A program made the position numbers and the translations under genes. A stretch of DNA of 64,000 nucleotides from Pantoea sp. CCBC3-3-1 (GTDB lineage: Bacteria > Pseudomonadota > Gammaproteobacteria > Enterobacterales > Enterobacteriaceae), in the NCBI RefSeq assembly GCF_007981265.1, contig NZ_CP034363.1:4216001-4280000 (forward strand), in the 5' to 3' direction. Position 1 is the first letter of the stretch. Each line of letters opens with the position of its first letter. Positions 1 to 64,000 of the stretch are shown piece after piece. The notes under the pieces are model-generated. The model worked only from the letters and a program-made list of their open reading frames with translations. It was not told the DNA's origin and made no database searches.

Positions 1-708
1 ACGGCTTTTTTCCACTGCTGTCCGCTGTTCGATCATCACGCTTTCCCACGCAAGGCCCGCTTCGGGCTGGCATTGCTACTCAGCATAATTATCACCCCGC
101 TGATTGAGCACAACGTTGTGCTGCATAGGCTGATGAGCTCTCAGACAATCTTGCTGACCGCTGAACAGCTGCTGTGGGGGTTCTTGTTCGGTCAGATACT
201 GAACTGGGTGTTCTGGGCATTGCAAACCGCTGGCACGCTGTTATCGATGAGTATGGGGCTGGGCATGGCCGTGATGAACGATCCCGGCAGCGGCAGTTCG
301 ACCATGGTGATTTCCCAAATCGTCTCTGTTTTTAGCGGGCTGCTGTTTTTCAGCATGGACGGGCATCTGCTGCTGGTCACTATTCTGTTCAAAAGTTTCG
401 CGCTATGGCCGATTAGTCAGGCAATCACGCCCCTGACCCTGAGCTATTTTGTCACCGGCGTGGGCTGGATGATCGCCAGCGCCCTGCTTCTGGCGCTGCC
501 TGCGGCGATCATTATGCTGATCGTGCAGGGTACTTTTGGTCTGCTTAACCGCATTTCGCCCACGCTGAACCTTTTTGCGCTTGGTTTCCCCGTCAGCATG
601 CTGTTCGGGCTGCTTTGTCTGATGCTGCTCGCCAGCCGTATTCCTCAACATTATCTTTCGCTGACCAACGACATCCTGGCTCAGCTCGAACACCTTAAGG
701 TGAACTGA
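1..708 (+). CDS. fliR: FliR, flagellar export gate protein (5' end cut by window edge)
   Basis: The reading frame is open to base 1, so the first 25-30 residues lie outside the window; 235 residues are visible, against about 260 for the family. FliR is an inner-membrane subunit of the flagellar type III export gate, where it assembles with FliP and FliQ. The visible part is almost wholly hydrophobic with several membrane segments. It opens with a family-like stretch (PLFDHH, then PRKARFGLALLL) that resembles the first cytoplasmic loop of FliR. The stop codon overlaps the flhB start by one base (TGATG), which implies translational coupling. The order fliR-flhB-flhA matches lateral or Flag-2 flagellar loci; in the primary E. 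coli system flhBA lies apart from fliR. The rest of the cluster should lie to the left. A virulence-type SctT is less likely, given the neighbouring FlhA. Confidence 0.9.
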   Translation, partial: TAFFHCCPLFDHHAFPRKARFGLALLLSIIITPLIEHNVVLHRLMSSQTILLTAEQLLWGFLFGQILNWVFWALQTAGTLLSMSMGLGMAVMNDPGSGSSTMVISQIVSVFSGLLFFSMDGHLLLVTILFKSFALWPISQAITPLTLSYFVTGVGWMIASALLLALPAAIIMLIVQGTFGLLNRISPTLNLFALGFPVSMLFGLLCLMLLASRIPQHYLSLTNDILAQLEHLKVN

Positions 709-1838
709 TGTCAGGCTGCGGTGATAAAAGCGAACAACCGACGCAAAACCGATTGCGCCACTCCCGTGAGCAAGGCGATATCGCGCGTTCGAGAGATCTG
801 GGGACGGCAGCCAGCCTGATCGTTGGCCTGGCAACACTGAGCGCTTTTTTTCCTTACTATCTGCAACTGATGCACAGCACGTTTATCGCGCTACGTCAGA
901 TCGCCAGCCATATCAACGACGAAGGCGCGCTACGTGAGTTTATGTTGCTCAACGTGCTGGTTATTTTGAAAGTGCTGGCAACCTTAATCCCCATTCCGAC
1001 CGTCTGTTGCCTGGCTAATCTGATCCCCGGCGGCTGGATCTTCGTCCCTGCCCGCCTGCTGCCCGATTTTAATAAAATGAGTCCGCTGGCAGGCGTAAAA
1101 CGGCTGTTCAGCCAGCAACACTATTATGAGGTGCTGAAAACGCTCCTGAAAGGCACGGTGCTGCTGTCGCTGCTGGCCTTTACCCTTTTTCAGCAACTCC
1201 CCGCGCTATTGGATCTCGAAAATCATTTCCTGACCGGAGCGATTGTTTCCGCTCTTCAGCACTATGCCGGGATTATGCAGCAGTTCATTATCATCATCGT
1301 GCTGTTTGCCTTTATTGACCTGCCGATCGGTCACTTTATGTTTATTAAAAAGTTGCGGATGAGTAAGAAAGAGGTACGCGACGATGCTAAAAATCAGGAA
1401 GGCATTCCTCAGGTAAAAAGCCGCCTGCGCCAGCGGCAACGCCAGATGGCAATGGGGCAAGTATCCAGCAAAGTATCCGGGGCAAACGTGGTGATCGTAA
1501 ACCCGACGCATTATGCGGTGGCGCTAAAATATGCCCCCGAAAAGGCCGCCGCACCTTATATCGTGGCAAAAGGAATCGATGAGACTGCCCTGTTAATCTG
1601 CAAGGCCGCACGGCAGCATCAGATTGAAATCGTGGAGTTTCCTTCACTGGCGCGTTCGATTTATCACAGCACAAGCGTCAATCAACAAATTCCTGCCTCC
1701 CTCTTTCGGCCGATAGCGCACATTCTTTCGTACGTCATGCAATTAAAGGCCTGGCGGAAGGGAGAAGGCGCAAAGCCCCGGCTGGATTTACGCACCCCTA
1801 TTCCTGAATACGGAACGGATAAGCATGCCAAAATTTAA
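708..1838 (+). CDS. flhB: FlhB, flagellar export switch protein (Flag-2/lateral type)
   Basis: FlhB is the inner-membrane export component that cleaves itself to switch substrate class from rod/hook to filament. At 376 residues it has the family length. The N-terminus has the family pattern of a polar, arginine-rich start followed by four membrane segments up to about residue 215. The autocleavage motif Asn-Pro-Thr-His is intact at residues 265-268, so the protein should still process. The start ATG overlaps the fliR stop by one base, and the 3' end overlaps flhA by 14 bases. The three genes therefore form a tight operon. SctU proteins share the NPTH motif, but the flagellar-type FlhA partner favours a flagellar role. 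A second flagellar set is inferred from gene order, since the primary flagellar locus is not in view. Confidence 0.93.
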   Translation: MSGCGDKSEQPTQNRLRHSREQGDIARSRDLGTAASLIVGLATLSAFFPYYLQLMHSTFIALRQIASHINDEGALREFMLLNVLVILKVLATLIPIPTVCCLANLIPGGWIFVPARLLPDFNKMSPLAGVKRLFSQQHYYEVLKTLLKGTVLLSLLAFTLFQQLPALLDLENHFLTGAIVSALQHYAGIMQQFIIIIVLFAFIDLPIGHFMFIKKLRMSKKEVRDDAKNQEGIPQVKSRLRQRQRQMAMGQVSSKVSGANVVIVNPTHYAVALKYAPEKAAAPYIVAKGIDETALLICKAARQHQIEIVEFPSLARSIYHSTSVNQQIPASLFRPIAHILSYVMQLKAWRKGEGAKPRLDLRTPIPEYGTDKHAKI

Positions 1839-3921
1839 TTTCCGCCAGATCGTGGCGCTGTTGGGACAAAGCCCTTTTGGCGTACCGCTGCTGCTGCTCT
1901 GCGTGCTGGCCATGGTGATACTACCGCTGTCGCCACTGGTGCTGGACGTGCTGTTCACCTTCAACATCGTGCTGGCGATTATGGTGCTGCTGGCCAGCGT
2001 TAACAGCCGACGCCCGCTGGATTTCTCCGTTTTTCCTACCCTGCTGCTGATTACTACATTGATGCGGCTGACCCTCAACGTCGCATCCACCCGCGTAGTG
2101 CTGCTGAAAGGACATGAGGGGGTGGGAGCCGCCGGTAAAGTGATTGAAGCGTTCGGCAATGTGGTGATTGGCGGCAACTTTGTGGTGGGCTTCGTGGTGT
2201 TTATCATCCTGATGATCATCAACTTTGTGGTGGTGACCAAAGGTGCCGAGCGTATTTCGGAAGTGTCGGCCCGCTTCACGCTGGATGCATTGCCTGGCAA
2301 GCAAATGGCGATTGATGCCGACCTCAATGCCGGTCTGATTAATCAGCAACAGGCCCGATTACGTCGCCGTGAGGTTGCTAACGAAGCCGATTTTTATGGC
2401 GCAATGGATGGCGCATCGAAGTTTGTGCGTGGCGATGCCATTGCCGGGATCATGATCCTGCTGATCAACGTTATTGGCGGGATGTTGATCGGGATCTTTA
2501 AACACAATCTGGATGCCGGCCAGGCATTTGAACAATATGTATTGCTGACGATTGGCGACGGACTGGTCGCTCAGATCCCTTCGCTACTGCTCGCCACCGC
2601 GGCGGCCATCATTGTGACCCGTGTGAGCGACGACGACAGCGCCGGTATTGCCGATGAAATCAAGAATCAGCTGCTGGCAAAGCCTGCCACGCTGTGTACC
2701 GCCGCTTTTGTCATGTTCGTGCTGGCGATAGTGCCCGGCATGCCCCATTTCGTGTTTCTCGCCTTTACCGCGCTGATGCTGTTTATTGCCTGGCGGCAAT
2801 ATCGCGTGGTTCAGCCAGCACGGCAAAACGATGAGGAGATCACGCAGGCGCCAGATGATAATGAAAGCGTCGGTATCAGCTGGCAGAGCATCCCGCTTGT
2901 TGAGCCGCTGAGCCTCTGTCTTGGCTATAAGCTGGTTACGCTGATGGATAAATCCAGCGGCACCCCGCTGGCTCAGCGCGTAAGATCCGTCCGACAACTT
3001 ATCTCGGAAACCAGCGGCGTGCTGCTGCCGGAGATCGCTCTTCACGAAGATTTCTGCCTGAAGCCGGTTCAGTATGAGATCAAAGTCAACGGGTTACGAA
3101 CGGCGCTGGGAGAAGTGCATCCGAACCGATTAATGGCGATCCCAACGGCGGCGCTTTATGGCGAGATAGAAGGCCTGCGCGACACCGATCCGGCTTGTGG
3201 CCTGGCCGTCACCTGGATTATGCCGGATGAAAAAGCCAGCGCGCTGAGTCTTGGCTATCAGGTAGTGGATTGTGCCAGCGTTATTGCCACGCATCTTCAT
3301 CAGGTGGCGCGCGAGCATCTGCCCGAGCTGTTTAATTACGATGATATTACCTTTTTCAATCAGCGACTTGCAGAGACAGCTCCCCGTCTGGCTGATGATT
3401 TGAATAAGGCGCTTTCTTATAGTCTGCAACTGAAAATTTATCGTCTGCTGTTGCAGGAACAGGTTTCACTGAAAGATAGTGTTTCTGTCGCCACCACGCT
3501 GGTTGCAAGCGCAGCGGTGACGAAAGACGCCCTTTTACTGGTTTCCGATGTGCGTTATGCCCTGCGCCGGCGTTTGGTTGCCGCCATCGCGCCCGATAAC
3601 AAACCGCTTTCGGCTTACGCGCTTGCGGCTGAACTGGAAAATCGGCTACTCGGCGCGTTGAGCCAGGCACGGCAGGCGGGCCCGGTCAGTCTCGACAGTT
3701 TCCCGGTAGATCCCACTGTTACAAGCCGGTTGCAGTCTGCTCTGCCCGTCGTGCTGGAGACGCTAAAAGCACAGAATCTGACGGCTGTTTTACTGGTGCA
3801 GCCTCAGCTGCGACCGTTACTCTCCTGCTATGCACGGCAGTTTGCTGCCGGCATGTCGGTGCTCTCATACAATGAAATCCCGGAGGAAACGGATTTGCAG
3901 ATTGTGGGTCACGTCTCCTGA
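1825..3921 (+). CDS. flhA: FlhA, flagellar export gate protein (Flag-2/lateral type)
   Basis: FlhA is the large inner-membrane export-gate protein, whose cytoplasmic domain docks chaperone-substrate complexes. It has 698 residues, as usual for the family. The N-terminal half carries eight or so membrane segments and the well-conserved FHIPEP region (TLMRLTLNVASTR, then GAERISEVSARFTLD, then GDAIAGIMILLINVIGG). The C-terminal half from about residue 330 is soluble. The start lies inside the end of flhB. It is the last gene of the operon: the next gene is on the other strand and ends 21 bases away, with only a weak GGCC/GGCC hairpin between them. This matches the lateral flagellar operon order of fliP-fliQ-fliR-flhB-flhA, where flhA is terminal. 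Confidence 0.94.
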   Translation: MPKFNFRQIVALLGQSPFGVPLLLLCVLAMVILPLSPLVLDVLFTFNIVLAIMVLLASVNSRRPLDFSVFPTLLLITTLMRLTLNVASTRVVLLKGHEGVGAAGKVIEAFGNVVIGGNFVVGFVVFIILMIINFVVVTKGAERISEVSARFTLDALPGKQMAIDADLNAGLINQQQARLRRREVANEADFYGAMDGASKFVRGDAIAGIMILLINVIGGMLIGIFKHNLDAGQAFEQYVLLTIGDGLVAQIPSLLLATAAAIIVTRVSDDDSAGIADEIKNQLLAKPATLCTAAFVMFVLAIVPGMPHFVFLAFTALMLFIAWRQYRVVQPARQNDEEITQAPDDNESVGISWQSIPLVEPLSLCLGYKLVTLMDKSSGTPLAQRVRSVRQLISETSGVLLPEIALHEDFCLKPVQYEIKVNGLRTALGEVHPNRLMAIPTAALYGEIEGLRDTDPACGLAVTWIMPDEKASALSLGYQVVDCASVIATHLHQVAREHLPELFNYDDITFFNQRLAETAPRLADDLNKALSYSLQLKIYRLLLQEQVSLKDSVSVATTLVASAAVTKDALLLVSDVRYALRRRLVAAIAPDNKPLSAYALAAELENRLLGALSQARQAGPVSLDSFPVDPTVTSRLQSALPVVLETLKAQNLTAVLLVQPQLRPLLSCYARQFAAGMSVLSYNEIPEETDLQIVGHVS

Positions 3922-3942
3922 GCCACGGCCTTTATCCGGCCA

Positions 3943-4935
3943 TTAATAATCAAACAGCGAGCGCCATTCAGCGAGCGTTTTTGGCAGCGTTGTCCCCTTT
4001 TCGCTGGTGATTAGCTGCGTCTCAGGCGCGTTGCCATTATCCCTGTCTGGCAGCAGGCGCATTGCCCACATTGTTCCGTCCTGGGTAAACATAATTATCG
4101 CTGCGCGGCGGCTGGCTGCCCCCTTCACTGACAGTGTGACTACGGTAGCGCCCATGCTATCCAAATCAGCGGAATAGACCAGGTTGTTGGCAACATCGAC
4201 GAATTGCTGATAATCCTTACCTGCCAGCTGGCGAAAACGATCGTCCAGCGCTTTGGTGGGAAACACCCCCAGCGATAACAGCGTCGCGGCGGGGCGCGGA
4301 TCGCTTTGGCTTCTGACGTAAGTGCCATCAATGCTCATCCCGCCGCGCATCAACAATTTGCAGCTGCCGTTGCTGTCGCTACGGACGTCAATCTGCCCGT
4401 CGGTACGCGGGATAAACAGCACCGTGCAGCCTGCACCCCACGCAATATTGTCCGCCAGGCCGGTACCGTAAAACATTTTGACATCACCACGCAGGTTAGA
4501 TTTATAGGTTCCTCGCCAGACTTGCGCATCAAAGTTAAACGCCCATTTCGTGGTGTGACTCAGGATAATTTTTCCGCCGTCGCCATGCACCGCCGAGCGG
4601 TTCCACCATTCACCGTCCCAGTTGAATTTTTCCGGGACGTTATAGAGTTGTCCAATGCCCTGTAAATAAGCCCAGCGCAGACAGCTGCTGCTGGCACAGG
4701 CATCGCGCGAGGCCTGCCACTGCTGCATTTCCTGATTTACGCTGGCAGGCTCCGACAGCTTCATGACGTTGCGGTAGGTGTCGTTTAATACCGCGTCCAG
4801 CCAGGAGAGCTGAGGAGAGTCACAAATGGTATTTTCCACAATGCTTGCTGACCTGGCGCAATCGATCGCCAGCGCTGAAGAGGTGCAACCAAAAAATGCC
4901 ACAAGCAGAAAAACGTTTAGCGCCAGTTTCATCAT
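3943..4935 (-). CDS. Secreted LprI/DUF1311-like protein
   Basis: This is a 330-residue exported protein. Residues 1-23 form a signal peptide with a cut likely after Ala-Leu-Ala. A Cys at residue 17 follows Phe-Phe-Gly, which is a poor lipobox. Residues about 24-100 match the N-terminal domain of the lysozyme-inhibitor LprI family (DUF1311): an early DCA, then TICDSP, a DAVLNDTYRN helix and a paired-Cys ACASSSCLR segment. The remaining 220 residues form a second domain that I do not recognise; it looks beta-rich. The start could be either of two adjacent ATGs (4935 or 4932). It stands alone, convergent with flhA. A role in lysozyme resistance would be a guess from the N-terminal domain. Confidence 0.75.
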   Translation of the reverse strand: MMKLALNVFLLVAFFGCTSSALAIDCARSASIVENTICDSPQLSWLDAVLNDTYRNVMKLSEPASVNQEMQQWQASRDACASSSCLRWAYLQGIGQLYNVPEKFNWDGEWWNRSAVHGDGGKIILSHTTKWAFNFDAQVWRGTYKSNLRGDVKMFYGTGLADNIAWGAGCTVLFIPRTDGQIDVRSDSNGSCKLLMRGGMSIDGTYVRSQSDPRPAATLLSLGVFPTKALDDRFRQLAGKDYQQFVDVANNLVYSADLDSMGATVVTLSVKGAASRRAAIIMFTQDGTMWAMRLLPDRDNGNAPETQLITSEKGTTLPKTLAEWRSLFDY

Positions 4936-5097
4936 TATCGGGGCCCGGAAGCAGTTTTGAGAACAGAGAGTATGTCGTCATCTCAGCCATATTTCCTTAA
5001 ACGAACGCAACTGTTATAGCTTTATTTGCATTAACTGTGTCTGCCTCAGGTATACAAACTGTGGTTTACTAAGGCATATACCGAAAGGAGGTGATGA

Positions 5098-5580
5098 GTG
5101 GAAGACGTCAAACAGATACTGCTGCGCGAAATTGACACGCTCAATCGTGAAGAACAGCGCGATAACCGGCCGCGTTTCAGCTTTAACTTTCTGAAAAATC
5201 ATCCCGGGCTCTGGGCATCAATGTATGTCTGTTACGCCCTGACCGTTGCGCTGATTTTTACCACGGAATTTCTCGGCTGGCCCGCTTTCTGGGGCGCGAC
5301 TTTTTTCGTGCTGCTGATGAGCGGATTGATGCTGCTGGATGTGAATCCCCGCTATCGCTTTGAAGATATCGATACGCTTGATCTGCGCGTTTGTTACAAC
5401 GGCGAATGGTATTACGTTCGCACCCTGTCCGAACAGGCGATTAAGGATATCCTTGGCAGCAGCCAGGTGCCGGATAAAGTCAAACAGGGCATTGAGAAGC
5501 TGTTGTCGCTGAAAGGCGAAGTGGACTTCTACGATGTTTATCACCTGGCCTGGGGCCAGCAGCGCGCCTCGGCGGTTTAA
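5098..5580 (+). CDS. ylaC: YlaC family inner-membrane protein
   Basis: This 160-residue protein matches E. coli YlaC along its length, sharing the NHPGL-type segment before the membrane region, the PRYRFEDID motif after it, VCYNGEWY and the C-terminal DFYDVYHLA. Two membrane segments lie at about residues 44-62 and 65-80. Function is unknown; DUF5362/YlaC proteins are small membrane proteins of Enterobacterales. The start is GTG, chosen because it aligns with the family N-terminus and follows an exceptionally strong ribosome binding site (AAGGAGGTGAT at 5086-5096, matching 11 bases of the 16S 3' end). The stop codon overlaps the stop of the convergent ydcR-type gene. Gene order here differs from E. 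coli, where ylaC is near acrAB. Confidence 0.88.
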   Translation: MEDVKQILLREIDTLNREEQRDNRPRFSFNFLKNHPGLWASMYVCYALTVALIFTTEFLGWPAFWGATFFVLLMSGLMLLDVNPRYRFEDIDTLDLRVCYNGEWYYVRTLSEQAIKDILGSSQVPDKVKQGIEKLLSLKGEVDFYDVYHLAWGQQRASAV

Positions 5581-7025
5581 TCGCCACCGTCCTCCTGGGG
5601 CCAGCCAGTCTGGCCCTGGAGCATTTCGGCTATCAGTTTCCCCAGTTTTTCTGCCGCCGCTTCCTGCGTCGCATTCCATTCCCAGGCGCTGTTAAAGCGA
5701 AAATAGTTCGCGTACTGCTCGCCGGAGGAGAACATCTTGCCGGGCGCGATACTGATCTTGTGCTGCAACGCGCGGTAATAAAGTTCGGTGGTATTAATCT
5801 GCGCGGGCAACTCAATCCACAAAAAGTAGCCACCCTGAGAATCATTAATTTTGGCCCCGAGCGGCAAATGCCGCTTTAAAGACAGCCGGGCCTGATTTTT
5901 ACGCTGTTCCAGCGCCTGACGCAGCTTACGTAAATGGCTGTCGTAGCTGCGCGTTCCCAGGTAATTGGCCAGCGCAAGCTGCATCGGCGCGCTGGTCGAA
6001 AGCGTGCTCATCAACTGTAAGCGCTGGATCCGCTGCGCGTGTTTGCCTGCCGCCACCCAACCTACGCGAAAACCCGCCACCAGATTCTTTGAGAAAGAGG
6101 AGCAATGCAGCACGCTGCTCTGCTTTTCAAACGCTTTCGCGGGGAGCGGCTTGTCGCCGCCAAAATAGAGTTCGCTGTAGACATCATCCTCAATCAGCGA
6201 AACCTGATGCTGTTCGAGCAGCGCCACCAGCTGCTGCTTTTTATCCCTTGTGAGCGTACAGCCCACCGGGTTTTGCTGGTTGGTCATCATCCAGCAGGCT
6301 TTGATCGGCCAGCGCTCAAGCGCGCGTGCCAGCTCGTCGAGGTCAATGCCGTGCTGAGGATCGGTGGCAATAGCGACGGCTTTCAGCTGAAGCCGCTCAA
6401 TCACCTGTAACGCGCCATAAAAGCACGGGTTTTCAATCGCGACATAGTCGCCCGGCTCCGTCACCGCCTGCATGCTGAGGTTAAGCGCTTCCATCGCCCC
6501 ATTAGTAATGACAATTTCATCCGGCGAGACCTGAATTCCCTGCAAGGCGTAGCGCTGCGCCAGCGTTTTGCGCAATGCTTCGTTGCCAGGCGGCAAATTA
6601 TTCAGCGCATCGGCAGGTTTAAGCGAGTGCGAGACGGCGCTAAGCGAACGCATCAGCTGACGCTGGGGAAAGAGTTCGGGATCGGGAAAAGCGGAGCCAA
6701 AAGGCACAATTTTGGGGTCGCGGCAGGCCTGAAGAACGTCAAAGATAAAGCCGTTGATATCGACGGATTCGGTCAACTGCACTTTCTGATGACTGGCAGG
6801 TTGACTGAGAAACTCTGCGCGGGGCGCAACGTAATAGCCAGACTGCGGCCGCGACTGGATCCATCCCTGACTTTCCAGCACCTGATAAGCATGCATAACG
6901 GTCATCAGGCTCATGCCGCTTAGCGTTACCTGTTCCCGCAGCGAAGGCAGTTTTTCACCGGGAAGCCAGAGCTCGGCGGAAATCTGCTGCTGGATTTGTG
7001 CAATAAGCTGTTGGTATTTGGCCAA
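5577..7025 (-). CDS. ydcR: MocR-family regulator, YdcR type
   Basis: MocR proteins fuse a GntR winged helix to a fold-type I aminotransferase domain and act as PLP-sensing transcription regulators. Residues about 1-75 form the winged helix (LPSLREQV, SGMS, AYQVLESQGW). The rest is the aminotransferase-like domain with intact PLP features: NPCFYGAL, NQQNPVG, DDVYSELYFG and the lysine motif SSFSKN. It matches E. coli YdcR nearly throughout (VDIN..IFD, FPDP.LFP, NLPPGN). I place the start at TTG 7025 (MAKYQQL) because it aligns with the E. coli start; an upstream in-frame TTG at 7058 would add 11 residues and neither has a good ribosome binding site. The stop overlaps that of ylaC. Likely targets and ligand response are unknown. 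Confidence 0.88.
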   Translation of the reverse strand: MAKYQQLIAQIQQQISAELWLPGEKLPSLREQVTLSGMSLMTVMHAYQVLESQGWIQSRPQSGYYVAPRAEFLSQPASHQKVQLTESVDINGFIFDVLQACRDPKIVPFGSAFPDPELFPQRQLMRSLSAVSHSLKPADALNNLPPGNEALRKTLAQRYALQGIQVSPDEIVITNGAMEALNLSMQAVTEPGDYVAIENPCFYGALQVIERLQLKAVAIATDPQHGIDLDELARALERWPIKACWMMTNQQNPVGCTLTRDKKQQLVALLEQHQVSLIEDDVYSELYFGGDKPLPAKAFEKQSSVLHCSSFSKNLVAGFRVGWVAAGKHAQRIQRLQLMSTLSTSAPMQLALANYLGTRSYDSHLRKLRQALEQRKNQARLSLKRHLPLGAKINDSQGGYFLWIELPAQINTTELYYRALQHKISIAPGKMFSSGEQYANYFRFNSAWEWNATQEAAAEKLGKLIAEMLQGQTGWPQEDGGD

Positions 7026-7115
7026 AACTGTTACGTACCCGATAAGGGAATTTGGCAACTATTATAGGTCTAAAGACGCTGATAAAACAGCGTCCTTTAC
7101 CTGACAGGTGGTCGG

Positions 7116-9209
7116 TCAGACGGCCTTTTTCTCGGGCAGCGTTTCACCCCCGTCCGCATACAGATCGAGTTCCGGCACTTTATCCGCTGGCACCGGCCGC
7201 CCCAGCAAATACCCCTGTAGCGAGTTACAGCCGAGGCTGGTCAGGAAGTCCTGCTGTTCGCGCGTTTCCACGCCTTCCGCCACCACTTTCAGCTTCAGCG
7301 TTTGCGCCAGCGCGACGATGGCCGTCACAATGGTGGCATCTTCATTCTGCGTTTGCAGCTCGTTAACAAACGCCCGATCGATTTTCAGTTCGCTGGCCGG
7401 TAAACGCTTCAGATAAAGCAGGCTTGAATAGCCGGTCCCGAAGTCGTCAATCGAGGCTTTAACGCCTAAATCGGTCAGTTCGGTAAGGATGCGCACGCTC
7501 TCATCGGGATCGCGCATTGCCGTCGTTTCGGTAACTTCCAGCGTTAACTGCTCCGGCGGAATTTGATGCTTTTTCAGCGCGCTAACCACCGTTTCAACCA
7601 GTCCAGCCTGTTCAAACTGTAGGGCAGAGAGGTTAACGGCCACCGACCACTGCGTGTTGCCCATCTGGTGCCATTCATGAAGCTGGCGACAAGCCTCGTT
7701 GATCACCCAGTTGCCCATGCTGACAATCAGTCCGGTTTTTTCCGCCAGCGGCAGAAAGATATCCGGCGTCAGCAGGCCGCGCTGCGGGTGCTGCCAGCGG
7801 ATCAGCGCCTCAAAGCCGACGATCGGGCCCTGCGGTGCACAGAATTTAGGTTGATAAAACAGACGCAGTTCGTTGTGTTCCTGAGCCAGCCAGAGGTCAT
7901 TAATCAGCTGCAGCTGGTTTTGAGCAATGGTGTTCATGGAGGGCTGGAAGAAGCTGTAACCATTACGACCATTGTTTTTGGTGTGGTACATCGCGGCATC
8001 GGCATTGAACATCAGTTCGCGTTCGTCATTGCCATCGCCAGGGTAAACGGCAATACCAATGCTCAGCGATACCACCAGCTCATAGCGTGAAATAACAAAA
8101 GGCGCATCAATCGCTTTCACCAGCTGATCGGCAATAGCGGCAGCGTCGTTGGGATCGGTGATTTCAACCAGCAGTACAAATTCATCCCCGCCAAGGCGCG
8201 CCAGCGTATGGTGCCCCTTCAGCAGATTTTTCATCCGGTCGGTCACGGCGACCAGCAGATTGTCGCCAATATGATGACCAAAAGCGTCATTTACCGCTTT
8301 AAAGCCGTCAAGATCCATAAACATCAGCGCAAAAGAGGTCTCTTCCCGTACGGCTTTGTTTAACGCCTGGTCCAGACGGTCTTCCAGCAGAATACGGTTC
8401 GGCAAGCGGGTCAGGTTGTCGTGCAGCGCCAGCTGGGCCAGTTCGCGGTTAGCTTCGGCCAGAGAAGAGGCCAGCACCGAGGTGCGCGCCTGTAAGCGGG
8501 CATCCAGTGTGGAAACGACCAGAGTAATACCCAGAATGGAAAGCGTAACCACTACCACCAGCACCGCCAGCCAGTTGCTGTTTACGCCCATATCTGTGGC
8601 GTGGCTCATCATCGGGAAGCTGGCGGCTGCCATGCCGCTGTAGTGCATTCCGGCAATCGCTGCCCCCATCACCAGCGCGGCTCCTGCACGCAGCAACGCT
8701 AAATGTCCCACCCCCTGCCGCAGTTTGAAAGCCAACCACAGCGCGGCGGTACTGGCTGCCAGCGCAATGGCCACCGAGACGGCAACCCAGCGCCAGTCCC
8801 AGATGATGCCGGGTGTAAACATTAATGCACCCATGCCGGTGTAGTGCATGGCGACCACGCCGCTGGCCATAACCACTGCGCCAGTCAGCAAACGTGACAG
8901 CGGCAGCTCGCCGTAGCAGACGATCCACAGCGCAAAGATTGAGGCAGCGATGGCGATAACCATCGAGATTAGGGTCAGACCGGGATCGTAGCTCATCACC
9001 ATTGCCAGGTTCATGGCCAGCATGCCGATAAAATGCATAGACCAGATGCCAATACCCATCGCAAAACCGCCGCCGATAAGCCAGACCCGGGCAACTTTGC
9101 CCGTTGAGGTCGCGACTCTGCCCGCCATATCCAGCGCAGTATAGGAAGCCAGAAAGGCGACAAAAATGGAGACAGTGACCAACAGATGGTCGTAAGAGCT
9201 CATAAGCAT
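7116..9209 (-). CDS. MHYT-GGDEF-EAL cyclic-di-GMP signalling protein
   Basis: This membrane protein makes or breaks cyclic-di-GMP. From the ATG at 9209 it has 697 residues. Residues 1-240 hold seven or so membrane helices with three MHYT-type motifs (MHFIGM 58-63, MHYTGM 121-126, MHYSGM 188-193), thought to sense a diatomic gas or copper. The GGDEF domain spans about 255-420 with intact GGDEF at 340-344. The inhibitory RxxD site just before it is absent. The EAL domain spans about 440-690 with EAL at 467-469, EVTET, DDFGTGYSSL and a KIDR motif, so phosphodiesterase activity is likely. A GTG at 9287 in the same frame would add 26 residues without a ribosome binding site. The gene is divergent from the pilus operon, a plausible but unproven output. 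Confidence 0.9.
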   Translation of the reverse strand: MLMSSYDHLLVTVSIFVAFLASYTALDMAGRVATSTGKVARVWLIGGGFAMGIGIWSMHFIGMLAMNLAMVMSYDPGLTLISMVIAIAASIFALWIVCYGELPLSRLLTGAVVMASGVVAMHYTGMGALMFTPGIIWDWRWVAVSVAIALAASTAALWLAFKLRQGVGHLALLRAGAALVMGAAIAGMHYSGMAAASFPMMSHATDMGVNSNWLAVLVVVVTLSILGITLVVSTLDARLQARTSVLASSLAEANRELAQLALHDNLTRLPNRILLEDRLDQALNKAVREETSFALMFMDLDGFKAVNDAFGHHIGDNLLVAVTDRMKNLLKGHHTLARLGGDEFVLLVEITDPNDAAAIADQLVKAIDAPFVISRYELVVSLSIGIAVYPGDGNDERELMFNADAAMYHTKNNGRNGYSFFQPSMNTIAQNQLQLINDLWLAQEHNELRLFYQPKFCAPQGPIVGFEALIRWQHPQRGLLTPDIFLPLAEKTGLIVSMGNWVINEACRQLHEWHQMGNTQWSVAVNLSALQFEQAGLVETVVSALKKHQIPPEQLTLEVTETTAMRDPDESVRILTELTDLGVKASIDDFGTGYSSLLYLKRLPASELKIDRAFVNELQTQNEDATIVTAIVALAQTLKLKVVAEGVETREQQDFLTSLGCNSLQGYLLGRPVPADKVPELDLYADGGETLPEKKAV

Positions 9210-9409
9210 ATGCAAATCTCTGATGCCAGCCGATGGCCTGGCGCCGTGTGATGGAACAAAGGTGTTTTTAACACTTTCAATGATCACGGTATCGGCTAAA
9301 GAGTAGTCAACTTTACCCCGGAGGAAATCAAAGTCTTCTGACCGCGCAAATTAACCGCATGCAAACTGCCGGTATCCCCATCATTTAACAGGTTTATTAA
9401 AGGAGGATC

Positions 9410-9592
9410 ATGTCGCGCAACGACCTTAGCATCCGCAATTTTTTTTGCCCAGCTAATCCTAAGATGATTCCGATCATTTTTAATAAATCGCCAAAATTAC
9501 CCGCTCAGCATCGCCTTCTCATTCCTTTCAATCCATTAGCTTTATTTTTACGTTTCGCTTCGCCCACCCCGGCAGGCTGTTCTATAGTTTAA
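9410..9592 (+). CDS. Small ORF of unknown function (60 residues)
   Basis: I do not recognise this protein. The case for it being real is contextual: its ATG follows a textbook ribosome binding site (AAAGGAGG ending three bases before the start) and a good intrinsic terminator begins 24 bases after the stop. The product is basic and proline-rich (9 Pro), has a short hydrophobic stretch at residues 40-50, and contains two Cys. No signal peptide or clear domain is visible, and the composition could equally be random. It lies in the 546-base gap between the cyclic-di-GMP gene and the pilus operon. It may instead be a remnant of a longer gene or the leader of a small RNA. Confidence 0.35.
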   Translation: MSRNDLSIRNFFCPANPKMIPIIFNKSPKLPAQHRLLIPFNPLALFLRFASPTPAGCSIV

Positions 9593-9613
9593 AAACATAA
9601 GATAAGACAGCAA

Positions 9614-9654
9614 GCGCAGATACCGTTTTTATGACGGTTTTCTGCTCTTTTTTT
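9614..9654 (+). terminator. Intrinsic terminator after small ORF
   Basis: A stem is formed by GCAGA + ACCGT pairing with ACGGT + TCTGC around a short T-rich loop, followed by TCTTTTTTT. It closes a transcript that would carry the small ORF at 9410-9592 and separates it from the pilus operon downstream. Confidence 0.7.
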
Positions 9655-9755
9655 ACGCTGGATGGCGATTATTATTCACCCGCACGCCGCCGCGTTGTTC
9701 TCTTTCGTACCAGGCGAAAAAGCACTTCCATCAGACTGATCAGTAAGGAATGGTT

Positions 9756-10322
9756 ATGAAAATGAAGCTTTTTCTGCTGGGCTGTGGCATTGGCCTCAGC
9801 GTGGCGACTTCGGGCTTTGCCGCCACTACAACGGGGACTATCAACGCAAGAGTGGTACTGACCACGGGCTGCCTCGTTAACGGCCAGTCGGCAACCACCG
9901 GCGTCAATTTCGGTACCTTAGACTTCGGTACGAGCGCTGCTACCTTCGATACTCTAAACGCGACTTTAGTGGGCTCGCTGGGTAACGGTATTTTTGTACG
10001 CTGCACTACCGGGCAAACCTACAACGTTCAGCTAACCAGCAGCAACGCAGCACCGGCAACCGTTTTTGGCGCGGTGACCGCCCAGCCGCGTTATTTGATC
10101 CTCGGCAGCAACGCGACGCAAGGTATCGCTTATACCCTCTATGGCACCACGTCATATACGACACCCATCGCTAACAATACCAACCTGGCGAATACCGGCA
10201 CCGCCGACCCGACCAATGGCGATAACTACCCGATTTATGGTCGTATTTCAGGCGGGGGATTCAATGCCGCTATTCCAGCAGGAACCTACACCGATACGAT
10301 TAATGTCGCCGTAAACTACTGA
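9756..10322 (+). CDS. Spore coat U-domain pilin, CsuA/B-like
   Basis: This is the first gene of an archaic (Csu or sigma-type) chaperone-usher pilus operon and probably the major shaft subunit. It has 188 residues with a signal peptide of about 20 residues ending in Gly-Phe-Ala-Ala. One SCPU (spore coat U) domain follows: an early Cys in TTGCLVNG, NFGTLDFG, a second Cys in FVRCTTG, and the family ending YTDTINVAVNY. I chose ATG 9756 because AAGGAA lies six bases upstream; the in-frame ATG at 9750 sits on the ribosome binding site. It is followed after 23 bases by a second SCPU pilin. A role in adhesion and biofilm on abiotic surfaces is known for Csu pili in Acinetobacter. Confidence 0.87.
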   Translation: MKMKLFLLGCGIGLSVATSGFAATTTGTINARVVLTTGCLVNGQSATTGVNFGTLDFGTSAATFDTLNATLVGSLGNGIFVRCTTGQTYNVQLTSSNAAPATVFGAVTAQPRYLILGSNATQGIAYTLYGTTSYTTPIANNTNLANTGTADPTNGDNYPIYGRISGGGFNAAIPAGTYTDTINVAVNY

Positions 10323-10345
10323 CCTATAACTACAGGGAACGCAAC

Positions 10346-10876
10346 GTGCCGGAGCAGGTAAGACGACTGGCGGGCCTGATGCGCCCGCTTTGCTTCGTGT
10401 TGTTTTTTATCAGCAATGCAGGCTGGTCGCTGCCAACTCAAACTTTTCAGGTGACGGCGTCGATAGTAAACGGCTGTGTCATTTCCGGTACAAATACCAG
10501 CGTTATTGGCGCACTGGATTTTGGTACGCAACCCGGTGTCGGTACGGTTTCTGCCAGTGCCAGTTACGTACAAAGCTCTACCCTCACGCTGGCCTGTACG
10601 CCGGGCACCACGTTGAATATGAGCATAGATGGGGGCAGTAATTACACTTCGACGCGTAATCTGAAAGTCGCTAATAACACAGATTTGGTGGGCTACACGC
10701 TCTATACCAGCGCCACCCACAGCGCAGCAAGTGCCATCCCGGTTAGCCAAAACGTGGCGCTGACCTACAGCAATGCCAACAATATCACGCTACCGATCTA
10801 TGGCTTATTGCAGATGAGTGGCGTACGGCGGGCCGGGACTTACAGCGATACCCTAACGGTGACGCTGAGTTGGTAA
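10346..10876 (+). CDS. Spore coat U-domain minor pilin, CsuA/CsuB-like
   Basis: This is the second SCPU subunit of the archaic pilus, 176 residues from a GTG start with AGGGA seven bases upstream. The leader is long: a basic start, then a hydrophobic core near residues 13-27 with a cleavage site around Gly-Trp-Ser. ATG at residue 12 is an alternative start. The mature domain shows the family pattern: TASIVNGCVISG, GALDFGT, LACTPGT, LPIYGLL and the last strand YSDTLTVTLSW. It probably serves as a minor or adaptor subunit between tip and shaft. Acinetobacter csu has three small pilins before the chaperone, so this operon is a shorter version with two. Confidence 0.83.
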   Translation: MPEQVRRLAGLMRPLCFVLFFISNAGWSLPTQTFQVTASIVNGCVISGTNTSVIGALDFGTQPGVGTVSASASYVQSSTLTLACTPGTTLNMSIDGGSNYTSTRNLKVANNTDLVGYTLYTSATHSAASAIPVSQNVALTYSNANNITLPIYGLLQMSGVRRAGTYSDTLTVTLSW

Positions 10877-10896
10877 TACAGGGAGGAAAAAGGACG

Positions 10897-11610
10897 ATGA
10901 TGAAACTACCTATTTTTGCGCTACTGCTGGCGTTGTCCAGTGCTTTACTACCGGCCTGGGCAGGGAATTCGGTGCTGATATGGCCGATCGACCCTAAAAT
11001 TCTTAGCGGGGATAAAGCCACCGAACTCTGGCTGGAAAACCGTGGGGCAGCAACCACGCTGATGCAGGTCCGCGTTTTCAGCTGGCAGCAGGTGGATGGC
11101 AAAGAGCAGTATCAGACCCAGCAAGCGGTGCTGGCCAGCCCGCCGCTGGTCAGAATCGAACCGGGGCAAAGGCAGCTGGTGCGTCTGATTAATCAGACCC
11201 CGCCGCCTGCGGGTAAAGAGATGGCTTACAGAGTGTTGCTGGATGAGATCCCCACGCCGCAAAAGCCAGGAGAGAATCAGGCGGGCTTGAGTTTTCAGAT
11301 GCGTTACTCGGTCCCGCTCTTTACCTATGGCGAAGGGCTAAATGCCGATAATGCCAATCCGCAGCTTAGCTGGCAGGTGGTGAATCAGGACGGTAAATCG
11401 GCGCTGCGCATTACCAATAACGGTAACGGTCATGCCCGGCTGAGCAAGGTTTCATTAGGCGGCCGCTCGCTGTCGAATAGTCTGTTCGGCTACGTTCTGG
11501 CTGGTTCCAGCAATGTGTTTCCCCTGAATTTTCCAGCATCTGACCGCTCAGAGCTGAGTGCGGAGCTGGACAGTGGTAAAACCTGGCGCAGCACCCGTTC
11601 CTCGCGCTAG
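10897..11610 (+). CDS. Periplasmic pilus chaperone, CsuC-like
   Basis: This chaperone of the archaic pilus binds subunits by donor-strand complementation in the periplasm. It has 237 residues with a signal peptide (ALLLALSSALLPAWA). The first immunoglobulin-like domain carries the family strands (LWLENRG, RIEPGQRQLVRLI and YRVLLDEIP). The second domain starts after residue 120 (LSFQMRYSVPLF). The length and the YRVLLDEIP motif are typical of the archaic rather than the FimC class. I chose ATG 10897, which follows GGGAGG and AAGGA; ATG 10900 is equally possible. The preceding pilin ends 20 bases upstream, and the usher starts three bases after this stop. Confidence 0.88.
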   Translation: MMKLPIFALLLALSSALLPAWAGNSVLIWPIDPKILSGDKATELWLENRGAATTLMQVRVFSWQQVDGKEQYQTQQAVLASPPLVRIEPGQRQLVRLINQTPPPAGKEMAYRVLLDEIPTPQKPGENQAGLSFQMRYSVPLFTYGEGLNADNANPQLSWQVVNQDGKSALRITNNGNGHARLSKVSLGGRSLSNSLFGYVLAGSSNVFPLNFPASDRSELSAELDSGKTWRSTRSSR

Positions 11611-11613
11611 CCA

Positions 11614-14028
11614 ATGAGCAGGCGATGCTTTGCGTCCCCGGGACGCTGCTCCCTGGCCCTGAGCCTGATAAGCTGCCTGTTTTCTGTAACCGGCCGCGCG
11701 GAAACCTATTCCTCTTTGCCACCGCCGCCACAGCAAAACACGCCGGGTACGCAAAATCAGCAGTACATGCTGGGGCTGATCGTCAATCAGCAGGATACCG
11801 GCCAGATTGTGCCGGTTGAATTCCGGGATAATCACTATCTTTTACGCGCCGCTGATTTGCAGCGGGCTGGCATTCCCTCCCCTCAAATCACGTCGTCGAT
11901 CATGGATGTGTCGGTGATGCCAGAGGTGAAAGCGGAATACGACCGGACTCGCCAGCGCATCCTGCTGACCGTGCCGCCCGCCTGGCTGCCGCAGCAAAAA
12001 CTCAACAGCACTGAACAGAGCGGGCCGCGTTATCCCGGCAGAACCTCAACGGGCGCACTGTTTAACTACGATCTTTATACCAGCCACACTTCCGCCAGCG
12101 GCAGCCGCATTTCGGCCTTTAATGAATTCCGCCTTTTTGGCAATTTGGGGCAGTTTTCCACTAACGGCGTCTGGCAGGAGCAGCTTTCCGGCCAGCCCGG
12201 CGCGCAGGATCAGGGCTATTTGCGTTATGACACCTGGTGGGGAAATCAGAGTGAAAACCGCTCGCTAAGCTGGCGGGTAGGGGATTTGATCACCGACTCC
12301 CTAAGTTGGAGTAACAGCGTCCGGCTGGGCGGTATTCAGATTGCCAGAGACTTTTCCGTTCGCCCGGATTTGATTACCTATCCTCTGCCCTCGTTCTCTG
12401 GCCAGGCAGCGGTGCCGTCAACGGTTGATCTCTTTGTGAATGGCTATAAGAACAGCACCAACAGCGTCCAGCCCGGCCCCTGGACGCTGACCAATATGCC
12501 CTTTGTCAACGGGGCTGGCGATGCGGTGGTGGTGACGACCGATGCCGTGGGACGACGGGTCACTACCACGCTGCCGTTTTATGTCTCCAGCAATTTACTC
12601 AAGCCCGGACTTTCTGATTTCTCTTTTTCCGCCGGGGCGCTGCGGCAAAATTACGGACTGAAGAATTTTGATTATGGCTCTGCTGCCGTCAGCGGCTCTT
12701 ACCGCTATGGCCTGACCGACTGGCTGACGCTGGAGAGCCATGCTGAAGGTGCCGATACGCTTGCGCTGGGCGGCGCGGGCGGCCAGGTGAGAATTGGCTC
12801 ACTTGGCGTGGTTAATGCGGCACTGACTCAAAGCCAGCTGGCTGGCGAGCATGGCAATCAGTACAGCTGGGGGTATCAGTACAATAACAGCCGCTTTAGC
12901 CTGGGAATGCAGCATATCATCCGTTCCGCGGGCTTTGGCAATCTGGCGCTGTATGGCGACCGTACCAGCGCCACTACCAATACGGATTACTCCCTTAGCC
13001 GCCGCAGCTCGCAGTACAGCGCCAGCCTGTCGCTGAACCAGTATGGCAGCATCGGTGCGGCGTTTATTGATATTACCGCCGGCACCGGCGACCGCACCCA
13101 GTTATGGAACCTGTCATGGAGTAAAAACCTGTGGGGCAACAGCAGCCTGTACGTTTCTGCCAGCCGCGATCGGCAGGAAGGCGAATGGTCAGGCGCGATC
13201 TCTCTGGTGATCCCCTTTGGCGAGCGCACCAATGCCAGCCTCAGTGTGGAACGCGATGCCCAGGGCGGGTCTGCGCAACGCGTGACGCTTTCCCGCGCGA
13301 TGCCAACGGATGGCGGCTTTGCTTACGACGCCTCCTGGGCTAATCAGAGCAGCAACAGCGCCTACCGCCAGGGTAGCCTGAGCTGGCGCAATCAGAAAAT
13401 TGAAACCTCGGCTGGCTTCTATGGCGATGGTGACTACAGTACCGAATGGGGTGATATCACCGGCTCTCTGGTGGTGATGGACGGCAGCTTCTTTGCGGCA
13501 AATCAGGTGAACGACGCCTTTGTGCTGGTAAAAACCGATTATCCGGATATCAATGTCCGTTATGAGAATCAGCTGATGGGTAAAACCGATGACAAAGGTT
13601 ATCTGCTGGTGCCGGGCATCAGCTCTTACTATCCCGCGAAATACGATATCGATACGCTGAATTTACCTGCTGATATGACCACGCCTCACGTAGAACAACG
13701 TTTCGCCGTTAAACGCGACAGCGGCTACCTGCTGCACTTCCCGGTTGAGCCTTTACGGGCCGCCAGCGTGATCCTGCACGATCTTAATGGTCAGCCGCTG
13801 CCCGTTTCCACGCAGATTATCCGCCAGGGGCAGGACCCCGAATACGTTGGCTGGGACGGTATTGCATGGATGGAAAACCTCAGCGCAGAGAATTCTTTCC
13901 GTGCCGTTACGCCCGATGGCCGCCAGTGCGAAGCGGTGCTGCACGTGCCTGGCGGACGTCCGAAATCACTGGAAACCTATGGCCCGCTGACCTGCGCGCT
14001 TCCTCCTCTGCCTGGAACATCACCATGA
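11614..14028 (+). CDS. Outer-membrane pilus usher, CsuD-like
   Basis: This is the outer-membrane usher of the archaic pilus, 804 residues. It has a signal peptide to about residue 29 (GRA). An N-terminal domain binds chaperone-subunit complexes. A long beta-barrel follows, with alternating aromatic strands (RYGLTDWLTLESHAEGAD, SLSLNQYG) and a plug-like insertion near residues 240-325 (VDLFVNGYKN, then TTDAVGRRVTTTLPFY). A C-terminal domain from about residue 630 contains DINVRYENQLMGKTDDKGYLL. These are PF00577-type usher features. The start is three bases after the chaperone stop and the stop overlaps the next ATG (ATGA), so the operon is tightly coupled. Confidence 0.9.
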   Translation: MSRRCFASPGRCSLALSLISCLFSVTGRAETYSSLPPPPQQNTPGTQNQQYMLGLIVNQQDTGQIVPVEFRDNHYLLRAADLQRAGIPSPQITSSIMDVSVMPEVKAEYDRTRQRILLTVPPAWLPQQKLNSTEQSGPRYPGRTSTGALFNYDLYTSHTSASGSRISAFNEFRLFGNLGQFSTNGVWQEQLSGQPGAQDQGYLRYDTWWGNQSENRSLSWRVGDLITDSLSWSNSVRLGGIQIARDFSVRPDLITYPLPSFSGQAAVPSTVDLFVNGYKNSTNSVQPGPWTLTNMPFVNGAGDAVVVTTDAVGRRVTTTLPFYVSSNLLKPGLSDFSFSAGALRQNYGLKNFDYGSAAVSGSYRYGLTDWLTLESHAEGADTLALGGAGGQVRIGSLGVVNAALTQSQLAGEHGNQYSWGYQYNNSRFSLGMQHIIRSAGFGNLALYGDRTSATTNTDYSLSRRSSQYSASLSLNQYGSIGAAFIDITAGTGDRTQLWNLSWSKNLWGNSSLYVSASRDRQEGEWSGAISLVIPFGERTNASLSVERDAQGGSAQRVTLSRAMPTDGGFAYDASWANQSSNSAYRQGSLSWRNQKIETSAGFYGDGDYSTEWGDITGSLVVMDGSFFAANQVNDAFVLVKTDYPDINVRYENQLMGKTDDKGYLLVPGISSYYPAKYDIDTLNLPADMTTPHVEQRFAVKRDSGYLLHFPVEPLRAASVILHDLNGQPLPVSTQIIRQGQDPEYVGWDGIAWMENLSAENSFRAVTPDGRQCEAVLHVPGGRPKSLETYGPLTCALPPLPGTSP

Positions 14029-15005
14029 AAAAGTTGCTTAGCCTCTTTCTTCTGTTAATGAGCTGCTCTTTATCATCATGGGCGGCCTGCTCGCTGCCCT
14101 CTTCTACTGCCGCCTTTGGCTCAGTCAGCTCGTTTACGGTCAACACTACGGCCAGTAATACTACCGCGACGGTTAACGTAAACTGTGGTTCAGGCAGCGT
14201 ATTGTCACTGCTTTCCAGCGACTACATCAGGTTTCAGCTCGCCAGTGCATCTTTTACCAGCGGCACGCGCGGCGCGCTGAAAACGGCGAGCACCGGCACG
14301 GATGCGATCCCTGTGCGGGTATGCAGTGATTCAGCCTGCACCAGTGAAATGCTGATTGGCGGCACCACCGTTAACTACAGTCAGGCACAGTTGCTCAACC
14401 TGTTAGGGGCAGGCGGCGGTCAAAACTTCGCTATCCCACTCTATTTACGTACGCTGACCGGCCAGGTGGTTGCTGCCGGAACCTATACGGTGACGCTGAA
14501 TATTCTGGTCTCCTATAACATTTGTACCGGCATCGGGGCGCTGGGTCTCTGCCTGGCAGGCAGCCAAAATACCGGTTCAGGCACCGTGCCCATCACGACA
14601 ACGATGGTTATTTCTAACGACTGCACCACTATTACTGCACCCAATATCAGCTTTGGTAGCGCACCGTTGGTCAGTAGCTTCAATGCGGTCACCCAGTCGA
14701 TTAACGTCATCTGCACCAAAGGAAGCACCTACACGGTTGGGCTGAGTGACGGCAGCAATGCGGTCAGCTCACAGCGTTACATGGCCAGCGGCAGCAACCG
14801 GCTGGCCTATGAGATTTATAAAAGCGGCGGCACGACGCGCTGGGGATCGGCGGGAACGGAACGGGTTGCCAGTAGTTCGGCGAACAGCATTACCACCGAT
14901 GGCCTGACCCGAACCTTTAACTATACGGCCCGGGTTTTGACCACGCAGGCGACACCGGTTGCCGGGAGCTACAGCGACAGCGTGGTGGTTGATCTCTCTT
15001 TTTAG
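14025..15005 (+). CDS. Tip adhesin with two SCPU domains, CsuE-like
   Basis: This protein is probably the tip adhesin of the archaic pilus, 326 residues. The start is the ATG overlapping the usher stop (MKKLLSLFLLL). It gives a clean signal peptide ending Trp-Ala-Ala, whereas longer forms of the frame would begin inside the usher. Two SCPU domains are present: residues about 24-165 (ACSLPSS, NVNCGSG, GTYTVTLNI) and about 175-326 (ISNDCTTI, INVICTKGSTY, SYSDSVVVDLSF). Two-domain CsuE is the known tip subunit in Acinetobacter, where exposed hydrophobic loops of the first domain bind plastic. Whether those loops are hydrophobic here was not assessed. It is the last gene of the operon. Confidence 0.85.
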   Translation: MKKLLSLFLLLMSCSLSSWAACSLPSSTAAFGSVSSFTVNTTASNTTATVNVNCGSGSVLSLLSSDYIRFQLASASFTSGTRGALKTASTGTDAIPVRVCSDSACTSEMLIGGTTVNYSQAQLLNLLGAGGGQNFAIPLYLRTLTGQVVAAGTYTVTLNILVSYNICTGIGALGLCLAGSQNTGSGTVPITTTMVISNDCTTITAPNISFGSAPLVSSFNAVTQSINVICTKGSTYTVGLSDGSNAVSSQRYMASGSNRLAYEIYKSGGTTRWGSAGTERVASSSANSITTDGLTRTFNYTARVLTTQATPVAGSYSDSVVVDLSF

Positions 15006-15160
15006 CGCAGCCACGTAGCGGCAGTGACGGGTTACCATGGCATCACTCTGTTAATTTTTTGTTACTAAAGCGATGATTATCAGCCTCATCAAGGGTGAGG
15101 CCCGTCACATTAAAATCTGCCCCGGCACGTTAAAAGAGAAGAAAACTGCAAGGAAACTGT

Positions 15161-16480
15161 ATGTCAGCTTTATCTTCTCATCCGAAAAAACCGCAGGGCA
15201 GCGCCCGAACTATATTCAATGTGACCAGCGGCAACTTTCTGGAAATGTACGACTTTATGGTGTTTGGCTATTACGCGACGGCCATCGCTAAAACGTTTTT
15301 TCCCGGAGACGACCCATTCGCGTCGTTAATGCTTACCCTCATGACCTTCGGTGCCGGTTTTCTGATGCGCCCGCTGGGCGCTATTATTCTCGGTTCCTAC
15401 ATCGATCATCATGGCCGTCGTAAAGGCCTGTTGCTAACGCTGGGTCTGATGGCGATGGGAACGCTCACCATTGCTGTTGTTCCGGGCTATAACACGCTGG
15501 GTGCCGCCGCGCCGATCCTGATCCTGCTCGGCCGTCTGCTGCAAGGCTTCTCGGCAGGTGTTGAGCTGGGTGGCGTCTCTGTTTACCTTTCTGAAATCGC
15601 GCCCAAAAACCGCAAAGGCTTTTTTGTCAGCTGGCAGTCCGGTAGCCAGCAGGTCGCGGTGATCTTTGCGGCGCTGCTTGGCCTGGGGCTTAACCATCTG
15701 CTGGCGAAAGAGCAGGTAACGGACTGGGGCTGGCGTATTCCGTTTTTTATCGGCTGCCTGATTGTGCCGTTCCTGTTCTGGGTACGGAGAATGCTGGAGG
15801 AGACGGAAGCGTTCAGCCAGCGTAAGACTCACCCGTCAATGCGTCAGATTGTCCGCTCAGTGGCGAGTAACTGGGCGCTGGTGCTGGCAGGCATGCTGAT
15901 GGTTGTCACCACTACCGTGATGTTTTACATGATCACCGCTTTTACGCCGACCTTTGGCAAAACGGTATTGATGATGAGCGATAAGCAGAGCTTTTTCGTC
16001 ACCTTATGCGTTGGCCTGTCGAATCTGATTTGGCTGCCCATTATGGGTGCGGTGTCCGACCGTTATGGTCGCCGTCCCCTGCTCATCCTCTTTACGCTGC
16101 TGATGATCGCGACTGCCTGGCCGGTACTGCACTGGCTGGTGGGTTCGCCGACCTTCTCGCATCTGCTGGAAGCTGAGCTGTGGCTCTCATTTTTGTACGC
16201 CAGCTATAACGGCGCGATGGTGGTTTATCTGGCTGAAGTGATGCCGGCAGAAGTCAGGGCGACCGGCTTTTCGCTGGCCTACAGTCTGGCGACCGCGCTG
16301 TTTGGCGGCTTCACGCCAGCCGTTTGCAGCTATCTTATCCACTCGACGGGCGATAAGGCGATGCCCGGCGTCTGGCTGACGATCGCCGCGGTATGCGGTC
16401 TGATTGGCACGATGATTATCAAGCGACTTATTCGCCAGTATCAGGCGAAGCAGTCCGGCGCACCGGTGGTGCAGATGTAA
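15161..16480 (+). CDS. MFS transporter, citrate/tricarballylate:H+ symporter type
   Basis: This 439-residue inner-membrane protein has about 12 membrane segments and belongs to the metabolite:H+ symporter family. It resembles the citrate carrier CitA/CitH and TcuC in key blocks: TSGNFLEMYDF in the first helix, FGAGFLMRPLGA, IDHHGRRKG, LLQGFSAGVELGGVSVYLSE and EVMPAEVRATGFSLAY. Citrate or a related tricarboxylate is the likely substrate, inferred from these motifs. The start is ATG 15161, eight bases after AAGGAAA. It stands alone between the pilus operon and exbD and ends in a strong terminator shared with exbD. No citrate lyase or sensor genes are nearby. Confidence 0.82.
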   Translation: MSALSSHPKKPQGSARTIFNVTSGNFLEMYDFMVFGYYATAIAKTFFPGDDPFASLMLTLMTFGAGFLMRPLGAIILGSYIDHHGRRKGLLLTLGLMAMGTLTIAVVPGYNTLGAAAPILILLGRLLQGFSAGVELGGVSVYLSEIAPKNRKGFFVSWQSGSQQVAVIFAALLGLGLNHLLAKEQVTDWGWRIPFFIGCLIVPFLFWVRRMLEETEAFSQRKTHPSMRQIVRSVASNWALVLAGMLMVVTTTVMFYMITAFTPTFGKTVLMMSDKQSFFVTLCVGLSNLIWLPIMGAVSDRYGRRPLLILFTLLMIATAWPVLHWLVGSPTFSHLLEAELWLSFLYASYNGAMVVYLAEVMPAEVRATGFSLAYSLATALFGGFTPAVCSYLIHSTGDKAMPGVWLTIAAVCGLIGTMIIKRLIRQYQAKQSGAPVVQM

Positions 16481-16481
16481 T

Positions 16482-16513
16482 AAAAAAGGCCGACACGTTG
16501 TCGGCCCTTTTTT
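16482..16513. terminator. Bidirectional terminator between citrate-type carrier and exbD
   Basis: A perfect eight-base stem (GGCCGACA at 16488-16495, TGTCGGCC at 16499-16506) has a CGT loop. Six A precede it and six T follow it, so it can work on both strands for the two convergent genes. Confidence 0.92.
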
Positions 16514-16524
16514 CGTATTGTGAT

Positions 16525-16947
16525 TTACTTCGAGACGGTTTCCATTCCCATCAGGCCAATCTTCAAATAGCCAGCCTGACGCAGTTTATCCATCACGCCC
16601 ATCAGCGTTTCATAATCAACCGACTTATCCGCCTGGAAGAATATGGTGGTGTCCTTTTTGCCTTCGGTCTGGCTGTTAAGCGCATCCAGCAGCGTCTCGC
16701 TGGTTACCGCGTTGTTGCCGATGAACAGCTGCTTATCTGCCTTAATAGAAAGATAAACCGGTTTCTCCGGACGCGGCTGAGGCGCGCTGGTTGAGGCAGG
16801 CAGGTTAACGCGAACGTCAACGGTAGCCAGCGGCGCGGCGACCATAAAGATAATCAGCAACACCAGCATGACGTCGATAAACGGCGTGACGTTGATTTCA
16901 TGCATTTCGCCGTTGCTGTCGAGATCCTCATTCAATCGCATTGCCAT
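16525..16947 (-). CDS. exbD: ExbD, TonB-complex energising protein
   Basis: ExbD works with ExbB to convert the proton gradient into movement of TonB, which powers outer-membrane uptake of siderophores and vitamin B12. It has 140 residues with one membrane helix at about 22-43, where the proton-carrying Asp25 of NVTPFIDVMLVLL is intact, followed by a periplasmic domain (PEKPVYLSIKADKQLF). It is nearly identical to E. coli ExbD apart from the last few residues. It lies five bases after exbB in one operon under the Fur box upstream of exbB. Confidence 0.97.
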   Translation of the reverse strand: MAMRLNEDLDSNGEMHEINVTPFIDVMLVLLIIFMVAAPLATVDVRVNLPASTSAPQPRPEKPVYLSIKADKQLFIGNNAVTSETLLDALNSQTEGKKDTTIFFQADKSVDYETLMGVMDKLRQAGYLKIGLMGMETVSK

Positions 16948-16952
16948 GGTGC

Positions 16953-17687
16953 TTACCCTACCCGCAGTTTCTGCGCTGAGTGCGGACGCTGTGCGTCGCT
17001 GCTGGCAGCCAGATCCAGATCGCGGCTTTGCAGCAGCAGGATTTGTGCCGCAACATCACCCAGCGTGGCTTTGTAGTTAGCAATCATGCGAGCGAAAACG
17101 TTATAAATAACGACCGCTGGGATCGCAGCAACCAGACCAATCGCGGTTGCCAGCAGCGCTTCGGCAATGCCGGGAGCCACAACGGCAAGGTTGGTGGTTT
17201 GCGTCTGAGCAATGCCGATAAAGCTGTTCATGATGCCCCAGACGGTGCCGAACAGGCCAACAAAGGGTGCGATCGCCCCGATTGTGGCCAGGAAACCGTT
17301 ACCGCGACCTGCATGACGGCTAAAGAAAGCCACACGGCGCTCAAGACGGAACGCGGTACGCTCTTTGATGCCGTCGTTGTCTTCCGAACGTTCGGAGAGT
17401 TCCAGTTCGTTTTCTGCTTCTTTCAGCAGCTGCAACGTCAGGCTGTTGGCTTTGAAATCTGTGCAGGTTTTTGCTGCCTCAGGCAGGGAACGGGCAGTGG
17501 CGATGGCCTGTTGTTCACGCTTCAGGCGACGTTTCGCCGAGCTTAGCTCTGCGCTTTTGCTGAAGAACAGCGCCCAGGTTACCACCGAAGCCAGCAGCAG
17601 TCCGATCATCACCACTTTCACTACGATGTCTGCATGCAGGTACATGCCCCAGACGGAAAGATCCGTCTGCATCAAATCATTCGTCAC
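16953..17687 (-). CDS. exbB: ExbB, TonB-complex energising protein
   Basis: ExbB forms the membrane pentamer that houses ExbD and energises TonB. It has 244 residues with three membrane segments (about 18-38, 130-150 and 170-195). Family motifs include FLATIGAIAPFVGLFGTVWGIMNSF and the glycine-rich GIAEALLATAIGLVAAIPAVVIYN. ATG 17687 aligns with the E. coli start. It is the first gene of exbBD; metC is divergent on the other side of a 245-base intergenic region that contains a Fur-box-like site at 17757-17775. Confidence 0.97.
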   Translation of the reverse strand: MTNDLMQTDLSVWGMYLHADIVVKVVMIGLLLASVVTWALFFSKSAELSSAKRRLKREQQAIATARSLPEAAKTCTDFKANSLTLQLLKEAENELELSERSEDNDGIKERTAFRLERRVAFFSRHAGRGNGFLATIGAIAPFVGLFGTVWGIMNSFIGIAQTQTTNLAVVAPGIAEALLATAIGLVAAIPAVVIYNVFARMIANYKATLGDVAAQILLLQSRDLDLAASSDAQRPHSAQKLRVG

Positions 17688-17756
17688 GCTGTCTCTCCAA
17701 CGTCAGTTACGGATAGCAAAAAACCAGTGCGGATCATACCAAAATGAAGCCGAATT

Positions 17757-17775
17757 GATAGTGGTTATCATTACT
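17757..17775. promoter_or_regulatory. Fur box upstream of exbB
   Basis: The 19 bases match the classical Fur consensus (GATAATGATAATCATTATC) at 14 positions, including the GATA start and the central ATCATTA. The site lies about 70 bases before exbB and about 160 before metC. Iron repression of exbBD is known in E. coli, so this is the expected operator. Confidence 0.75.
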
Positions 17776-17932
17776 ATTTACCTTTCGCGGCCACTTTTTA
17801 CACAATCACACGCTTTTTCGCCACGGCCTGCGGCTTTAACTGAAACTTTGTCACTCAGGAAGATGCGTAATTTCGCCTTGTCGCCTGCCGTGTTAACGTT
17901 AAGGCATACCTGAGATTTTACAGAGCATACCG

Positions 17933-19126
17933 ATGACTAAACACATTGAAACGGCGCTGATTGCCGCCGGACGCAGCAAACGTTACACCCAGGGTTCCGT
18001 GAACAGTGTTATCCAGCGCGCTTCTTCACTGGTTTTTGACAGCGTGGCAGATAAAAAGCGTGCTACGGCGGGTCGTGCCGAAGGCGAGCTGTTTTATGGA
18101 CGTCGCGGGACGCTGACCCATTTCTCATTGCAGGAGGCGATGACGGAACTGGAAGGCGGCGCTGGCTGTGTGCTTTACCCGTGCGGCGCAGCGGCGGTAG
18201 CTAACGCGATTCTGGCCTTTGTTTCTGCGGGTGACAATGTGCTGATGGCCGGTTCTGTTTACGAACCGACTCAGGATTTTTGCACTAAAATCCTTAGCAA
18301 GATGAATGTTTCCACCACCTGGTTTGATCACTGCATTGGTGCCGGGATCGCTGACCTGATTGTGCCGGAAACCAAAGTGGTATTTCTGGAGTCGCCTGCT
18401 TCCATCACCATGGAGGTGCAGGATATTCCAGCAATCGTTGCCGCGGTGCGCCGTAAAGCGCCGGAAGCGATTATTATGATTGATAATACCTGGGCGGCAG
18501 GCATTCTGTTCCGCGCGCTGGATTTCGGTATTGATATTTCGATCCAGGCCGGTACCAAGTACCTGATTGGCCACTCTGATGCGATGATCGGCACCGCCGT
18601 GGCTAACGAACGTTGCTGGGCGCAGCTGCGTGAGAACTCCTATCTGATGGGCCAAATGGTCGACGCCGATACCGCCTATATGGCCAGCCGTGGATTGCGT
18701 ACGCTGGCCGTGCGGCTGCGTCAGCATGAAGAGAGCAGCATCCGCGTTGCCCACTGGCTGGCGGAGCGCCCGGAAGTGGCTCAGGTCAACCACCCGGCAC
18801 TGCCGCAGTGCAAAGGTCATGCGTTCTGGAAACGCGATTTTACCGGCAGCAGCGGCCTGTTCTCGTTCATCCTGAAGGCCCGCTTAAGCGACGCTCAGCT
18901 GGCGGAGTATCTGGATCGCTTTGAGCATTTCAGCATGGCCTATTCGTGGGGCGGCTATGAGTCGCTGATTCTGGCAAACCAGCCGGAAGAACTGGCTGCG
19001 ATCCGTCCTGCTGGCGGCCCGAACTTTAGCGGAACGCTGGTGCGTTTGCATATTGGCCTGGAAAACGTCGACGATCTGATTGCCGATCTGGCCGCAGGCT
19101 TTGCCAGACTGGAAAATTGTCGGTAA
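17933..19126 (+). CDS. metC: MetC, cystathionine beta-lyase
   Basis: MetC is the PLP enzyme that splits cystathionine to homocysteine, pyruvate and ammonia in methionine biosynthesis. It has 397 residues and matches E. coli MetC along its length. The PLP lysine is Lys209 in [15 protein letters not shown]. Also conserved are [33 protein letters not shown] and the C-terminal [12 protein letters not shown]. The start ATG follows a short AGAG site. In E. coli it is repressed by MetJ; I looked for AGACGTCT-like met boxes between exbB and metC and saw none that was convincing. Confidence 0.96.
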
Positions 19127-19234
19127 TAAAGTTAAACAAACGTGCAATACACGGATTAATGCGGCCCGAATCAACGATGCCGCATGCGGTTTACCAGTAC
19201 AATAATCCTCTTCATGCGCTAAACAGGATTTAAA

Positions 19235-19891
19235 ATGGCAGTCCTTCACGACATCGTTCAGGCGCTCTGGCATCAGGATTTTGCCGCACTGGCAAATCCG
19301 GATGTTATCTGGATTATTTACGGCATTATGTTTATCACCCTGCTGCTGGAAAATGGCTTGCTTCCGGCAGCTTTTCTGCCTGGCGACAGCCTGCTGCTGC
19401 TGGCGGGCGCAATGATAGCCAAAGGGGTGATGGGATTTATCCCTACGGTTCTGATCCTGACCCTGGCTGCCAGTCTGGGCTGCTGGATGAGTTACTTACA
19501 GGGCCGCTGGCTGGGGAATACGCGCGTGGTGAAAAGCTGGCTGATGCATCTGCCGGCGCAATATCATCAGCGAGCCTGGAATCTGTTTCACCGCCATGGG
19601 CTGCTGGCGTTGCTGGCGGGCCGTTTTCTGGCCTTTGTCCGCACGTTACTGCCGACGATGGCGGGGATTTCCGGCCTGAAAAATGGCCGCTTTCAGTTTT
19701 TTAACTGGCTGAGCGGCCTGCTGTGGGTCGGTATTCTGGTTTCGCTGGGCTATGCAATTAGCCAGGTGCCGTTTATCAAGCGCCATGAGGATCAGGTGAT
19801 GACCATTCTGATGCTTTTACCGCTGGTCCTGCTCTGCGCGGGACTGGTTGGCAGCATTACGCTGGTGCTTAAACGTAAAAAACGGGCTTAA
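19235..19891 (+). CDS. yghB: YghB, DedA-family membrane protein
   Basis: This 218-residue inner-membrane protein belongs to the DedA family. In E. coli, YghB and its paralogue YqjA are needed together for cell division, envelope stress resistance and proton-gradient upkeep; later work links DedA proteins to undecaprenyl-phosphate recycling. Family features are visible: [19 protein letters not shown], then [16 protein letters not shown] with the essential arginines, then a C-terminal basic tail (KRKKRA). The start has AGGA six bases upstream. The gene is convergent with yqhC, with a hairpin between them. Confidence 0.95.
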
Positions 19892-19892
19892 A

Positions 19893-19911
19893 CAGGCCGC
19901 CAGCCGGCCTG
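19893..19911. terminator. Hairpin between convergent yghB and yqhC
   Basis: CAGGCCG and CGGCCTG form a seven-base stem with a five-base loop in the 21-base gap between the two stop codons. No long T tract follows on either strand, so it is a weak candidate for bidirectional termination. Confidence 0.45.
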
Positions 19912-19912
19912 C

Positions 19913-20812
19913 TTACACGCCCTGCCGCATGCGGGTTATCTCCTCACCCGGCGTCACGCCGAAATAACGTTTGAACTCCCTGGAGAACTGCGAAGCGCTT
20001 TCGTAGCCAACCCGCATGGCTGCCGCGCTGGCTTTTAATCCTTCGTGCAGCATCAGCATTCTCGCCTGATGCAGCCGGTAGCTTTTCAGATACTGTAGCG
20101 GCGAGGTGCTGGTGACCGCCTTGAAGTTATGATGGAAAGCCGACACGCTCATATTCACTTCTGCCGCCAGCAGATCCACGCTCAGATTGTCGGTGTAGTG
20201 ACGCTCAATGCGCCGCAGTGCACGGGCAATCTGGCTGAACTGCGTATGGCGACTCACCAGCGCCATCAGCGCGCCGCCGCAGGGACCGAGCAGAACGTGA
20301 TAAAGGATCTCACGGACGATTTGCGGGCCGAGTACCCGGGCATCACGGGGGTTTTTTAGCGCATCCAGCAAACGTTCCGCGGCACAAAGCATTGCTTCGG
20401 TCAGCGGCGAAGAGTGGATCCCTCGCGTCTGCGGCTGTGGCTGAAAGCTGTCGTCATCACCAATATCAATCAGCAAATCTTGCAACTTCACCGGATCCAC
20501 ATTGAGCAGTATGCCCGCCAGCGGCGCCTGTTCCGTCGCGAAGGTTTCGCACTCAACTGCCAACGGCACGGTTAGCATCAGATATTCCGTGGCGTCATAA
20601 TGAAAAATATGGCTGCCGAGATAGCCGGTTTTACGGCCCTGGAACAGAATCACGATGCCGGAAGCGTAAAGCACCGGCGTCCGACCGCTGGGTTGGTTAG
20701 CGTAAATCAGCCGGATATCGGGCAGTAACGCCTGAGCAGAGGCGCCGGACGTTACCAGTTCCACCACCTGGCTGGCGAGCCGGGCGCAAAGCGTATTGCG
20801 ATCCACTGTCAT
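19913..20812 (-). CDS. yqhC: YqhC, AraC-family regulator
   Basis: This regulator has 299 residues from ATG 20812, which follows GAGGAAAAG. A longer frame exists upstream but lacks this signal. The N-terminal half is the sensing cupin-like domain ([23 protein letters not shown]), and the AraC DNA-binding domain occupies about residues 195-295 ([46 protein letters not shown]). E. coli YqhC senses aldehydes such as glyoxal and activates yqhD-dkgA. Here dkgA is divergent at the next position, and yqhD is missing between them, so the visible local target is dkgA alone. Confidence 0.92.
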
Positions 20813-21035
20813 TTCTTTTCCTCGAAATTTTCCCGGTTTCATCATGCCCAATCCGCTACCAATCCTCCAGCATCCTGGAGAAACAGGCAAGAATATGACA
20901 GGAACGGGCATTGAGCGTATGTCACCGGCTTGCCACTATGAAAAGGTATTCAGCAAACTCCGCCCTAATCTCAACTAGACTTAGAGTCACTCACCGGCAC
21001 AGAGTCGCCGGTTCAATCGCTGCAAAGGAGATAAC

Positions 21036-21860
21036 ATGGCAGATCAACCGATTATTAAACTTCATGATGGCAATATGATGCCCCAGCTTGGCCTGGGCGT
21101 CTGGCAGGCCAGCATCGACGAAGCACGCCAGGCCGCGCTGAAAGCACTGGACGTTGGCTATCGCTCCATTGACACTGCCGCTATCTATAAAAATGAGGAA
21201 GGTATTGGTCAGGCTTTGCAGGAAAGCTCTGTCGCGCGAGACGATATTTTTGTGACCACAAAATTGTGGAATGACGATCAGCTCAATGCGGAGGAAGCGT
21301 TACAGACCAGCCTGAAAAAGCTTCAGCTTGAACAGGTTGATCTCTACCTGATGCACTGGCCGTGTCCGGCGAAAGATAACTATGTCGAGGCCTGGAAAGC
21401 GATGATCGAGCTGCAACAGCAGGGGCTGACAAAAAGCATCGGCGTCTGTAATTTCCAGGAAACGCATCTGAAACGCCTGCTGGATGAAACCGGTGTTCGC
21501 CCGGTCATCAATCAGATAGAGCTGCACCCGATGTTGCAACAGCGCACCCTGCATGCCTGGAACGCGATGCACCAGATCCAAACCGAATCATGGAGTCCGC
21601 TGGCACAGGGCGGTAAAGGCGTTTTCGATCGGCCGATCATTAAAGAGCTGGCGAAAAAATATGGCAAGACGCCGGCACAAATCGTGATCCGCTGGCATCT
21701 GGACAGCGGCCTGGTGGTGATCCCGAAATCCGTTACGCCATCACGCATCGCGGAAAACTTTGAGGTCTTTGATTTCCGTCTGGAAAAACCAGAAATCAGT
21801 GAAATCACCAAGCTGGATCAGGGCAACCGTCTGGGACCAAACCCGGATGAACTGAACTAA
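21036..21860 (+). CDS. dkgA: DkgA, 2,5-didehydrogluconate reductase / aldo-keto reductase
   Basis: DkgA is a cytosolic NADPH-dependent aldo-keto reductase that reduces 2,5-diketo-D-gluconate and detoxifies methylglyoxal. It has 274 residues. The catalytic tetrad regions are present: Asp in YRSIDTA, Tyr in AAIYKNEEGIG, Lys in VTTKLWN and His in YLMHWPCP. The NADPH loop near residues 230-240 (VIPKSVTPSRIAEN) is intact. The start follows AAAGGAGA, a strong site. It is divergent from the aldehyde regulator yqhC and ends in a terminator. Confidence 0.95.
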   Translation: MADQPIIKLHDGNMMPQLGLGVWQASIDEARQAALKALDVGYRSIDTAAIYKNEEGIGQALQESSVARDDIFVTTKLWNDDQLNAEEALQTSLKKLQLEQVDLYLMHWPCPAKDNYVEAWKAMIELQQQGLTKSIGVCNFQETHLKRLLDETGVRPVINQIELHPMLQQRTLHAWNAMHQIQTESWSPLAQGGKGVFDRPIIKELAKKYGKTPAQIVIRWHLDSGLVVIPKSVTPSRIAENFEVFDFRLEKPEISEITKLDQGNRLGPNPDELN

Positions 21861-21864
21861 AGGA

Positions 21865-21888
21865 AAGCCCCGGCCGAGGTCGGGGCTT
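21865..21888. terminator. Terminator between dkgA and ftsP
   Basis: AAGCCCCG and CGGGGCTT form an eight-base stem around an eight-base loop, located between the convergent stops of dkgA and ftsP. Only a short T stretch follows on the plus strand (TTGTTG). Confidence 0.75.
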
Positions 21889-21893
21889 GTTGA

Positions 21894-23309
21894 TTAGACT
21901 GCGGGCTGAACCTGCAACTGCCCTACGGAACCGCGATCGGCCATCTCCAGCGTCTGGCTGTAATAGACAAACGGGAAATGCTCGCTGGTCGCCTGGGTAA
22001 AGGAAACAAACAGCTCAACGCTGCCATCCACCCATACCGTATCTTTCCAGCCGCGATCTTCCGCCATCGGCTGAGCGCCATTAACGTTTTTAATCAGGAA
22101 CATCACGCCCTGAATATGAAACGCCTGCGGCAGATCGGCATGCACAATCCAGCGCTCATAACTGCCCTGCTGTGCCTGCACGTCAATGCGCGCCAAATCC
22201 CATAGCACCCCGTTGATACCCGGCTGCGAATCACCAAGCCGGAATTCACGCGTACGGCTGACGCTGCCTTCAATGAGCTGATCGGCCAGCAAACGCATCG
22301 GCAAATTATCCGTTACCAGCGGCAGCAGGCCGGTAGGCCGCAGCGTCAGTACCCGTGTCGAGGTCAGAATGCTGGACGGTTCGAACAAGCCGCGCAGACG
22401 CTCAACCATGCCTGCGGCCTCGCCCGCGGTAATCGAGACTTCATCCCCCTGGCTCATATCCACGAGAATTTCACGGCGCTCGCCCGGCGCCAGCGACAGC
22501 CGCTGAACGGCAACGGGTGCAGGCAGAAAGCCCTGATCGCTGGCGATAACGTTAAACGGCCGGCTGTCGCTCATTTGCAGCTGATAGCAGCGCGAGTTAG
22601 AGGCATTGAGCAAACGCAGGCGAACCCAGCCGCGTGAGACTTCTACAAACGGATTTTGTACGCCGTTAACCAGCAGCGTGTCGCCAATAAAGCCGCCGTC
22701 TGAAGGCGAGTCGTAAACCGGTGAGCCAAAGTTGTCGAGCCGTTTATCCTGAATAATCAACGGGAAATCATCAACGCCGTAATGATTCGGCAGCGGCAGG
22801 CTTTTGCTCACCTCATCTTCAACCAGCCACATCCCTGCCAGGCCGTTGTAGACGTGCGGTGCCATGTGGTTTGGCGTATTGGCATGATACCAGCAGGTTG
22901 CCGCTGCCTGACGGATCGGCATCACCGGAGACCAGTCAACGCCAGGCGACATCATTCTTGCAGCGCCGCCTGCCAGCGCGCCCGGTACTTGCAGGCCGCT
23001 AACCGTCATGGCAACTGACTCGTTTAGCCGGTTGCTGTAAATCAGCTTAACGTCATCACCGTTCCAAACCCGGACGGTCGGTCCCAGGTAGAGGCCGTTA
23101 AAGCCCCAAACCTGCGCTTTACTGCCGCCGGTAAATGACCAGTGGCTACGTTGCAGCGTCAGGAAAATAGGCTGTCCGCGCCGGGATTCGATCAGCGGCG
23201 GCACCGGTAACGCATTGTCCAGCCCGGCGGCACGGACGCTGGCGGGCAATGCGCTGGCGCACAGCGCAATGCCCGATGCCTGAATAAACTGACGTCGACT
23301 GAAGGACAT
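21894..23309 (-). CDS. ftsP: FtsP (SufI), cell-division protein of the cupredoxin fold
   Basis: FtsP is a periplasmic protein that protects the divisome under stress. It has a multicopper-oxidase fold without working copper sites. It has 471 residues, matching the usual 470. The N-terminus is a Tat signal with the twin-arginine motif SRRQFIQ followed by a hydrophobic stretch and an Ala-Ser-Val-Arg-Ala region. Cupredoxin strands are visible (HANTPNHMAPHVYNGLAGMWLVED). It follows plsC after 166 bases on the same strand. A seven-base stem (CAGCCTG/CAGGCTG, 23332-23350) lies just upstream of its start. E. coli has ygiQ between dkgA and ftsP; it is absent here. Confidence 0.95.
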   Translation of the reverse strand: MSFSRRQFIQASGIALCASALPASVRAAGLDNALPVPPLIESRRGQPIFLTLQRSHWSFTGGSKAQVWGFNGLYLGPTVRVWNGDDVKLIYSNRLNESVAMTVSGLQVPGALAGGAARMMSPGVDWSPVMPIRQAAATCWYHANTPNHMAPHVYNGLAGMWLVEDEVSKSLPLPNHYGVDDFPLIIQDKRLDNFGSPVYDSPSDGGFIGDTLLVNGVQNPFVEVSRGWVRLRLLNASNSRCYQLQMSDSRPFNVIASDQGFLPAPVAVQRLSLAPGERREILVDMSQGDEVSITAGEAAGMVERLRGLFEPSSILTSTRVLTLRPTGLLPLVTDNLPMRLLADQLIEGSVSRTREFRLGDSQPGINGVLWDLARIDVQAQQGSYERWIVHADLPQAFHIQGVMFLIKNVNGAQPMAEDRGWKDTVWVDGSVELFVSFTQATSEHFPFVYYSQTLEMADRGSVGQLQVQPAV

Positions 23310-23475
23310 ACAAACTCCGTAACCGAAAAGTCAGCCTGCAAGACAGGCTGCTATCCATTTATTATGGTTCTGATAAGTGCTGTGTGGCTGACTGAAGTCA
23401 GGCCGCTTTTTTACGGAAACCGGCTAAAAACCGCAATTATCACTGCCTTTCCCGCCTGCGAATAGCAAGCCGGAA

Positions 23476-24213
23476 CTACAATTTCCCGGAGGCTTCCCGG
23501 GCAGCAACTTCTGCATTCAGCTCATCAAGTTTAGCTGACATCAGTTCGCGGCAGTGGGTCGCCAGCTTGCGTACGGACAGATCGGCAAAAGCTTGCGTAT
23601 CAACCGGTGGCAGCATTTCGACAATCACCAAACCATTTTTCAGACGATTGAGTTTGATCTTGTCATGCGTGTTGCTGACCACGATAGGAATGATCGGCAC
23701 ACCTGCCGCCATTGCCGCGTGAAAGGCGCCGGTTTTAAAAGGCAGCAAACCACGACCACGGCTGCGCGTCCCTTCCGGGAACATCCAGAAAGAGATTTTT
23801 TTCTTTTTAAACTGATCGATCAACTGGTTAATCGTACCGTGTGCTTTTGTCCGGTTATCGCGATCGATAAGCAAATTACCGGTAAGCCAGTACAGCAGGC
23901 CAAAGAAAGGGATCCACAGCAGGTTTTTTTTCCCTACGGTCACGGTCGTCGGCTGCACGCATTTTGCCGCCGTGATCATATCGTAGTTGTTCTGATGGTT
24001 CGCAATGTAAATCGCGTTAGGGTAGTTCTCTGCACCTTCCGGTTTACGCAATTCGACTTTCAAACCGAACAGCGGTGACAGACGGCCAAACAGGTGGCCA
24101 AAGGTGGCAACGTGGCGGGGATTACGCGGGCTGAACAGACAATAAATGCAGCCGAACACACACACCAGTATCGAATAAATTATCACCACGACGATACGTA
24201 AAATTGACAGCAT
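23476..24213 (-). CDS. plsC: PlsC, 1-acyl-sn-glycerol-3-phosphate acyltransferase
   Basis: PlsC makes phosphatidic acid, the second acylation of phospholipid synthesis, at the inner membrane. It has 245 residues with an N-terminal membrane segment (5-27). The catalytic NHxxxxD motif is at residues 72-78 (NHQNNYD) and the glycerol-phosphate-binding FPEGTRSRG at 145-153. It matches E. coli PlsC closely. The start has GAGGGTAAG upstream. It lies between parC and ftsP on the same strand, as in E. coli. Confidence 0.96.
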   Translation of the reverse strand: MLSILRIVVVIIYSILVCVFGCIYCLFSPRNPRHVATFGHLFGRLSPLFGLKVELRKPEGAENYPNAIYIANHQNNYDMITAAKCVQPTTVTVGKKNLLWIPFFGLLYWLTGNLLIDRDNRTKAHGTINQLIDQFKKKKISFWMFPEGTRSRGRGLLPFKTGAFHAAMAAGVPIIPIVVSNTHDKIKLNRLKNGLVIVEMLPPVDTQAFADLSVRKLATHCRELMSAKLDELNAEVAAREASGKL

Positions 24214-24361
24214 CTTACCCTCATTATTCCTTGCAGGTTGGGTTTAGGGATTCATGCTCACGGCAACATTAAGCCGTTATAAATCCATTGGCGCGCTGCG
24301 CCCTGCCAGACAGGCAGCGACAGAAGTATATCCTGAATAAGCCTGTTAAACTGCATTTCAT

Positions 24362-24393
24362 CGGGTTAGCGCCACTTTTGTGCCGCTAACCCG
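24362..24393. terminator. Strong stem-loop between parC and plsC
   Basis: Two 14-base arms (24362-24375 and 24380-24393) pair with one mismatch around a TTTT loop. It lies 62 bases after the parC stop on the minus strand. No T tract follows, so it may stabilise a 3' end or shield an mRNA rather than act as a classical terminator. Confidence 0.5.
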
Positions 24394-24455
24394 CTGTAAA
24401 ACTGATGACGCGCTCAAAGCATGGGCAACGCCCCCGCGTCAACAACCCCTGTGCT

Positions 24456-26729
24456 TTACGCTTCGCTGTCGGTGGCCTGAGGCCGTACAGGCCCGTCGAC
24501 TTCAACCCGATCAATACGCTGCAAACCACGCGGTAACAGGGTACCGCGACGTCCACGTTCAGCACGGAACTTCTGCAACTCTTCCGGCCGTAGCGTTAGC
24601 TTGCGTTTACCCACGTGCAGCGTGACTGACGTTTGCGGCGACAGCAGCAGCAGCCAGGCCAGCTTATCTTCACCGGACGCCGCTTCGGCAGAAGGAATGG
24701 AGATAATCTTGTTGCCTTTGCCTTTTGACAGCTGCGGCAAATCGGCCACCGGGAACAACAGCATTCTTCCAGCAGCGGTGATAGCCAACAGCATTTCGTC
24801 ATCGTGATGAATAGCCATTGGCGTCATAACTTTAGCATTCTGCGGCAGCGTCAGCAGGGCTTTGCCGGCACGGTTTCGGGAGACTAAATCGCTAAAGGTG
24901 CAGACAAAACCATAACCCGCGTCGGAAGCCATCAGCAGTTTCTGATCGTCGGCTTCCATAAGTACCTGCTCGACGACTGCGCCCGGCGGCGGCGTCAATT
25001 TACCGGTTAACGGTTCACCTTGTCCACGTGCAGAAGGCAAGGTTATTGGATCGAGCGTGTAGCTGCGTCCGGTCGAATCAATAAAGGCAACCGGCTGATT
25101 GCTCTTGCCGCGCGCTGCCGCGCGATAGCTGTCGCCCGCTTTATAGCTTAATCCGCCAGGATCGATATCGTGTCCTTTGGCGCTGCGCACCCAGCCCATC
25201 TGGGAGAGGACGATCGTCACCGGCTCTGACGGCACCAGCTCGCTTTCGCTAATGGCTTTCGCTTCTTCGCGTTCACGCAGCGGCGAACGGCGATCGTCGC
25301 CATACGCGTCGCTGTCTGCCTGAAGCTCTTTTTTCAGCAGCGTATTCATTTTGCGTTCGGAAGCGAGAATACCCTGTAAGCGATCGCGCTCTTTCGCCAG
25401 CTCATCCTGCTCGCCGCGAATTTTCATCTCTTCCAGTTTGGCGAGATGGCGTAATTTCAGCTCAAGGATGGCCTCAGCCTGTGTTTCGCTGATGCCAAAG
25501 CGCGAAACCAGTTCCGGCTTCGGCTCATCTTCGCTGCGGATAATTTCAATCACTTCATCGATATTGAGAAACGCCACCAGCAAGCCTTCGAGGATATGCA
25601 GGCGCTTAAGCACTTTTTCCAGACGGAAATTCAGGCGGCGACGGACGGTGTCGCGGCGGAAAACCAGCCACTCGCTGATAATTTCCAGCAGGTTTTTCAC
25701 CGCAGGACGGTTATCCAGCCCGATCATGTTCAGGTTGATGCGGTAGCTTTTTTCCAAATCGGTGGTGGCAAACAGATGGTTCATCACCTGTTCCATGTCC
25801 ACCCGGTTTGAACGGGGTACAACGACCAGTCGCGTTGGGTTTTCATGGTTGGATTCATCGCGCAGGTCTTCCACCATCGGCAGCTTTTTATTGCGCATCT
25901 GCGTGGCGATTTGCTCCAGCACGCGCGCACCAGAGACCTGGTGCGGCAGCGCCGTAATGACCACGTCGCCATCTTCTTTTTTCCACACCGCGCGCATGCG
26001 AACAGAACCACGGCCATTCTGGTAGATCTTGCGGATTTCCGCGCGTGGCGTAATGATTTCTGCTTCTGTCGGGTAGTCCGGCCCCTGAACGATATCCAGC
26101 AGCTCGTCCAGCGTGGTCTGCGGCGCATCAATCAGCTTCATCGCCGCCTGCGCCACTTCCCGCAGGTTGTGCGGTGGAATATCCGTGGCCATGCCAACCG
26201 CGATCCCGGTGGTGCCGTTCAGCAGGATGTTAGGCAGCCGTGCAGGAAGCATTGATGGCTCCTGCATTGTGCCGTCAAAGTTCGGCACATAGTCGACGGT
26301 GCCCTGCCCCAGTTCGCCCAGCAGCAGTTCCGCATATTTTGACAGGCGCGACTCGGTATAACGCATTGCGGCGAAGGATTTCGGATCGTCAGGCGCACCC
26401 CAGTTTCCCTGACCGTCTACCAGCGGATAGCGGTATGAGAACGGCTGCGCCATCAGCACCATCGCTTCATAGCAGGCGCTGTCGCCGTGCGGATGGTATT
26501 TACCGAGCACGTCACCCACGGTACGGGCGGATTTTTTAAATTTAGCGCTGTTGTTCAGCCCCAGTTCCGACATCGCATAGACAATGCGGCGCTGAACGGG
26601 CTTCAGGCCATCGCCAATGTAGGGCAGCGCTCGATCCATGATGACGTACATGGAATAGTTGAGGTAGGCCTCTTCCGTAAACTTATGCAGGGCACGACGC
26701 TCTGCACCATCCTGCGTCAGGTCACTCAT
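24456..26729 (-). CDS. parC: ParC, topoisomerase IV subunit A
   Basis: ParC is the DNA-breaking subunit of topoisomerase IV, which unlinks daughter chromosomes with ParE. It has 757 residues. The catalytic tyrosine is Tyr124 in [10 protein letters not shown] (Tyr120 in E. coli). The quinolone-resistance region reads [10 protein letters not shown] with Ser84 and Glu88, equal to wild-type Ser80 and Glu84 of E. coli; the N-terminus has four extra residues (TQDG). The C-terminal beta-pinwheel follows from about residue 500. parE lies about 18 kb away on the same strand. Confidence 0.97.
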
Positions 26730-26844
26730 TACTCTTTGTTCCTCACATCATGGCGCTATTGTCGCGCCACATCGGGGTCGTTTGGCGAGGATAGTACCTT
26801 ATCAGGGCCGCGTCTGTCACAGTTAACCGTGACGGGAGAGATTC

Positions 26845-26871
26845 CCCTGGCGGAAAAAAAATCCTCCAGGG
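26845..26871. terminator. Stem-loop between pheC and parC
   Basis: Arms at 26845-26854 and 26862-26871 pair over ten bases with one mismatch around a loop of seven A (seven T on the minus strand). It lies just after the pheC stop. Its T-rich part is in the loop, not after the stem, so termination activity is uncertain. Confidence 0.4.
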
Positions 26872-26879
26872 ACGGGGCC

Positions 26880-27647
26880 TTATTGGGTAACGGCCAGCCA
26901 TTCGCCAACCACCTGCGGATACTCGCCGGTGGTATTGCTCAGATGCAGCCACTGGTCGACATACATTTTCCAGCTGATATCGTCGCGCGGCAGCATATAG
27001 GCCTTTTCGCCATACTGCATCGGCTGCTCGGGGTGGATGGCGCAGAGCTGAGGATAGTGCTTTTGTTGATAACGTGCTTCTGAAGCATCGGTAATCATCA
27101 CATCCGCTTTTTTATCCACCAGCTGCTGGAAGATCGTCACGTTATCGTCAAAAAGCGTCAGGTTCGCCTGCGGCAGGTACTGCCGGGCAAAAGCCTCATT
27201 GGTGCCGCCCGGCGGTTCAATCAGACGCACTGACGGCTTGTTGATCTGCTCCACGGTGCGATATTTCGTTTTATCAGCACAGCGCACCAAAGGGATTTTT
27301 CCATCGGTACCGAGCGAAGAGGCAAACCACGCGGTCTGCTGACGTTTGAGCGTAACGGAGACGCCGCCAAGCGCGATATCGCACTGTTTACCCGTGAAGT
27401 CTGCCATCAGGGTTTTCCAGGTACTGGGCACCCATTTGACCTGCGCGCCCAGGCTTTTCGCCAGCGACTGCGCCATCGACACGTCAATGCCTTCATACTT
27501 CCCGTCCGGCCGCAAAAAGCTGTAGGGTTTGTAGTCGCCCGTCGTACAGACGGTCAGTACTTTGCTCTGCATCACCCGATCAAGATGCGACTGCGCACTG
27601 GCAGAACCCGCCACCAGCAGCAGTGCGGTTATTCCTTTTTTAAGCAT
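26880..27647 (-). CDS. pheC: PheC, periplasmic cyclohexadienyl dehydratase
   Basis: PheC converts prephenate to phenylpyruvate and arogenate to phenylalanine in the periplasm. It has the fold of a solute-binding protein. The protein has 255 residues with a signal peptide (ALLLVAGSASAQ). It resembles Pseudomonas PheC in long blocks: TTGDYKPYSF, LMADFTGKQCDIALGGVS, PGGTNEAFARQYL, DNVTIFQQLVDKKADVMITDA and AYMLPRDD. This dehydratase pattern separates it from true amino-acid-binding proteins. The gene follows AGGAAAG. It is a single gene divergent from mdaB. A periplasmic PheC is known from Erwinia herbicola (Pantoea agglomerans), which supports the taxonomic guess. An amino-acid-binding role is the main alternative. 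Confidence 0.85.
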   Translation of the reverse strand: MLKKGITALLLVAGSASAQSHLDRVMQSKVLTVCTTGDYKPYSFLRPDGKYEGIDVSMAQSLAKSLGAQVKWVPSTWKTLMADFTGKQCDIALGGVSVTLKRQQTAWFASSLGTDGKIPLVRCADKTKYRTVEQINKPSVRLIEPPGGTNEAFARQYLPQANLTLFDDNVTIFQQLVDKKADVMITDASEARYQQKHYPQLCAIHPEQPMQYGEKAYMLPRDDISWKMYVDQWLHLSNTTGEYPQVVGEWLAVTQ

Positions 27648-27849
27648 TTTTTTCTTTCCTACTGTGGTAGATGATCACACCTGGCTACGACATTTTTTTG
27701 CATCTCAGCTTTTCCCATAATGAAAGAGTCCTTATCTCGACGCAGCTATTATTGCTCCCAGAGCAAAAGTATTGTGATCAATTGCACATTTTTATCCTGC
27801 CGCCGCGCGCGTAGACTGAGCGCAATTTCATTTATAAGAGAGCTAAGCG

Positions 27850-28431
27850 ATGAGCAACATTTTTATTATCGATGCCGGAAAAACCTTTGCCCACTCTAAA
27901 GGCGAACTGAACCATACCTTGACTGAAGTTGCGGCAACCTGGCTGCGTGATGCAGGCCATCAGGTTGAAGTAACCACTGTTGATAACGGCTATGACGTTG
28001 CTGATGAGATCCAGAAATATCTGGCGGCAGATACGGTGATCTATCAGATGCCGGGCTGGTGGATGGGCGAACCGTGGATCCTGAAAAAATATATCGATGA
28101 AGTCTTTACCGAAGGTCACGGCGCGCTGTACGCCAGCGATGGCCGTACCCGTTCAGACGCCGGTAAAAAATATGGCTCAGGTGGCCTGATCCACGGTAAA
28201 AAATATATGCTGTCACTGACCTGGAACGCGCCGCTGGAAGCCTTCACCGACCCGGATCAGTTCTTCGAGGGCGTTGGCGTTGACGGCCTGTATCTGCATT
28301 TCCATAAAGCCAACCAGTTCCTGGGAATGGAGGCACTGCCGACCTTTATCTGTAACGACGTGATCAAACAGCCGGACGTTCCGCGCGATATTGCACGCTA
28401 TCAGACGCATCTGAGCCAAATCTTTGCTTAA
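27850..28431 (+). CDS. mdaB: MdaB, NADPH:quinone reductase
   Basis: MdaB is a soluble flavodoxin-fold enzyme that reduces quinones by two electrons with NADPH, avoiding semiquinone radicals. It has 193 residues and matches E. coli MdaB (QMPGWWMGEPWILKKYIDEVFTEGHG, YGSGGLIHGKKYMLSLTWNAP, HKANQFLGMEALPTF). It is followed after 32 bases by ygiN, which makes the second enzyme of the proposed quinol cycle. The 202-base gap to the divergent pheC holds the promoter; no operator was recognised. Confidence 0.96.
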   Translation: MSNIFIIDAGKTFAHSKGELNHTLTEVAATWLRDAGHQVEVTTVDNGYDVADEIQKYLAADTVIYQMPGWWMGEPWILKKYIDEVFTEGHGALYASDGRTRSDAGKKYGSGGLIHGKKYMLSLTWNAPLEAFTDPDQFFEGVGVDGLYLHFHKANQFLGMEALPTFICNDVIKQPDVPRDIARYQTHLSQIFA

Positions 28432-28463
28432 CTGAGTAGACCACTCTCCTTTAAGGAATGCCC

Positions 28464-28772
28464 ATGCTCACCGTACTTGCCGAAATTTGTGTCAGACCAG
28501 GCCGTCGTACCGCCGTCATGCAGGCCATTGAGAAACTGACGCCGGTGGTTTTGCAGGAAGAAGGATGCGGCAGCTATCAGGCGCTGGTGGATCATCAGGC
28601 ACAGGTGCCCTGGAAGCAGAACTCGCCGGATTCGATCTTTATGGTGGAGCACTGGGAATCGTTGCGCCATCTTGAGCAGCACCAGCAGGCAGAACATATG
28701 GAACATCACCGCGCCAATATTAAAGATGACGTGGTCGACGTGAAGATTTTTGTCCTCGAGCCAGCGAAATAA
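28464..28772 (+). CDS. ygiN: YgiN, quinol monooxygenase
   Basis: YgiN is a small antibiotic-biosynthesis-monooxygenase (ABM) fold protein that oxidises quinols back to quinones, acting with MdaB in E. coli. It has 102 residues. I chose ATG 28464 (MLTVLAEI), which has AAGGA six bases upstream and aligns with E. coli; ATG 28458 lies on the binding site. Family motifs include VLQEEGCGSYQALVD and SIFMVEHWESLRHLEQHQQ. A stem-loop follows. This is the last backbone gene before the accessory block. Confidence 0.93.
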   Translation: MLTVLAEICVRPGRRTAVMQAIEKLTPVVLQEEGCGSYQALVDHQAQVPWKQNSPDSIFMVEHWESLRHLEQHQQAEHMEHHRANIKDDVVDVKIFVLEPAK

Positions 28773-28778
28773 TGATTA

Positions 28779-28802
28779 GCGGGGTGATTTTTTTCGCCCC
28801 GC
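28779..28802. terminator. Stem-loop after ygiN
   Basis: Nine-base arms (GCGGGGTGA, TCGCCCCGC, with one T-G wobble) enclose a loop of six T. It lies six bases after the ygiN stop, between convergent genes. No T tract follows the stem, so efficiency is uncertain. Confidence 0.5.
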
Positions 28803-28869
28803 GTTAAATCAACCCCATCTTTTCCATTTATTCGCAGTAAACCTGCCGTGTCATAGTCAGTGCCACCTA

Positions 28870-30126
28870 TTAACCCTGTCTGTATTCATTATATTTCCGC
28901 TGCGTGGCAATATGATCGGCAATATATTTTGCATCGTGCCAAACGCCCCAAATAAAAGTAGAGCCGCGACGTGAAAGCCAGGGTAAACCTAAGAAATAAA
29001 CACCCGGCTCGCTGGAAACACCGCGCTGATGCTTAGGTTTATTGTTTTTGTCAAAGGCATCAACCTTAAGCCAGCTGTAATCCGTGACGTAACCTGTTGC
29101 CCAGATAATAGTCGTAATCCCCGCCGCCTTAATATCCAGTTCAGTGCGTGGATGGATCATACACGCCGGATCGGGCAGGAAATGGCGGGCTGTGGGTTCA
29201 GGCGGTAAATCCAGTCCGTTACGGGCGATATAGGCATCGGCCGCATCCAGCAGCGAAAGATAGTTGGCATCGCCTTTGGCAATATTATCGACCAGATCGG
29301 GCTGGAACGTGATTTTTCCGTCGGCAAAAGATTCGGTCAGGCCAACCAGGTTAACGCCCTGGTGCGCCAGCTGGCGGAAATCAACGGTGTGGCCGCCACG
29401 CGCACCGCTGACCGCAATGGTCACGTGCTCTTTTCCAGGTACGCTGGCCGAGGCATCCCACAGGCCCAGCACGCCCAGCCACCAGCAAAAATCACGCTGA
29501 CGATAGGCGCGCGGCGGGCGATCGTGCGGTCCGACAGAAAGATAAACCGTTTTGCCAGCACGCTGAAGTTCATCGGCAATCTGCACCCCTGATGAGCCAG
29601 CGCCAACAATCAACACCGCGCCTTCAGGCAGCTGCTGCGGGTTGTAATAGTGCGCAGAATGCAGCTGATGTAAGCCGTCATTTTCAGGCGCAATGGCCGG
29701 GATCACCGGACGCTGGAACGGGCCAGTCGCGGCAACAATATGTCGCGCCAGAATAACGCCTTCCGAGGTTTCGATGGTGAATCCCGGACGGCCTTCATTC
29801 CGTACCACGCTTTTCACTTCCACTCCGGTACGAATGGGCGCAGAGAATTTTTCCGCATAGGCTTTGAAATAATCCGCCACCTGTTCTTTCGGTACAAAAC
29901 CATCGGCAGAAATATTGGAAAATTCCATATTGGGGAAACGGTCATGCCAGGCTGGCCCATTAGCAACCAGCGAATCCCAACGTCCTGAACGCCATGCTTC
30001 GGCAATGCGATTTTTTTCCAATACCAGATGACGGATGCCTGCTTTAGTCAGATGTTCGCTCATGGCGACACCCGCCTGCCCTGCACCGACTACCAACGTA
30101 TCAATTTCGGTTATTTCAACGGTCAT
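28870..30126 (-). CDS. Flavin-dependent monooxygenase-like NAD(P)/FAD oxidoreductase
   Basis: The protein has 418 residues from ATG 30126, which has AAGGA seven bases upstream; a GTG one codon earlier is possible. It has two dinucleotide-binding motifs: GAGQAG at 14-19 for FAD and GAGSSG at 175-180 for NADPH. This arrangement is that of class B flavin monooxygenases and CzcO-like oxidoreductases. An IIWATGYVTDYSWL motif near residue 335 fits the family ATG motif. The substrate is unknown. It is the first gene of the accessory block, convergent with ygiN, and 245 bases from the ABC genes, so it is probably its own unit. It holds both electron-transfer cofactors itself and would not need the flavin reductase at 40645. 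Confidence 0.78.
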   Translation of the reverse strand: MTVEITEIDTLVVGAGQAGVAMSEHLTKAGIRHLVLEKNRIAEAWRSGRWDSLVANGPAWHDRFPNMEFSNISADGFVPKEQVADYFKAYAEKFSAPIRTGVEVKSVVRNEGRPGFTIETSEGVILARHIVAATGPFQRPVIPAIAPENDGLHQLHSAHYYNPQQLPEGAVLIVGAGSSGVQIADELQRAGKTVYLSVGPHDRPPRAYRQRDFCWWLGVLGLWDASASVPGKEHVTIAVSGARGGHTVDFRQLAHQGVNLVGLTESFADGKITFQPDLVDNIAKGDANYLSLLDAADAYIARNGLDLPPEPTARHFLPDPACMIHPRTELDIKAAGITTIIWATGYVTDYSWLKVDAFDKNNKPKHQRGVSSEPGVYFLGLPWLSRRGSTFIWGVWHDAKYIADHIATQRKYNEYRQG

Positions 30127-30374
30127 CACTGCATCCTTAAATAAGGGCTAAACTATCCCCTAATTATTCGGGGCTTCGACATGCGCCAAGGTTATTGAAC
30201 TACGCCAGCCGGGTAAATTAGTAAAAAACGAGTCCCTGAAGATAAAATAAAGAGGCAGCGGATAACGCTACAATAACGCGCTAAACCAGATACCCTTCTT
30301 TTATTTAATCTATGGGATTTCCTCCCGCGTGAAATAGTCCCCACGGGCAAGAAAGCGGGCTGATATTTAAAGCA

Positions 30375-31412
30375 TCAGGCAGAAAGCAGCAAACTTTGCT
30401 GCACATCCCATCCCAGCGATACGCGATCGCCGATTTTTTCACAGCACAGGCCACTGCTGCGCACGACAAATCGTGTTCCCTCGGCAAGTGCCACGACAAG
30501 TCGCGTTTCCGAACCGGCATAAATGCTTTCGCAAATTTCCCCTTCCAGCGCCGCCGTCCCCGGTTGCTGAATACGGATATGTTCAGGACGGATGACCAGC
30601 GAGGCCTGTCCCTGCATGGCGGATTTGTCCGGCAAGGCGAAAGTCCCCTGTTTTGTGATCAGCTGACCGGCACGCACCTCACCGCGAAGGATATTGGAAA
30701 GGCCAATAAATCCGGCAACAAAGGTCGAACGAGGGCGCTGATAGATCGCCTGTGGCGTATCGATCTGCACGATCCGCCCTTCGTTCATCAGGCAGATCCG
30801 ATCGGAGAGCGCCAGCGCTTCTTCCTGATCGTGCGTAACAAAAACGATCGTCGCGCCCGATTCACGGTGAATGCGTTTGATCTCTATCTGCATCGTCTCG
30901 CGCAGCTGGCGATCCAGTGCGCCCAGCGGCTCATCCATCAGGATGATCCCCGGCTGATAGACGAGGCACCGCGCCAGCGCAACACGCTGCTGTTGCCCAC
31001 CGGATAACGCTCGTGGAAAGCGCTGCGCGGCATGGCCCAGTTCTACCATTTCCAGCGCCTCTTTGACTTTACGGTTGATTTCAGCGGCGGGCAGCTGGCG
31101 CATACGCAGCGGAAAAGCCACATTTTCTTCAATCGTCAGGTGCGGAAACAGCGCGTAGTTTTGAAACACTACGCCGATATCGCGCTTGTGCACCGGCGTC
31201 CAGGTTTCGTCTTTACCATCAATCAGCAGGCGGCCTGAGGTCGGCGCTAAAAGACCGCTGATAATTTGCAACAGCGTGGTTTTCCCCGAGCCTGACGAGC
31301 CGAGCAGCGTCAGTAATTCACCCTTCTGCACCGTTAAATCCAGATCCTGTAACACCTTCGTCGGCCCAAAGCATTTAGCAATTTGCTCCACCTGTAACTT
31401 TACGGATGACAT
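30375..31412 (-). CDS. ABC importer ATPase, PotA-like
   Basis: This ATP-binding subunit belongs to the spermidine/putrescine/iron/thiamine (POPT-like) importer class. It has 345 residues. Walker A is GSSGSGKT (38-45), the signature LSGGQ is at 136-140 and Walker B ILMDEP at 157-162. A C-terminal TOBE-like regulatory domain starts near residue 245 (LRGEVRAG.LITKQG..). It starts 11 bases after the permease stop with AGGAGAG before the ATG. It is the last gene of the operon substrate-binding protein, permease, ATPase. Polyamine is one possible substrate, but the class is broad and the substrate is not known. Confidence 0.88.
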   Translation of the reverse strand: MSSVKLQVEQIAKCFGPTKVLQDLDLTVQKGELLTLLGSSGSGKTTLLQIISGLLAPTSGRLLIDGKDETWTPVHKRDIGVVFQNYALFPHLTIEENVAFPLRMRQLPAAEINRKVKEALEMVELGHAAQRFPRALSGGQQQRVALARCLVYQPGIILMDEPLGALDRQLRETMQIEIKRIHRESGATIVFVTHDQEEALALSDRICLMNEGRIVQIDTPQAIYQRPRSTFVAGFIGLSNILRGEVRAGQLITKQGTFALPDKSAMQGQASLVIRPEHIRIQQPGTAALEGEICESIYAGSETRLVVALAEGTRFVVRSSGLCCEKIGDRVSLGWDVQQSLLLSA

Positions 31413-31423
31413 TATTTCTCTCC

Positions 31424-33187
31424 TTACTGCGCTTCCGCTTTGCGGCGCGAACGTTCAGCGATAATGAACAACACTGTCACGACGGACAGAATAATGACTG
31501 ACGCGGCGGCCAGCGTCGGCGTTACCGACAGCAGGACGTCATCCCACATCTGTTTTGGCAGCGTCTGCTTCACGCCGCCGCCTACAAACAGCGCGACCGT
31601 TAGCTCTTCAAAAGAGTTAAGGAAGCCGAAGATAAAGGCGGCGACCAGGCTGCTTTTGATCAGCGGCAAGGTTATTTCACGCAGGGTGCGCCAGCGGTCA
31701 GCGCCAAGGGTTTTCGCTGCCTGATCCAGCCGCCAGTCATACCCTTTGAAGGTGGTCAGGATAATGACAAACACCACCGGAATGGCCATTACCGTATGGC
31801 CAAGGATGATGCCGAGATCCGATCCCACCAGGCCGATAGTGGCAAACAAATAGAACAGCGAAACGGCGGTGACGATGTTGGGAACGATCATCGGCAACAG
31901 GAAAGTCATGACCACCAGACTGCCGGATTTTCCCTGGTGCCGCGCCAGCCCATAAGCTGCTGCCCCTGCAATCGCAACCGACAGCATGCCGGTGACCAGC
32001 GCGATGCCGAACGAACGGATCGTGGCACCCGTCCAGATTGGCGATCCCAGATAGGTTTCCATCCAGCGTAACGAAAAGCCCGGCGGGGGAAATTGCAGGA
32101 AGCTGGAGCTGCTGAACGCCATTGGCAGGAACGAAACCACTGGTAACACCAAAACCAGAATCACCCATACGCTGAACAGCGGCAGCAGCCAGCCGAGGCG
32201 CGGACGTCCCGGGATCGCGGCCAGCATGTTGCCCAGCCAGTCGGAAATCTTTGCGGCCCCAGCGGTGATCCCCTGGCCCACACGCCGGATATGTTTGCCG
32301 CTGGCGTGGCTTTCTCCACCTGATATCGCCGACATGCCAAACAGCTTGTCGTAACAGAAGCAAACTACCAGCGTGGTCACCAGCAGCAGCATCGCCACCG
32401 CGCCCGCCAGCCGCCAGTTCAGCAGCTGCTGAACTTGAGTGATCAACAGCTGGCCTATCACCGAATCCTGTGGGCTACCGAGCAGCGCCGGGGTGATAAA
32501 GAAGCCCAGCGAGCCGATAAAGATCAGCAGGCAGGCCGCCACCACGCCCGGCATGGAAAGGGGAAAGAAAATACGCCAGAAGCTTTGCGCACGTGACGCA
32601 CCCAGCGTATGACCGGCGCGTATCAGACCGTGATCGATGCCGGTCATGGTCGGCAGCATGGTGATAATCGCCAGCGGCAGCATGCTGTGTGCCATGGCAA
32701 AGACCACCGCACCACGCGTGTAAAGCACATTCAGCGGCTGGTCGGCTCCCATCGACATCAGGATTTCAGAGAGGATCCCGCGCCGCGACAGCAGCACCAG
32801 CCAGGCGAAGTTTTTCAGTAAAGCGCTGGTCCAGAACGGCAGTAAAATCAGCCACATTAGCCGTCGGCGGACGTTTTCACTGCGTTGCGAAAGCCAGTAC
32901 GCTACCGGATAGCCGACCAGCAGGCAGGCGAGCGTGGTTTGCAGGGCAATAGCGAAGGTGTTAATCATCACCTTCACGTAGATGCCCGCGCCAAACATTT
33001 GGCGCCAGATATCCAGCGAAAAGCCGCCGTCGCTGTTCTGGAAACTCAGTAGCATTAGCTTCAAAGTGGGCCAGGCGAGAAACAGGGCCAGGAATAACAG
33101 GCCTGGCGCGGTCAGCCACAAGGGATGCCAGCGTCGCGTTGCTGTCGGCATACGTTTTTTCTCGTCAGATGTTGCAAGATCGGTCAA
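31424..33187 (-). CDS. ABC importer permease with two fused membrane domains
   Basis: This single 587-residue polypeptide holds both membrane domains of a PotB/PotC-type importer. The first spans about residues 22-284, with an EAA loop around 191-212 (AGHTLGASRAQSFWRIFFPL). The second spans about 330-580, with an EAA loop around 490-511 (AAKTLGADRWRTLREITLPL). A hydrophilic linker of about 45 residues joins them. Fused permeases are known in the FbpB/ThiP group. The start is TTG 33187 with GGAGAAG upstream; ATG 33151 is an alternative without a good site. It lies between the binding protein and the ATPase. Confidence 0.86.
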   Translation of the reverse strand: MTDLATSDEKKRMPTATRRWHPLWLTAPGLLFLALFLAWPTLKLMLLSFQNSDGGFSLDIWRQMFGAGIYVKVMINTFAIALQTTLACLLVGYPVAYWLSQRSENVRRRLMWLILLPFWTSALLKNFAWLVLLSRRGILSEILMSMGADQPLNVLYTRGAVVFAMAHSMLPLAIITMLPTMTGIDHGLIRAGHTLGASRAQSFWRIFFPLSMPGVVAACLLIFIGSLGFFITPALLGSPQDSVIGQLLITQVQQLLNWRLAGAVAMLLLVTTLVVCFCYDKLFGMSAISGGESHASGKHIRRVGQGITAGAAKISDWLGNMLAAIPGRPRLGWLLPLFSVWVILVLVLPVVSFLPMAFSSSSFLQFPPPGFSLRWMETYLGSPIWTGATIRSFGIALVTGMLSVAIAGAAAYGLARHQGKSGSLVVMTFLLPMIVPNIVTAVSLFYLFATIGLVGSDLGIILGHTVMAIPVVFVIILTTFKGYDWRLDQAAKTLGADRWRTLREITLPLIKSSLVAAFIFGFLNSFEELTVALFVGGGVKQTLPKQMWDDVLLSVTPTLAAASVIILSVVTVLFIIAERSRRKAEAQ

Positions 33188-33293
33188 GGAACTCTTCTCC
33201 CAAAGAACGGGTGACGCTCAGGCGTCACCGCAGACGGCAGGCAAACTCAACGCTCAGGGAATACAGGTCGGGTGCAAAGCACCCTCACCCGGA

Positions 33294-34379
33294 TTAACTC
33301 ATGACCCATTTTTCAAAGCGTTCGGTCAGCGCGACCTGATTATCGCCCCAATAATCTGCGCCCAGCAGTGCCAGCCCCTGGATATGGTCCGGTGCCGTCG
33401 GCAACAGAGCCGCTTTTTTCTTGTCGATAAAGTCGTAGGCTTTGATGTTGGTCGGCCCGCACGCCAGATCGTTGGTGTACAGCGACTGACGTTTCGCATC
33501 CATACAGAAATGGATAAATCTGCGTGCTGCTTCCAGCTTCGGACTGCCGTGCGGAATACTGAAACCATCGATGTTATAAAGACCCTGGCCCCAGGCGATA
33601 TTGGCTGGCGTACCGGCATCAATCGCGGTCTGGGCGCGAGTGCTCCAGATACTCATCATGTCCAGCTCGCCGCTTTGCAGCATCTGCGTGGCCTGCGCGC
33701 CGCTGGTCCACCAGACATCAATGCTTTTGCGGATTTTATCGAGGCTGCGGAAAGCCCGATCGACATCTAGCGGATAGAGTTTTTTTGGATCGACGCCGTC
33801 GGCCATCAGCGCCAGTTCCAATGTACAGACCGGGCTGCGCCACAGGCCGCGACGGCCATTGAATTTGGCGGTGTCCCAGAAATCTGTCCAGTTGGTAGGT
33901 GCCGTTTTGCCGTTAAAGGCGTCAGTCCGGTAGCCTAATGCCAGTGCGTAAATACTGACACCGCCAAACTGAGAGGTAATCGAACCTTTCACATAATTCT
34001 GCGGATCCGGCACTTGCAGATGCAGATCTTCCAGATACGGTTTCGGCATTTTGTTCAGGCGCACCAGGTGCTCCGGGTTGAGCAGCGCCACGTCAAACAG
34101 GTAGTTTTTGGTATCCACCATCATCTGGAACTGCGGTACCGGGTCGGGACCCAGCACCGTATTAATGATTTTGATGCCGGTCTCTTCTTCAAACGGCTTG
34201 TAAAATGCTTTGCCAAATCCCGTGCCGTAAGGGCCGCCCACGTCGGCGACGGTCAGAGTGGTGACTTCCGCCGCCCGCGCCGGACGACTGATGATCATCG
34301 GGGCAACGGCGGCGGTAACGGCGGCCCCAATCCCCAGCTTCAGCGCATCACGACGGGTATACGTTTTGTTCTCTTTCAT
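33294..34379 (-). CDS. ABC importer substrate-binding protein, PotD-like, Tat-exported
   Basis: This periplasmic binding protein has 361 residues. Its leader holds a twin-arginine motif (TRRDALKLG) and a hydrophobic stretch ending in Ala-Arg-Ala-Ala, so export by Tat is likely. The mature protein resembles the spermidine/putrescine-binding PBP2 group (VADVGGPYGTGFGKAFYKPFEEETGIKI, WTDFWDTAKFNGRRGLW, DMMSIWSTRAQTAIDAG). Polyamine-binding acidic residues were not identified, so the ligand is open. It is the first gene of the importer operon, following the GH3 gene after about 60 bases on the same strand. Confidence 0.85.
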   Translation of the reverse strand: MKENKTYTRRDALKLGIGAAVTAAVAPMIISRPARAAEVTTLTVADVGGPYGTGFGKAFYKPFEEETGIKIINTVLGPDPVPQFQMMVDTKNYLFDVALLNPEHLVRLNKMPKPYLEDLHLQVPDPQNYVKGSITSQFGGVSIYALALGYRTDAFNGKTAPTNWTDFWDTAKFNGRRGLWRSPVCTLELALMADGVDPKKLYPLDVDRAFRSLDKIRKSIDVWWTSGAQATQMLQSGELDMMSIWSTRAQTAIDAGTPANIAWGQGLYNIDGFSIPHGSPKLEAARRFIHFCMDAKRQSLYTNDLACGPTNIKAYDFIDKKKAALLPTAPDHIQGLALLGADYWGDNQVALTERFEKWVMS

Positions 34380-34438
34380 CCTGGTTCCCCTGCATCACGA
34401 AAAGTTTTAATGAGCCGACACGGATGCCGGTGATTTTT

Positions 34439-36808
34439 CTACGCTTGTTCCTGCTCTTTAATGGCAAGGTTAACTTCCGCAATCAGCTGGTCGATTTCCT
34501 CCGCGGTAAAGCGCTGGCGGAAACGGCGGTCAAAGGTGGTGAAAATACTGAAGAATGAGTTTTTGCAGTGTTCCAGCATGCGGTCCGCATCGGCGGCGTT
34601 CACCGACAGTTGCACCTGCAAGAAGCGGTTGAAATAGTCACGCGCCAGCGGATTTTCCAGCACGAAAATTGGCTGCGTATCACGCGAGATGAGTCGGTAC
34701 TTTCCGACCTTACTCTCACAGTGCAGACTGCCCTCAAGCGGCAGGTCTCGCGAGTTTGGCCCGACGCGAAGCAACACGTCACCCGCTTCAAGGATCCACT
34801 GCTGGCGACCCGTGTCGTAGTAGCGTAAGTCGGCAGCGGGAACGGTCAGCGCTACGCGACGCTGTTCACCCGCCTGTAATTCAACTTTGCAGAACGCACG
34901 TAGCTCCTGCTCGGCCCGCGAGCGCGAAGATGTCTGATAGTGGCTGTAGAGCTGGCAGATCTCTTTTCCGGCACGCGAGCCGGTATTGCTTAGCGTAAAG
35001 CTGACCGTCACTTCTTCACCATCGCGCAGGCTATCGCGGTCCAGCTCAATATCGCTATAGGCAAACTGACTGTAACTGAGGCCATAACCGAACGGGAACA
35101 ACGGCTCGACGTTACGGGCGTCGTACCAGCGATAGCCGACGAAGATCCCTTCGCTGTAGTAATGACGGCCATTTTCGCCGGGGTAGCTGTGCCAGCCGGG
35201 AATGTCTTCAATACGCTGAGGGAAAGTCACCGTTAGCTTGCCGCAGGGATTCACCACACCGAACAGTACGTCTGCCAGACCGCCGCCCATCGCCTGACCG
35301 GCGTAGAAGGTTTCCACGACGGCACTGACCCGATCCAGCCACGGCATCACCACCGCATCAGGATTAGCCAGCACCACAATCACGTTGTCGTTGACCGCTG
35401 CCAGCGCGCGGATTAATTCATCATGACCCTGCTGCAAACCCAGCGTGCGACGGTCTGATCCTTCGCCGTCATAACCATCTTCGCTGTTAACAAACACCAC
35501 CACGCGATCGGCCTGGCGCGCCGCTTTACAAGCTTCTTCGCGCAATGACGGCCGATCAGCCACTTCATCGCTGGTGCCCTGACACCAGTTCAGGGTGACG
35601 TTGTCGCCGCAATGTTTGCGGATTTCGTCGTAGGGAATATCCACCTGCGTCGGCGTCGTGGTGGCGCAGCCCGATCCCTGGATCACGGGCTTCCTGGCGC
35701 CTTCACCGACAATCAGCAGATGACGGCAGCTTGCGGCTTCCAGCGGCAGAGCCTGATTGCTGTTTTTTAGCAACACGATGGATTCGGCCACCATCCTGCG
35801 CGCCAGCAGATGATGCGCATCGGTTTCCATCGGGGTGCCGGGTTGTTCCGCGTCTTTCGCTTTGTGGATCAGGTTGAGGATACGTTCTGCTGAACGCTCG
35901 GCCTGCGTACGTGGCACTTCTCCCGCTTTTAGCGCCCTGACCAGACTCGCCCTGCGCGTTTCGCTTTCTGGCATGTCGAGATCGTTGCCGGCCATCAGCG
36001 AGAGCGGGCGATCTTTAATTCCATGCCAGTCTGCTACCACCACGCCTTCAAAGCCCCATTCCTGACGGAGCACCTCCTCCAGCAACCAGCTGTTTTCGGC
36101 GGTATGTACGCCGTTTAGTCGGTTATAGGAACTCATGACCGTCCAGGGCTGCGACTGTTTGATGGCGCGCTCAAAGCCGCGCAGATAAATTTCCCGCAGC
36201 GCACGCTCATCAACGATCGAGTTCATGCTGGTGCGCTCAACTTCTGAATTGTTACAGGCAAAATGCTTTAAAGATGCGCCAACGCCCTGCCGTTGCAGAC
36301 CGTTAATTACGCCAGTCGCCATCTCGCCGCTGATTAAGGGGTCTTCGGAATAGTATTCGTAGCTGCGGCCGCCCAGTGGCGTACGGCGGATGTTGATGCC
36401 AGGCCCGAGCAGCAGGTTAACGCCCAGATGCTGGCACTCTTTACCCAGCGCTTCACCCAGCGTCTGTGCCAGATTCACGTCCCAGCTACAGGCAAAACTG
36501 GACCCGTTGGGGAAACAGGTGGCGGGGCGCATCGTTCCCCAGGCCACTTCCACATCTTTCGCCCGCTGGTTAACCACGTTCAGGAAGGCTTCGAAGTCCT
36601 GGCCCCCCTTCTCATCCTGTTCAATTTGCTGGATGGAGTAGCGCACGCCGTAGGTGCCATCGGTCATAACAATATGCGGGATCCCCAGCCGGGCATTGGC
36701 TTCGGTTTTCCACATGCCGTGACCGCTAAGAATGTCGCCCAGCTCTTCCGGCGTCATCGATTTGGCCAGAGATAAAAATTTCTCGTGCTGAGATAAAACA
36801 GTGCTCAT
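34439..36808 (-). CDS. Glycoside hydrolase family 3, cytosolic beta-glucosidase-like
   Basis: This enzyme probably cuts terminal beta-linked sugars from a small glycoside. It has 789 residues from ATG 36808, which has AGGAAAA nine bases upstream; an upstream frame lacks it. No signal peptide is present, so it acts in the cytosol on imported substrate. The catalytic nucleophile is Asp260 in GVVVADWHG, and KHFACNNSE at 181-189 is the binding motif. A GH3 C-terminal domain and a fibronectin-III-like domain (about 590-700) follow. About 80 extra residues after that, helical and ending near EEIDQLIAEVNLAIKE, are unusual for the family. It lies upstream of the importer genes and is divergent from the LysR regulator. 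Confidence 0.85.
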   Translation of the reverse strand: MSTVLSQHEKFLSLAKSMTPEELGDILSGHGMWKTEANARLGIPHIVMTDGTYGVRYSIQQIEQDEKGGQDFEAFLNVVNQRAKDVEVAWGTMRPATCFPNGSSFACSWDVNLAQTLGEALGKECQHLGVNLLLGPGINIRRTPLGGRSYEYYSEDPLISGEMATGVINGLQRQGVGASLKHFACNNSEVERTSMNSIVDERALREIYLRGFERAIKQSQPWTVMSSYNRLNGVHTAENSWLLEEVLRQEWGFEGVVVADWHGIKDRPLSLMAGNDLDMPESETRRASLVRALKAGEVPRTQAERSAERILNLIHKAKDAEQPGTPMETDAHHLLARRMVAESIVLLKNSNQALPLEAASCRHLLIVGEGARKPVIQGSGCATTTPTQVDIPYDEIRKHCGDNVTLNWCQGTSDEVADRPSLREEACKAARQADRVVVFVNSEDGYDGEGSDRRTLGLQQGHDELIRALAAVNDNVIVVLANPDAVVMPWLDRVSAVVETFYAGQAMGGGLADVLFGVVNPCGKLTVTFPQRIEDIPGWHSYPGENGRHYYSEGIFVGYRWYDARNVEPLFPFGYGLSYSQFAYSDIELDRDSLRDGEEVTVSFTLSNTGSRAGKEICQLYSHYQTSSRSRAEQELRAFCKVELQAGEQRRVALTVPAADLRYYDTGRQQWILEAGDVLLRVGPNSRDLPLEGSLHCESKVGKYRLISRDTQPIFVLENPLARDYFNRFLQVQLSVNAADADRMLEHCKNSFFSIFTTFDRRFRQRFTAEEIDQLIAEVNLAIKEQEQA

Positions 36809-37210
36809 GCCAGTGTTTTCCTGTGAGATGAAAGCGGCGAGCAGTCGCCACTGTTGCGCTGGCATTCAATATGGCCCGGTTAGAAACCGCGGCGAAAGAA
36901 GTAAAATGTTTGTCACTGGAGTTAAAAAAACTATCCAGCTGCGCAGGATTCCCTGCGTCATAAATAACGCAACGGAGAGCAGAGAAAAGCCAGAAACTGA
37001 TGTTTTTTTGCCCTGAAATAGCGCCACTGCCCAGCCAGGTCGCAAACGATTGCACCCTCCCAGCGCAATTCGCCTGCTGTACAGTAAGTTATCAGCGAGC
37101 TAGCGCGTATTTCCTGTGGCACAGTTATTGCAACTGCTGCCTGCATCGCTTTTTTGTTCTTACGGAAAGCTCTGACATAACCAAATACTAATCAGAGAGA
37201 TCACCTGCAC
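36809..37210. other. Divergent intergenic region between GH3 and LysR genes
   Basis: These 402 bases contain no supported gene. A promoter for each direction and LysR-type operator sites (T-N11-A half-palindromes) are expected by position, but no single one stands out. ORFs across it on both strands are short and show no family resemblance. Confidence 0.5.
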
Positions 37211-38158
37211 ATGGCGCATTTCACCCTCCGACAGCTTAAATATTTTGTTACCGTGGTTGAGCATCGCAGCATTGCCGAGGCATCACGCCATCTGCATATC
37301 GCTCAGCCTTCCATTTCAACGGCGATCAAAGGCCTCGAAGAGAGTTTTGAACAGCAGCTTTTTATCCGTCATCACGCGCAGGGCGTCTCGCTGACGCCCA
37401 GCGGACGCCGGTTTTATGAAAAAGCCGCCGAGCTGCTGAGAATGTCCCGGCAGTTTGAACAGAATGCCCGGGCGGATAATGATTTGGTGGCAGGCACGCT
37501 TTCCGTCGGCTGTTTTGAAACCGCCGCGCCGCTGTATATGCCAAAGCTTATTGCCGGTTTCAAAAAGCTCTATCCCAATATTGAAGTGCAGATCTATGAC
37601 GGCGAGCAGCACGAGTTAACCGACGGTTTGCATCGCGGACGCTTTGATATGGCAATCCTTTACCGCCATGAGCTGGACAACAGTATTCATGCCGAACAGC
37701 TGAAAGCACCACAAAAGCCTTATGCGCTGCTGCCTGCCGATCACCCGCTGGCCTTGCGCAGCAGCATTAGCCTGGAAGAACTGAGCCACGAGCCGATGAT
37801 CTTGCTGGACGTCGTGCCGAGCCGGAACTATTTCCTGGATATCTTCAAGCAGAAGGGGCTTTCACCGAAGGTGGCCTTCAGTTCGCCGTCGATTGAGATG
37901 GTACGCTGCATGGTCGGTCAGGGATTTGGCTTTTCGCTACTGGTGACCCGCCCCTTCCCGGACTTTACCTATGACGGTAAGCGCGTGAAGCGGGTCACCA
38001 TTCGCGATGAGATGGAAGGATCATGCCTGGTGATGGCGCATTTACGCCACGCTGAACCGACTCGCCCCACGCAGTTGTTTATGGATTACTGCCGGGCACA
38101 GGAACTGACGCCGGAGCATATCAGCGAATCTGAATTGCCACCGCTTTCAGTAGCTTAA
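37211..38158 (+). CDS. LysR-family transcription regulator
   Basis: This LysR-type regulator has 315 residues. The N-terminal winged helix (about 1-62) contains LRQLKYFVTVVEHRSIAEASRHLHIAQPSIS; the effector domain follows from about residue 90 (GTLSVGCFETAAP, then ILYRHELDNSIHAEQL). The ligand is unknown. It is divergent from the GH3-importer operon and convergent with the deacylase operon: its stop overlaps the M20 gene stop by four bases. Its position makes it the likely regulator of both, which is inference from context. Confidence 0.87.
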   Translation: MAHFTLRQLKYFVTVVEHRSIAEASRHLHIAQPSISTAIKGLEESFEQQLFIRHHAQGVSLTPSGRRFYEKAAELLRMSRQFEQNARADNDLVAGTLSVGCFETAAPLYMPKLIAGFKKLYPNIEVQIYDGEQHELTDGLHRGRFDMAILYRHELDNSIHAEQLKAPQKPYALLPADHPLALRSSISLEELSHEPMILLDVVPSRNYFLDIFKQKGLSPKVAFSSPSIEMVRCMVGQGFGFSLLVTRPFPDFTYDGKRVKRVTIRDEMEGSCLVMAHLRHAEPTRPTQLFMDYCRAQELTPEHISESELPPLSVA

Positions 38159-39309
38159 ACGATTTGCAGCCGATGGCAGAGACGGAGCAGAAACGCATCG
38201 CACTCTGCCAGCTGCTGCACACTGACAAATTCATCCGGCTTATGCCCCTGTGCCATTGAGCCAGGGCCGCAAACCAGGGTAGGAATACCATGCTGCTGGA
38301 ACAGGCCACCCTCGGTACCAAAAGCCACGGTGCTTAACGCTGCCGGTGAGGGTAGTAGCGCCATAACTTCATCTGTCGCTGCGGTGATTTGCGTTTGCAG
38401 GCCGGGATAGTGGCTCAGCGGACTAAAGACGATGGTGCAATCAGGCGAAATGCGCTGCATCTGCGGCACCAGCTCACGTTCACACCACGCCGTGATTTCA
38501 TCAACTATCGGTTGCGCATCTACATCCGGCAGCGTACGAATTTCAAAATCAAACTGGCAGGAAGCAGGCACGATATTTAACGCCTCGCCACCGCGAATGA
38601 CGCCTGTCTGCAGGGTGGAAAAAGGGGGATCGAAGGCGACGTTTTTCTCCTGCTGCAACCGCTCTGCCAGCGTCATTAACCGCTGGATAATCTGCACGGC
38701 GTATTCAATCGCGTTCACGCCCTGTGGCGTATAGGCCGAATGGCTGGCATAACCCGTGACAGCGCAGCGCAGCGCGATTTTTCCTTTGTGCCCGAGAACT
38801 GGACGCATCTCCGTGGGTTCGCCGACAATACAGACGGCAGGCAGTACCGGCAGACGATCGATATGCGCCAGCAGCCCCGGCACGCCCTTGCAGCCTACTT
38901 CTTCATCGTGACTGAACGCCAGCCATACCGGCTGACGCAGCGGCCGCGCCACCAGTTCTGGCACCAGCGCCAGCACCGCCGCCAGCCAGCTTTTCATATC
39001 CGCCGCACCCCGACCATATAACCGGCCATCGGCCTCGCGCAGAATAAACGGATCGCTTTGCCAGTGTTGCCCCTCAACCGCTACCACATCAGTATGGCCT
39101 GACAAGACAATCCCGGGCAGCTCTTGCGGGCCGATGACCGCCAGCAGATTAGCCTTTTGACCGCTACCATCGATCAAAACCTGGCAACTTACGCCATATT
39201 CCGCCAGATAGTCGCGGACGTAGTTAATCAGTGCCAGATTGCTCTCGCTGCTAACGGTGTTAAAGGCGATCAGTTCGGCCAGCAATGCCCGCGTGCTGAG
39301 TTTACTCAT
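38155..39309 (-). CDS. M20-family deacylase, ArgE-like
   Basis: This metal-dependent amidohydrolase has 384 residues from ATG 39309. Metal-ligand motifs are intact: His72 and Asp74 in GHTDVV, Asp104 in GRGAADMK, Glu136/Glu137 in HDEEVG, and GEPTEM later. Length and motifs resemble acetylornithine deacetylase (ArgE), so it probably removes an acyl group from an amino-acid-like compound. A housekeeping ArgE would normally sit with argCBH, so a catabolic paralogue is more likely. The start overlaps the end of the DUF1028 gene by eight bases (ATGAGTAA). The gene belongs to the operon rid-DUF1028-M20. Confidence 0.85.
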   Translation of the reverse strand: MSKLSTRALLAELIAFNTVSSESNLALINYVRDYLAEYGVSCQVLIDGSGQKANLLAVIGPQELPGIVLSGHTDVVAVEGQHWQSDPFILREADGRLYGRGAADMKSWLAAVLALVPELVARPLRQPVWLAFSHDEEVGCKGVPGLLAHIDRLPVLPAVCIVGEPTEMRPVLGHKGKIALRCAVTGYASHSAYTPQGVNAIEYAVQIIQRLMTLAERLQQEKNVAFDPPFSTLQTGVIRGGEALNIVPASCQFDFEIRTLPDVDAQPIVDEITAWCERELVPQMQRISPDCTIVFSPLSHYPGLQTQITAATDEVMALLPSPAALSTVAFGTEGGLFQQHGIPTLVCGPGSMAQGHKPDEFVSVQQLAECDAFLLRLCHRLQIV

Positions 39310-39976
39310 CGCCAGGAACACCGTAACTCGGCGCTTCCGCCGGATTAACAGCGCGAGTCAGGTACGCTTCGCTCTGCGGTTGCCACATCTGCCAGATGCG
39401 CGCCAGCTCACCAATCGCATCCTTTTCATGCCAGTCGACGCGCAGATCGGTTAGCGGCCAGCTTTCGCTACTCACCACCTTCAATCCGGCGGAATAGACC
39501 GGTCCGGCTTCGCCACCGGCTTGTAAACCAGCCTGCAAGGCAGCGATCAGCCGGTCGCCCAGCGACAGCGACGGCTCGACGCAGAATTGACTGACCATGG
39601 CCTCAATTACCTCCGCAGTGGCCAGCATATTGCCCGCCGCCACGCAGTTCAGTCCCTGGTGCTGATGGTGAGTGCCCAGCGTATGTAAGCCAGACCACAC
39701 GGCGCTCTGCCTGCTGTCCAGCACCGTCACCTGTCGCCAGTCGGCAAAAGGTTCGGCGGCCATTTCCGCTGCCAGGGCCGCTGTCGCACTTTCGCCCTGC
39801 GCCAACCGGTTGAGGATTTTCGGCCCCAGCGCAGGCAGCGTAACGTTCTGGCTTGATACCGCGCCCACGCCGCTCATCAGCCAGGGGCAACGCGCCGCTA
39901 CCGCCATGCTGGATGAACTGAGAGCAATACCGTACTGGCCGCTGCGAGGACAAAAACCGGCAATGGAAAAGGTCAT
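39302..39976 (-). CDS. DUF1028 protein (Ntn-hydrolase-like)
   Basis: The protein has 224 residues with the DUF1028 opening MTFSIAGFCPRSGQYGIALSSSSMAVAARCPW and NMLATAEVIEAM. The family is thought to have an N-terminal nucleophile hydrolase fold, but no activity is established for it. It starts one base after the rid gene stop and its end overlaps the M20 start, so the three genes are translationally coupled. This close coupling with an M20 deacylase and a Rid-family protein suggests a shared pathway on an acylated or amidated amine. Confidence 0.82.
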   Translation of the reverse strand: MTFSIAGFCPRSGQYGIALSSSSMAVAARCPWLMSGVGAVSSQNVTLPALGPKILNRLAQGESATAALAAEMAAEPFADWRQVTVLDSRQSAVWSGLHTLGTHHQHQGLNCVAAGNMLATAEVIEAMVSQFCVEPSLSLGDRLIAALQAGLQAGGEAGPVYSAGLKVVSSESWPLTDLRVDWHEKDAIGELARIWQMWQPQSEAYLTRAVNPAEAPSYGVPGDE

Positions 39977-39977
39977 G

Positions 39978-40397
39978 TTATGCCTCCGGGATCACGGCAA
40001 TCACGTCAATTTCCACCAGCCACTGCGGCTGCGCCAGCGCAGAAACAACCAGCCCGGTGGAGATGGGGAAAACGCCTTTCAGCCACTTGCCCACTTCCAG
40101 ATAGACCGGTTCGCGATAGCGCGGATCGATAATATAAGTGGTGGTTTTCACTATATGGCTGAGGTCGCTACCCGCTTCTTCCAGCAGCTGCTTGATATTT
40201 TTCATCGCCTGCTCTGCCTGCAATCCTGCATCGCCCAGCCCAATCAGATTGCCGTCAAAATCGGTGCCGACCTGGCCGCGAACATAAACGGTATTCCCGG
40301 CACGGACCGCCTGACAGAGGTCATTATTCAGCGCCTGATTAGGATAGGTATCTTTGGTATTAAACATACGGATGCGGGTATGGGTCGGTTGACTCAT
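39978..40397 (-). CDS. Rid-family protein lacking the catalytic arginine
   Basis: This protein has 139 residues of the YjgF/YER057c/UK114 (Rid) fold: GNTVYVRGQVGTD, QAEQAMKNIKQLLEEAGSDLSHIVKTTTYI and VEIDVIAV. RidA removes reactive enamines and imines with Arg105 (PARS in E. coli). Aligned from the shared VEIxxIA end, the corresponding segment here reads PISTG, with no arginine. Rid groups without that arginine are known and do not have imine deaminase activity. It is the first gene of the rid-DUF1028-M20 operon, divergent from the flavin reductase gene. Confidence 0.85.
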   Translation of the reverse strand: MSQPTHTRIRMFNTKDTYPNQALNNDLCQAVRAGNTVYVRGQVGTDFDGNLIGLGDAGLQAEQAMKNIKQLLEEAGSDLSHIVKTTTYIIDPRYREPVYLEVGKWLKGVFPISTGLVVSALAQPQWLVEIDVIAVIPEA

Positions 40398-40474
40398 CGT
40401 GGGTTCCTTACAGATTAAAGAGGAGACGGAAGCCGCTTTGTTTGCCGCTAACGCCCAGGACAGAGCAAACTCAT

Positions 40475-40567
40475 TTTTGGTGCCTGTGGGGCAGAAAATA
40501 AATAAGGATTTTTATTTGCAGGACTTAGGGGAAAACTGGCCTTAGCGAACCTCGTTTTTTTGGTGCC
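40475..40567. repeat. Direct repeat TTTTGGTGCC, two copies
   Basis: Ten identical bases occur at 40475-40484 and 40558-40567, 83 bases apart, in the 247-base divergent region between the rid gene and the flavin reductase gene. The spacing is eight helical turns. A regulator site is possible but unproven. Confidence 0.4.
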
Positions 40568-40644
40568 AGAGCCTAAAAAAATACACATTTATCTTTCACG
40601 TTGGTCATGAACATACTCGAGCCTGACTAACTGAGGACCTGGCT

Positions 40645-41157
40645 ATGCATTCCATTGTTAAAGAGTTACCGCTGATTACTCGGGATGCGTTTGTTAGCGC
40701 GATGGAAAACTGCGTAAGCGGCGTGTATCTCGTCGCCAGCGATGGCGCGGACGGCAAGGCGGGCGGCACACTCAACAGCCTGACCTTCGTTTCTGCCGCG
40801 CAGCGTCTGCTGATGATCTGCCTGCACCGTGACAGTCCGCTGTGCCCGGCGATTGAGCAAAACGGCGGCTTCAGCATCAATGTGCTCTCTGAATTACAAA
40901 AACCCCTCGTCCAGACTTTCGCCACGTCCGGTCGTAATGCGCAGGCTTTTGATTCGCCTGACTGGGGCGAAAGCCCCGAAGGCCATCCACTGCTGCACGG
41001 TGCGGTTGCCAACTTTGACTGCCAGCTGACAAATCAGCTGGTGCTAAACAGCCATGTAATGCTGATTGGCATGGTGAAAAACGTGCATTGTCACCCCGGC
41101 ATTCCGCTGGCAAGGCAGGCGCGACAGTATGTGCTGATCCAGCGGGATCAGCCTTAA
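40645..41157 (+). CDS. Flavin reductase-like protein (FMN-binding split barrel)
   Basis: This 170-residue protein has the flavin-reductase (DIM6/NTAB) fold: AFVSAMENCVSGVYLVAS, then TLNSLTFVSAAQRLLMICLHRDSPL, then GGFSINVLSE. The family reduces FMN with NAD(P)H and supplies it to a partner monooxygenase (as RutF, HpaC). No two-component monooxygenase is in the window. The start follows GAGGA. It probably leads a plus-strand operon with the following transport genes and nucleoside hydrolase; the next gene starts 85 bases on. Confidence 0.78.
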   Translation: MHSIVKELPLITRDAFVSAMENCVSGVYLVASDGADGKAGGTLNSLTFVSAAQRLLMICLHRDSPLCPAIEQNGGFSINVLSELQKPLVQTFATSGRNAQAFDSPDWGESPEGHPLLHGAVANFDCQLTNQLVLNSHVMLIGMVKNVHCHPGIPLARQARQYVLIQRDQP

Positions 41158-41242
41158 GCACCCGGCTTTATTGCTGTATTGCTGTGAACAGGCTGCCCGA
41201 AGAGGCCAATAGAATTCATTACACCTGCACCGGAGAGTAAAC

Positions 41243-42064
41243 ATGACCCACCTGCGGATTAAACAGATCGCTCAATGCTTAACGCTGACCCTGCTGGCCT
41301 CCACCGCTTATGTTCAGGCGGCGGTAATGACCCCGGGTAAACTGACCGTCGGCAGCGACATCACTTTTCCACCGTATGAATACCTTAACGATAAGGCACC
41401 TGCCGGTTTCGATATTGAGTTTATTGATGGCGTGGCGAAGGCAATGAAGCTGGAACCGCAATATATCGACACCCGCTTTACCAATCTCATCCCAGGTTTA
41501 CAGGCAAAACGCTATGAGCTGATCGCCTCCGCGCTGTTTATTACGCCCGAACGCAGCAAAGTGATCGAGATGATCCCTTATCTGAAAACCGGCGAATCAT
41601 TGATCGCCCTCAGCAACAGCAGCTTTAAACCGAAAAAGCCGGAAGCGCTGTGCGGTCATAAAGTCGGTTCGATGCAGGGCACCTACTGGCTGGAAAAGCT
41701 CCATGCTCTTTCCGCTGATTACTGCGTAAAGCAGGGACAGAAGCCGATTGAAGTCAGTGAATTTTCAACCGATCCTCAAGTCACGCAAGCAATGCTTTCC
41801 CATGCGGTAGAAGTGCAGATGACCGATGCGGCGGTTGCCAGCCAGGTAGTGGAAAAAATGAAGGGCCGCCTGGCCATAACGTCCGACACGCTGCTCTATC
41901 CGGTATTGGTGGGACTAGGCGTCAGCAAAGCTAACCCGGCATTCAAACAGCAGTTAACCGACGGTATTGCAGCATATAAAGCCAGCGGCCAGTACGCCAC
42001 CCTGTTGCAAAAATACCATCTTGCTGAACCGCAGGACGTCGATATTCAGGCTCTGAAACAGTAA
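41243..42064 (+). CDS. ABC importer substrate-binding protein, polar amino acid type
   Basis: This periplasmic protein has 273 residues, a signal peptide (LTLLASTAYVQA) and the family-3 binding pattern: KLTVGSDITFPPYEYLND, GFDIEFIDGVAKAM and LIPGLQAKRYELIASAL. The ligand is probably an amino acid or derivative. ATG has GGAGAG upstream. The fused permease-ATPase starts 21 bases after the stop, so the whole importer is two genes. Confidence 0.86.
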   Translation: MTHLRIKQIAQCLTLTLLASTAYVQAAVMTPGKLTVGSDITFPPYEYLNDKAPAGFDIEFIDGVAKAMKLEPQYIDTRFTNLIPGLQAKRYELIASALFITPERSKVIEMIPYLKTGESLIALSNSSFKPKKPEALCGHKVGSMQGTYWLEKLHALSADYCVKQGQKPIEVSEFSTDPQVTQAMLSHAVEVQMTDAAVASQVVEKMKGRLAITSDTLLYPVLVGLGVSKANPAFKQQLTDGIAAYKASGQYATLLQKYHLAEPQDVDIQALKQ

Positions 42065-42085
42065 TCCTGCGACGGGAGAACAAGC

Positions 42086-43612
42086 ATGACTTTTGACTGG
42101 AATTACTTACTGAGTCTGTTTACCGACACAGACTTTTGGCTGGCGAGCTGGACGGTTTGCAAACTGAGCCTGGCAAGCTGGGCGATCAGCATTGTGCTGG
42201 GCTTTGTGCTGGCGCTGGGCAAACAGGCGTCCCGGCGCTGGTTGTCCGTTCCCGCCCGCGTTTATATCTGGCTGTTCCGCAGCCTGCCCCTGCTGGTGCT
42301 GCTGATTTTTGTTTATAACCTGCCGCAAGCGATGCCAGCGTCTTCCGCTCTGCTCAGCGATCCTTTCTGGGCAGGGCTGATTGCGCTGGTGCTGAGCGAA
42401 ACAGCCTATATTGCTGAGATCCATCGTGGTGGCTTGTTATCCATTCCAAAAGGGCAGCGTGAAGCTGCGCATGCCCTCGGCCTGCGCTATGCCGGGATTC
42501 AGTGGCGGATCGTGATTCCACAGGCGATCCGCGTGGCGCTGCCTTCGCTGGCAAATGAATATATCTCTATCGTGAAGCTCAGCTCGCTGGTATCGGTTAT
42601 TTCACTGACCGAAATCCTGATGGTGGGCCAGCGTCTCTATTCGCAAAACTTCCTGGTCATGGAGACGATGGCGGCAGTCGCGTTTTACTATGTGCTAATC
42701 GTCACGGTGTTTGATTTTCTGCTGAAAAGGCTGGAGCGCTATCTGGATGTTACCCAGCGCAACACAACTCGACCTCTGGATCCGGCGCTACGGGCTGTCG
42801 CCTCTCAGCCGTTGCCTGCTACGGTGCGCCCCACGCTTGCACAGACTATCCCGGCGTTACAGGCCTCTAAGCTACACAAAGCCTATAACAATGTAGAGGT
42901 GCTGGGTGCGGTTAGCCTGCAAATTCAGCCTGGTGAAGTGGTTTCAGTTATCGGTCCGTCCGGCTCAGGTAAAACGACGCTAATCCGCCTGCTGAACGGT
43001 CTGGAGCAGATTGATAACGGTGAAATTCGCATTAACGGTCAGCCGTTTATTCAGCTAAGCCAACATGGGTCGCAAAAACCCCGCTTTATTGAGCATGATG
43101 AACACCGGCTGAACATTGGCATGGTGTTCCAGAGCTTCAACCTGTTCCCGCATTTAACGGTCATGAACAATCTGCTACTGGCCCCTCGCTACCATCGCAC
43201 CGCGCCGCTGGATGAACTGAAACATCAGGCTTGCGTCATGCTGCAAAAAGTCGGCATGCTGGACCAGGCGATGAAGTATCCGCATCAGCTTTCTGGCGGG
43301 CAGCAGCAGCGTGTGGCAATCGCCAGGGCGCTAATGATGCGGCCGCAAATTATGCTGTTCGACGAACCCACTTCCGCTCTCGATCCTGAAAAAGTGAACG
43401 AGGTGCTACAGGTCATTGAAACGCTGGCCGGAGAAGGCATCACCATGGTGATTGTCACCCATGAGATGAACTTCGCTTTCAAGGTGTCGGACCGCATTGT
43501 GTTTATGGAGAAAGGTCGCGTGGTTTGTGATGATGCACCACAGATATTGCAGGATGGAGAGCATCCACGAATCAAAGCCTTCCTGAAAGACGTTAATTTT
43601 GCCACGGGTTGA
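42086..43612 (+). CDS. Fused permease-ATPase of a polar amino acid ABC importer
   Basis: This 508-residue protein joins two subunits that are normally separate. Residues 1-225 form the permease, with the EAA-type loop at about 112-147 (EIHRGGLLSIPKGQREAAHALG). Residues about 265-508 form the ATPase, with Walker A at 290-297 (GPSGSGKT), signature LSGGQ at 402-406 and Walker B IMLFDEP at 422-428. A linker of about 35 residues joins them. Such permease/ATP-binding fusions are known in the amino-acid importer group. All catalytic motifs look intact, so a homodimer could build the complete transporter. Confidence 0.88.
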   Translation: MTFDWNYLLSLFTDTDFWLASWTVCKLSLASWAISIVLGFVLALGKQASRRWLSVPARVYIWLFRSLPLLVLLIFVYNLPQAMPASSALLSDPFWAGLIALVLSETAYIAEIHRGGLLSIPKGQREAAHALGLRYAGIQWRIVIPQAIRVALPSLANEYISIVKLSSLVSVISLTEILMVGQRLYSQNFLVMETMAAVAFYYVLIVTVFDFLLKRLERYLDVTQRNTTRPLDPALRAVASQPLPATVRPTLAQTIPALQASKLHKAYNNVEVLGAVSLQIQPGEVVSVIGPSGSGKTTLIRLLNGLEQIDNGEIRINGQPFIQLSQHGSQKPRFIEHDEHRLNIGMVFQSFNLFPHLTVMNNLLLAPRYHRTAPLDELKHQACVMLQKVGMLDQAMKYPHQLSGGQQQRVAIARALMMRPQIMLFDEPTSALDPEKVNEVLQVIETLAGEGITMVIVTHEMNFAFKVSDRIVFMEKGRVVCDDAPQILQDGEHPRIKAFLKDVNFATG

Positions 43613-43635
43613 ATTCACGCCCAACGGAGAAGGTG

Positions 43636-44568
43636 ATGAGAAAGATAATTTTTGATACGGATATTGGCGTTGATGACGCTTTTGCGCTGGCTTACGCGGC
43701 AAAAACGCAAAATATACTGGGGATCACTACGGTTTTCGGCAATGTGGCGGTGGGTCAGGCGGTTAAAAATGCCAAATTGTTCTCACGGGAGATTGGCCTG
43801 AACGTCCCGATTTTTCGCGGTTGCTCGCGCCCAATGGGGCTGGCACAGGTCAGTAGTGCCGCAGCGGTGCATGGCGGCGATGGGCTGGGAGATGCGTTAG
43901 CTAATCCTTTCGATGAACAGGCTGATAATGCCGTCAGTTTTATCATTGATACCGTAAAAGGGCTGCCGGGAGAAGTGACGCTGGTGGCTATCGGCCCCCT
44001 GACCAATATCGCTACCGCTATTAATCTCGCCCCGGAGATCATCCCGCTGGTAAAAGAGGTGGTAATTATGGGCGGTGCTTTCGGCACGCACGGCCACGCC
44101 GGTAACGTAACGCCGCACAGCGAATTCAATATCTGGAAAGATCCGCACGCGGCCGATCAGGTACTCTCTTCGGCTCTGCCAGTGGTGCTGCTGCCGCTGG
44201 ATGTTACTCATGAGGTGCCGATCACCGGTGAAGATATCCGTGGGCTAAACCTGCCAGTGTTAACCGCTATTTCAAAAGGTTATCTGCGTTACAGCCTGGA
44301 AAAAGAAGGTTTTGAAGGCATGACGCTGCACGATACCTTGACCATCTCGTGGCTGGATCATCCCGAGTTCTTTACGACAGTGAAATCCCCGCTCAGGGTG
44401 GTCTGCGAAGGCATTACTCTTGGACAGACGTTGCGGCAGCTCACGCAGTTAGCGTCTCGCTTCAATCCTTTTGCGCATTGTCACCAGCAAACAGTGTGTC
44501 TGGGCGTGGATACGGCGAAGGTGAAAGCCGCTTTTCTGGACAGCCTGCGCGTCAATCCTGCGGCCTGA
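43636..44568 (+). CDS. Nucleoside hydrolase, IunH family
   Basis: This enzyme splits the N-glycosidic bond of nucleosides to ribose and base. It has 310 residues from ATG 43636, which has GGAGAAGG upstream; the frame extends earlier without a start signal. The calcium-binding aspartates are Asp7, Asp9, Asp13 and Asp14 (DTDIGVDD). ALGPLT-like AIGPLTNIATAI, EVVIMGGAFGTHGHAGNVTPHSEFN and the fold match pyrimidine or general ribonucleoside hydrolases. E. coli carries rihA beside the amino acid importer gltIJKL, a similar pairing. It is the last gene of the block, next to parE. Confidence 0.87.
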   Translation: MRKIIFDTDIGVDDAFALAYAAKTQNILGITTVFGNVAVGQAVKNAKLFSREIGLNVPIFRGCSRPMGLAQVSSAAAVHGGDGLGDALANPFDEQADNAVSFIIDTVKGLPGEVTLVAIGPLTNIATAINLAPEIIPLVKEVVIMGGAFGTHGHAGNVTPHSEFNIWKDPHAADQVLSSALPVVLLPLDVTHEVPITGEDIRGLNLPVLTAISKGYLRYSLEKEGFEGMTLHDTLTISWLDHPEFFTTVKSPLRVVCEGITLGQTLRQLTQLASRFNPFAHCHQQTVCLGVDTAKVKAAFLDSLRVNPAA

Positions 44569-44578
44569 CCCCATAAAA

Positions 44579-44609
44579 AAGCCCGGTTAGCTTTCGCATA
44601 ACCGGGCTT
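44579..44609. terminator. Terminator between nucleoside hydrolase and parE
   Basis: An 11-base perfect stem (AAGCCCGGTTA, TAACCGGGCTT) encloses a nine-base loop. Six A precede it on the plus strand, giving a T tract on the minus strand, so it is best placed to end parE. It may serve both convergent genes. Confidence 0.85.
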
Positions 44610-44627
44610 CATATCGCTGTGCGAAAA

Positions 44628-47154
<2,527 letters not shown>

Positions 47155-47155
<1 letters not shown>

Positions 47156-47982
47156 CAATATCCTTCGGAATCGAGATTGGGGCTAAAGGCGCGGGTTTGC
47201 AGGCGCTCGACCTGCGTTTCAACGCGGCCGTCAGCGTGAAGGTCCAACCAGCGCCAGCCCGGCGCCTCTGAATCAATCGTAAAGCTGGTACAGTGCGGTT
47301 TGAACTGGACACAGGTGGAGGGCGTAGCCAGCAGGCGGCGGCCGTTCCAGTCCAGATCCAAATCCTGATGAATATGGCCGCAAAGCAGCGTGGTAGCCAG
47401 CGGGTAACGCTTAAGCACCGCTTCCAACATGTGGGAATTGCGCAGGCTGTGCTGATCGAGCCACGTACAGCCGGAAGGCTGCGGGTGATGATGCAACAGC
47501 ACCAGCGTATGTCGCTCGGGTGCAATCGCCAGCGTTTTCTCCAGCCACTCCAGCTGGTAGTCGCTCAGCTCACCGTGCGGCACGCCAAAGACCTGACTGT
47601 CCAGCAGCACGATTTGCCAGTGTTCGCCCACCAGCACATGCTTTTGATCGGCAATTTGCGATTCGGCAAGCGTACTGAACATCGCTGGCTGGAAATCATG
47701 GTTGCCCGGCAGCCAGACGCAGGGCGCAGGCAGACGAGCAATGCCCTCAGCGAAATGCTGATAGGCTTCAACGGAATGATCCTGTGCCAGATCGCCCGTG
47801 GCGACGATCAAATCATACGGCTGCTGGCAGGCTGAAATGGCCTGCAATACCGCATCAAAACTGGCCCAGGTATTTACCCCCAGCAGCGTTTCGTGTTTAC
47901 CAGCAAAAAGGTGGGTATCCGTTATCTGTAAAATCCTGACCCGGGCCCCACTTTCCACAGGAAGTTTTAACAGGCTATCCAA
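47155..47982 (-). CDS. cpdA: CpdA, 3',5'-cyclic-AMP phosphodiesterase
   Basis: CpdA hydrolyses cAMP to AMP and so tunes CRP signalling. It has 275 residues with intact metallophosphoesterase motifs: DTHLF near residue 22, [25 protein letters not shown] and GHIHQDLD. The start is TTG (MDSLLKLP), aligned with E. coli. The stop overlaps the yqiA start. It belongs to the nudF-yqiB-cpdA-yqiA-parE run. Confidence 0.96.
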
Positions 47983-48027
47983 TCAATGTCCTTAGGGTTA
48001 ACGCCATCACAGCTTACAGTGACGGAT

Positions 48028-48450
48028 TCAACAAACCGGAACGGCCATCGCGCCATGCGATAAACAGTAGCGCAGCCAGTCTGCCAGAAACTGGTTTATC
48101 TGATGCTTTTCATCACGCTGATGCAGCTTTTTATTGGGATAATCATAGCGTGCTTTAAAGCGATAGATCTGCTGCGTGGAACACACTTCAGCGACCATCG
48201 CGTCGTGATACAGACGCACGGACATGGCGGGCAGACTCCAGTAGCTGACAGCCGGCGCGGTTTGTTTGATCTCAACCAGGGTAGTGTATCGTGTTGATTC
48301 CTGGATAGTCACTGTGTAGCTGGCACCGTTCACCTGATAAGTAATAGCCTCACCCGCCCGATCTCCTTTCGGCAACAGGCGACGCAGCTGTGCGAAATTC
48401 GTTTCGCAGATCCGCATCATTTCGGGAAAATCAGGTACATAGCGCTTCAT
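48028..48450 (-). CDS. yqiB: YqiB, DUF1249 protein
   Basis: Function is unknown. It has 140 residues from ATG 48450 ([12 protein letters not shown]), the E. coli length; the ATG one codon earlier (48453) is also possible. Conserved blocks include [45 protein letters not shown] and [20 protein letters not shown]. It overlaps the nudF stop by one base, which argues for translational coupling. Confidence 0.95.
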
Positions 48451-49085
48451 CATTCGGTTTTCCACTCTTCGCGTAGTTTTTTATAGTGCAGTTCCAGCCA
48501 TTGCAAGGCGATGACGGAAGCCGCGTTATCTATTTTCCCCTCTTCCACCCATTGATAAGCCTGCTCGCGACTGACCACATGGACAAGAATATCCTCATTC
48601 TCTTCCTCCAGACCGTGGTTTCCCTGTGCCACGCTGGCATCCACTTCTCCCACCAGAATCTCCAACCGTTCGCTGGTACCGCCCGGACTCGCCAGATAGC
48701 TGAGGACGGGTTTAACACGGGCTGGGGTGATTCCGGCTTCTTCTACTGCTTCACGGCGCGCCACCTGTTCTGGCGTTTCGCCGGGTTCAATAATACCGGC
48801 GACTAATTCTAACAGCCAGGGCGTTGGGCTGGTGTCAAAAGCCGGAATACGGATCTGTTCAATCAGCACCACTTCGTCTCTGACCGGATCGTAAGGCAGC
48901 AGGACCGCGGCGTGACCGCGTTCAAAAACTTCTCTTTCTACCTCTTTACTCATCCCGCCGTTAAACAAGGAATAGCGAAAGCGATAGCGGGTAAGCGAAA
49001 AAAAACCGCTGTAGAGCGTCTCGCGTGCAATAATTTCTACATCGTTTTTGCCGAAAGTCACTGGGTATTTTTTTTCGTTTTCCAT
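48450..49085 (-). CDS. nudF: NudF, ADP-ribose pyrophosphatase
   Basis: NudF hydrolyses ADP-ribose to AMP and ribose-5-phosphate. It has 211 residues with a complete Nudix box at 97-119 ([23 protein letters not shown]: Gly97, Glu103, Arg111-Glu112, Glu115-Glu116). The start has AGAGGAAACG upstream. It heads the operon nudF-yqiB-cpdA-yqiA-parE and is divergent from tolC; the 214-base gap carries the tolC control sites. Confidence 0.95.
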
Positions 49086-49186
49086 CGTTTCCTCTCTTCT
49101 ACCGGTGAGACTAAAAATAGGGAAAGTACGGCCTGAACCGCTCAGAGTGTAGTTCTTGATGAATTATTTGAGTAAATTATGGCAAC

Positions 49187-49204
49187 ATGGCACTTTCAGC
49201 CAAC
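49187..49204 (+). promoter_or_regulatory. Marbox upstream of tolC
   Basis: The sequence fits the marbox consensus (AYnGCACnnWnnRYYAAAY) with one mismatch near its end. It lies at the position of the E. coli tolC marbox, 20-25 bases before the -10 elements. It should bind MarA, SoxS or Rob and raise tolC. Confidence 0.7.
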
Positions 49205-49226
49205 TTATCTGTTTCCTTTACTCTGT

Positions 49227-49242
49227 TAGAATCGGCGATAAT
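49227..49242 (+). promoter_or_regulatory. Two tolC -10 elements
   Basis: TAGAAT at 49227-49232 and GATAAT at 49237-49242 correspond to the tandem downstream tolC promoters of E. coli in spacing and sequence. Both sit just downstream of the marbox. Confidence 0.6.
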
Positions 49243-49299
49243 TTTTTTGGCTTACGACAGCGCTACCATAGCAATTTTGCTGCATAACAAGGAATGCAA

Positions 49300-50778
49300 A
49301 TGAAGAAACTGCTCCCTTTACTTATCGGCCTGAGCCTGGGCGGCTTCAGCGTCGCCAGCCAGGCGGAAAATCTGCTGCAAGTTTATCAGCAGGCCCGGTT
49401 GTCTAACCCCGATCTTCGCAGTTCTGCAGCCGATCGCGATGCCGCCTTTGAGAAAATCAACGAGTCTCGCAGCCCGTTGCTGCCGCAGTTAGGCCTGGGT
49501 GCTGATTATACCTATAACAATGGTTATCGCGACAGCAGCGGCCTGCACTCCAATACCACCAGCGGCACGCTGCAGCTGACGCAAACCATTTTTGATATGT
49601 CAAAATGGCGCGCCCTGACCCTTCAGGAAAAAACGGCGGGTGTACAGGATGTCACCTACCAGACCGCGCAGCAAACGCTGATCCTGAATACCGCTACTGC
49701 CTATTTTAATGTATTAAACGCTATTGATACGCTTTCCTACGTTGAATCGCAGAAACAGTCGATCTATCGCCAGCTGGATCAAACCACACAGCGTTTTAAC
49801 GTTGGTCTGGTTGCCATCACTGACGTACAGAACGCCCGTTCTCAGTACGATACCGTGCTGGCCAACGAAGTCACGGCGCGTAACGATCTGGATAACAATG
49901 TCGAAACGCTGCGTCAGGTAACCGGCAACTACTATCCTGGTCTGGCCTCGCTGAACGTTGACCGTTTTCAAACGGAAAAACCTCAGCCGGTTAATGCGCT
50001 GCTGAAAGAAGCGGAAAGCCGCAACCTCAGCCTGCTCTCCGCTCGCCTGAACCAGGATCTGGCCCGCGAGCAGATTCGCTATGCGGAAACCGGCCATATG
50101 CCAACGCTGGATCTGACCGCTTCATCCGGTTTGTCTAACAGCAAGTACGGCGGGAGCCGCGCCAACAGCGCAGCTTATCAGGACAGCATCAGCGGTCAGA
50201 ATCAGGTTGGTCTGAGCTTCACTCTGCCGTTATACAGCGGTGGCGCCGTCACCTCGCAGGTAAAACAGGCGCAGTATGCGTATGTTGCAGCCAGCGAGCA
50301 GCTGGAAAGCGCTCACCGTACTGCGGTGCAGACCGTGCGTTCATCGTTTAATAACGTGAATGCATCTATCAGCAGCATCAACGCTTACAAGCAGGCCGTT
50401 GTGTCTGCGCAAAGCTCTCTGGATGCGATGGAAGCAGGTTATCAGGTCGGGACTCGTACCATCGTTGACGTACTGGACGCTACCACCACGCTGTTTAACG
50501 CCAAACAGCAGCTTTCCAATGCGCGCTACAGCTACATGATTAACGAGCTAAACATCAAGTCTGCGCTCGGTACGTTGAATGAGCAGGATCTGGCGACGCT
50601 GAACACTCGCCTGGGTAAAGAGGTTCCTACGTCACCGGAAACGGTCGCGCCGGAGAACACGCAGCAGGATGCCGCTGCGGATAATTCTGCGCCCGAAGCA
50701 GTGAAAACCAGCGCGGTTGCCCCTGCGGTTAACAGCCCTGCACCCGCCAGCAATAATCGGAATCCTTTCCGCCATTAA
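49300..50778 (+). CDS. tolC: TolC, outer-membrane efflux channel
   Basis: TolC forms the trimeric outer-membrane tunnel for RND, MFS and ABC efflux and type I secretion. It has 492 residues from ATG 49300, with a signal peptide ending SQAEN and AAGGA seven bases before the start. The tandem repeat structure of the helical barrel is visible (SAADRDAAFEKI near the start, then repeated QLDQTTQRFNVGLVAITDVQNAR and SLDAMEAGYQVGTRTIVDVLDATTTL). The C-terminal tail (about 450-492) is low-complexity and differs from E. coli, as usual. It is divergent from nudF. Confidence 0.97.
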   Translation: MKKLLPLLIGLSLGGFSVASQAENLLQVYQQARLSNPDLRSSAADRDAAFEKINESRSPLLPQLGLGADYTYNNGYRDSSGLHSNTTSGTLQLTQTIFDMSKWRALTLQEKTAGVQDVTYQTAQQTLILNTATAYFNVLNAIDTLSYVESQKQSIYRQLDQTTQRFNVGLVAITDVQNARSQYDTVLANEVTARNDLDNNVETLRQVTGNYYPGLASLNVDRFQTEKPQPVNALLKEAESRNLSLLSARLNQDLAREQIRYAETGHMPTLDLTASSGLSNSKYGGSRANSAAYQDSISGQNQVGLSFTLPLYSGGAVTSQVKQAQYAYVAASEQLESAHRTAVQTVRSSFNNVNASISSINAYKQAVVSAQSSLDAMEAGYQVGTRTIVDVLDATTTLFNAKQQLSNARYSYMINELNIKSALGTLNEQDLATLNTRLGKEVPTSPETVAPENTQQDAAADNSAPEAVKTSAVAPAVNSPAPASNNRNPFRH

Positions 50779-50785
50779 AACGTTT

Positions 50786-50809
50786 GGGGCAGTGCATACT
50801 GCCCCTTTT
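50786..50809 (+). terminator. tolC terminator
   Basis: GGGGCAGT and ACTGCCCC form an eight-base perfect stem with a four-base loop (GCAT), followed by TTTT, starting seven bases after the tolC stop. Confidence 0.88.
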
Positions 50810-50921
50810 CAGCCATGAACGTATAGCTAAGTAAAGACCCCGCCGACTCGCCCTTCATCGCTTCAATTTCAACCGCTGTTCCCCTATTCTATGCTTACCT
50901 TTGGGCACAGGATTGAACAAA

Positions 50922-51590
50922 ATGAAACGGACAAAAACAATTAATCATGCCTCCTTTCGTAAAAGCTGGAGCGCACGTCATCTGACGCCGGTCGCTCTTG
51001 CCGTGACCGCGGTCTTTATGCTGGCCGGTTGCGAACAATCGGATGAAACCGTCTCGCTGTATCAAAATGCGGATGACTGCTCAAGCGCCAATCCGGGTAA
51101 AAGCGAGCAGTGCACCACGGCATATAACAATGCCAAAAAAGAAGCGGAAAAAACGGCGCCGAAATATGCCAGCCGCGAGGAGTGCGTTGCTGAATTTGGC
51201 GAAGGTCAGTGCCAGCAGGCCCCGGCTCAGGCTGGTGTGGGCAGCACCAATGCTGAATCACAGCAGAGCGGCAGCTTCTGGATGCCGTTGATGGCAGGCT
51301 ACATGATGGGCCGGCTGATGGGCGGCGGTGCGGGCTTTGCTCAGCAACCGTTGTTTACCTCACGCGCACCGGGTAGCCCGGCAAACGGGAAGTTTGTCGA
51401 TGCCAGCGGTAAAAGCTTTGGAACTGCCACGCCTGGCCGCACGATGACCGTGCCGAAAACAGCACTGGCGCCAAAACCTGCAACGACCAGTACGGTAACG
51501 CGTGGTGGCTTTGGCGAAAGCGTTGCTAAACAGTCCACCATGCAGCGCAGCAGCGCCACATCCGGCTCCAGCCGTTCGTTCGGGGGCTGA
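50922..51590 (+). CDS. ygiB: YgiB, DUF1190 lipoprotein-like protein
   Basis: Function is unknown. The protein has 222 residues from ATG 50922 ([16 protein letters not shown]), with AGGA nine bases upstream, aligned with E. coli. It has an N-terminal membrane anchor or lipobox-like VFMLAGCE, then conserved Cys-bearing blocks ([36 protein letters not shown]), a glycine/methionine-rich [20 protein letters not shown] segment and a Ser/Thr-rich tail. It is followed after six bases by ygiC, with which it forms an operon. Confidence 0.93.
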
Positions 51591-51596
51591 CGGTTA

Positions 51597-52757
51597 ATGA
51601 AACGTCGAGCGATTACCGAACGTCCTGACTGGCGTGAAAAAGCCACCGAGTACGGCTTCCGTTTTCATACCATGCACGGAGAACCCTACTGGTGTGAAGA
51701 CGCTTACTACGAATTCAACCTTCAGCAGATTGAAAAGCTGGAGGATGTGACCAGTGAACTGCATCAGATGTGTTTACAGGTTGTCGATAAGGTGGTCGGT
51801 AGCGAAGAGTTACTGGCTAAGTTCCGTATTCCAAAGCATACCTGGGAATTTGTGCGCTCATCCTGGAAAACCAATCAGCCTTCGCTTTATTCACGGCTGG
51901 ATCTGGCCTGGGATGGTCAAACTGACGCAAAACTATTAGAAAACAATGCCGATACGCCAACCTCGCTGTATGAGGCCGCTTTTTTCCAGTGGATTTGGCT
52001 GGAGGATCAGCTGCGCGCCGGTAATTTGCCCGCAGGCAGCGATCAGTTCAACAGCTTGCAAGAAAAACTTATCGAACGCTTTGCGGCGCTGCACCAGCAG
52101 CATGGCTTTAGCTGGCTGCATTTTGCCTGCTGCCGCGATACGGATGAAGATCGCGGAACGGTACAGTACTTACAGGACTGTGCGACGGAAGCGGGATTGC
52201 CCAGTGAATTCCTGTTTATCGATGAAATTGGTCTTGGCGAAAAAGGTCAGTTTACCGACGTAGACGATCGGGTGATCGGTAATCTGTTTAAGCTTTATCC
52301 GTGGGAATTTATGCTGCGGGAAACCTTCTCTACCAAGCTGGAAGATGCTGGCGTGCGCTGGCTGGAGCCGGCCTGGAAAAGCATCATCTCCAATAAAGCG
52401 CTGCTGCCGATGCTGTGGAAAATGTTCCCTAACCATCCCAACCTGCTGCCCGCTTACTTTGCCGAAGACAACGTGCCCGCGATGGATAAATATGTGGTTA
52501 AACCGCTGTTTTCCCGCGAAGGCGCTAACATCCGCATCGTTGAAAACGGCAAAGAAATTGCCCGGGTAGATGGCCCTTACGGTGAAGAAGGCATGATCGT
52601 ACAGCAGTTCCATCCGCTGCCTAAGTTCGGCGACAGCTATACGCTAATCGGCAGCTGGCTGATCGACGATCGGCCAGCTGGAATTGGTCTGCGCGAGGAT
52701 CGCGACCTGATCACGCAGGATCTGTCTCGTTTTTATCCGCATACTTTTGTGGAATAA
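51597..52757 (+). CDS. ygiC: YgiC, glutathionylspermidine synthase-like ATP-grasp protein
   Basis: YgiC resembles the synthetase half of glutathionylspermidine synthase (GspS). Its own activity is not established. It has 386 residues. ATP-grasp-like features include [17 protein letters not shown] near residue 300 and the C-terminal [17 protein letters not shown]. It starts six bases after ygiB and has no strong binding site of its own, so coupling to ygiB is likely. Confidence 0.92.
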
Positions 52758-52839
52758 GCGATCCGGATCGAGTCGGCATGGATGCCGTTTCTTGCCTCAG
52801 TCCGGGTTCCTCGCGCCAGCACTACGTCAACAGTCTGTT

Positions 52840-53625
52840 TTAGCCTACCTGCACCGACAGCATACTTAACGAGGCCATTTCCAGCCCGTCTACCGGTATA
52901 GAAACGGCTTCATCTGGCTGGCGAGCGCCCAGCACATACAGTAAAGGTAAATAATGCTCGGGCGTTGGGTTAGATAGCTCAGCCCCGCTGTGCTGCATAA
53001 AATTCACCAGCGGATGCTGCTCTGCCGTTCCCTGCCATTGCAGATTATCCCGCACATAATCATTAAACGAAGACGCCCACGGATAAGGCTCCGCATCGCC
53101 CTGCCAGCGCGCCATGCGCAGGTTATGCACCACATTACCGCTGGCGACAATCATTATGCCGCGTTCGCGCAGGGCCGCGAGCTTACGCCCCAGCTCATAA
53201 TGGTATGCGGCTGGCTTCGTGCCATCGACGCTAAGCTGCACGACTGGAATATCCGCCTGCGGATACATTTTTATCAGCACGCCCCATGAACCATGGTCAA
53301 AGCCCCATTCCTGATCCAGATGCACATCAACCGGCGACAGCGCTTCTGCCACTTCCTTTGCCAGCGCTGGTGAACCGGGCGCCGGATAATGGGTATCGAA
53401 CAGCGCCTGAGGAAAACCGCCGAAATCGTGAATAGTGCGCGGCTTTTCCATCGCGGTAACGGCAGTGCCTCTGGTGTACCAGTGAGCCGAAACGGCAATA
53501 ATCCCTTCAGGGCGCGGCAACGTTTTTCCCAGCTGACGCCAGGTTTGGGTATAGACATTCTCTTCCAGCACATTCATTGGGCTACCATGGCCTAAGAACA
53601 GTGCGGGCATACGTGATTGACTCAT
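52840..53625 (-). CDS. ygiD: YgiD, 4,5-DOPA extradiol dioxygenase-like protein
   Basis: YgiD belongs to the LigB-like extradiol dioxygenase family; E. coli YgiD opens the ring of L-DOPA at the 4,5 position. It has 261 residues. The metal-ligand motifs are intact: LFLGHGSPMNVL at 10-20, an early SAHWYTRG and IIVASGNVVHNLR. The substrate in the cell is unclear. It is convergent with ygiC, with a weak hairpin (52774-52787) in between, and divergent from zupT. Confidence 0.92.
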   Translation of the reverse strand: MSQSRMPALFLGHGSPMNVLEENVYTQTWRQLGKTLPRPEGIIAVSAHWYTRGTAVTAMEKPRTIHDFGGFPQALFDTHYPAPGSPALAKEVAEALSPVDVHLDQEWGFDHGSWGVLIKMYPQADIPVVQLSVDGTKPAAYHYELGRKLAALRERGIMIVASGNVVHNLRMARWQGDAEPYPWASSFNDYVRDNLQWQGTAEQHPLVNFMQHSGAELSNPTPEHYLPLLYVLGARQPDEAVSIPVDGLEMASLSMLSVQVG

Positions 53626-53769
53626 GATAATCCTCTGAATATTGGCTTAATGAGAATACCTTACGCCCTTTTTTCTGCGGATGAACCCGGATAACCATGA
53701 TGAAGATCTTCAGGAAATTTGAACGGTAAAAAGACATTTCCTGACGTTACAGGGCGTCAGCTTCTGCTA

Positions 53770-53791
53770 ATGTATAGCAAAGGCTATACTT
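53770..53791. promoter_or_regulatory. MntR-box-like palindrome over the zupT promoter
   Basis: GTATAGC at 53772-53778 and GCTATAC at 53783-53789 form a perfect inverted repeat with the spacer AAAG. The core ATAGC-AAAG-GCTAT equals the centre of the E. coli mntH MntR operator as I remember it. TATACT at 53785-53790 would be a fair -10, so bound repressor would block the promoter. Just upstream, CTGACG and CGTCAG (53741-53760) form another inverted repeat. Confidence 0.6.
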
Positions 53792-53814
53792 TTCATTTTT
53801 GCGGAGAGAACACC

Positions 53815-54582
53815 ATGTCTGTGCCTTTACTTCTGACTTTACTGGCTGGCGCTGCAACGTTTCTTGGTGCATTTCTGGGCGTGATTGGGCAGAAACCCTC
53901 ACCCCGGGCGCTGGCTTTTGCACTGGGTTTTGCGGCCGGAATTATGCTGCTGATTTCATTAATGGAGATGCTGCCTGCCGCCCTGCGGGCTGAAGGCATG
54001 TCGCCCATTATGGGCTATGGCATGTTTATTATTGGCCTGCTCGGCTATTTTGCTCTCGATCGCCTGCTGCCTCATCAACATCCGCAAGATTTGATGGTGG
54101 GAGATAAACCGCCCCGTAATCTGCGACGCACCGCTATCCTGCTGACGTTGGGCATCAGCCTGCACAATTTTCCGGAAGGTATTGCCACTTACGTCACCGC
54201 CAGCAGCGACCTGGAACTGGGGCTGGGTATTGCGCTCGCCGTCGCCATTCACAATATTCCTGAAGGACTGGCGGTTGCCGGGCCGATGTACGCCGCAACA
54301 GGCTCAAAAAGCAAAGCAATGCTGTGGGCTGGCGTCTCCGGCATGGCGGAAATCCTGGGGGGCGTTCTGGCTTTTTGGCTGCTGGGGCCGCTGATTTCTC
54401 CGGTGCTCATGGGTGCCATTATGGCTGCTGTTGCCGGTATCATGGTCGCGCTATCGGTAGATGAGCTGATGCCGCTGGCTCGTGATGTGGCACCTGACGT
54501 TAATCCCAGCTATGGCGTATTATCGGGTATGTCAGTGATGGGCTTGAGCTTGACGCTGCTGGAAAGTAGCGGGCTGAGTTAA
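53815..54582 (+). CDS. zupT: ZupT, ZIP-family divalent metal importer
   Basis: ZupT imports Zn2+, Fe2+, Mn2+ and Co2+ across the inner membrane. It has 255 residues from ATG 53815 ([10 protein letters not shown]), which has GGAGAG upstream; the longer frame has no such signal. Metal-binding helices 4 and 5 are intact: [10 protein letters not shown] near residue 118 and [12 protein letters not shown] near 150. About eight membrane segments. It is divergent from ygiD and convergent with ribB. The palindrome at 53770-53791 suggests manganese control. Confidence 0.95.
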
Positions 54583-54646
54583 AAACCGGCGAGTGCGAAT
54601 CTGGCCTGGTACTTCATCTGGCGGGCTTGAGGAAGAGGATAATAGC

Positions 54647-54675
54647 TGCGGCGTTTGGCTTAGCCCGACGCCGCA
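54647..54675. terminator. Stem-loop between zupT and ribB
   Basis: TGCGGCGT and ACGCCGCA form an eight-base stem, with a second short stem (GGC/GCC) inside the loop. It lies seven bases after the ribB stop on the minus strand. No T tract follows. Confidence 0.4.
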
Positions 54676-54681
54676 TCAATC

Positions 54682-55338
54682 TTAGCTAGCCTGAAGCGTT
54701 TCTTTGCTGCGGCGATACGCAACCAAATCATCAATGGTCACTACCGGCATATCATGCTGTCTGGCAAAAACCACCACTTCCGGGGCATGCGCCATGGTGC
54801 CATCATCATTGGTCAGTTCACACAGCACGCCTGCGGATTTGAAACCGGCCAGCGTAACCAAATCAATTGTGGCTTCAGTATGGCCGCCGCGGGTCAGTAC
54901 GCCACCATTGCGAGCACGCAGTGGGAATACATGGCCAGGCCGGTTCAAATCGGATGGCTTAGCGCCATCGGCTACAGCTGCACGAATAGTGGTGATGCGA
55001 TCTGCTGCTGAAACACCCGTTGTCACGCCTTCGGCTGCTTCGATAGTGACGGTGAAGCCCGTACCGTATGAGCTGGTGTTGTTCTCCACCATCATCGGTA
55101 ATTCAAGCTCACGAAGACGCTCTTCGGTCAGGCAAAGGCAAACAATGCCGCTGCCGTGACGAATAGTCAGTGCCATTTGTTCAACGGTCATGGTTTCTGC
55201 AGCGAAGATCATGTCCCCTTCATTTTCGCGATCTTCGTTATCTAACACCATCACACCACGGCCTGCACGCAAAGCGGCAATGGCCCGTTCTACACGCTGT
55301 TCCGGCGTGCCAAATTCAGAAAGAAGCGTCTGATTCAT
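54682..55338 (-). CDS. ribB: RibB, 3,4-dihydroxy-2-butanone-4-phosphate synthase
   Basis: RibB converts ribulose-5-phosphate to the four-carbon precursor of riboflavin. It has 218 residues. The acidic metal-binding loop [16 protein letters not shown] near 33-48 and the [12 protein letters not shown] motif are intact. It is a single-function RibB, not fused to GTP cyclohydrolase II. The leader of about 245 bases contains an FMN riboswitch, so the gene is repressed when FMN is plentiful. Confidence 0.96.
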
Positions 55339-55432
55339 GGTAAATAAACCTTTATTTTGTATGGGTTACCAGAATCAGGGCGTGCTTAGGAGTGCAGTAA
55401 ATAACGGCGAGGCAGGCAAAAGCCCGTCAGGA

Positions 55433-55580
55433 AACGTTACCCTCTCCCATCCGGACTCTAACCGTCGGCCCCGGAATCACACCGGATCTGCTGACCTTCA
55501 AACCGGCAGGTCTGAAGCGCTCGCGGGCTTTCAGCCGTAGCTGATTTACCGCCGGTGGGGAATTTCGCCCCGCCCTGAGA
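55433..55580 (-). ncRNA. FMN riboswitch (RFN element) before ribB
   Basis: Read on the minus strand, the conserved RFN parts occur in order: a GGGGCGAAATTCCCC hairpin and ACCGGCGGTAAATCA near the start; AGCCCGCGAGCGC; GGTCAGCAGATCCGGTGTGATTCC; then GCCGACGGTTAGAGTCC and GGATGGGAGAGGGTAACG at the end. It ends about 95 bases before the ribB ATG. FMN binding lowers ribB expression in known cases. Confidence 0.95.
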
Positions 55581-55733
55581 ATAAGCCTGATTACTATAGC
55601 GCCGAAAAAATGGCAGAGCAACGAACAAAACGTGCAAATAGTTACCCATTTTGCGGCTTTACCGATTTCGGGTTTATCCTTTCAGGTTATGGCATTACAC
55701 TTAAAGAAACTTTGCCGCTACCAGGAAGCCGCC

Positions 55734-56045
55734 ATGATTGACCCAAAAAAAATTGAACAACTTGCCCGTCAGGTTCATGACTCTATGCCAAAAGGGATCC
55801 GCGAATTTGGCGACGACGTTGAGAAAAAAATCCGCCAGACTTTGCAGTCACAGCTGACTCGTCTGGATCTGGTAAACCGTGAAGAGTTTGACGTACAGAC
55901 TCAGGTACTGTTGCGTACCCGTGAGAAGCTGGCCGCACTGGAACAGCGTATTGCCGAGCTGGAGAGCCGTAATGTAAACCAGGCGTCAGCACCGGCCCAG
56001 GCACCTGCGCCAGCAGAAGTGATTAAAACAGAAGATATGCCGTAA
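55734..56045 (+). CDS. ubiK: UbiK, ubiquinone biosynthesis accessory factor
   Basis: UbiK (YqiC) assists aerobic ubiquinone synthesis with UbiJ. It has 103 residues from ATG 55734 ([21 protein letters not shown]) with AGGA seven bases upstream; the frame upstream is not part of the family. The C-terminal half is a coiled coil (about 50-80: [20 protein letters not shown]) followed by an Ala/Pro tail. It is alone on the plus strand, divergent from ribB and convergent with hldE. Confidence 0.94.
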
Positions 56046-56050
56046 TAAAT

Positions 56051-56076
56051 CAGGGGGCGATCTGCATCGTCCCCTG
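56051..56076. terminator. Stem-loop between ubiK and hldE
   Basis: Arms at 56051-56061 and 56066-56076 pair over 11 bases with one mismatch around the loop CTGC, between the two convergent stop codons. No long T tract follows on either strand. Confidence 0.55.
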
Positions 56077-56093
56077 AACATTCATCCTGCCCG

Positions 56094-57521
56094 TCAGTTT
56101 TTCGACTGAATGGCCTTGATGATATTACTGGTTGAAATGCCGTCCTCAAAATTAAGTACCCGCACTTCCCCGCCATTTGCCCAGACTTCCTGGCTACCGG
56201 CAATCTCTTCCGGCTTGTAATCTCCGCCTTTCACCAGCAGATCGGGCAGGATATCGGCAATCACGCGCTGCGGCGTATCTTCTTCAAACGCCACAACCCA
56301 GTCGACGGCTTCCAACGCACCCAGCACAATCATGCGGTTTTCCAGCGGATTGATGGGACGGCTCTCGCCCTTAAGGCGTTTGGTGGAAGCATCGCTGTTA
56401 ACCGCGACAATCAGTCTGTCACCGAGTTTGCGTGCGTTTGCCAGATAGGAAACGTGACCGGCGTGCAGGATATCGAAGCAGCCATTGGTCATCACCACCT
56501 TTTCACCGCGACGGCGCGCCAGCACGACGGCCTCTTTCAGCTGAGCTTCTGTCATCACGCCAAAACCCGCTTCCGGACGAGCACGAATGGCGTTTTCCAG
56601 TTCGACGGTAGAAACGGTTGAGGTGCCCAGCTTGCCAACGACAACGCCAGCTGCGGCATTGGCCAGGAAACAGCTCTCTTCCAGCGTGTTTCCTGCTGCT
56701 AATGCCGCCGCCAGTACGCCAATCACCGTATCGCCAGCACCGGTAACGTCATAAACTTCCTGCGCCTGAGTCGGCAGATGGAACGGCGCTTTGCCCGGTT
56801 GCAGCAGGGTCATGCCGTTTTCTGAACGCGTCACCAGCAAAGCGGACAGCTCGAACTGCTGCATCAGTGCCATGCCACGTTCCACGATCTCCGCTTCGTC
56901 TTTACACTTGCCGACAACGGCTTCGAACTCGGAGAGATTTGGCGTCAGAATGGTCGCCCCGCGATAGCGCTCAAAATCAGTGCCTTTAGGATCGACCAGT
57001 ACCGGCACTTTGGCTTCTCTGGCAATGGCAATAATACTTTTTACGCTGGCGAGCGCGCCTTTGGCATAGTCAGAAAGCACCAGCGCACCGCTGGCAGGCA
57101 GAGCCTGACGGATGCGTGCATGTAGAGGTTCAACATCCACCCCTTCAAAGCCTTCTTCAAAATCCAGGCGGATCAGTTGCTGGTTACGCGACAGCACGCG
57201 CAGCTTGGTAATGGTGGGATGTGTTGCTACCGAGACAAAGTCACACTGCACGTTAACATCCGTCAACGTTTCGTTTAGTGCCCGCGCGGCATCATCCACG
57301 CCGGTCAGTCCAACCAGGCGCGAGTGGGCACCTAATGAGGCAATATTCATCGCCACGTTAGCCGCCCCGCCAGGACGTTCTTCCACGTTGTCTACCTTTA
57401 CCACCGGCACCGGCGCTTCAGGAGAAATACGGCTGGTTGGGCCGTACCAGTAGCGATCCAGCATCACGTCGCCAACAACCAGAACACCCGCACGGTTAAA
57501 ATCGGGCAGCGTAATTTTCAT
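56094..57521 (-). CDS. hldE: HldE, heptose 7-phosphate kinase / adenylyltransferase
   Basis: HldE catalyses two steps of ADP-heptose synthesis for the LPS inner core. It has 475 residues from ATG 57521 ([18 protein letters not shown]), aligned with E. coli; the longer frame is not supported. The N-terminal ribokinase-like domain (about 1-318) has [10 protein letters not shown] and DVTGAGDTV with the catalytic Asp. The C-terminal nucleotidylyltransferase (about 345-475) has the HxGH motif in [12 protein letters not shown]. It is followed by glnE in the same direction, upstream by 90 bases. Confidence 0.96.
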
Positions 57522-57611
57522 TCCAGACACTCCAGGCTGCATCAAAAAATAATGCGCGCGATGATAGCACATGCAGCTTGTCACGCACATTTACCCTTCA
57601 CAAACGTGCGT

Positions 57612-60443
57612 TTAGTCGCCGAACCAACGCTGCCAGCTGGCGTTTACCACCGCTTGTTCCGTACTGAATGCCTCTGGCGCGACCTGACCCGGCAATGCCT
57701 GCAATGCCAGATGATGGAGCTCGTCCCGCAGAGTAACATAGGCTTGCGTCAAGGCGCTGGCTTCGGCTGCCTCCATGCGCCCGTTGCTGGCCATCAGTGC
57801 CAGGATCCGCACATTGTCAGACCAGCGCGTCAGTTCAGGCTCTTCTGCGGCGTATCCCAGCACCAGATATTGCGTAATGAATTCAATGTCGGTAATACCG
57901 CCGCGATCGGCCTTAATATCCCAGCGTCCTTTGTGTTTGTTTCCCAGATGCGAACGCATTTTTTCACGCATTTCACGCACCTCGGTTTTGAGTTTTTCCG
58001 CCTCGCGCGGGAGACACAAGATTCCCCGGCGAATGTCATTAAATCGTTGGCTTAACGCAGCGTCGCCAAACACGATACGTGCGCGAACCAGCGCCTGATG
58101 TTCCCATGTCCAGGCTTCATTACGCTGATAATCATCAAAGGCATCGAACGTGCTGACCAACATGCCTGCCGCGCCTGACGGCCTTAGCCGTGCATCGACT
58201 TCGTAGAGGATGCCTGATGAGGTTCGGGTACTGAACAAATGCATAACTCGCTGAGCGAGGCGCAGATAAAACTGTCTGCCATCAATGCTCCGCTCGCCGT
58301 CCGTTATTGCTTCAGCCGGGCAGTCATGCAGGAAAACTAAATCCAGATCCGAACTGTAGCCCAGCTCCCAACCGCCCAGTTTGCCATAACCGATAACCGC
58401 AAAACCCCGCTGCTGCGGATCGCTGAGGTGCGAGGGACGCCCGTAACGCTGCACCATCATTTGCCAGGCCTGCTGCACCACCTGTTCGATCATCGCCTCG
58501 GCCAGCCAGGTCAGGTGATCGCTAACCTTCATGACCGGTAGCGTACCCGCAATGTCGGCGGCGGCAATGCGCAGATGTTGAGCCTGTTTAAACTGGCGCA
58601 GTGCTTCCAGCTGCTGCTCCTCATCTTCTTCAGGAATACGCAGCAGATACTGGCGCAGCTCATCGCGATAGGCGTCCGTTGCCGTTGGTTGGTAAAGGGT
58701 TGCAGGATCCAGTAATTCATCCAGCAGCAGCGGATAACGCGCCAGCTGGCTGGCGATCATTGGAGACGCCGCGCACAGCCGGATCAGGTGTTTTAATGCA
58801 CCATGATATTCCGTCAACAGCTCAAGATAGGTTGTTCGCGTGACGATTCCCAACAGCAGCGGGGTGAGCCGACTGAGTGTCATATCAGCATCATCGCGCG
58901 GGCACACCTCACAAAGCAGACGCGGCATTAGCTGATCCAGCGCGTGGCGACCGCGTGGCCCAATGGTCCGTTTGTCTACGTCCTGACGAAACTCAGCAAT
59001 CGCCTGCAAAAGACGCTGCCGCGCCGGGGCGTCCAGATGTGGAACCAGCGGTGCCAGGTCATCTTCTTCCAGGCGGTCCTGCCAGAGTACGCCATATTCA
59101 TCAGCTTCTTTATTTTCGCCCACTTCCGGCGTGTCATCGCCGATCAATTCATCGAAAATCGCCCGCACGGCAGCCATATGCAGCTCAAGCCGCGTATGGA
59201 GTTGTGCCCATGAGTTCATGCCCATTGCCCAGGCCAACCGCGCGCGGTTAAGCTCATCTTCTGGCAGCGTCTGCGTCTGTTCGTCGGCAATACTTTGCAG
59301 CAGATTTTCCAGGCGACGCAGAAAGAGATAGGCTTCGCCCAGCTGGCTTACCTGTTCAGCAGGCAACAAATTGAGCTCGCCGATAGCTTCCAGCGTAGGC
59401 AGTAAGGATCGCAGCTGAAGCGCTCGCTCACGGCCACCACGAATGAGCTGAAAAACCTGCACGATAAACTCGGTTTCACGAATTCCACCCGCACCCAGCT
59501 TAATATTGTCGGTCAGTCCACGTCGCCTGACTTCTCGTGCAATCATGCTTTTCATGTTGCGCAGCGACTGGATGACGCTGAAATCAATATAGCGACGATA
59601 GATAAATGGCCGCAGCATTTGCTGAAGCTCCTGGCTCCAGCGATCGTCCGCACCGCCCATCAGACGTGCTTTTACCATCGCATAGCGTTCCCAGTCGCGC
59701 CCCTGCTCCTGATAATAATCTTCCAGCGCAGCGAAACTCAGCACCAGCGGGCCGCTGTCGCCGAACGGACGTAGCCTCATGTCAACGCGATAAACAAAGC
59801 CGTCGACGGTAGGTTGATCCAGCACCTTGATCAGCCGCTGTCCGAGTCGGGTAAAGAATTGCGCATTATCCAGCTCGCGACGACCGCCGCGCGTCGTGCC
59901 GTTTTCCGGCCAGGTAAAAATGAGGTCAATATCAGAAGAAAAATTCAGTTCGCCCCCGCCCAGCTTACCCATGCCGAGGATCAGCAACGGCTGCGGCTCC
60001 CCCTCAGCATTAACTGGCGTGCCGAATTCCTTGCAGCAGGCTTGCCATAGCCAGTCACGGGCCGCAACGATCAACGTTTCAGCCAGCACGCTCAGCTGCT
60101 GTAACGAAGCCGCCGTATCACCGCCGCGAGTCTGCATCCAGGCGATACGCGTTAGCATATGCCGCCTGAACAGGCGCAGCTCGCGCATCAACGCTGCTTC
60201 ATCCTCTACCGGCGCGAGTTTTTCCCGTAGCCAGTCAGCATAGTGTTGCCATTCATCAGGCTCCGGCGCCTTGTCGCGCAGCGCCTGCCACCATTCAGAA
60301 TGGCGTGCGAGGCTCTCACGAACAAAATCACTGAATACCAGCACCGTTTGCTCAGAGGTGCTTAACTCACCCCATTCGGCGCTTAGCTGGTTTGCCTGCT
60401 CCGCCAGCAGCGGTGGCAATGGCAGCGAGGATGAAGGCAACAT
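57612..60443 (-). CDS. glnE: GlnE, glutamine synthetase adenylyltransferase/deadenylase
   Basis: GlnE adds or removes AMP on glutamine synthetase in response to nitrogen status through PII. It has 943 residues from ATG 60443, which has AGGGAG five bases upstream. Two nucleotidyltransferase domains are visible: deadenylase near 160-200 ([18 protein letters not shown]) and adenylyltransferase near 690-730 ([18 protein letters not shown]). The length fits the usual 946. It lies between ygiF and hldE, as in E. coli. Confidence 0.97.
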
Positions 60444-60491
60444 AATGACTCCCTGTAAGGTGATGTCAGACAGCAACGACGGCGGCGGCGA

Positions 60492-61796
60492 TCAGACGCG
60501 ACCGTTTTTCCAGAAAACAGGCTGCTTCAGTGCCTGACGGCTCCAGGTTTCCAGCCAGGCATCCTGTTTGTTTTCGATGGCGTGAGCCAGCTGCTCCCAT
60601 TCATGAAGCCAGGCTGCTACGGCTGCTTCATCGTAAGCGCCCGCTAACAAACGCGCTGCCAGCAGCTGACGAGTCAGACGCCCCAGCTTGTCCTGATATT
60701 CATTTTGCTGGCGGATCTGCCCAAAGGTTTCTTTCAAATCGGCAGAGACGCGACCAAGCATGATATCGCTGAAGCGTTTAAACGAGCCTTGCAGTTTGGC
60801 ATCGGCTTTCGCATCTATAAACTCGCGCCAGCGCTCGGACGCAATCCAATGAGTAAGTGCTAACTGGGTCTGTAACCAAAGCGGACTGAAGCACAACGTT
60901 TCCGCCTGTAAAGCTTCTGCCGTTAACGCCTCGTCCAGCGCTACCAGCTTCTGTCGCAGATCGCTGCTGGCCTTTCGTGGCACCAGCGCTCCAAACAGCG
61001 TAAAGGCCTGACGCAGCGTTTCCAGCGCCTGGCGTATTTCGTGCAAAGCAGCATGATTACCGCGCAGCCACAGCTCTTCATGATACTGCCACTGGCTTAA
61101 GGCCAGCGTGAAAGCGCTGCGCATACCTTCTTCCACGGTCGCTTTCGGTTTTAGTTTTAAGACCGGCAGCGGATGCAGTTCACGCTGTGGATTGCCCTGT
61201 GCCAGCGCATAGCCGCGCGCCGCCTTGCTTAAACTGCCCAGGCGCAAACCGCCCATTTCGACCAGTTCCGCAGCAAAGGCAAGCAGGTCATCACGCTCGC
61301 CCGATTTGAGTTCAAGCTCGATTTCGTTCAGCGGCTCAGCCTGCTCACCGGCACGCACTTCTCCCTGGTCAAATGCAACTTCTATCTCGCTGTTCAGGTA
61401 AGTGACCACCCACTTTTCACGAATGAAGTGGGTGCTGAAAAGTGGGTGCAGCTGCTGTTGTAGCGCCGCTAAATCACAGTTTTCAGGCCAGATTTCTGTC
61501 GGCAGCTGTGCAATATCCAGTTCGGGCTTTTGCAGCGGCACATTATATTCCGGGCGCTGATGCAATCCGCCCACGCTCTGCCCGGCGGTTTTAAGCGTCA
61601 TTTCATAACTGTCGCCATAACCGCGGATGCGCAGGCCCATATCCCAGCGGCGAAGCTGACGGTTTTCTGTCTCAAAGTAAATATTGGTCAGCTTTTGCGG
61701 CGCGGCATGCTGGTTCGGCCAGGCCGCCATCCGTGAGGAAAGTTTTTCGGCTGCTTCAGGTGAGGCGATGAACTTTAATTCAATTTCGATGGTCAT
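60492..61796 (-). CDS. ygiF: YgiF, inorganic triphosphatase (CYTH-CHAD)
   Basis: YgiF hydrolyses inorganic triphosphate. It has 434 residues. The N-terminal CYTH domain (about 1-200) starts with the family EIELKF motif and holds alternating charged residues of the tunnel (TLKTAGQSVGGLHQRPEYNVPL, ELELKSGE). The C-terminal CHAD domain (about 215-420) has conserved His and basic residues. It ends 49 bases before glnE on the same strand. Confidence 0.95.
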   Translation of the reverse strand: MTIEIELKFIASPEAAEKLSSRMAAWPNQHAAPQKLTNIYFETENRQLRRWDMGLRIRGYGDSYEMTLKTAGQSVGGLHQRPEYNVPLQKPELDIAQLPTEIWPENCDLAALQQQLHPLFSTHFIREKWVVTYLNSEIEVAFDQGEVRAGEQAEPLNEIELELKSGERDDLLAFAAELVEMGGLRLGSLSKAARGYALAQGNPQRELHPLPVLKLKPKATVEEGMRSAFTLALSQWQYHEELWLRGNHAALHEIRQALETLRQAFTLFGALVPRKASSDLRQKLVALDEALTAEALQAETLCFSPLWLQTQLALTHWIASERWREFIDAKADAKLQGSFKRFSDIMLGRVSADLKETFGQIRQQNEYQDKLGRLTRQLLAARLLAGAYDEAAVAAWLHEWEQLAHAIENKQDAWLETWSRQALKQPVFWKNGRV

Positions 61797-62079
61797 ATTT
61801 TCTTAATCAGTTAGTTACCGGTACGATAGTGACATTCAGGTCTGATTATCCCTTACAGGTCCCGGCTTTTTTTCGCTTACGGCAGGTCGCATGGCCGGGA
61901 TCAGACAGTTATGACGAGAAGAGTAATGCACAATCCCCCAGGCTGTCCTGGCTTTCTTAAAGCGATGCGCGCCGCCTCGTAGCGATTTGAGACCAGGATA
62001 GTTCTCATTCAGCTTTATGCGAGCCAGCTCCAGACTGTGCCATTACTTTTTTCCTGCACTCACGTAAAAAAGATATCGA
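61797..62079. other. Divergent intergenic region between ygiF and ygiM
   Basis: These 283 bases contain no supported gene. A GC-rich pair (CCCGGC and GCCGGG, about 61862-61898) could form a stem with a long loop. Promoters for both genes are expected here, but none was identified with certainty. Confidence 0.4.
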
Positions 62080-62700
62080 ATGAAAAAAACGCATTTTATT
62101 GGCCTCACTTTACTCACTTTTAGCGTAGCAGCATCCGTACATGCCGAAGAAAAACGCTATATTTCTGATGAGCTTTCCACCTGGGTTCGCAGCGGGCCGA
62201 GCGACAGCTACCGTCTGGTTGCTACCCTGAATGCGGGCGAACAGGTCGCTTTACTGCAAACCAATGACGAAACCCATTACGGCCAGATCCGCGATGCCAG
62301 CGGTCGTACCGCCTGGATCCCCCTGACGCAGCTTAGCCAGCAACCGAGCCTGCGTACGCGCGTTCCGCAGCTGGAGCAGCAGGTGAAAGATCTGACCGAT
62401 AAACTGGCGAACATTGACGGCAGCTGGAACCAGCGCACTGCCGAGATGCAGAAAAAAGTCGCCGGCAGTGATGATGCAATTAACAGCCTGAAAGCTCAGA
62501 ATCAAAAGCTGAAAAATGAGCTGGTGGTGGCGCAGAAGAAGGTGAATGCCGCCAATGTTCAGCTGGATGACAAACAGCGCACCATTATTATGCAATGGTT
62601 TATGTACGGCGGCGGTGTAGCGGGTGTGGGCCTGCTGCTTGGGCTGCTGCTGCCGCATATGATCCCGAGCCGCAAGAAAAAAGATCGCTGGATGAACTGA
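62080..62700 (+). CDS. ygiM: YgiM, SH3-domain membrane protein
   Basis: The protein has 206 residues. A signal peptide (LTLLTFSVAASVHA) is followed by a bacterial SH3 domain at about 27-90 (YISDELSTWVRSGPSDSYRLVATLNAGE). A coiled coil covers about 95-165 (LEQQVKDLTDKLANIDG, LKAQNQKLKNELVVAQKKV). One membrane segment at about 172-192 and a basic tail (PSRKKKDRW) end it. Function is not established. In E. coli it precedes cca, as here. A terminator follows. Confidence 0.94.
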   Translation: MKKTHFIGLTLLTFSVAASVHAEEKRYISDELSTWVRSGPSDSYRLVATLNAGEQVALLQTNDETHYGQIRDASGRTAWIPLTQLSQQPSLRTRVPQLEQQVKDLTDKLANIDGSWNQRTAEMQKKVAGSDDAINSLKAQNQKLKNELVVAQKKVNAANVQLDDKQRTIIMQWFMYGGGVAGVGLLLGLLLPHMIPSRKKKDRWMN

Positions 62701-62721
62701 TTTTCCCGTCTGGTTGTATTC

Positions 62722-62745
62722 AGGGCATCTTCCGATGCCCTTTTT
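62722..62745 (+). terminator. ygiM terminator
   Basis: AGGGCATC and GATGCCCT form an eight-base stem with a four-base loop, followed by TTTT. It separates ygiM from cca. Confidence 0.88.
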
Positions 62746-62839
62746 CGCATGTCTGCACAAAGGCCGCCCTCTTCGCAACGCTATGACAGCTTCTACACTT
62801 TACGTATGATGCCTGAAACGTTTAATCCAGGAGTGTGTA

Positions 62840-64000
62840 GTGAAGACTTACCTTGTCGGTGGCGCGGTACGCGATGCCCTGCTGAATTTACCGGTCAAAG
62901 ACAAAGATTGGGTCGTGGTTGGCGCTTCCCCCGAAGAGATGCTGACGCTGGGCTATGAACAGGTTGGCCGCGATTTCCCCGTTTTTCTTCATCCCAAGAC
63001 CCATCAGGAATATGCGCTGGCTCGTACCGAACGCAAAAGCGGCAGCGGCTACACCGGCTTTGTCTGCTACTCCGCGCCGGACGTCACCCTTGAGCAGGAC
63101 TTGCAGCGCCGCGATCTGACCATCAATGCCATAGCGCAGGATGATGATGGCAATTATTACGATCCCTATGGCGGTCGCGATGATATCCAGCAACGCCAAC
63201 TGCGCCATGTCTCCGAGGCTTTTAAGGAAGATCCCCTGCGGGTGCTGCGTGTCGCCCGTTTCGCGGCGCGATTCGCCCATCTCAATTTTGTTGTTGCTAC
63301 TGATACTCAGGCACTGATGCGCTGGATGGTCGAAAGCGGCGAGCTGAATGCGCTGACGCCTGAACGCGTCTGGAAAGAGACCGAAAAGGCGCTGGAGACC
63401 CGCAATCCCCAGGTCTATTTTCAGGTCTTACGGGATTGTGGTGCATTAGCCGTGCTTTTCCCGGAGCTGGACAACCTGTACGGCATCCCCGCCCCGGCGA
63501 AATGGCATCCCGAAATCGACACGGGCATCCATACGCTGATGACGCTCGCGATTGCCGCCCAGCTCACTGAAGATATTGCCGTGCGCTTCGCTACCCTTTT
63601 CCACGATGTTGGCAAGGCGCTGACGCCGCCGGAAAAATGGCCGAGCCATCATGGTCATGGCCCTGCTGGCGTCCCGCTGGTTGAGCATCTTTGTCAGCGA
63701 TTGCGGGTGCCGAATGCATTGCGTGATTTGGCACTGCTGGTGACGGAATTTCATGATCTGGTGCATACCGTTGACCGCCAGAGTCCGGAAACGCTGGTGG
63801 CGCTGTTTGACCGCATTGATGCCTGGCGTAAACCCCAGCGCGTTGAGCAACTGGCCCTGACCAGCGAAGCAGACGCGCGTGGGCGTACCGGTTTCGAAAA
63901 CAATGCGTATCCGCAAGGCGATTATCTGCGTAAAGCGTTTGAAATCGTTCTGAACGTCTCGACCAAAGAGGTTGTTGCCGCAGGTTTTAAAGGCGCTGAA
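62840..64000 (+). CDS. cca: Cca, tRNA nucleotidyltransferase (3' end cut by window edge)
   Basis: Cca adds and repairs the CCA end of tRNA. The frame starts at GTG 62840 ([14 protein letters not shown]), the same start type and place as in E. coli, with AGGAG nine bases upstream. It runs to the window end without a stop: 387 residues of an expected 410 or so are visible. The nucleotidyltransferase head has [14 protein letters not shown] and [14 protein letters not shown]. The HD domain of the gamma-proteobacterial class is present ([22 protein letters not shown]), giving the extra phosphatase and phosphodiesterase activities. Confidence 0.95.

Follow-up and report, generated by a model that had tools for sequence, protein, structure and literature searches.

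Imidazole-acetate is a product of histamine, and a histamine pathway of Pseudomonas putida U and P. aeruginosa has reportedly been described by de la Torre (2018) and Wang (2021). A natural imidazole glucoside, casimiroedine, is also known. The riboside of imidazole-4-acetate (ImAA) is an established histamine metabolite (PMC2219991, PMC11432521). The published order of the Pseudomonas hin genes is F-L-H-G, with the enzyme types discussed below and a LysR regulator that responds to ImAA (PMC8231116; PMC6467879); hinF and hinH are also named together with histamine in PMC8921697.

Here we describe a gene cluster of Pantoea sp. CCBC3-3-1, located within a window of 64,000 nucleotides, the whole stretch of DNA that was analysed. 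It resembles the Pseudomonas hin2 operon (hinFLHG, with hinK) in its monooxygenase, Rid-family protein and M20 enzyme, in a DUF1028 protein in the place of H, and in a LysR regulator near the presumed HinK structure; unlike hin2, it adds a GH3 glycosidase, a nucleoside hydrolase, two ABC importers and a flavin reductase. The histamine oxidase and hin loci of Arthrobacter and Brevibacterium have the flavin monooxygenase (FMO), Rid, DUF1028 and LysR genes in common with it, but the genes scanned here include none of three that those loci often carry: Cu amine oxidase, aldehyde dehydrogenase and fumarase/aspartase-type lyase. The Rut pyrimidine pathway employs the same Rid (RutC) and flavin reductase (RutF) families; however, the proteins of the window score far below the RutC and RutF cut-offs, and the other rut genes were not found among the genes scanned.

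Results

All genes named in the preliminary description of this locus are present in the window, with families assigned through Pfam and NCBIfam. The extent given there (30375..44568) stood as to gene content, but the left boundary had to be moved, since a HinF-like NAD(P)/FAD monooxygenase (28870..30129, minus strand; Pfam Pyr_redox_3), outside those limits, belongs to the cluster. The gene for this predicted imidazole-4-acetate monooxygenase lies on the same strand as the ATPase gene of the first importer, 245 bases past it, and comes after that gene in each of L191-L195, the five same-genus genomes with the GH3 unit; L128 and L163 instead have it next to Rid-DUF1028-M20. The protein shares 76% identity with a flavin monooxygenase cluster of P. 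aeruginosa (P0165, 2288 sequences), and scores 370.1 bits against the nearest NCBIfam family, the MSMEG_0569 flavin oxidoreductases (TIGR04046), below the cut-off of 498.35.

The monooxygenase, Rid, DUF1028, M20 and LysR genes match hinF, hinL, hinH, hinG and hinK in family. Relatives such as L030, L031, L047 and L163 display a contiguous FMO-Rid-DUF1028-M20 order with LysR; in the window, Rid, DUF1028 and M20 (L-H-G) are contiguous and the monooxygenase (F) is the last gene of the GH3 operon. We take the core genes to be putative hin orthologues on the basis of gene order, family and closeness to the P. aeruginosa protein. The five genes likely make up the half that leads from ImAA to aspartate in the histamine pathway published for Pseudomonas, and the core would thus already be described; that it acts on ImAA is likely. 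The earlier statement that no described pathway has this exact set therefore holds for the whole set but not for the core, which looks like hinFLHG/hinK; the monooxygenase lay outside the coordinates then considered.

The LysR regulator (37211..38158, plus strand) was assigned by similarity to PDB entries, with 420 bits to 3fzv and 419 to 6m5f, which we take to be HinK (PA0218), and 112 bits to the next entry. This HinK-like protein would act as the ImAA sensor, and the HinF-like monooxygenase would oxidize the ImAA ring. In the DUF1028 protein (39302..39976, minus strand; PF06267), Thr2 is invariant in 101/101 aligned rows, and the predicted model superposes on HslV and proteasome beta subunits with residue 2 (Thr2) on their Thr1. 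The modelled fold is that of an Ntn hydrolase, whose nucleophile would become N-terminal after Met removal. Because of its position in the gene order, we infer that the protein is HinH, a predicted N-terminal-threonine amidohydrolase that would open the ring to yield N-formimino-aspartate. DUF1028 as a named term was not found among the open-licence literature matches listed.

The HinL-like Rid-family protein (39978..40397, minus strand; PF01042) carries a serine where RidA proteins have an arginine, as do 94 of 97 rows; this serine aligns with the Arg of 2csl and 1oni. The arginine has a catalytic role (PMC4433059), and the protein lacks this conserved feature of the RidA imine deaminases. 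It would convert N-formimino-aspartate to N-formyl-aspartate and ammonia; these intermediates and the division of steps between H and L are putative. Finally, the M20 deacylase (38155..39321, minus strand) is over the cut-offs of NF005710 and TIGR01892 (acetylornithine deacetylase) and occupies the hinG position. Since the core looks like hinFLHG/hinK, M20 is most likely the N-formyl-aspartate deformylase HinG, which would release formate and aspartate from a pathway intermediate, and not a stripper of acyl groups from imported conjugates, as had been proposed.

The genomic context of DUF1028 was sampled at 20 of 26 DUF1028 places, in addition to that of the window, and 80 of 95 related loci were kept. 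Among 80 named loci, Rid was present in 76, LysR in 63, M20 in 46, FMO in 42 and an HpaB-like gene in 12. Neighbour clusters of 100 DUF1028 loci comprised aldehyde dehydrogenases (in 23 loci), fumarase/aspartase-type lyases (17 loci), Cu amine oxidases (10 loci) and class III aminotransferases (9 loci), which fit a histamine route since such a route needs them. Pathways of the 2SC/S-alkylcysteine, Rut, trigonelline and homarine type were weighed and dropped; the recurring amine oxidase, aldehyde dehydrogenase and aspartase/fumarase-type lyase neighbours point to histamine. Nothing useful was found in the open-licence literature on homarine.

Elsewhere in the Pantoea genome, the class III aminotransferase that adjoins the core in L055, used as a stand-in for HinC, had 11 matches, of which the best was 32% identical; the best match to the L055 aldehyde dehydrogenase was 44% identical and unlinked to the cluster. 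Cu amine oxidase (PF01179, the sole amine oxidase family searched) had no match in the genome, and hinA, hinC and hinD were not found among the genes scanned beside the cluster. Given the 44% aldehyde dehydrogenase and the single amine oxidase family searched, the strain may still use histamine.

Around the core lie the added genes. Importer 1, of the Pot type, is encoded on the minus strand by an ATPase (30375..31412; ABC_tran and TOBE_2), a fused double permease (31424..33187; two BPD_transp_1 stretches) and a substrate-binding protein with, by eye, a twin-arginine-like N terminus (33294..34379; SBP_bac_8). Importer 2, of the amino-acid type, is encoded on the plus strand by a binding protein (41243..42064; SBP_bac_3) and a permease-ATPase fusion in one protein (42086..43612; BPD_transp_1 and ABC_tran). 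The flavin reductase (40645..41157, plus strand; PF01613) is RutF/HpaC-like but below those cut-offs; it is absent from L050, L128 and L163, and the ImAA reading leaves it unexplained, which counts against that reading. The GH3 glycosidase (34439..36865, minus strand; Pfam), with no signal peptide evident by eye, has a candidate nucleophile Asp in VVADW and a candidate acid/base in GYDGEGSDR, and its closest solved sequence is the beta-glucosidase 7ms2 (628 bits).

The nucleoside hydrolase (43609..44568, plus strand; PF01156, 263.7 bits), predicted to cleave ribosyl-imidazoleacetate, scores below the equivalog cut-offs of RihC, the best NCBIfam match (186.4 versus 382 bits), and RihA (163.1 versus 433 bits). 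It is like RihA and RihC in family and, by eye on the alignment, keeps the metal and catalytic motifs of PF01156, but sits instead in a hin cluster; DTDIG stands in place of the DTDPG of E. coli RihC, and DTDIG is also found in six relatives outside hin clusters. In one search, the context of 7 of 11 matches was examined. Six order-level relatives among those examined sit outside hin loci, so the family also serves elsewhere, a point against the ImAA-conjugate reading. No description of the added part (GH3 with the Pot-type importer, amino-acid-type importer, flavin reductase, nucleoside hydrolase) was found in the open-licence literature, nor was imidazole-4-acetic acid together with nucleoside hydrolase; among the open-licence matches listed, nothing bore on GH3, on a nucleoside hydrolase or on imidazole glycosides of plants.

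The gene set recurs in other genomes, contrary to the possibility raised earlier that it does not co-occur elsewhere. L193 and L195 carry it with the same flanks as the window, where ParE (44628-46562) follows the nucleoside hydrolase. It is present without an adjoining parE, ygiN or mdaB match in L191 and L192, and without an adjoining parE in L050 and L052, whose monooxygenase end is outside the covered region (L191, L192, L193 and L195 correspond to the genomes of L049, L048, L051 and L053, respectively). GH3 and the hin-like core also occur together on Pantoea and rhizobial plasmids. As the set recurs with different flanks, the cluster is more than chance, which supports a co-inherited catabolic system. 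Two divergent intergenic regions were aligned, GH3/LysR (36866..37210; conserved blocks in 11 rows, L049 and L191 being the same sequence) and Rid/flavin reductase (40398..40644; five of seven regions, two being too short). No promoter motif common to the two (n = 10 and n = 5) was found, the best having a mean of 4.0 mismatches per 15 versus 4.4-5.2 in 10 shuffles.

Discussion

We consider it rather probable that this cluster is devoted to the catabolism of ImAA and most probably also of its conjugates with sugars. Both ABC importers would take up the substrate, the cytosolic GH3 would cut off a sugar and the nucleoside hydrolase an N-linked ribose, each liberating ImAA. Taken by itself, the stripping of ImAA conjugates is an evenly balanced proposition. 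The preliminary idea that glycosylated or ribosylated small molecules are imported and stripped fits the GH3, the nucleoside hydrolase and the two importers; its acyl-removal part is not supported.

Alternatively, this could be an ordinary ImAA/histamine cluster, in which the genes for GH3, the Pot-type importer, the nucleoside hydrolase and the flavin reductase serve general scavenging and happen to share plasmids or islands with the core, an explanation we regard as unlikely. In its favour, hin cores lacking GH3 or nucleoside hydrolase are much commoner (GH3 in 7/80 and window-type hydrolase in 5/80 named loci), and nine GH3-hin carriers are plasmids: among 14 plasmid GH3s examined of 25 listed (542 records in all), 9 are in hin context and 5 are not. 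The nucleoside hydrolase is also absent from the GH3-hin clusters L049/L191, L128, L129, L130 and L163, which counts against the ImAA-conjugate reading, and is shortened in L136, L139 and L140. However, the hin-adjoining GH3s group apart from the other sampled GH3s across alpha- and gammaproteobacteria: a 98/96 branch separates the 15 hin-context copies (Erwiniaceae, Rouxiella, rhizobia) from the 8 others, in a tree that leaves out L130, L136, L137 and L140 (GH3 frame split or incomplete) and L215/L216. GH3 context in one homology search covers five of six matches, G315 being left out. Moreover, a nucleoside hydrolase seems to have joined hin clusters twice, the window and rhizobial types being 32% identical and forming separate groups in a tree with long-branch warnings. 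The lack in this genome of a close HinC-like aminotransferase match and of a Cu amine oxidase likewise argues against an ordinary histamine cluster.

That the core acts on another N-heterocycle or imidazole, imported as a glycoside or riboside and degraded by hin-like chemistry, is likewise unlikely. The Rid-DUF1028-M20 module does occur in clusters with other partners (L131, L132; HpaB variant), so ImAA may not be the substrate of the core in every case, and the LysR of the rhizobial cluster is far from that of the window (34% identity), which counts against the ImAA reading. By contrast, the LysR of the window is close to 3fzv/6m5f, its monooxygenase is close to the Pseudomonas protein, and the gene order of relatives is that of hinFLHG. 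An accidental cluster of independent genes, for which one might invoke its four transcription units on both strands and the lack of a common promoter motif, is scarcely credible with several genomes carrying the same set between differing flanks and GH3 plus core on Pantoea and rhizobial plasmids.

Returning to ImAA and its sugar conjugates, we tentatively suggest, with somewhat less than even confidence, an undescribed salvage of 1-ribosyl-imidazoleacetate, an excreted histamine end product, and of glycosylated ImAA in plant-associated Erwiniaceae and rhizobia. A GH3 subfamily would be confined to this role, a nucleoside hydrolase would have been acquired twice independently, and the hin module would have been redirected away from histamine, towards its conjugated waste or plant products. 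If the reading of the cluster as a whole is right, the argE/acetylornithine deacetylase label on such M20 genes in annotated records would be questionable, a function would be provided for DUF1028, still "unknown" by name in Pfam, and for a GH3 subfamily, and ImAA riboside or glycoside would become the predicted substrate of a nucleoside hydrolase. Bacteria would thereby have a means of recovering histamine waste or imidazole glycosides of plants.

The cluster carries the gene types of the Pseudomonas hinFLHG/hinK branch

The preliminary description had proposed a catabolic system at 30375..44568, between ygiN and parE, and every gene that it listed was found in the window. The gene map divides the cluster into four units. 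The first, on the minus strand, comprises the GH3 glycosidase gene and those of a binding protein, a fused permease and an ATPase (Pot-type importer 1), followed by an NAD(P)/FAD monooxygenase gene (28870-30129, minus strand) located 245 bases past the ATPase gene and beyond the range first proposed. The LysR regulator gene stands alone on the plus strand. The third unit (minus strand) consists of Rid, DUF1028 and M20, with a 1-base gap between the first two and an overlap between the last two, and the fourth (plus strand) of flavin reductase, binding protein, permease-ATPase fusion (amino-acid-type importer 2) and nucleoside hydrolase, where the final pair overlaps. The shared-promoter test gave a null result. 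A genome search returned a single DUF1028 match in the own genome. A further family 3 solute-binding protein gene lies left of mdaB/ygiN (26880-27647, minus strand).

Published work, comprising one review and two further papers, describes the Pseudomonas histamine (hin) genes hinFLHG (PA5393-PA5390) as converting imidazole-4-acetate to aspartate. In this scheme HinF is an FAD monooxygenase (EC 1.14.13.5) and HinL an enamine deaminase, while both HinH and HinG are amidases (HinG, EC 3.5.1.8); HinK is a LysR regulator responsive to imidazole-4-acetate (PMC8231116, PMC6467879, PMC10912698). The same gene types as hinFLHG/hinK are present in the window, and their order is identical in relatives. 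From its position, we infer that the DUF1028 protein corresponds to HinH. Over 415 residues, the window monooxygenase shares 76% identity with a P. aeruginosa cluster that comprises 2288 sequences and appears to be PA5393. The LysR protein scored 420 bits against PDB 3fzv and 419 against 6m5f, both presumed to be HinK, and 112 against the next listed entry.

The core genes co-occur around DUF1028

DUF1028 matches were detected in 24 of 149 genomes of the family, and context was examined in 20 neighbourhoods of the same family and in 80 named loci chosen by DUF1028 and scored with the window's proteins, these context samples, like those for the trees, being small and picked by similarity. Among the named loci, DUF1028 was accompanied by Rid in 76, LysR in 63, M20 in 46 and the monooxygenase in 42, with all four together in 21. 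The monooxygenase count is too low: the 10 kb flanks stop short of the gene in L048-L053, and it is present in four of these six genomes, as seen in other regions (L191, L192, L193, L195). Eleven regions around GH3 or nucleoside hydrolase relatives that lie outside such clusters served as a control; none contained a match above 60 bits to the monooxygenase, Rid, DUF1028 or M20.

An HpaB-like oxygenase is located near DUF1028 in 12 of the 80 loci (L057, L066, L068, L071, L077, L080, L084, L091, L102, L116, L118, L126), bringing those with either oxygenase to 54, and a flavin reductase match adjoins it in nine of the 12. These loci look like a HinF replacement or a sister pathway. In the window's own cluster, no HpaB-like oxygenase was recognised.

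Another Rid-DUF1028-M20 cluster was observed on Pantoea dispersa and Klebsiella pneumoniae plasmids (L131, L132) and in L035, L038, L039, L041 and L042; partners in the L131/L132 type are an ABC importer, quinone oxidoreductase, GST, dehydroquinase II-like and hydroxypyruvate reductase-like proteins and LysR, and an NAD(P)/FAD oxidoreductase ends both L131 and L132. On plasmids, DUF1028 was matched in 286 records, of which 105 are named Klebsiella.

Neighbours in other lineages include enzyme types of the histamine route

The neighbour clusters found across 100 loci, each named from one member, included aldehyde dehydrogenase at 23 loci, fumarase/aspartase-type lyase at 17, Cu amine oxidase at 10 and class III aminotransferase at nine. 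The histamine route requires enzymes of such types. In Arthrobacter/Paenarthrobacter (L112, L119, L124, L125), members of the Cu amine oxidase and aldehyde dehydrogenase families adjoin the hin core, the arrangement to be expected of histamine oxidase plus the imidazole-4-acetate branch. Brevibacterium strains growing on histamine are reported to have a histamine oxidase and hin homologues (PMC6467879). Against the enzymes of locus L055, the own genome has a match of 44% for the aldehyde dehydrogenase and no close one for the core-adjacent class III aminotransferase (best, 32%); no Cu amine oxidase was found in the own genome.

GH3 and importer 1 form a larger set with the core

The larger set (GH3, importer 1, LysR, M20, DUF1028 and Rid) occurs in L048-L053, in L191-L195 (four being the same genomes), in one further genome of the family (L163) and on the Pantoea plasmid pPAT9B01 (L128). 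Its flanks vary: those in L193 and L195 are the ones seen in the window, but parE, ygiN and mdaB matches are absent beside it in L191 and L192, as is parE in L050 and L052, where the region covers only one end. GH3 also accompanies a hin-like core on alphaproteobacterial plasmids (L129, L130, L134, L136-L140) and in R. rhizogenes (L086). Since importer 2 is also found in hin clusters without GH3 (e.g. L043, L044, L047, L196), its presence is probably independent of the handling of sugar-linked forms (conjugates) of imidazole-4-acetate.

In a GH3 tree of 23 rows, whose root is not known, a branch with support 98/96 separates 15 hin-context copies from the 8 others. GH3 was searched for in samples of 394 genomes from the order (E up to 1e-150) and 398 from the phylum (E up to 1e-220); each sample yielded six matches, and four were common to both. 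The context of all but G315 was examined: a hin context surrounds the GH3 of the own genome and that of G374 (73% identity), and it was absent around those of L169-L171, L215 and L216 (46-50% identity).

Most likely, hin clusters gained a nucleoside hydrolase on two occasions

A nucleoside hydrolase is annotated inside the GH3-hin clusters of L134 and L137, full-length and unannotated in L138, and reduced to short matches in L136, L139 and L140 (that of L140 annotated); none was found in the clusters of L128, L129, L130, L163 and L191. The window hydrolase groups (99/99) with relatives from outside hin clusters, and the rhizobial enzyme, 32% identical to it, forms a separate group (100/100); because of a long-branch warning, we rely on this split and the identity and not on finer placements. 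Besides the own copy, none of six order-level matches, examined from ten, lies in a hin cluster. Given the separate groups, the low identity and these six relatives, a hydrolase most likely entered hin clusters twice. The shortened hydrolase frames of L136, L139 and L140 are on Neorhizobium galegae plasmids, the shortened copy in L175 (pTiB230_85) is a remnant near IS elements, and GH3 frames are split or incomplete in some of these four.

A joint reading

Ribosyl-imidazoleacetate is an established metabolite of histamine and has been reported in human urine and in a cell culture (PMC2219991, PMC11432521). The simplest joint reading of the cluster is that imidazole-4-acetate conjugates, such as the riboside, would be taken up and their sugar removed, and that the hin route would then carry imidazole-4-acetate to aspartate.
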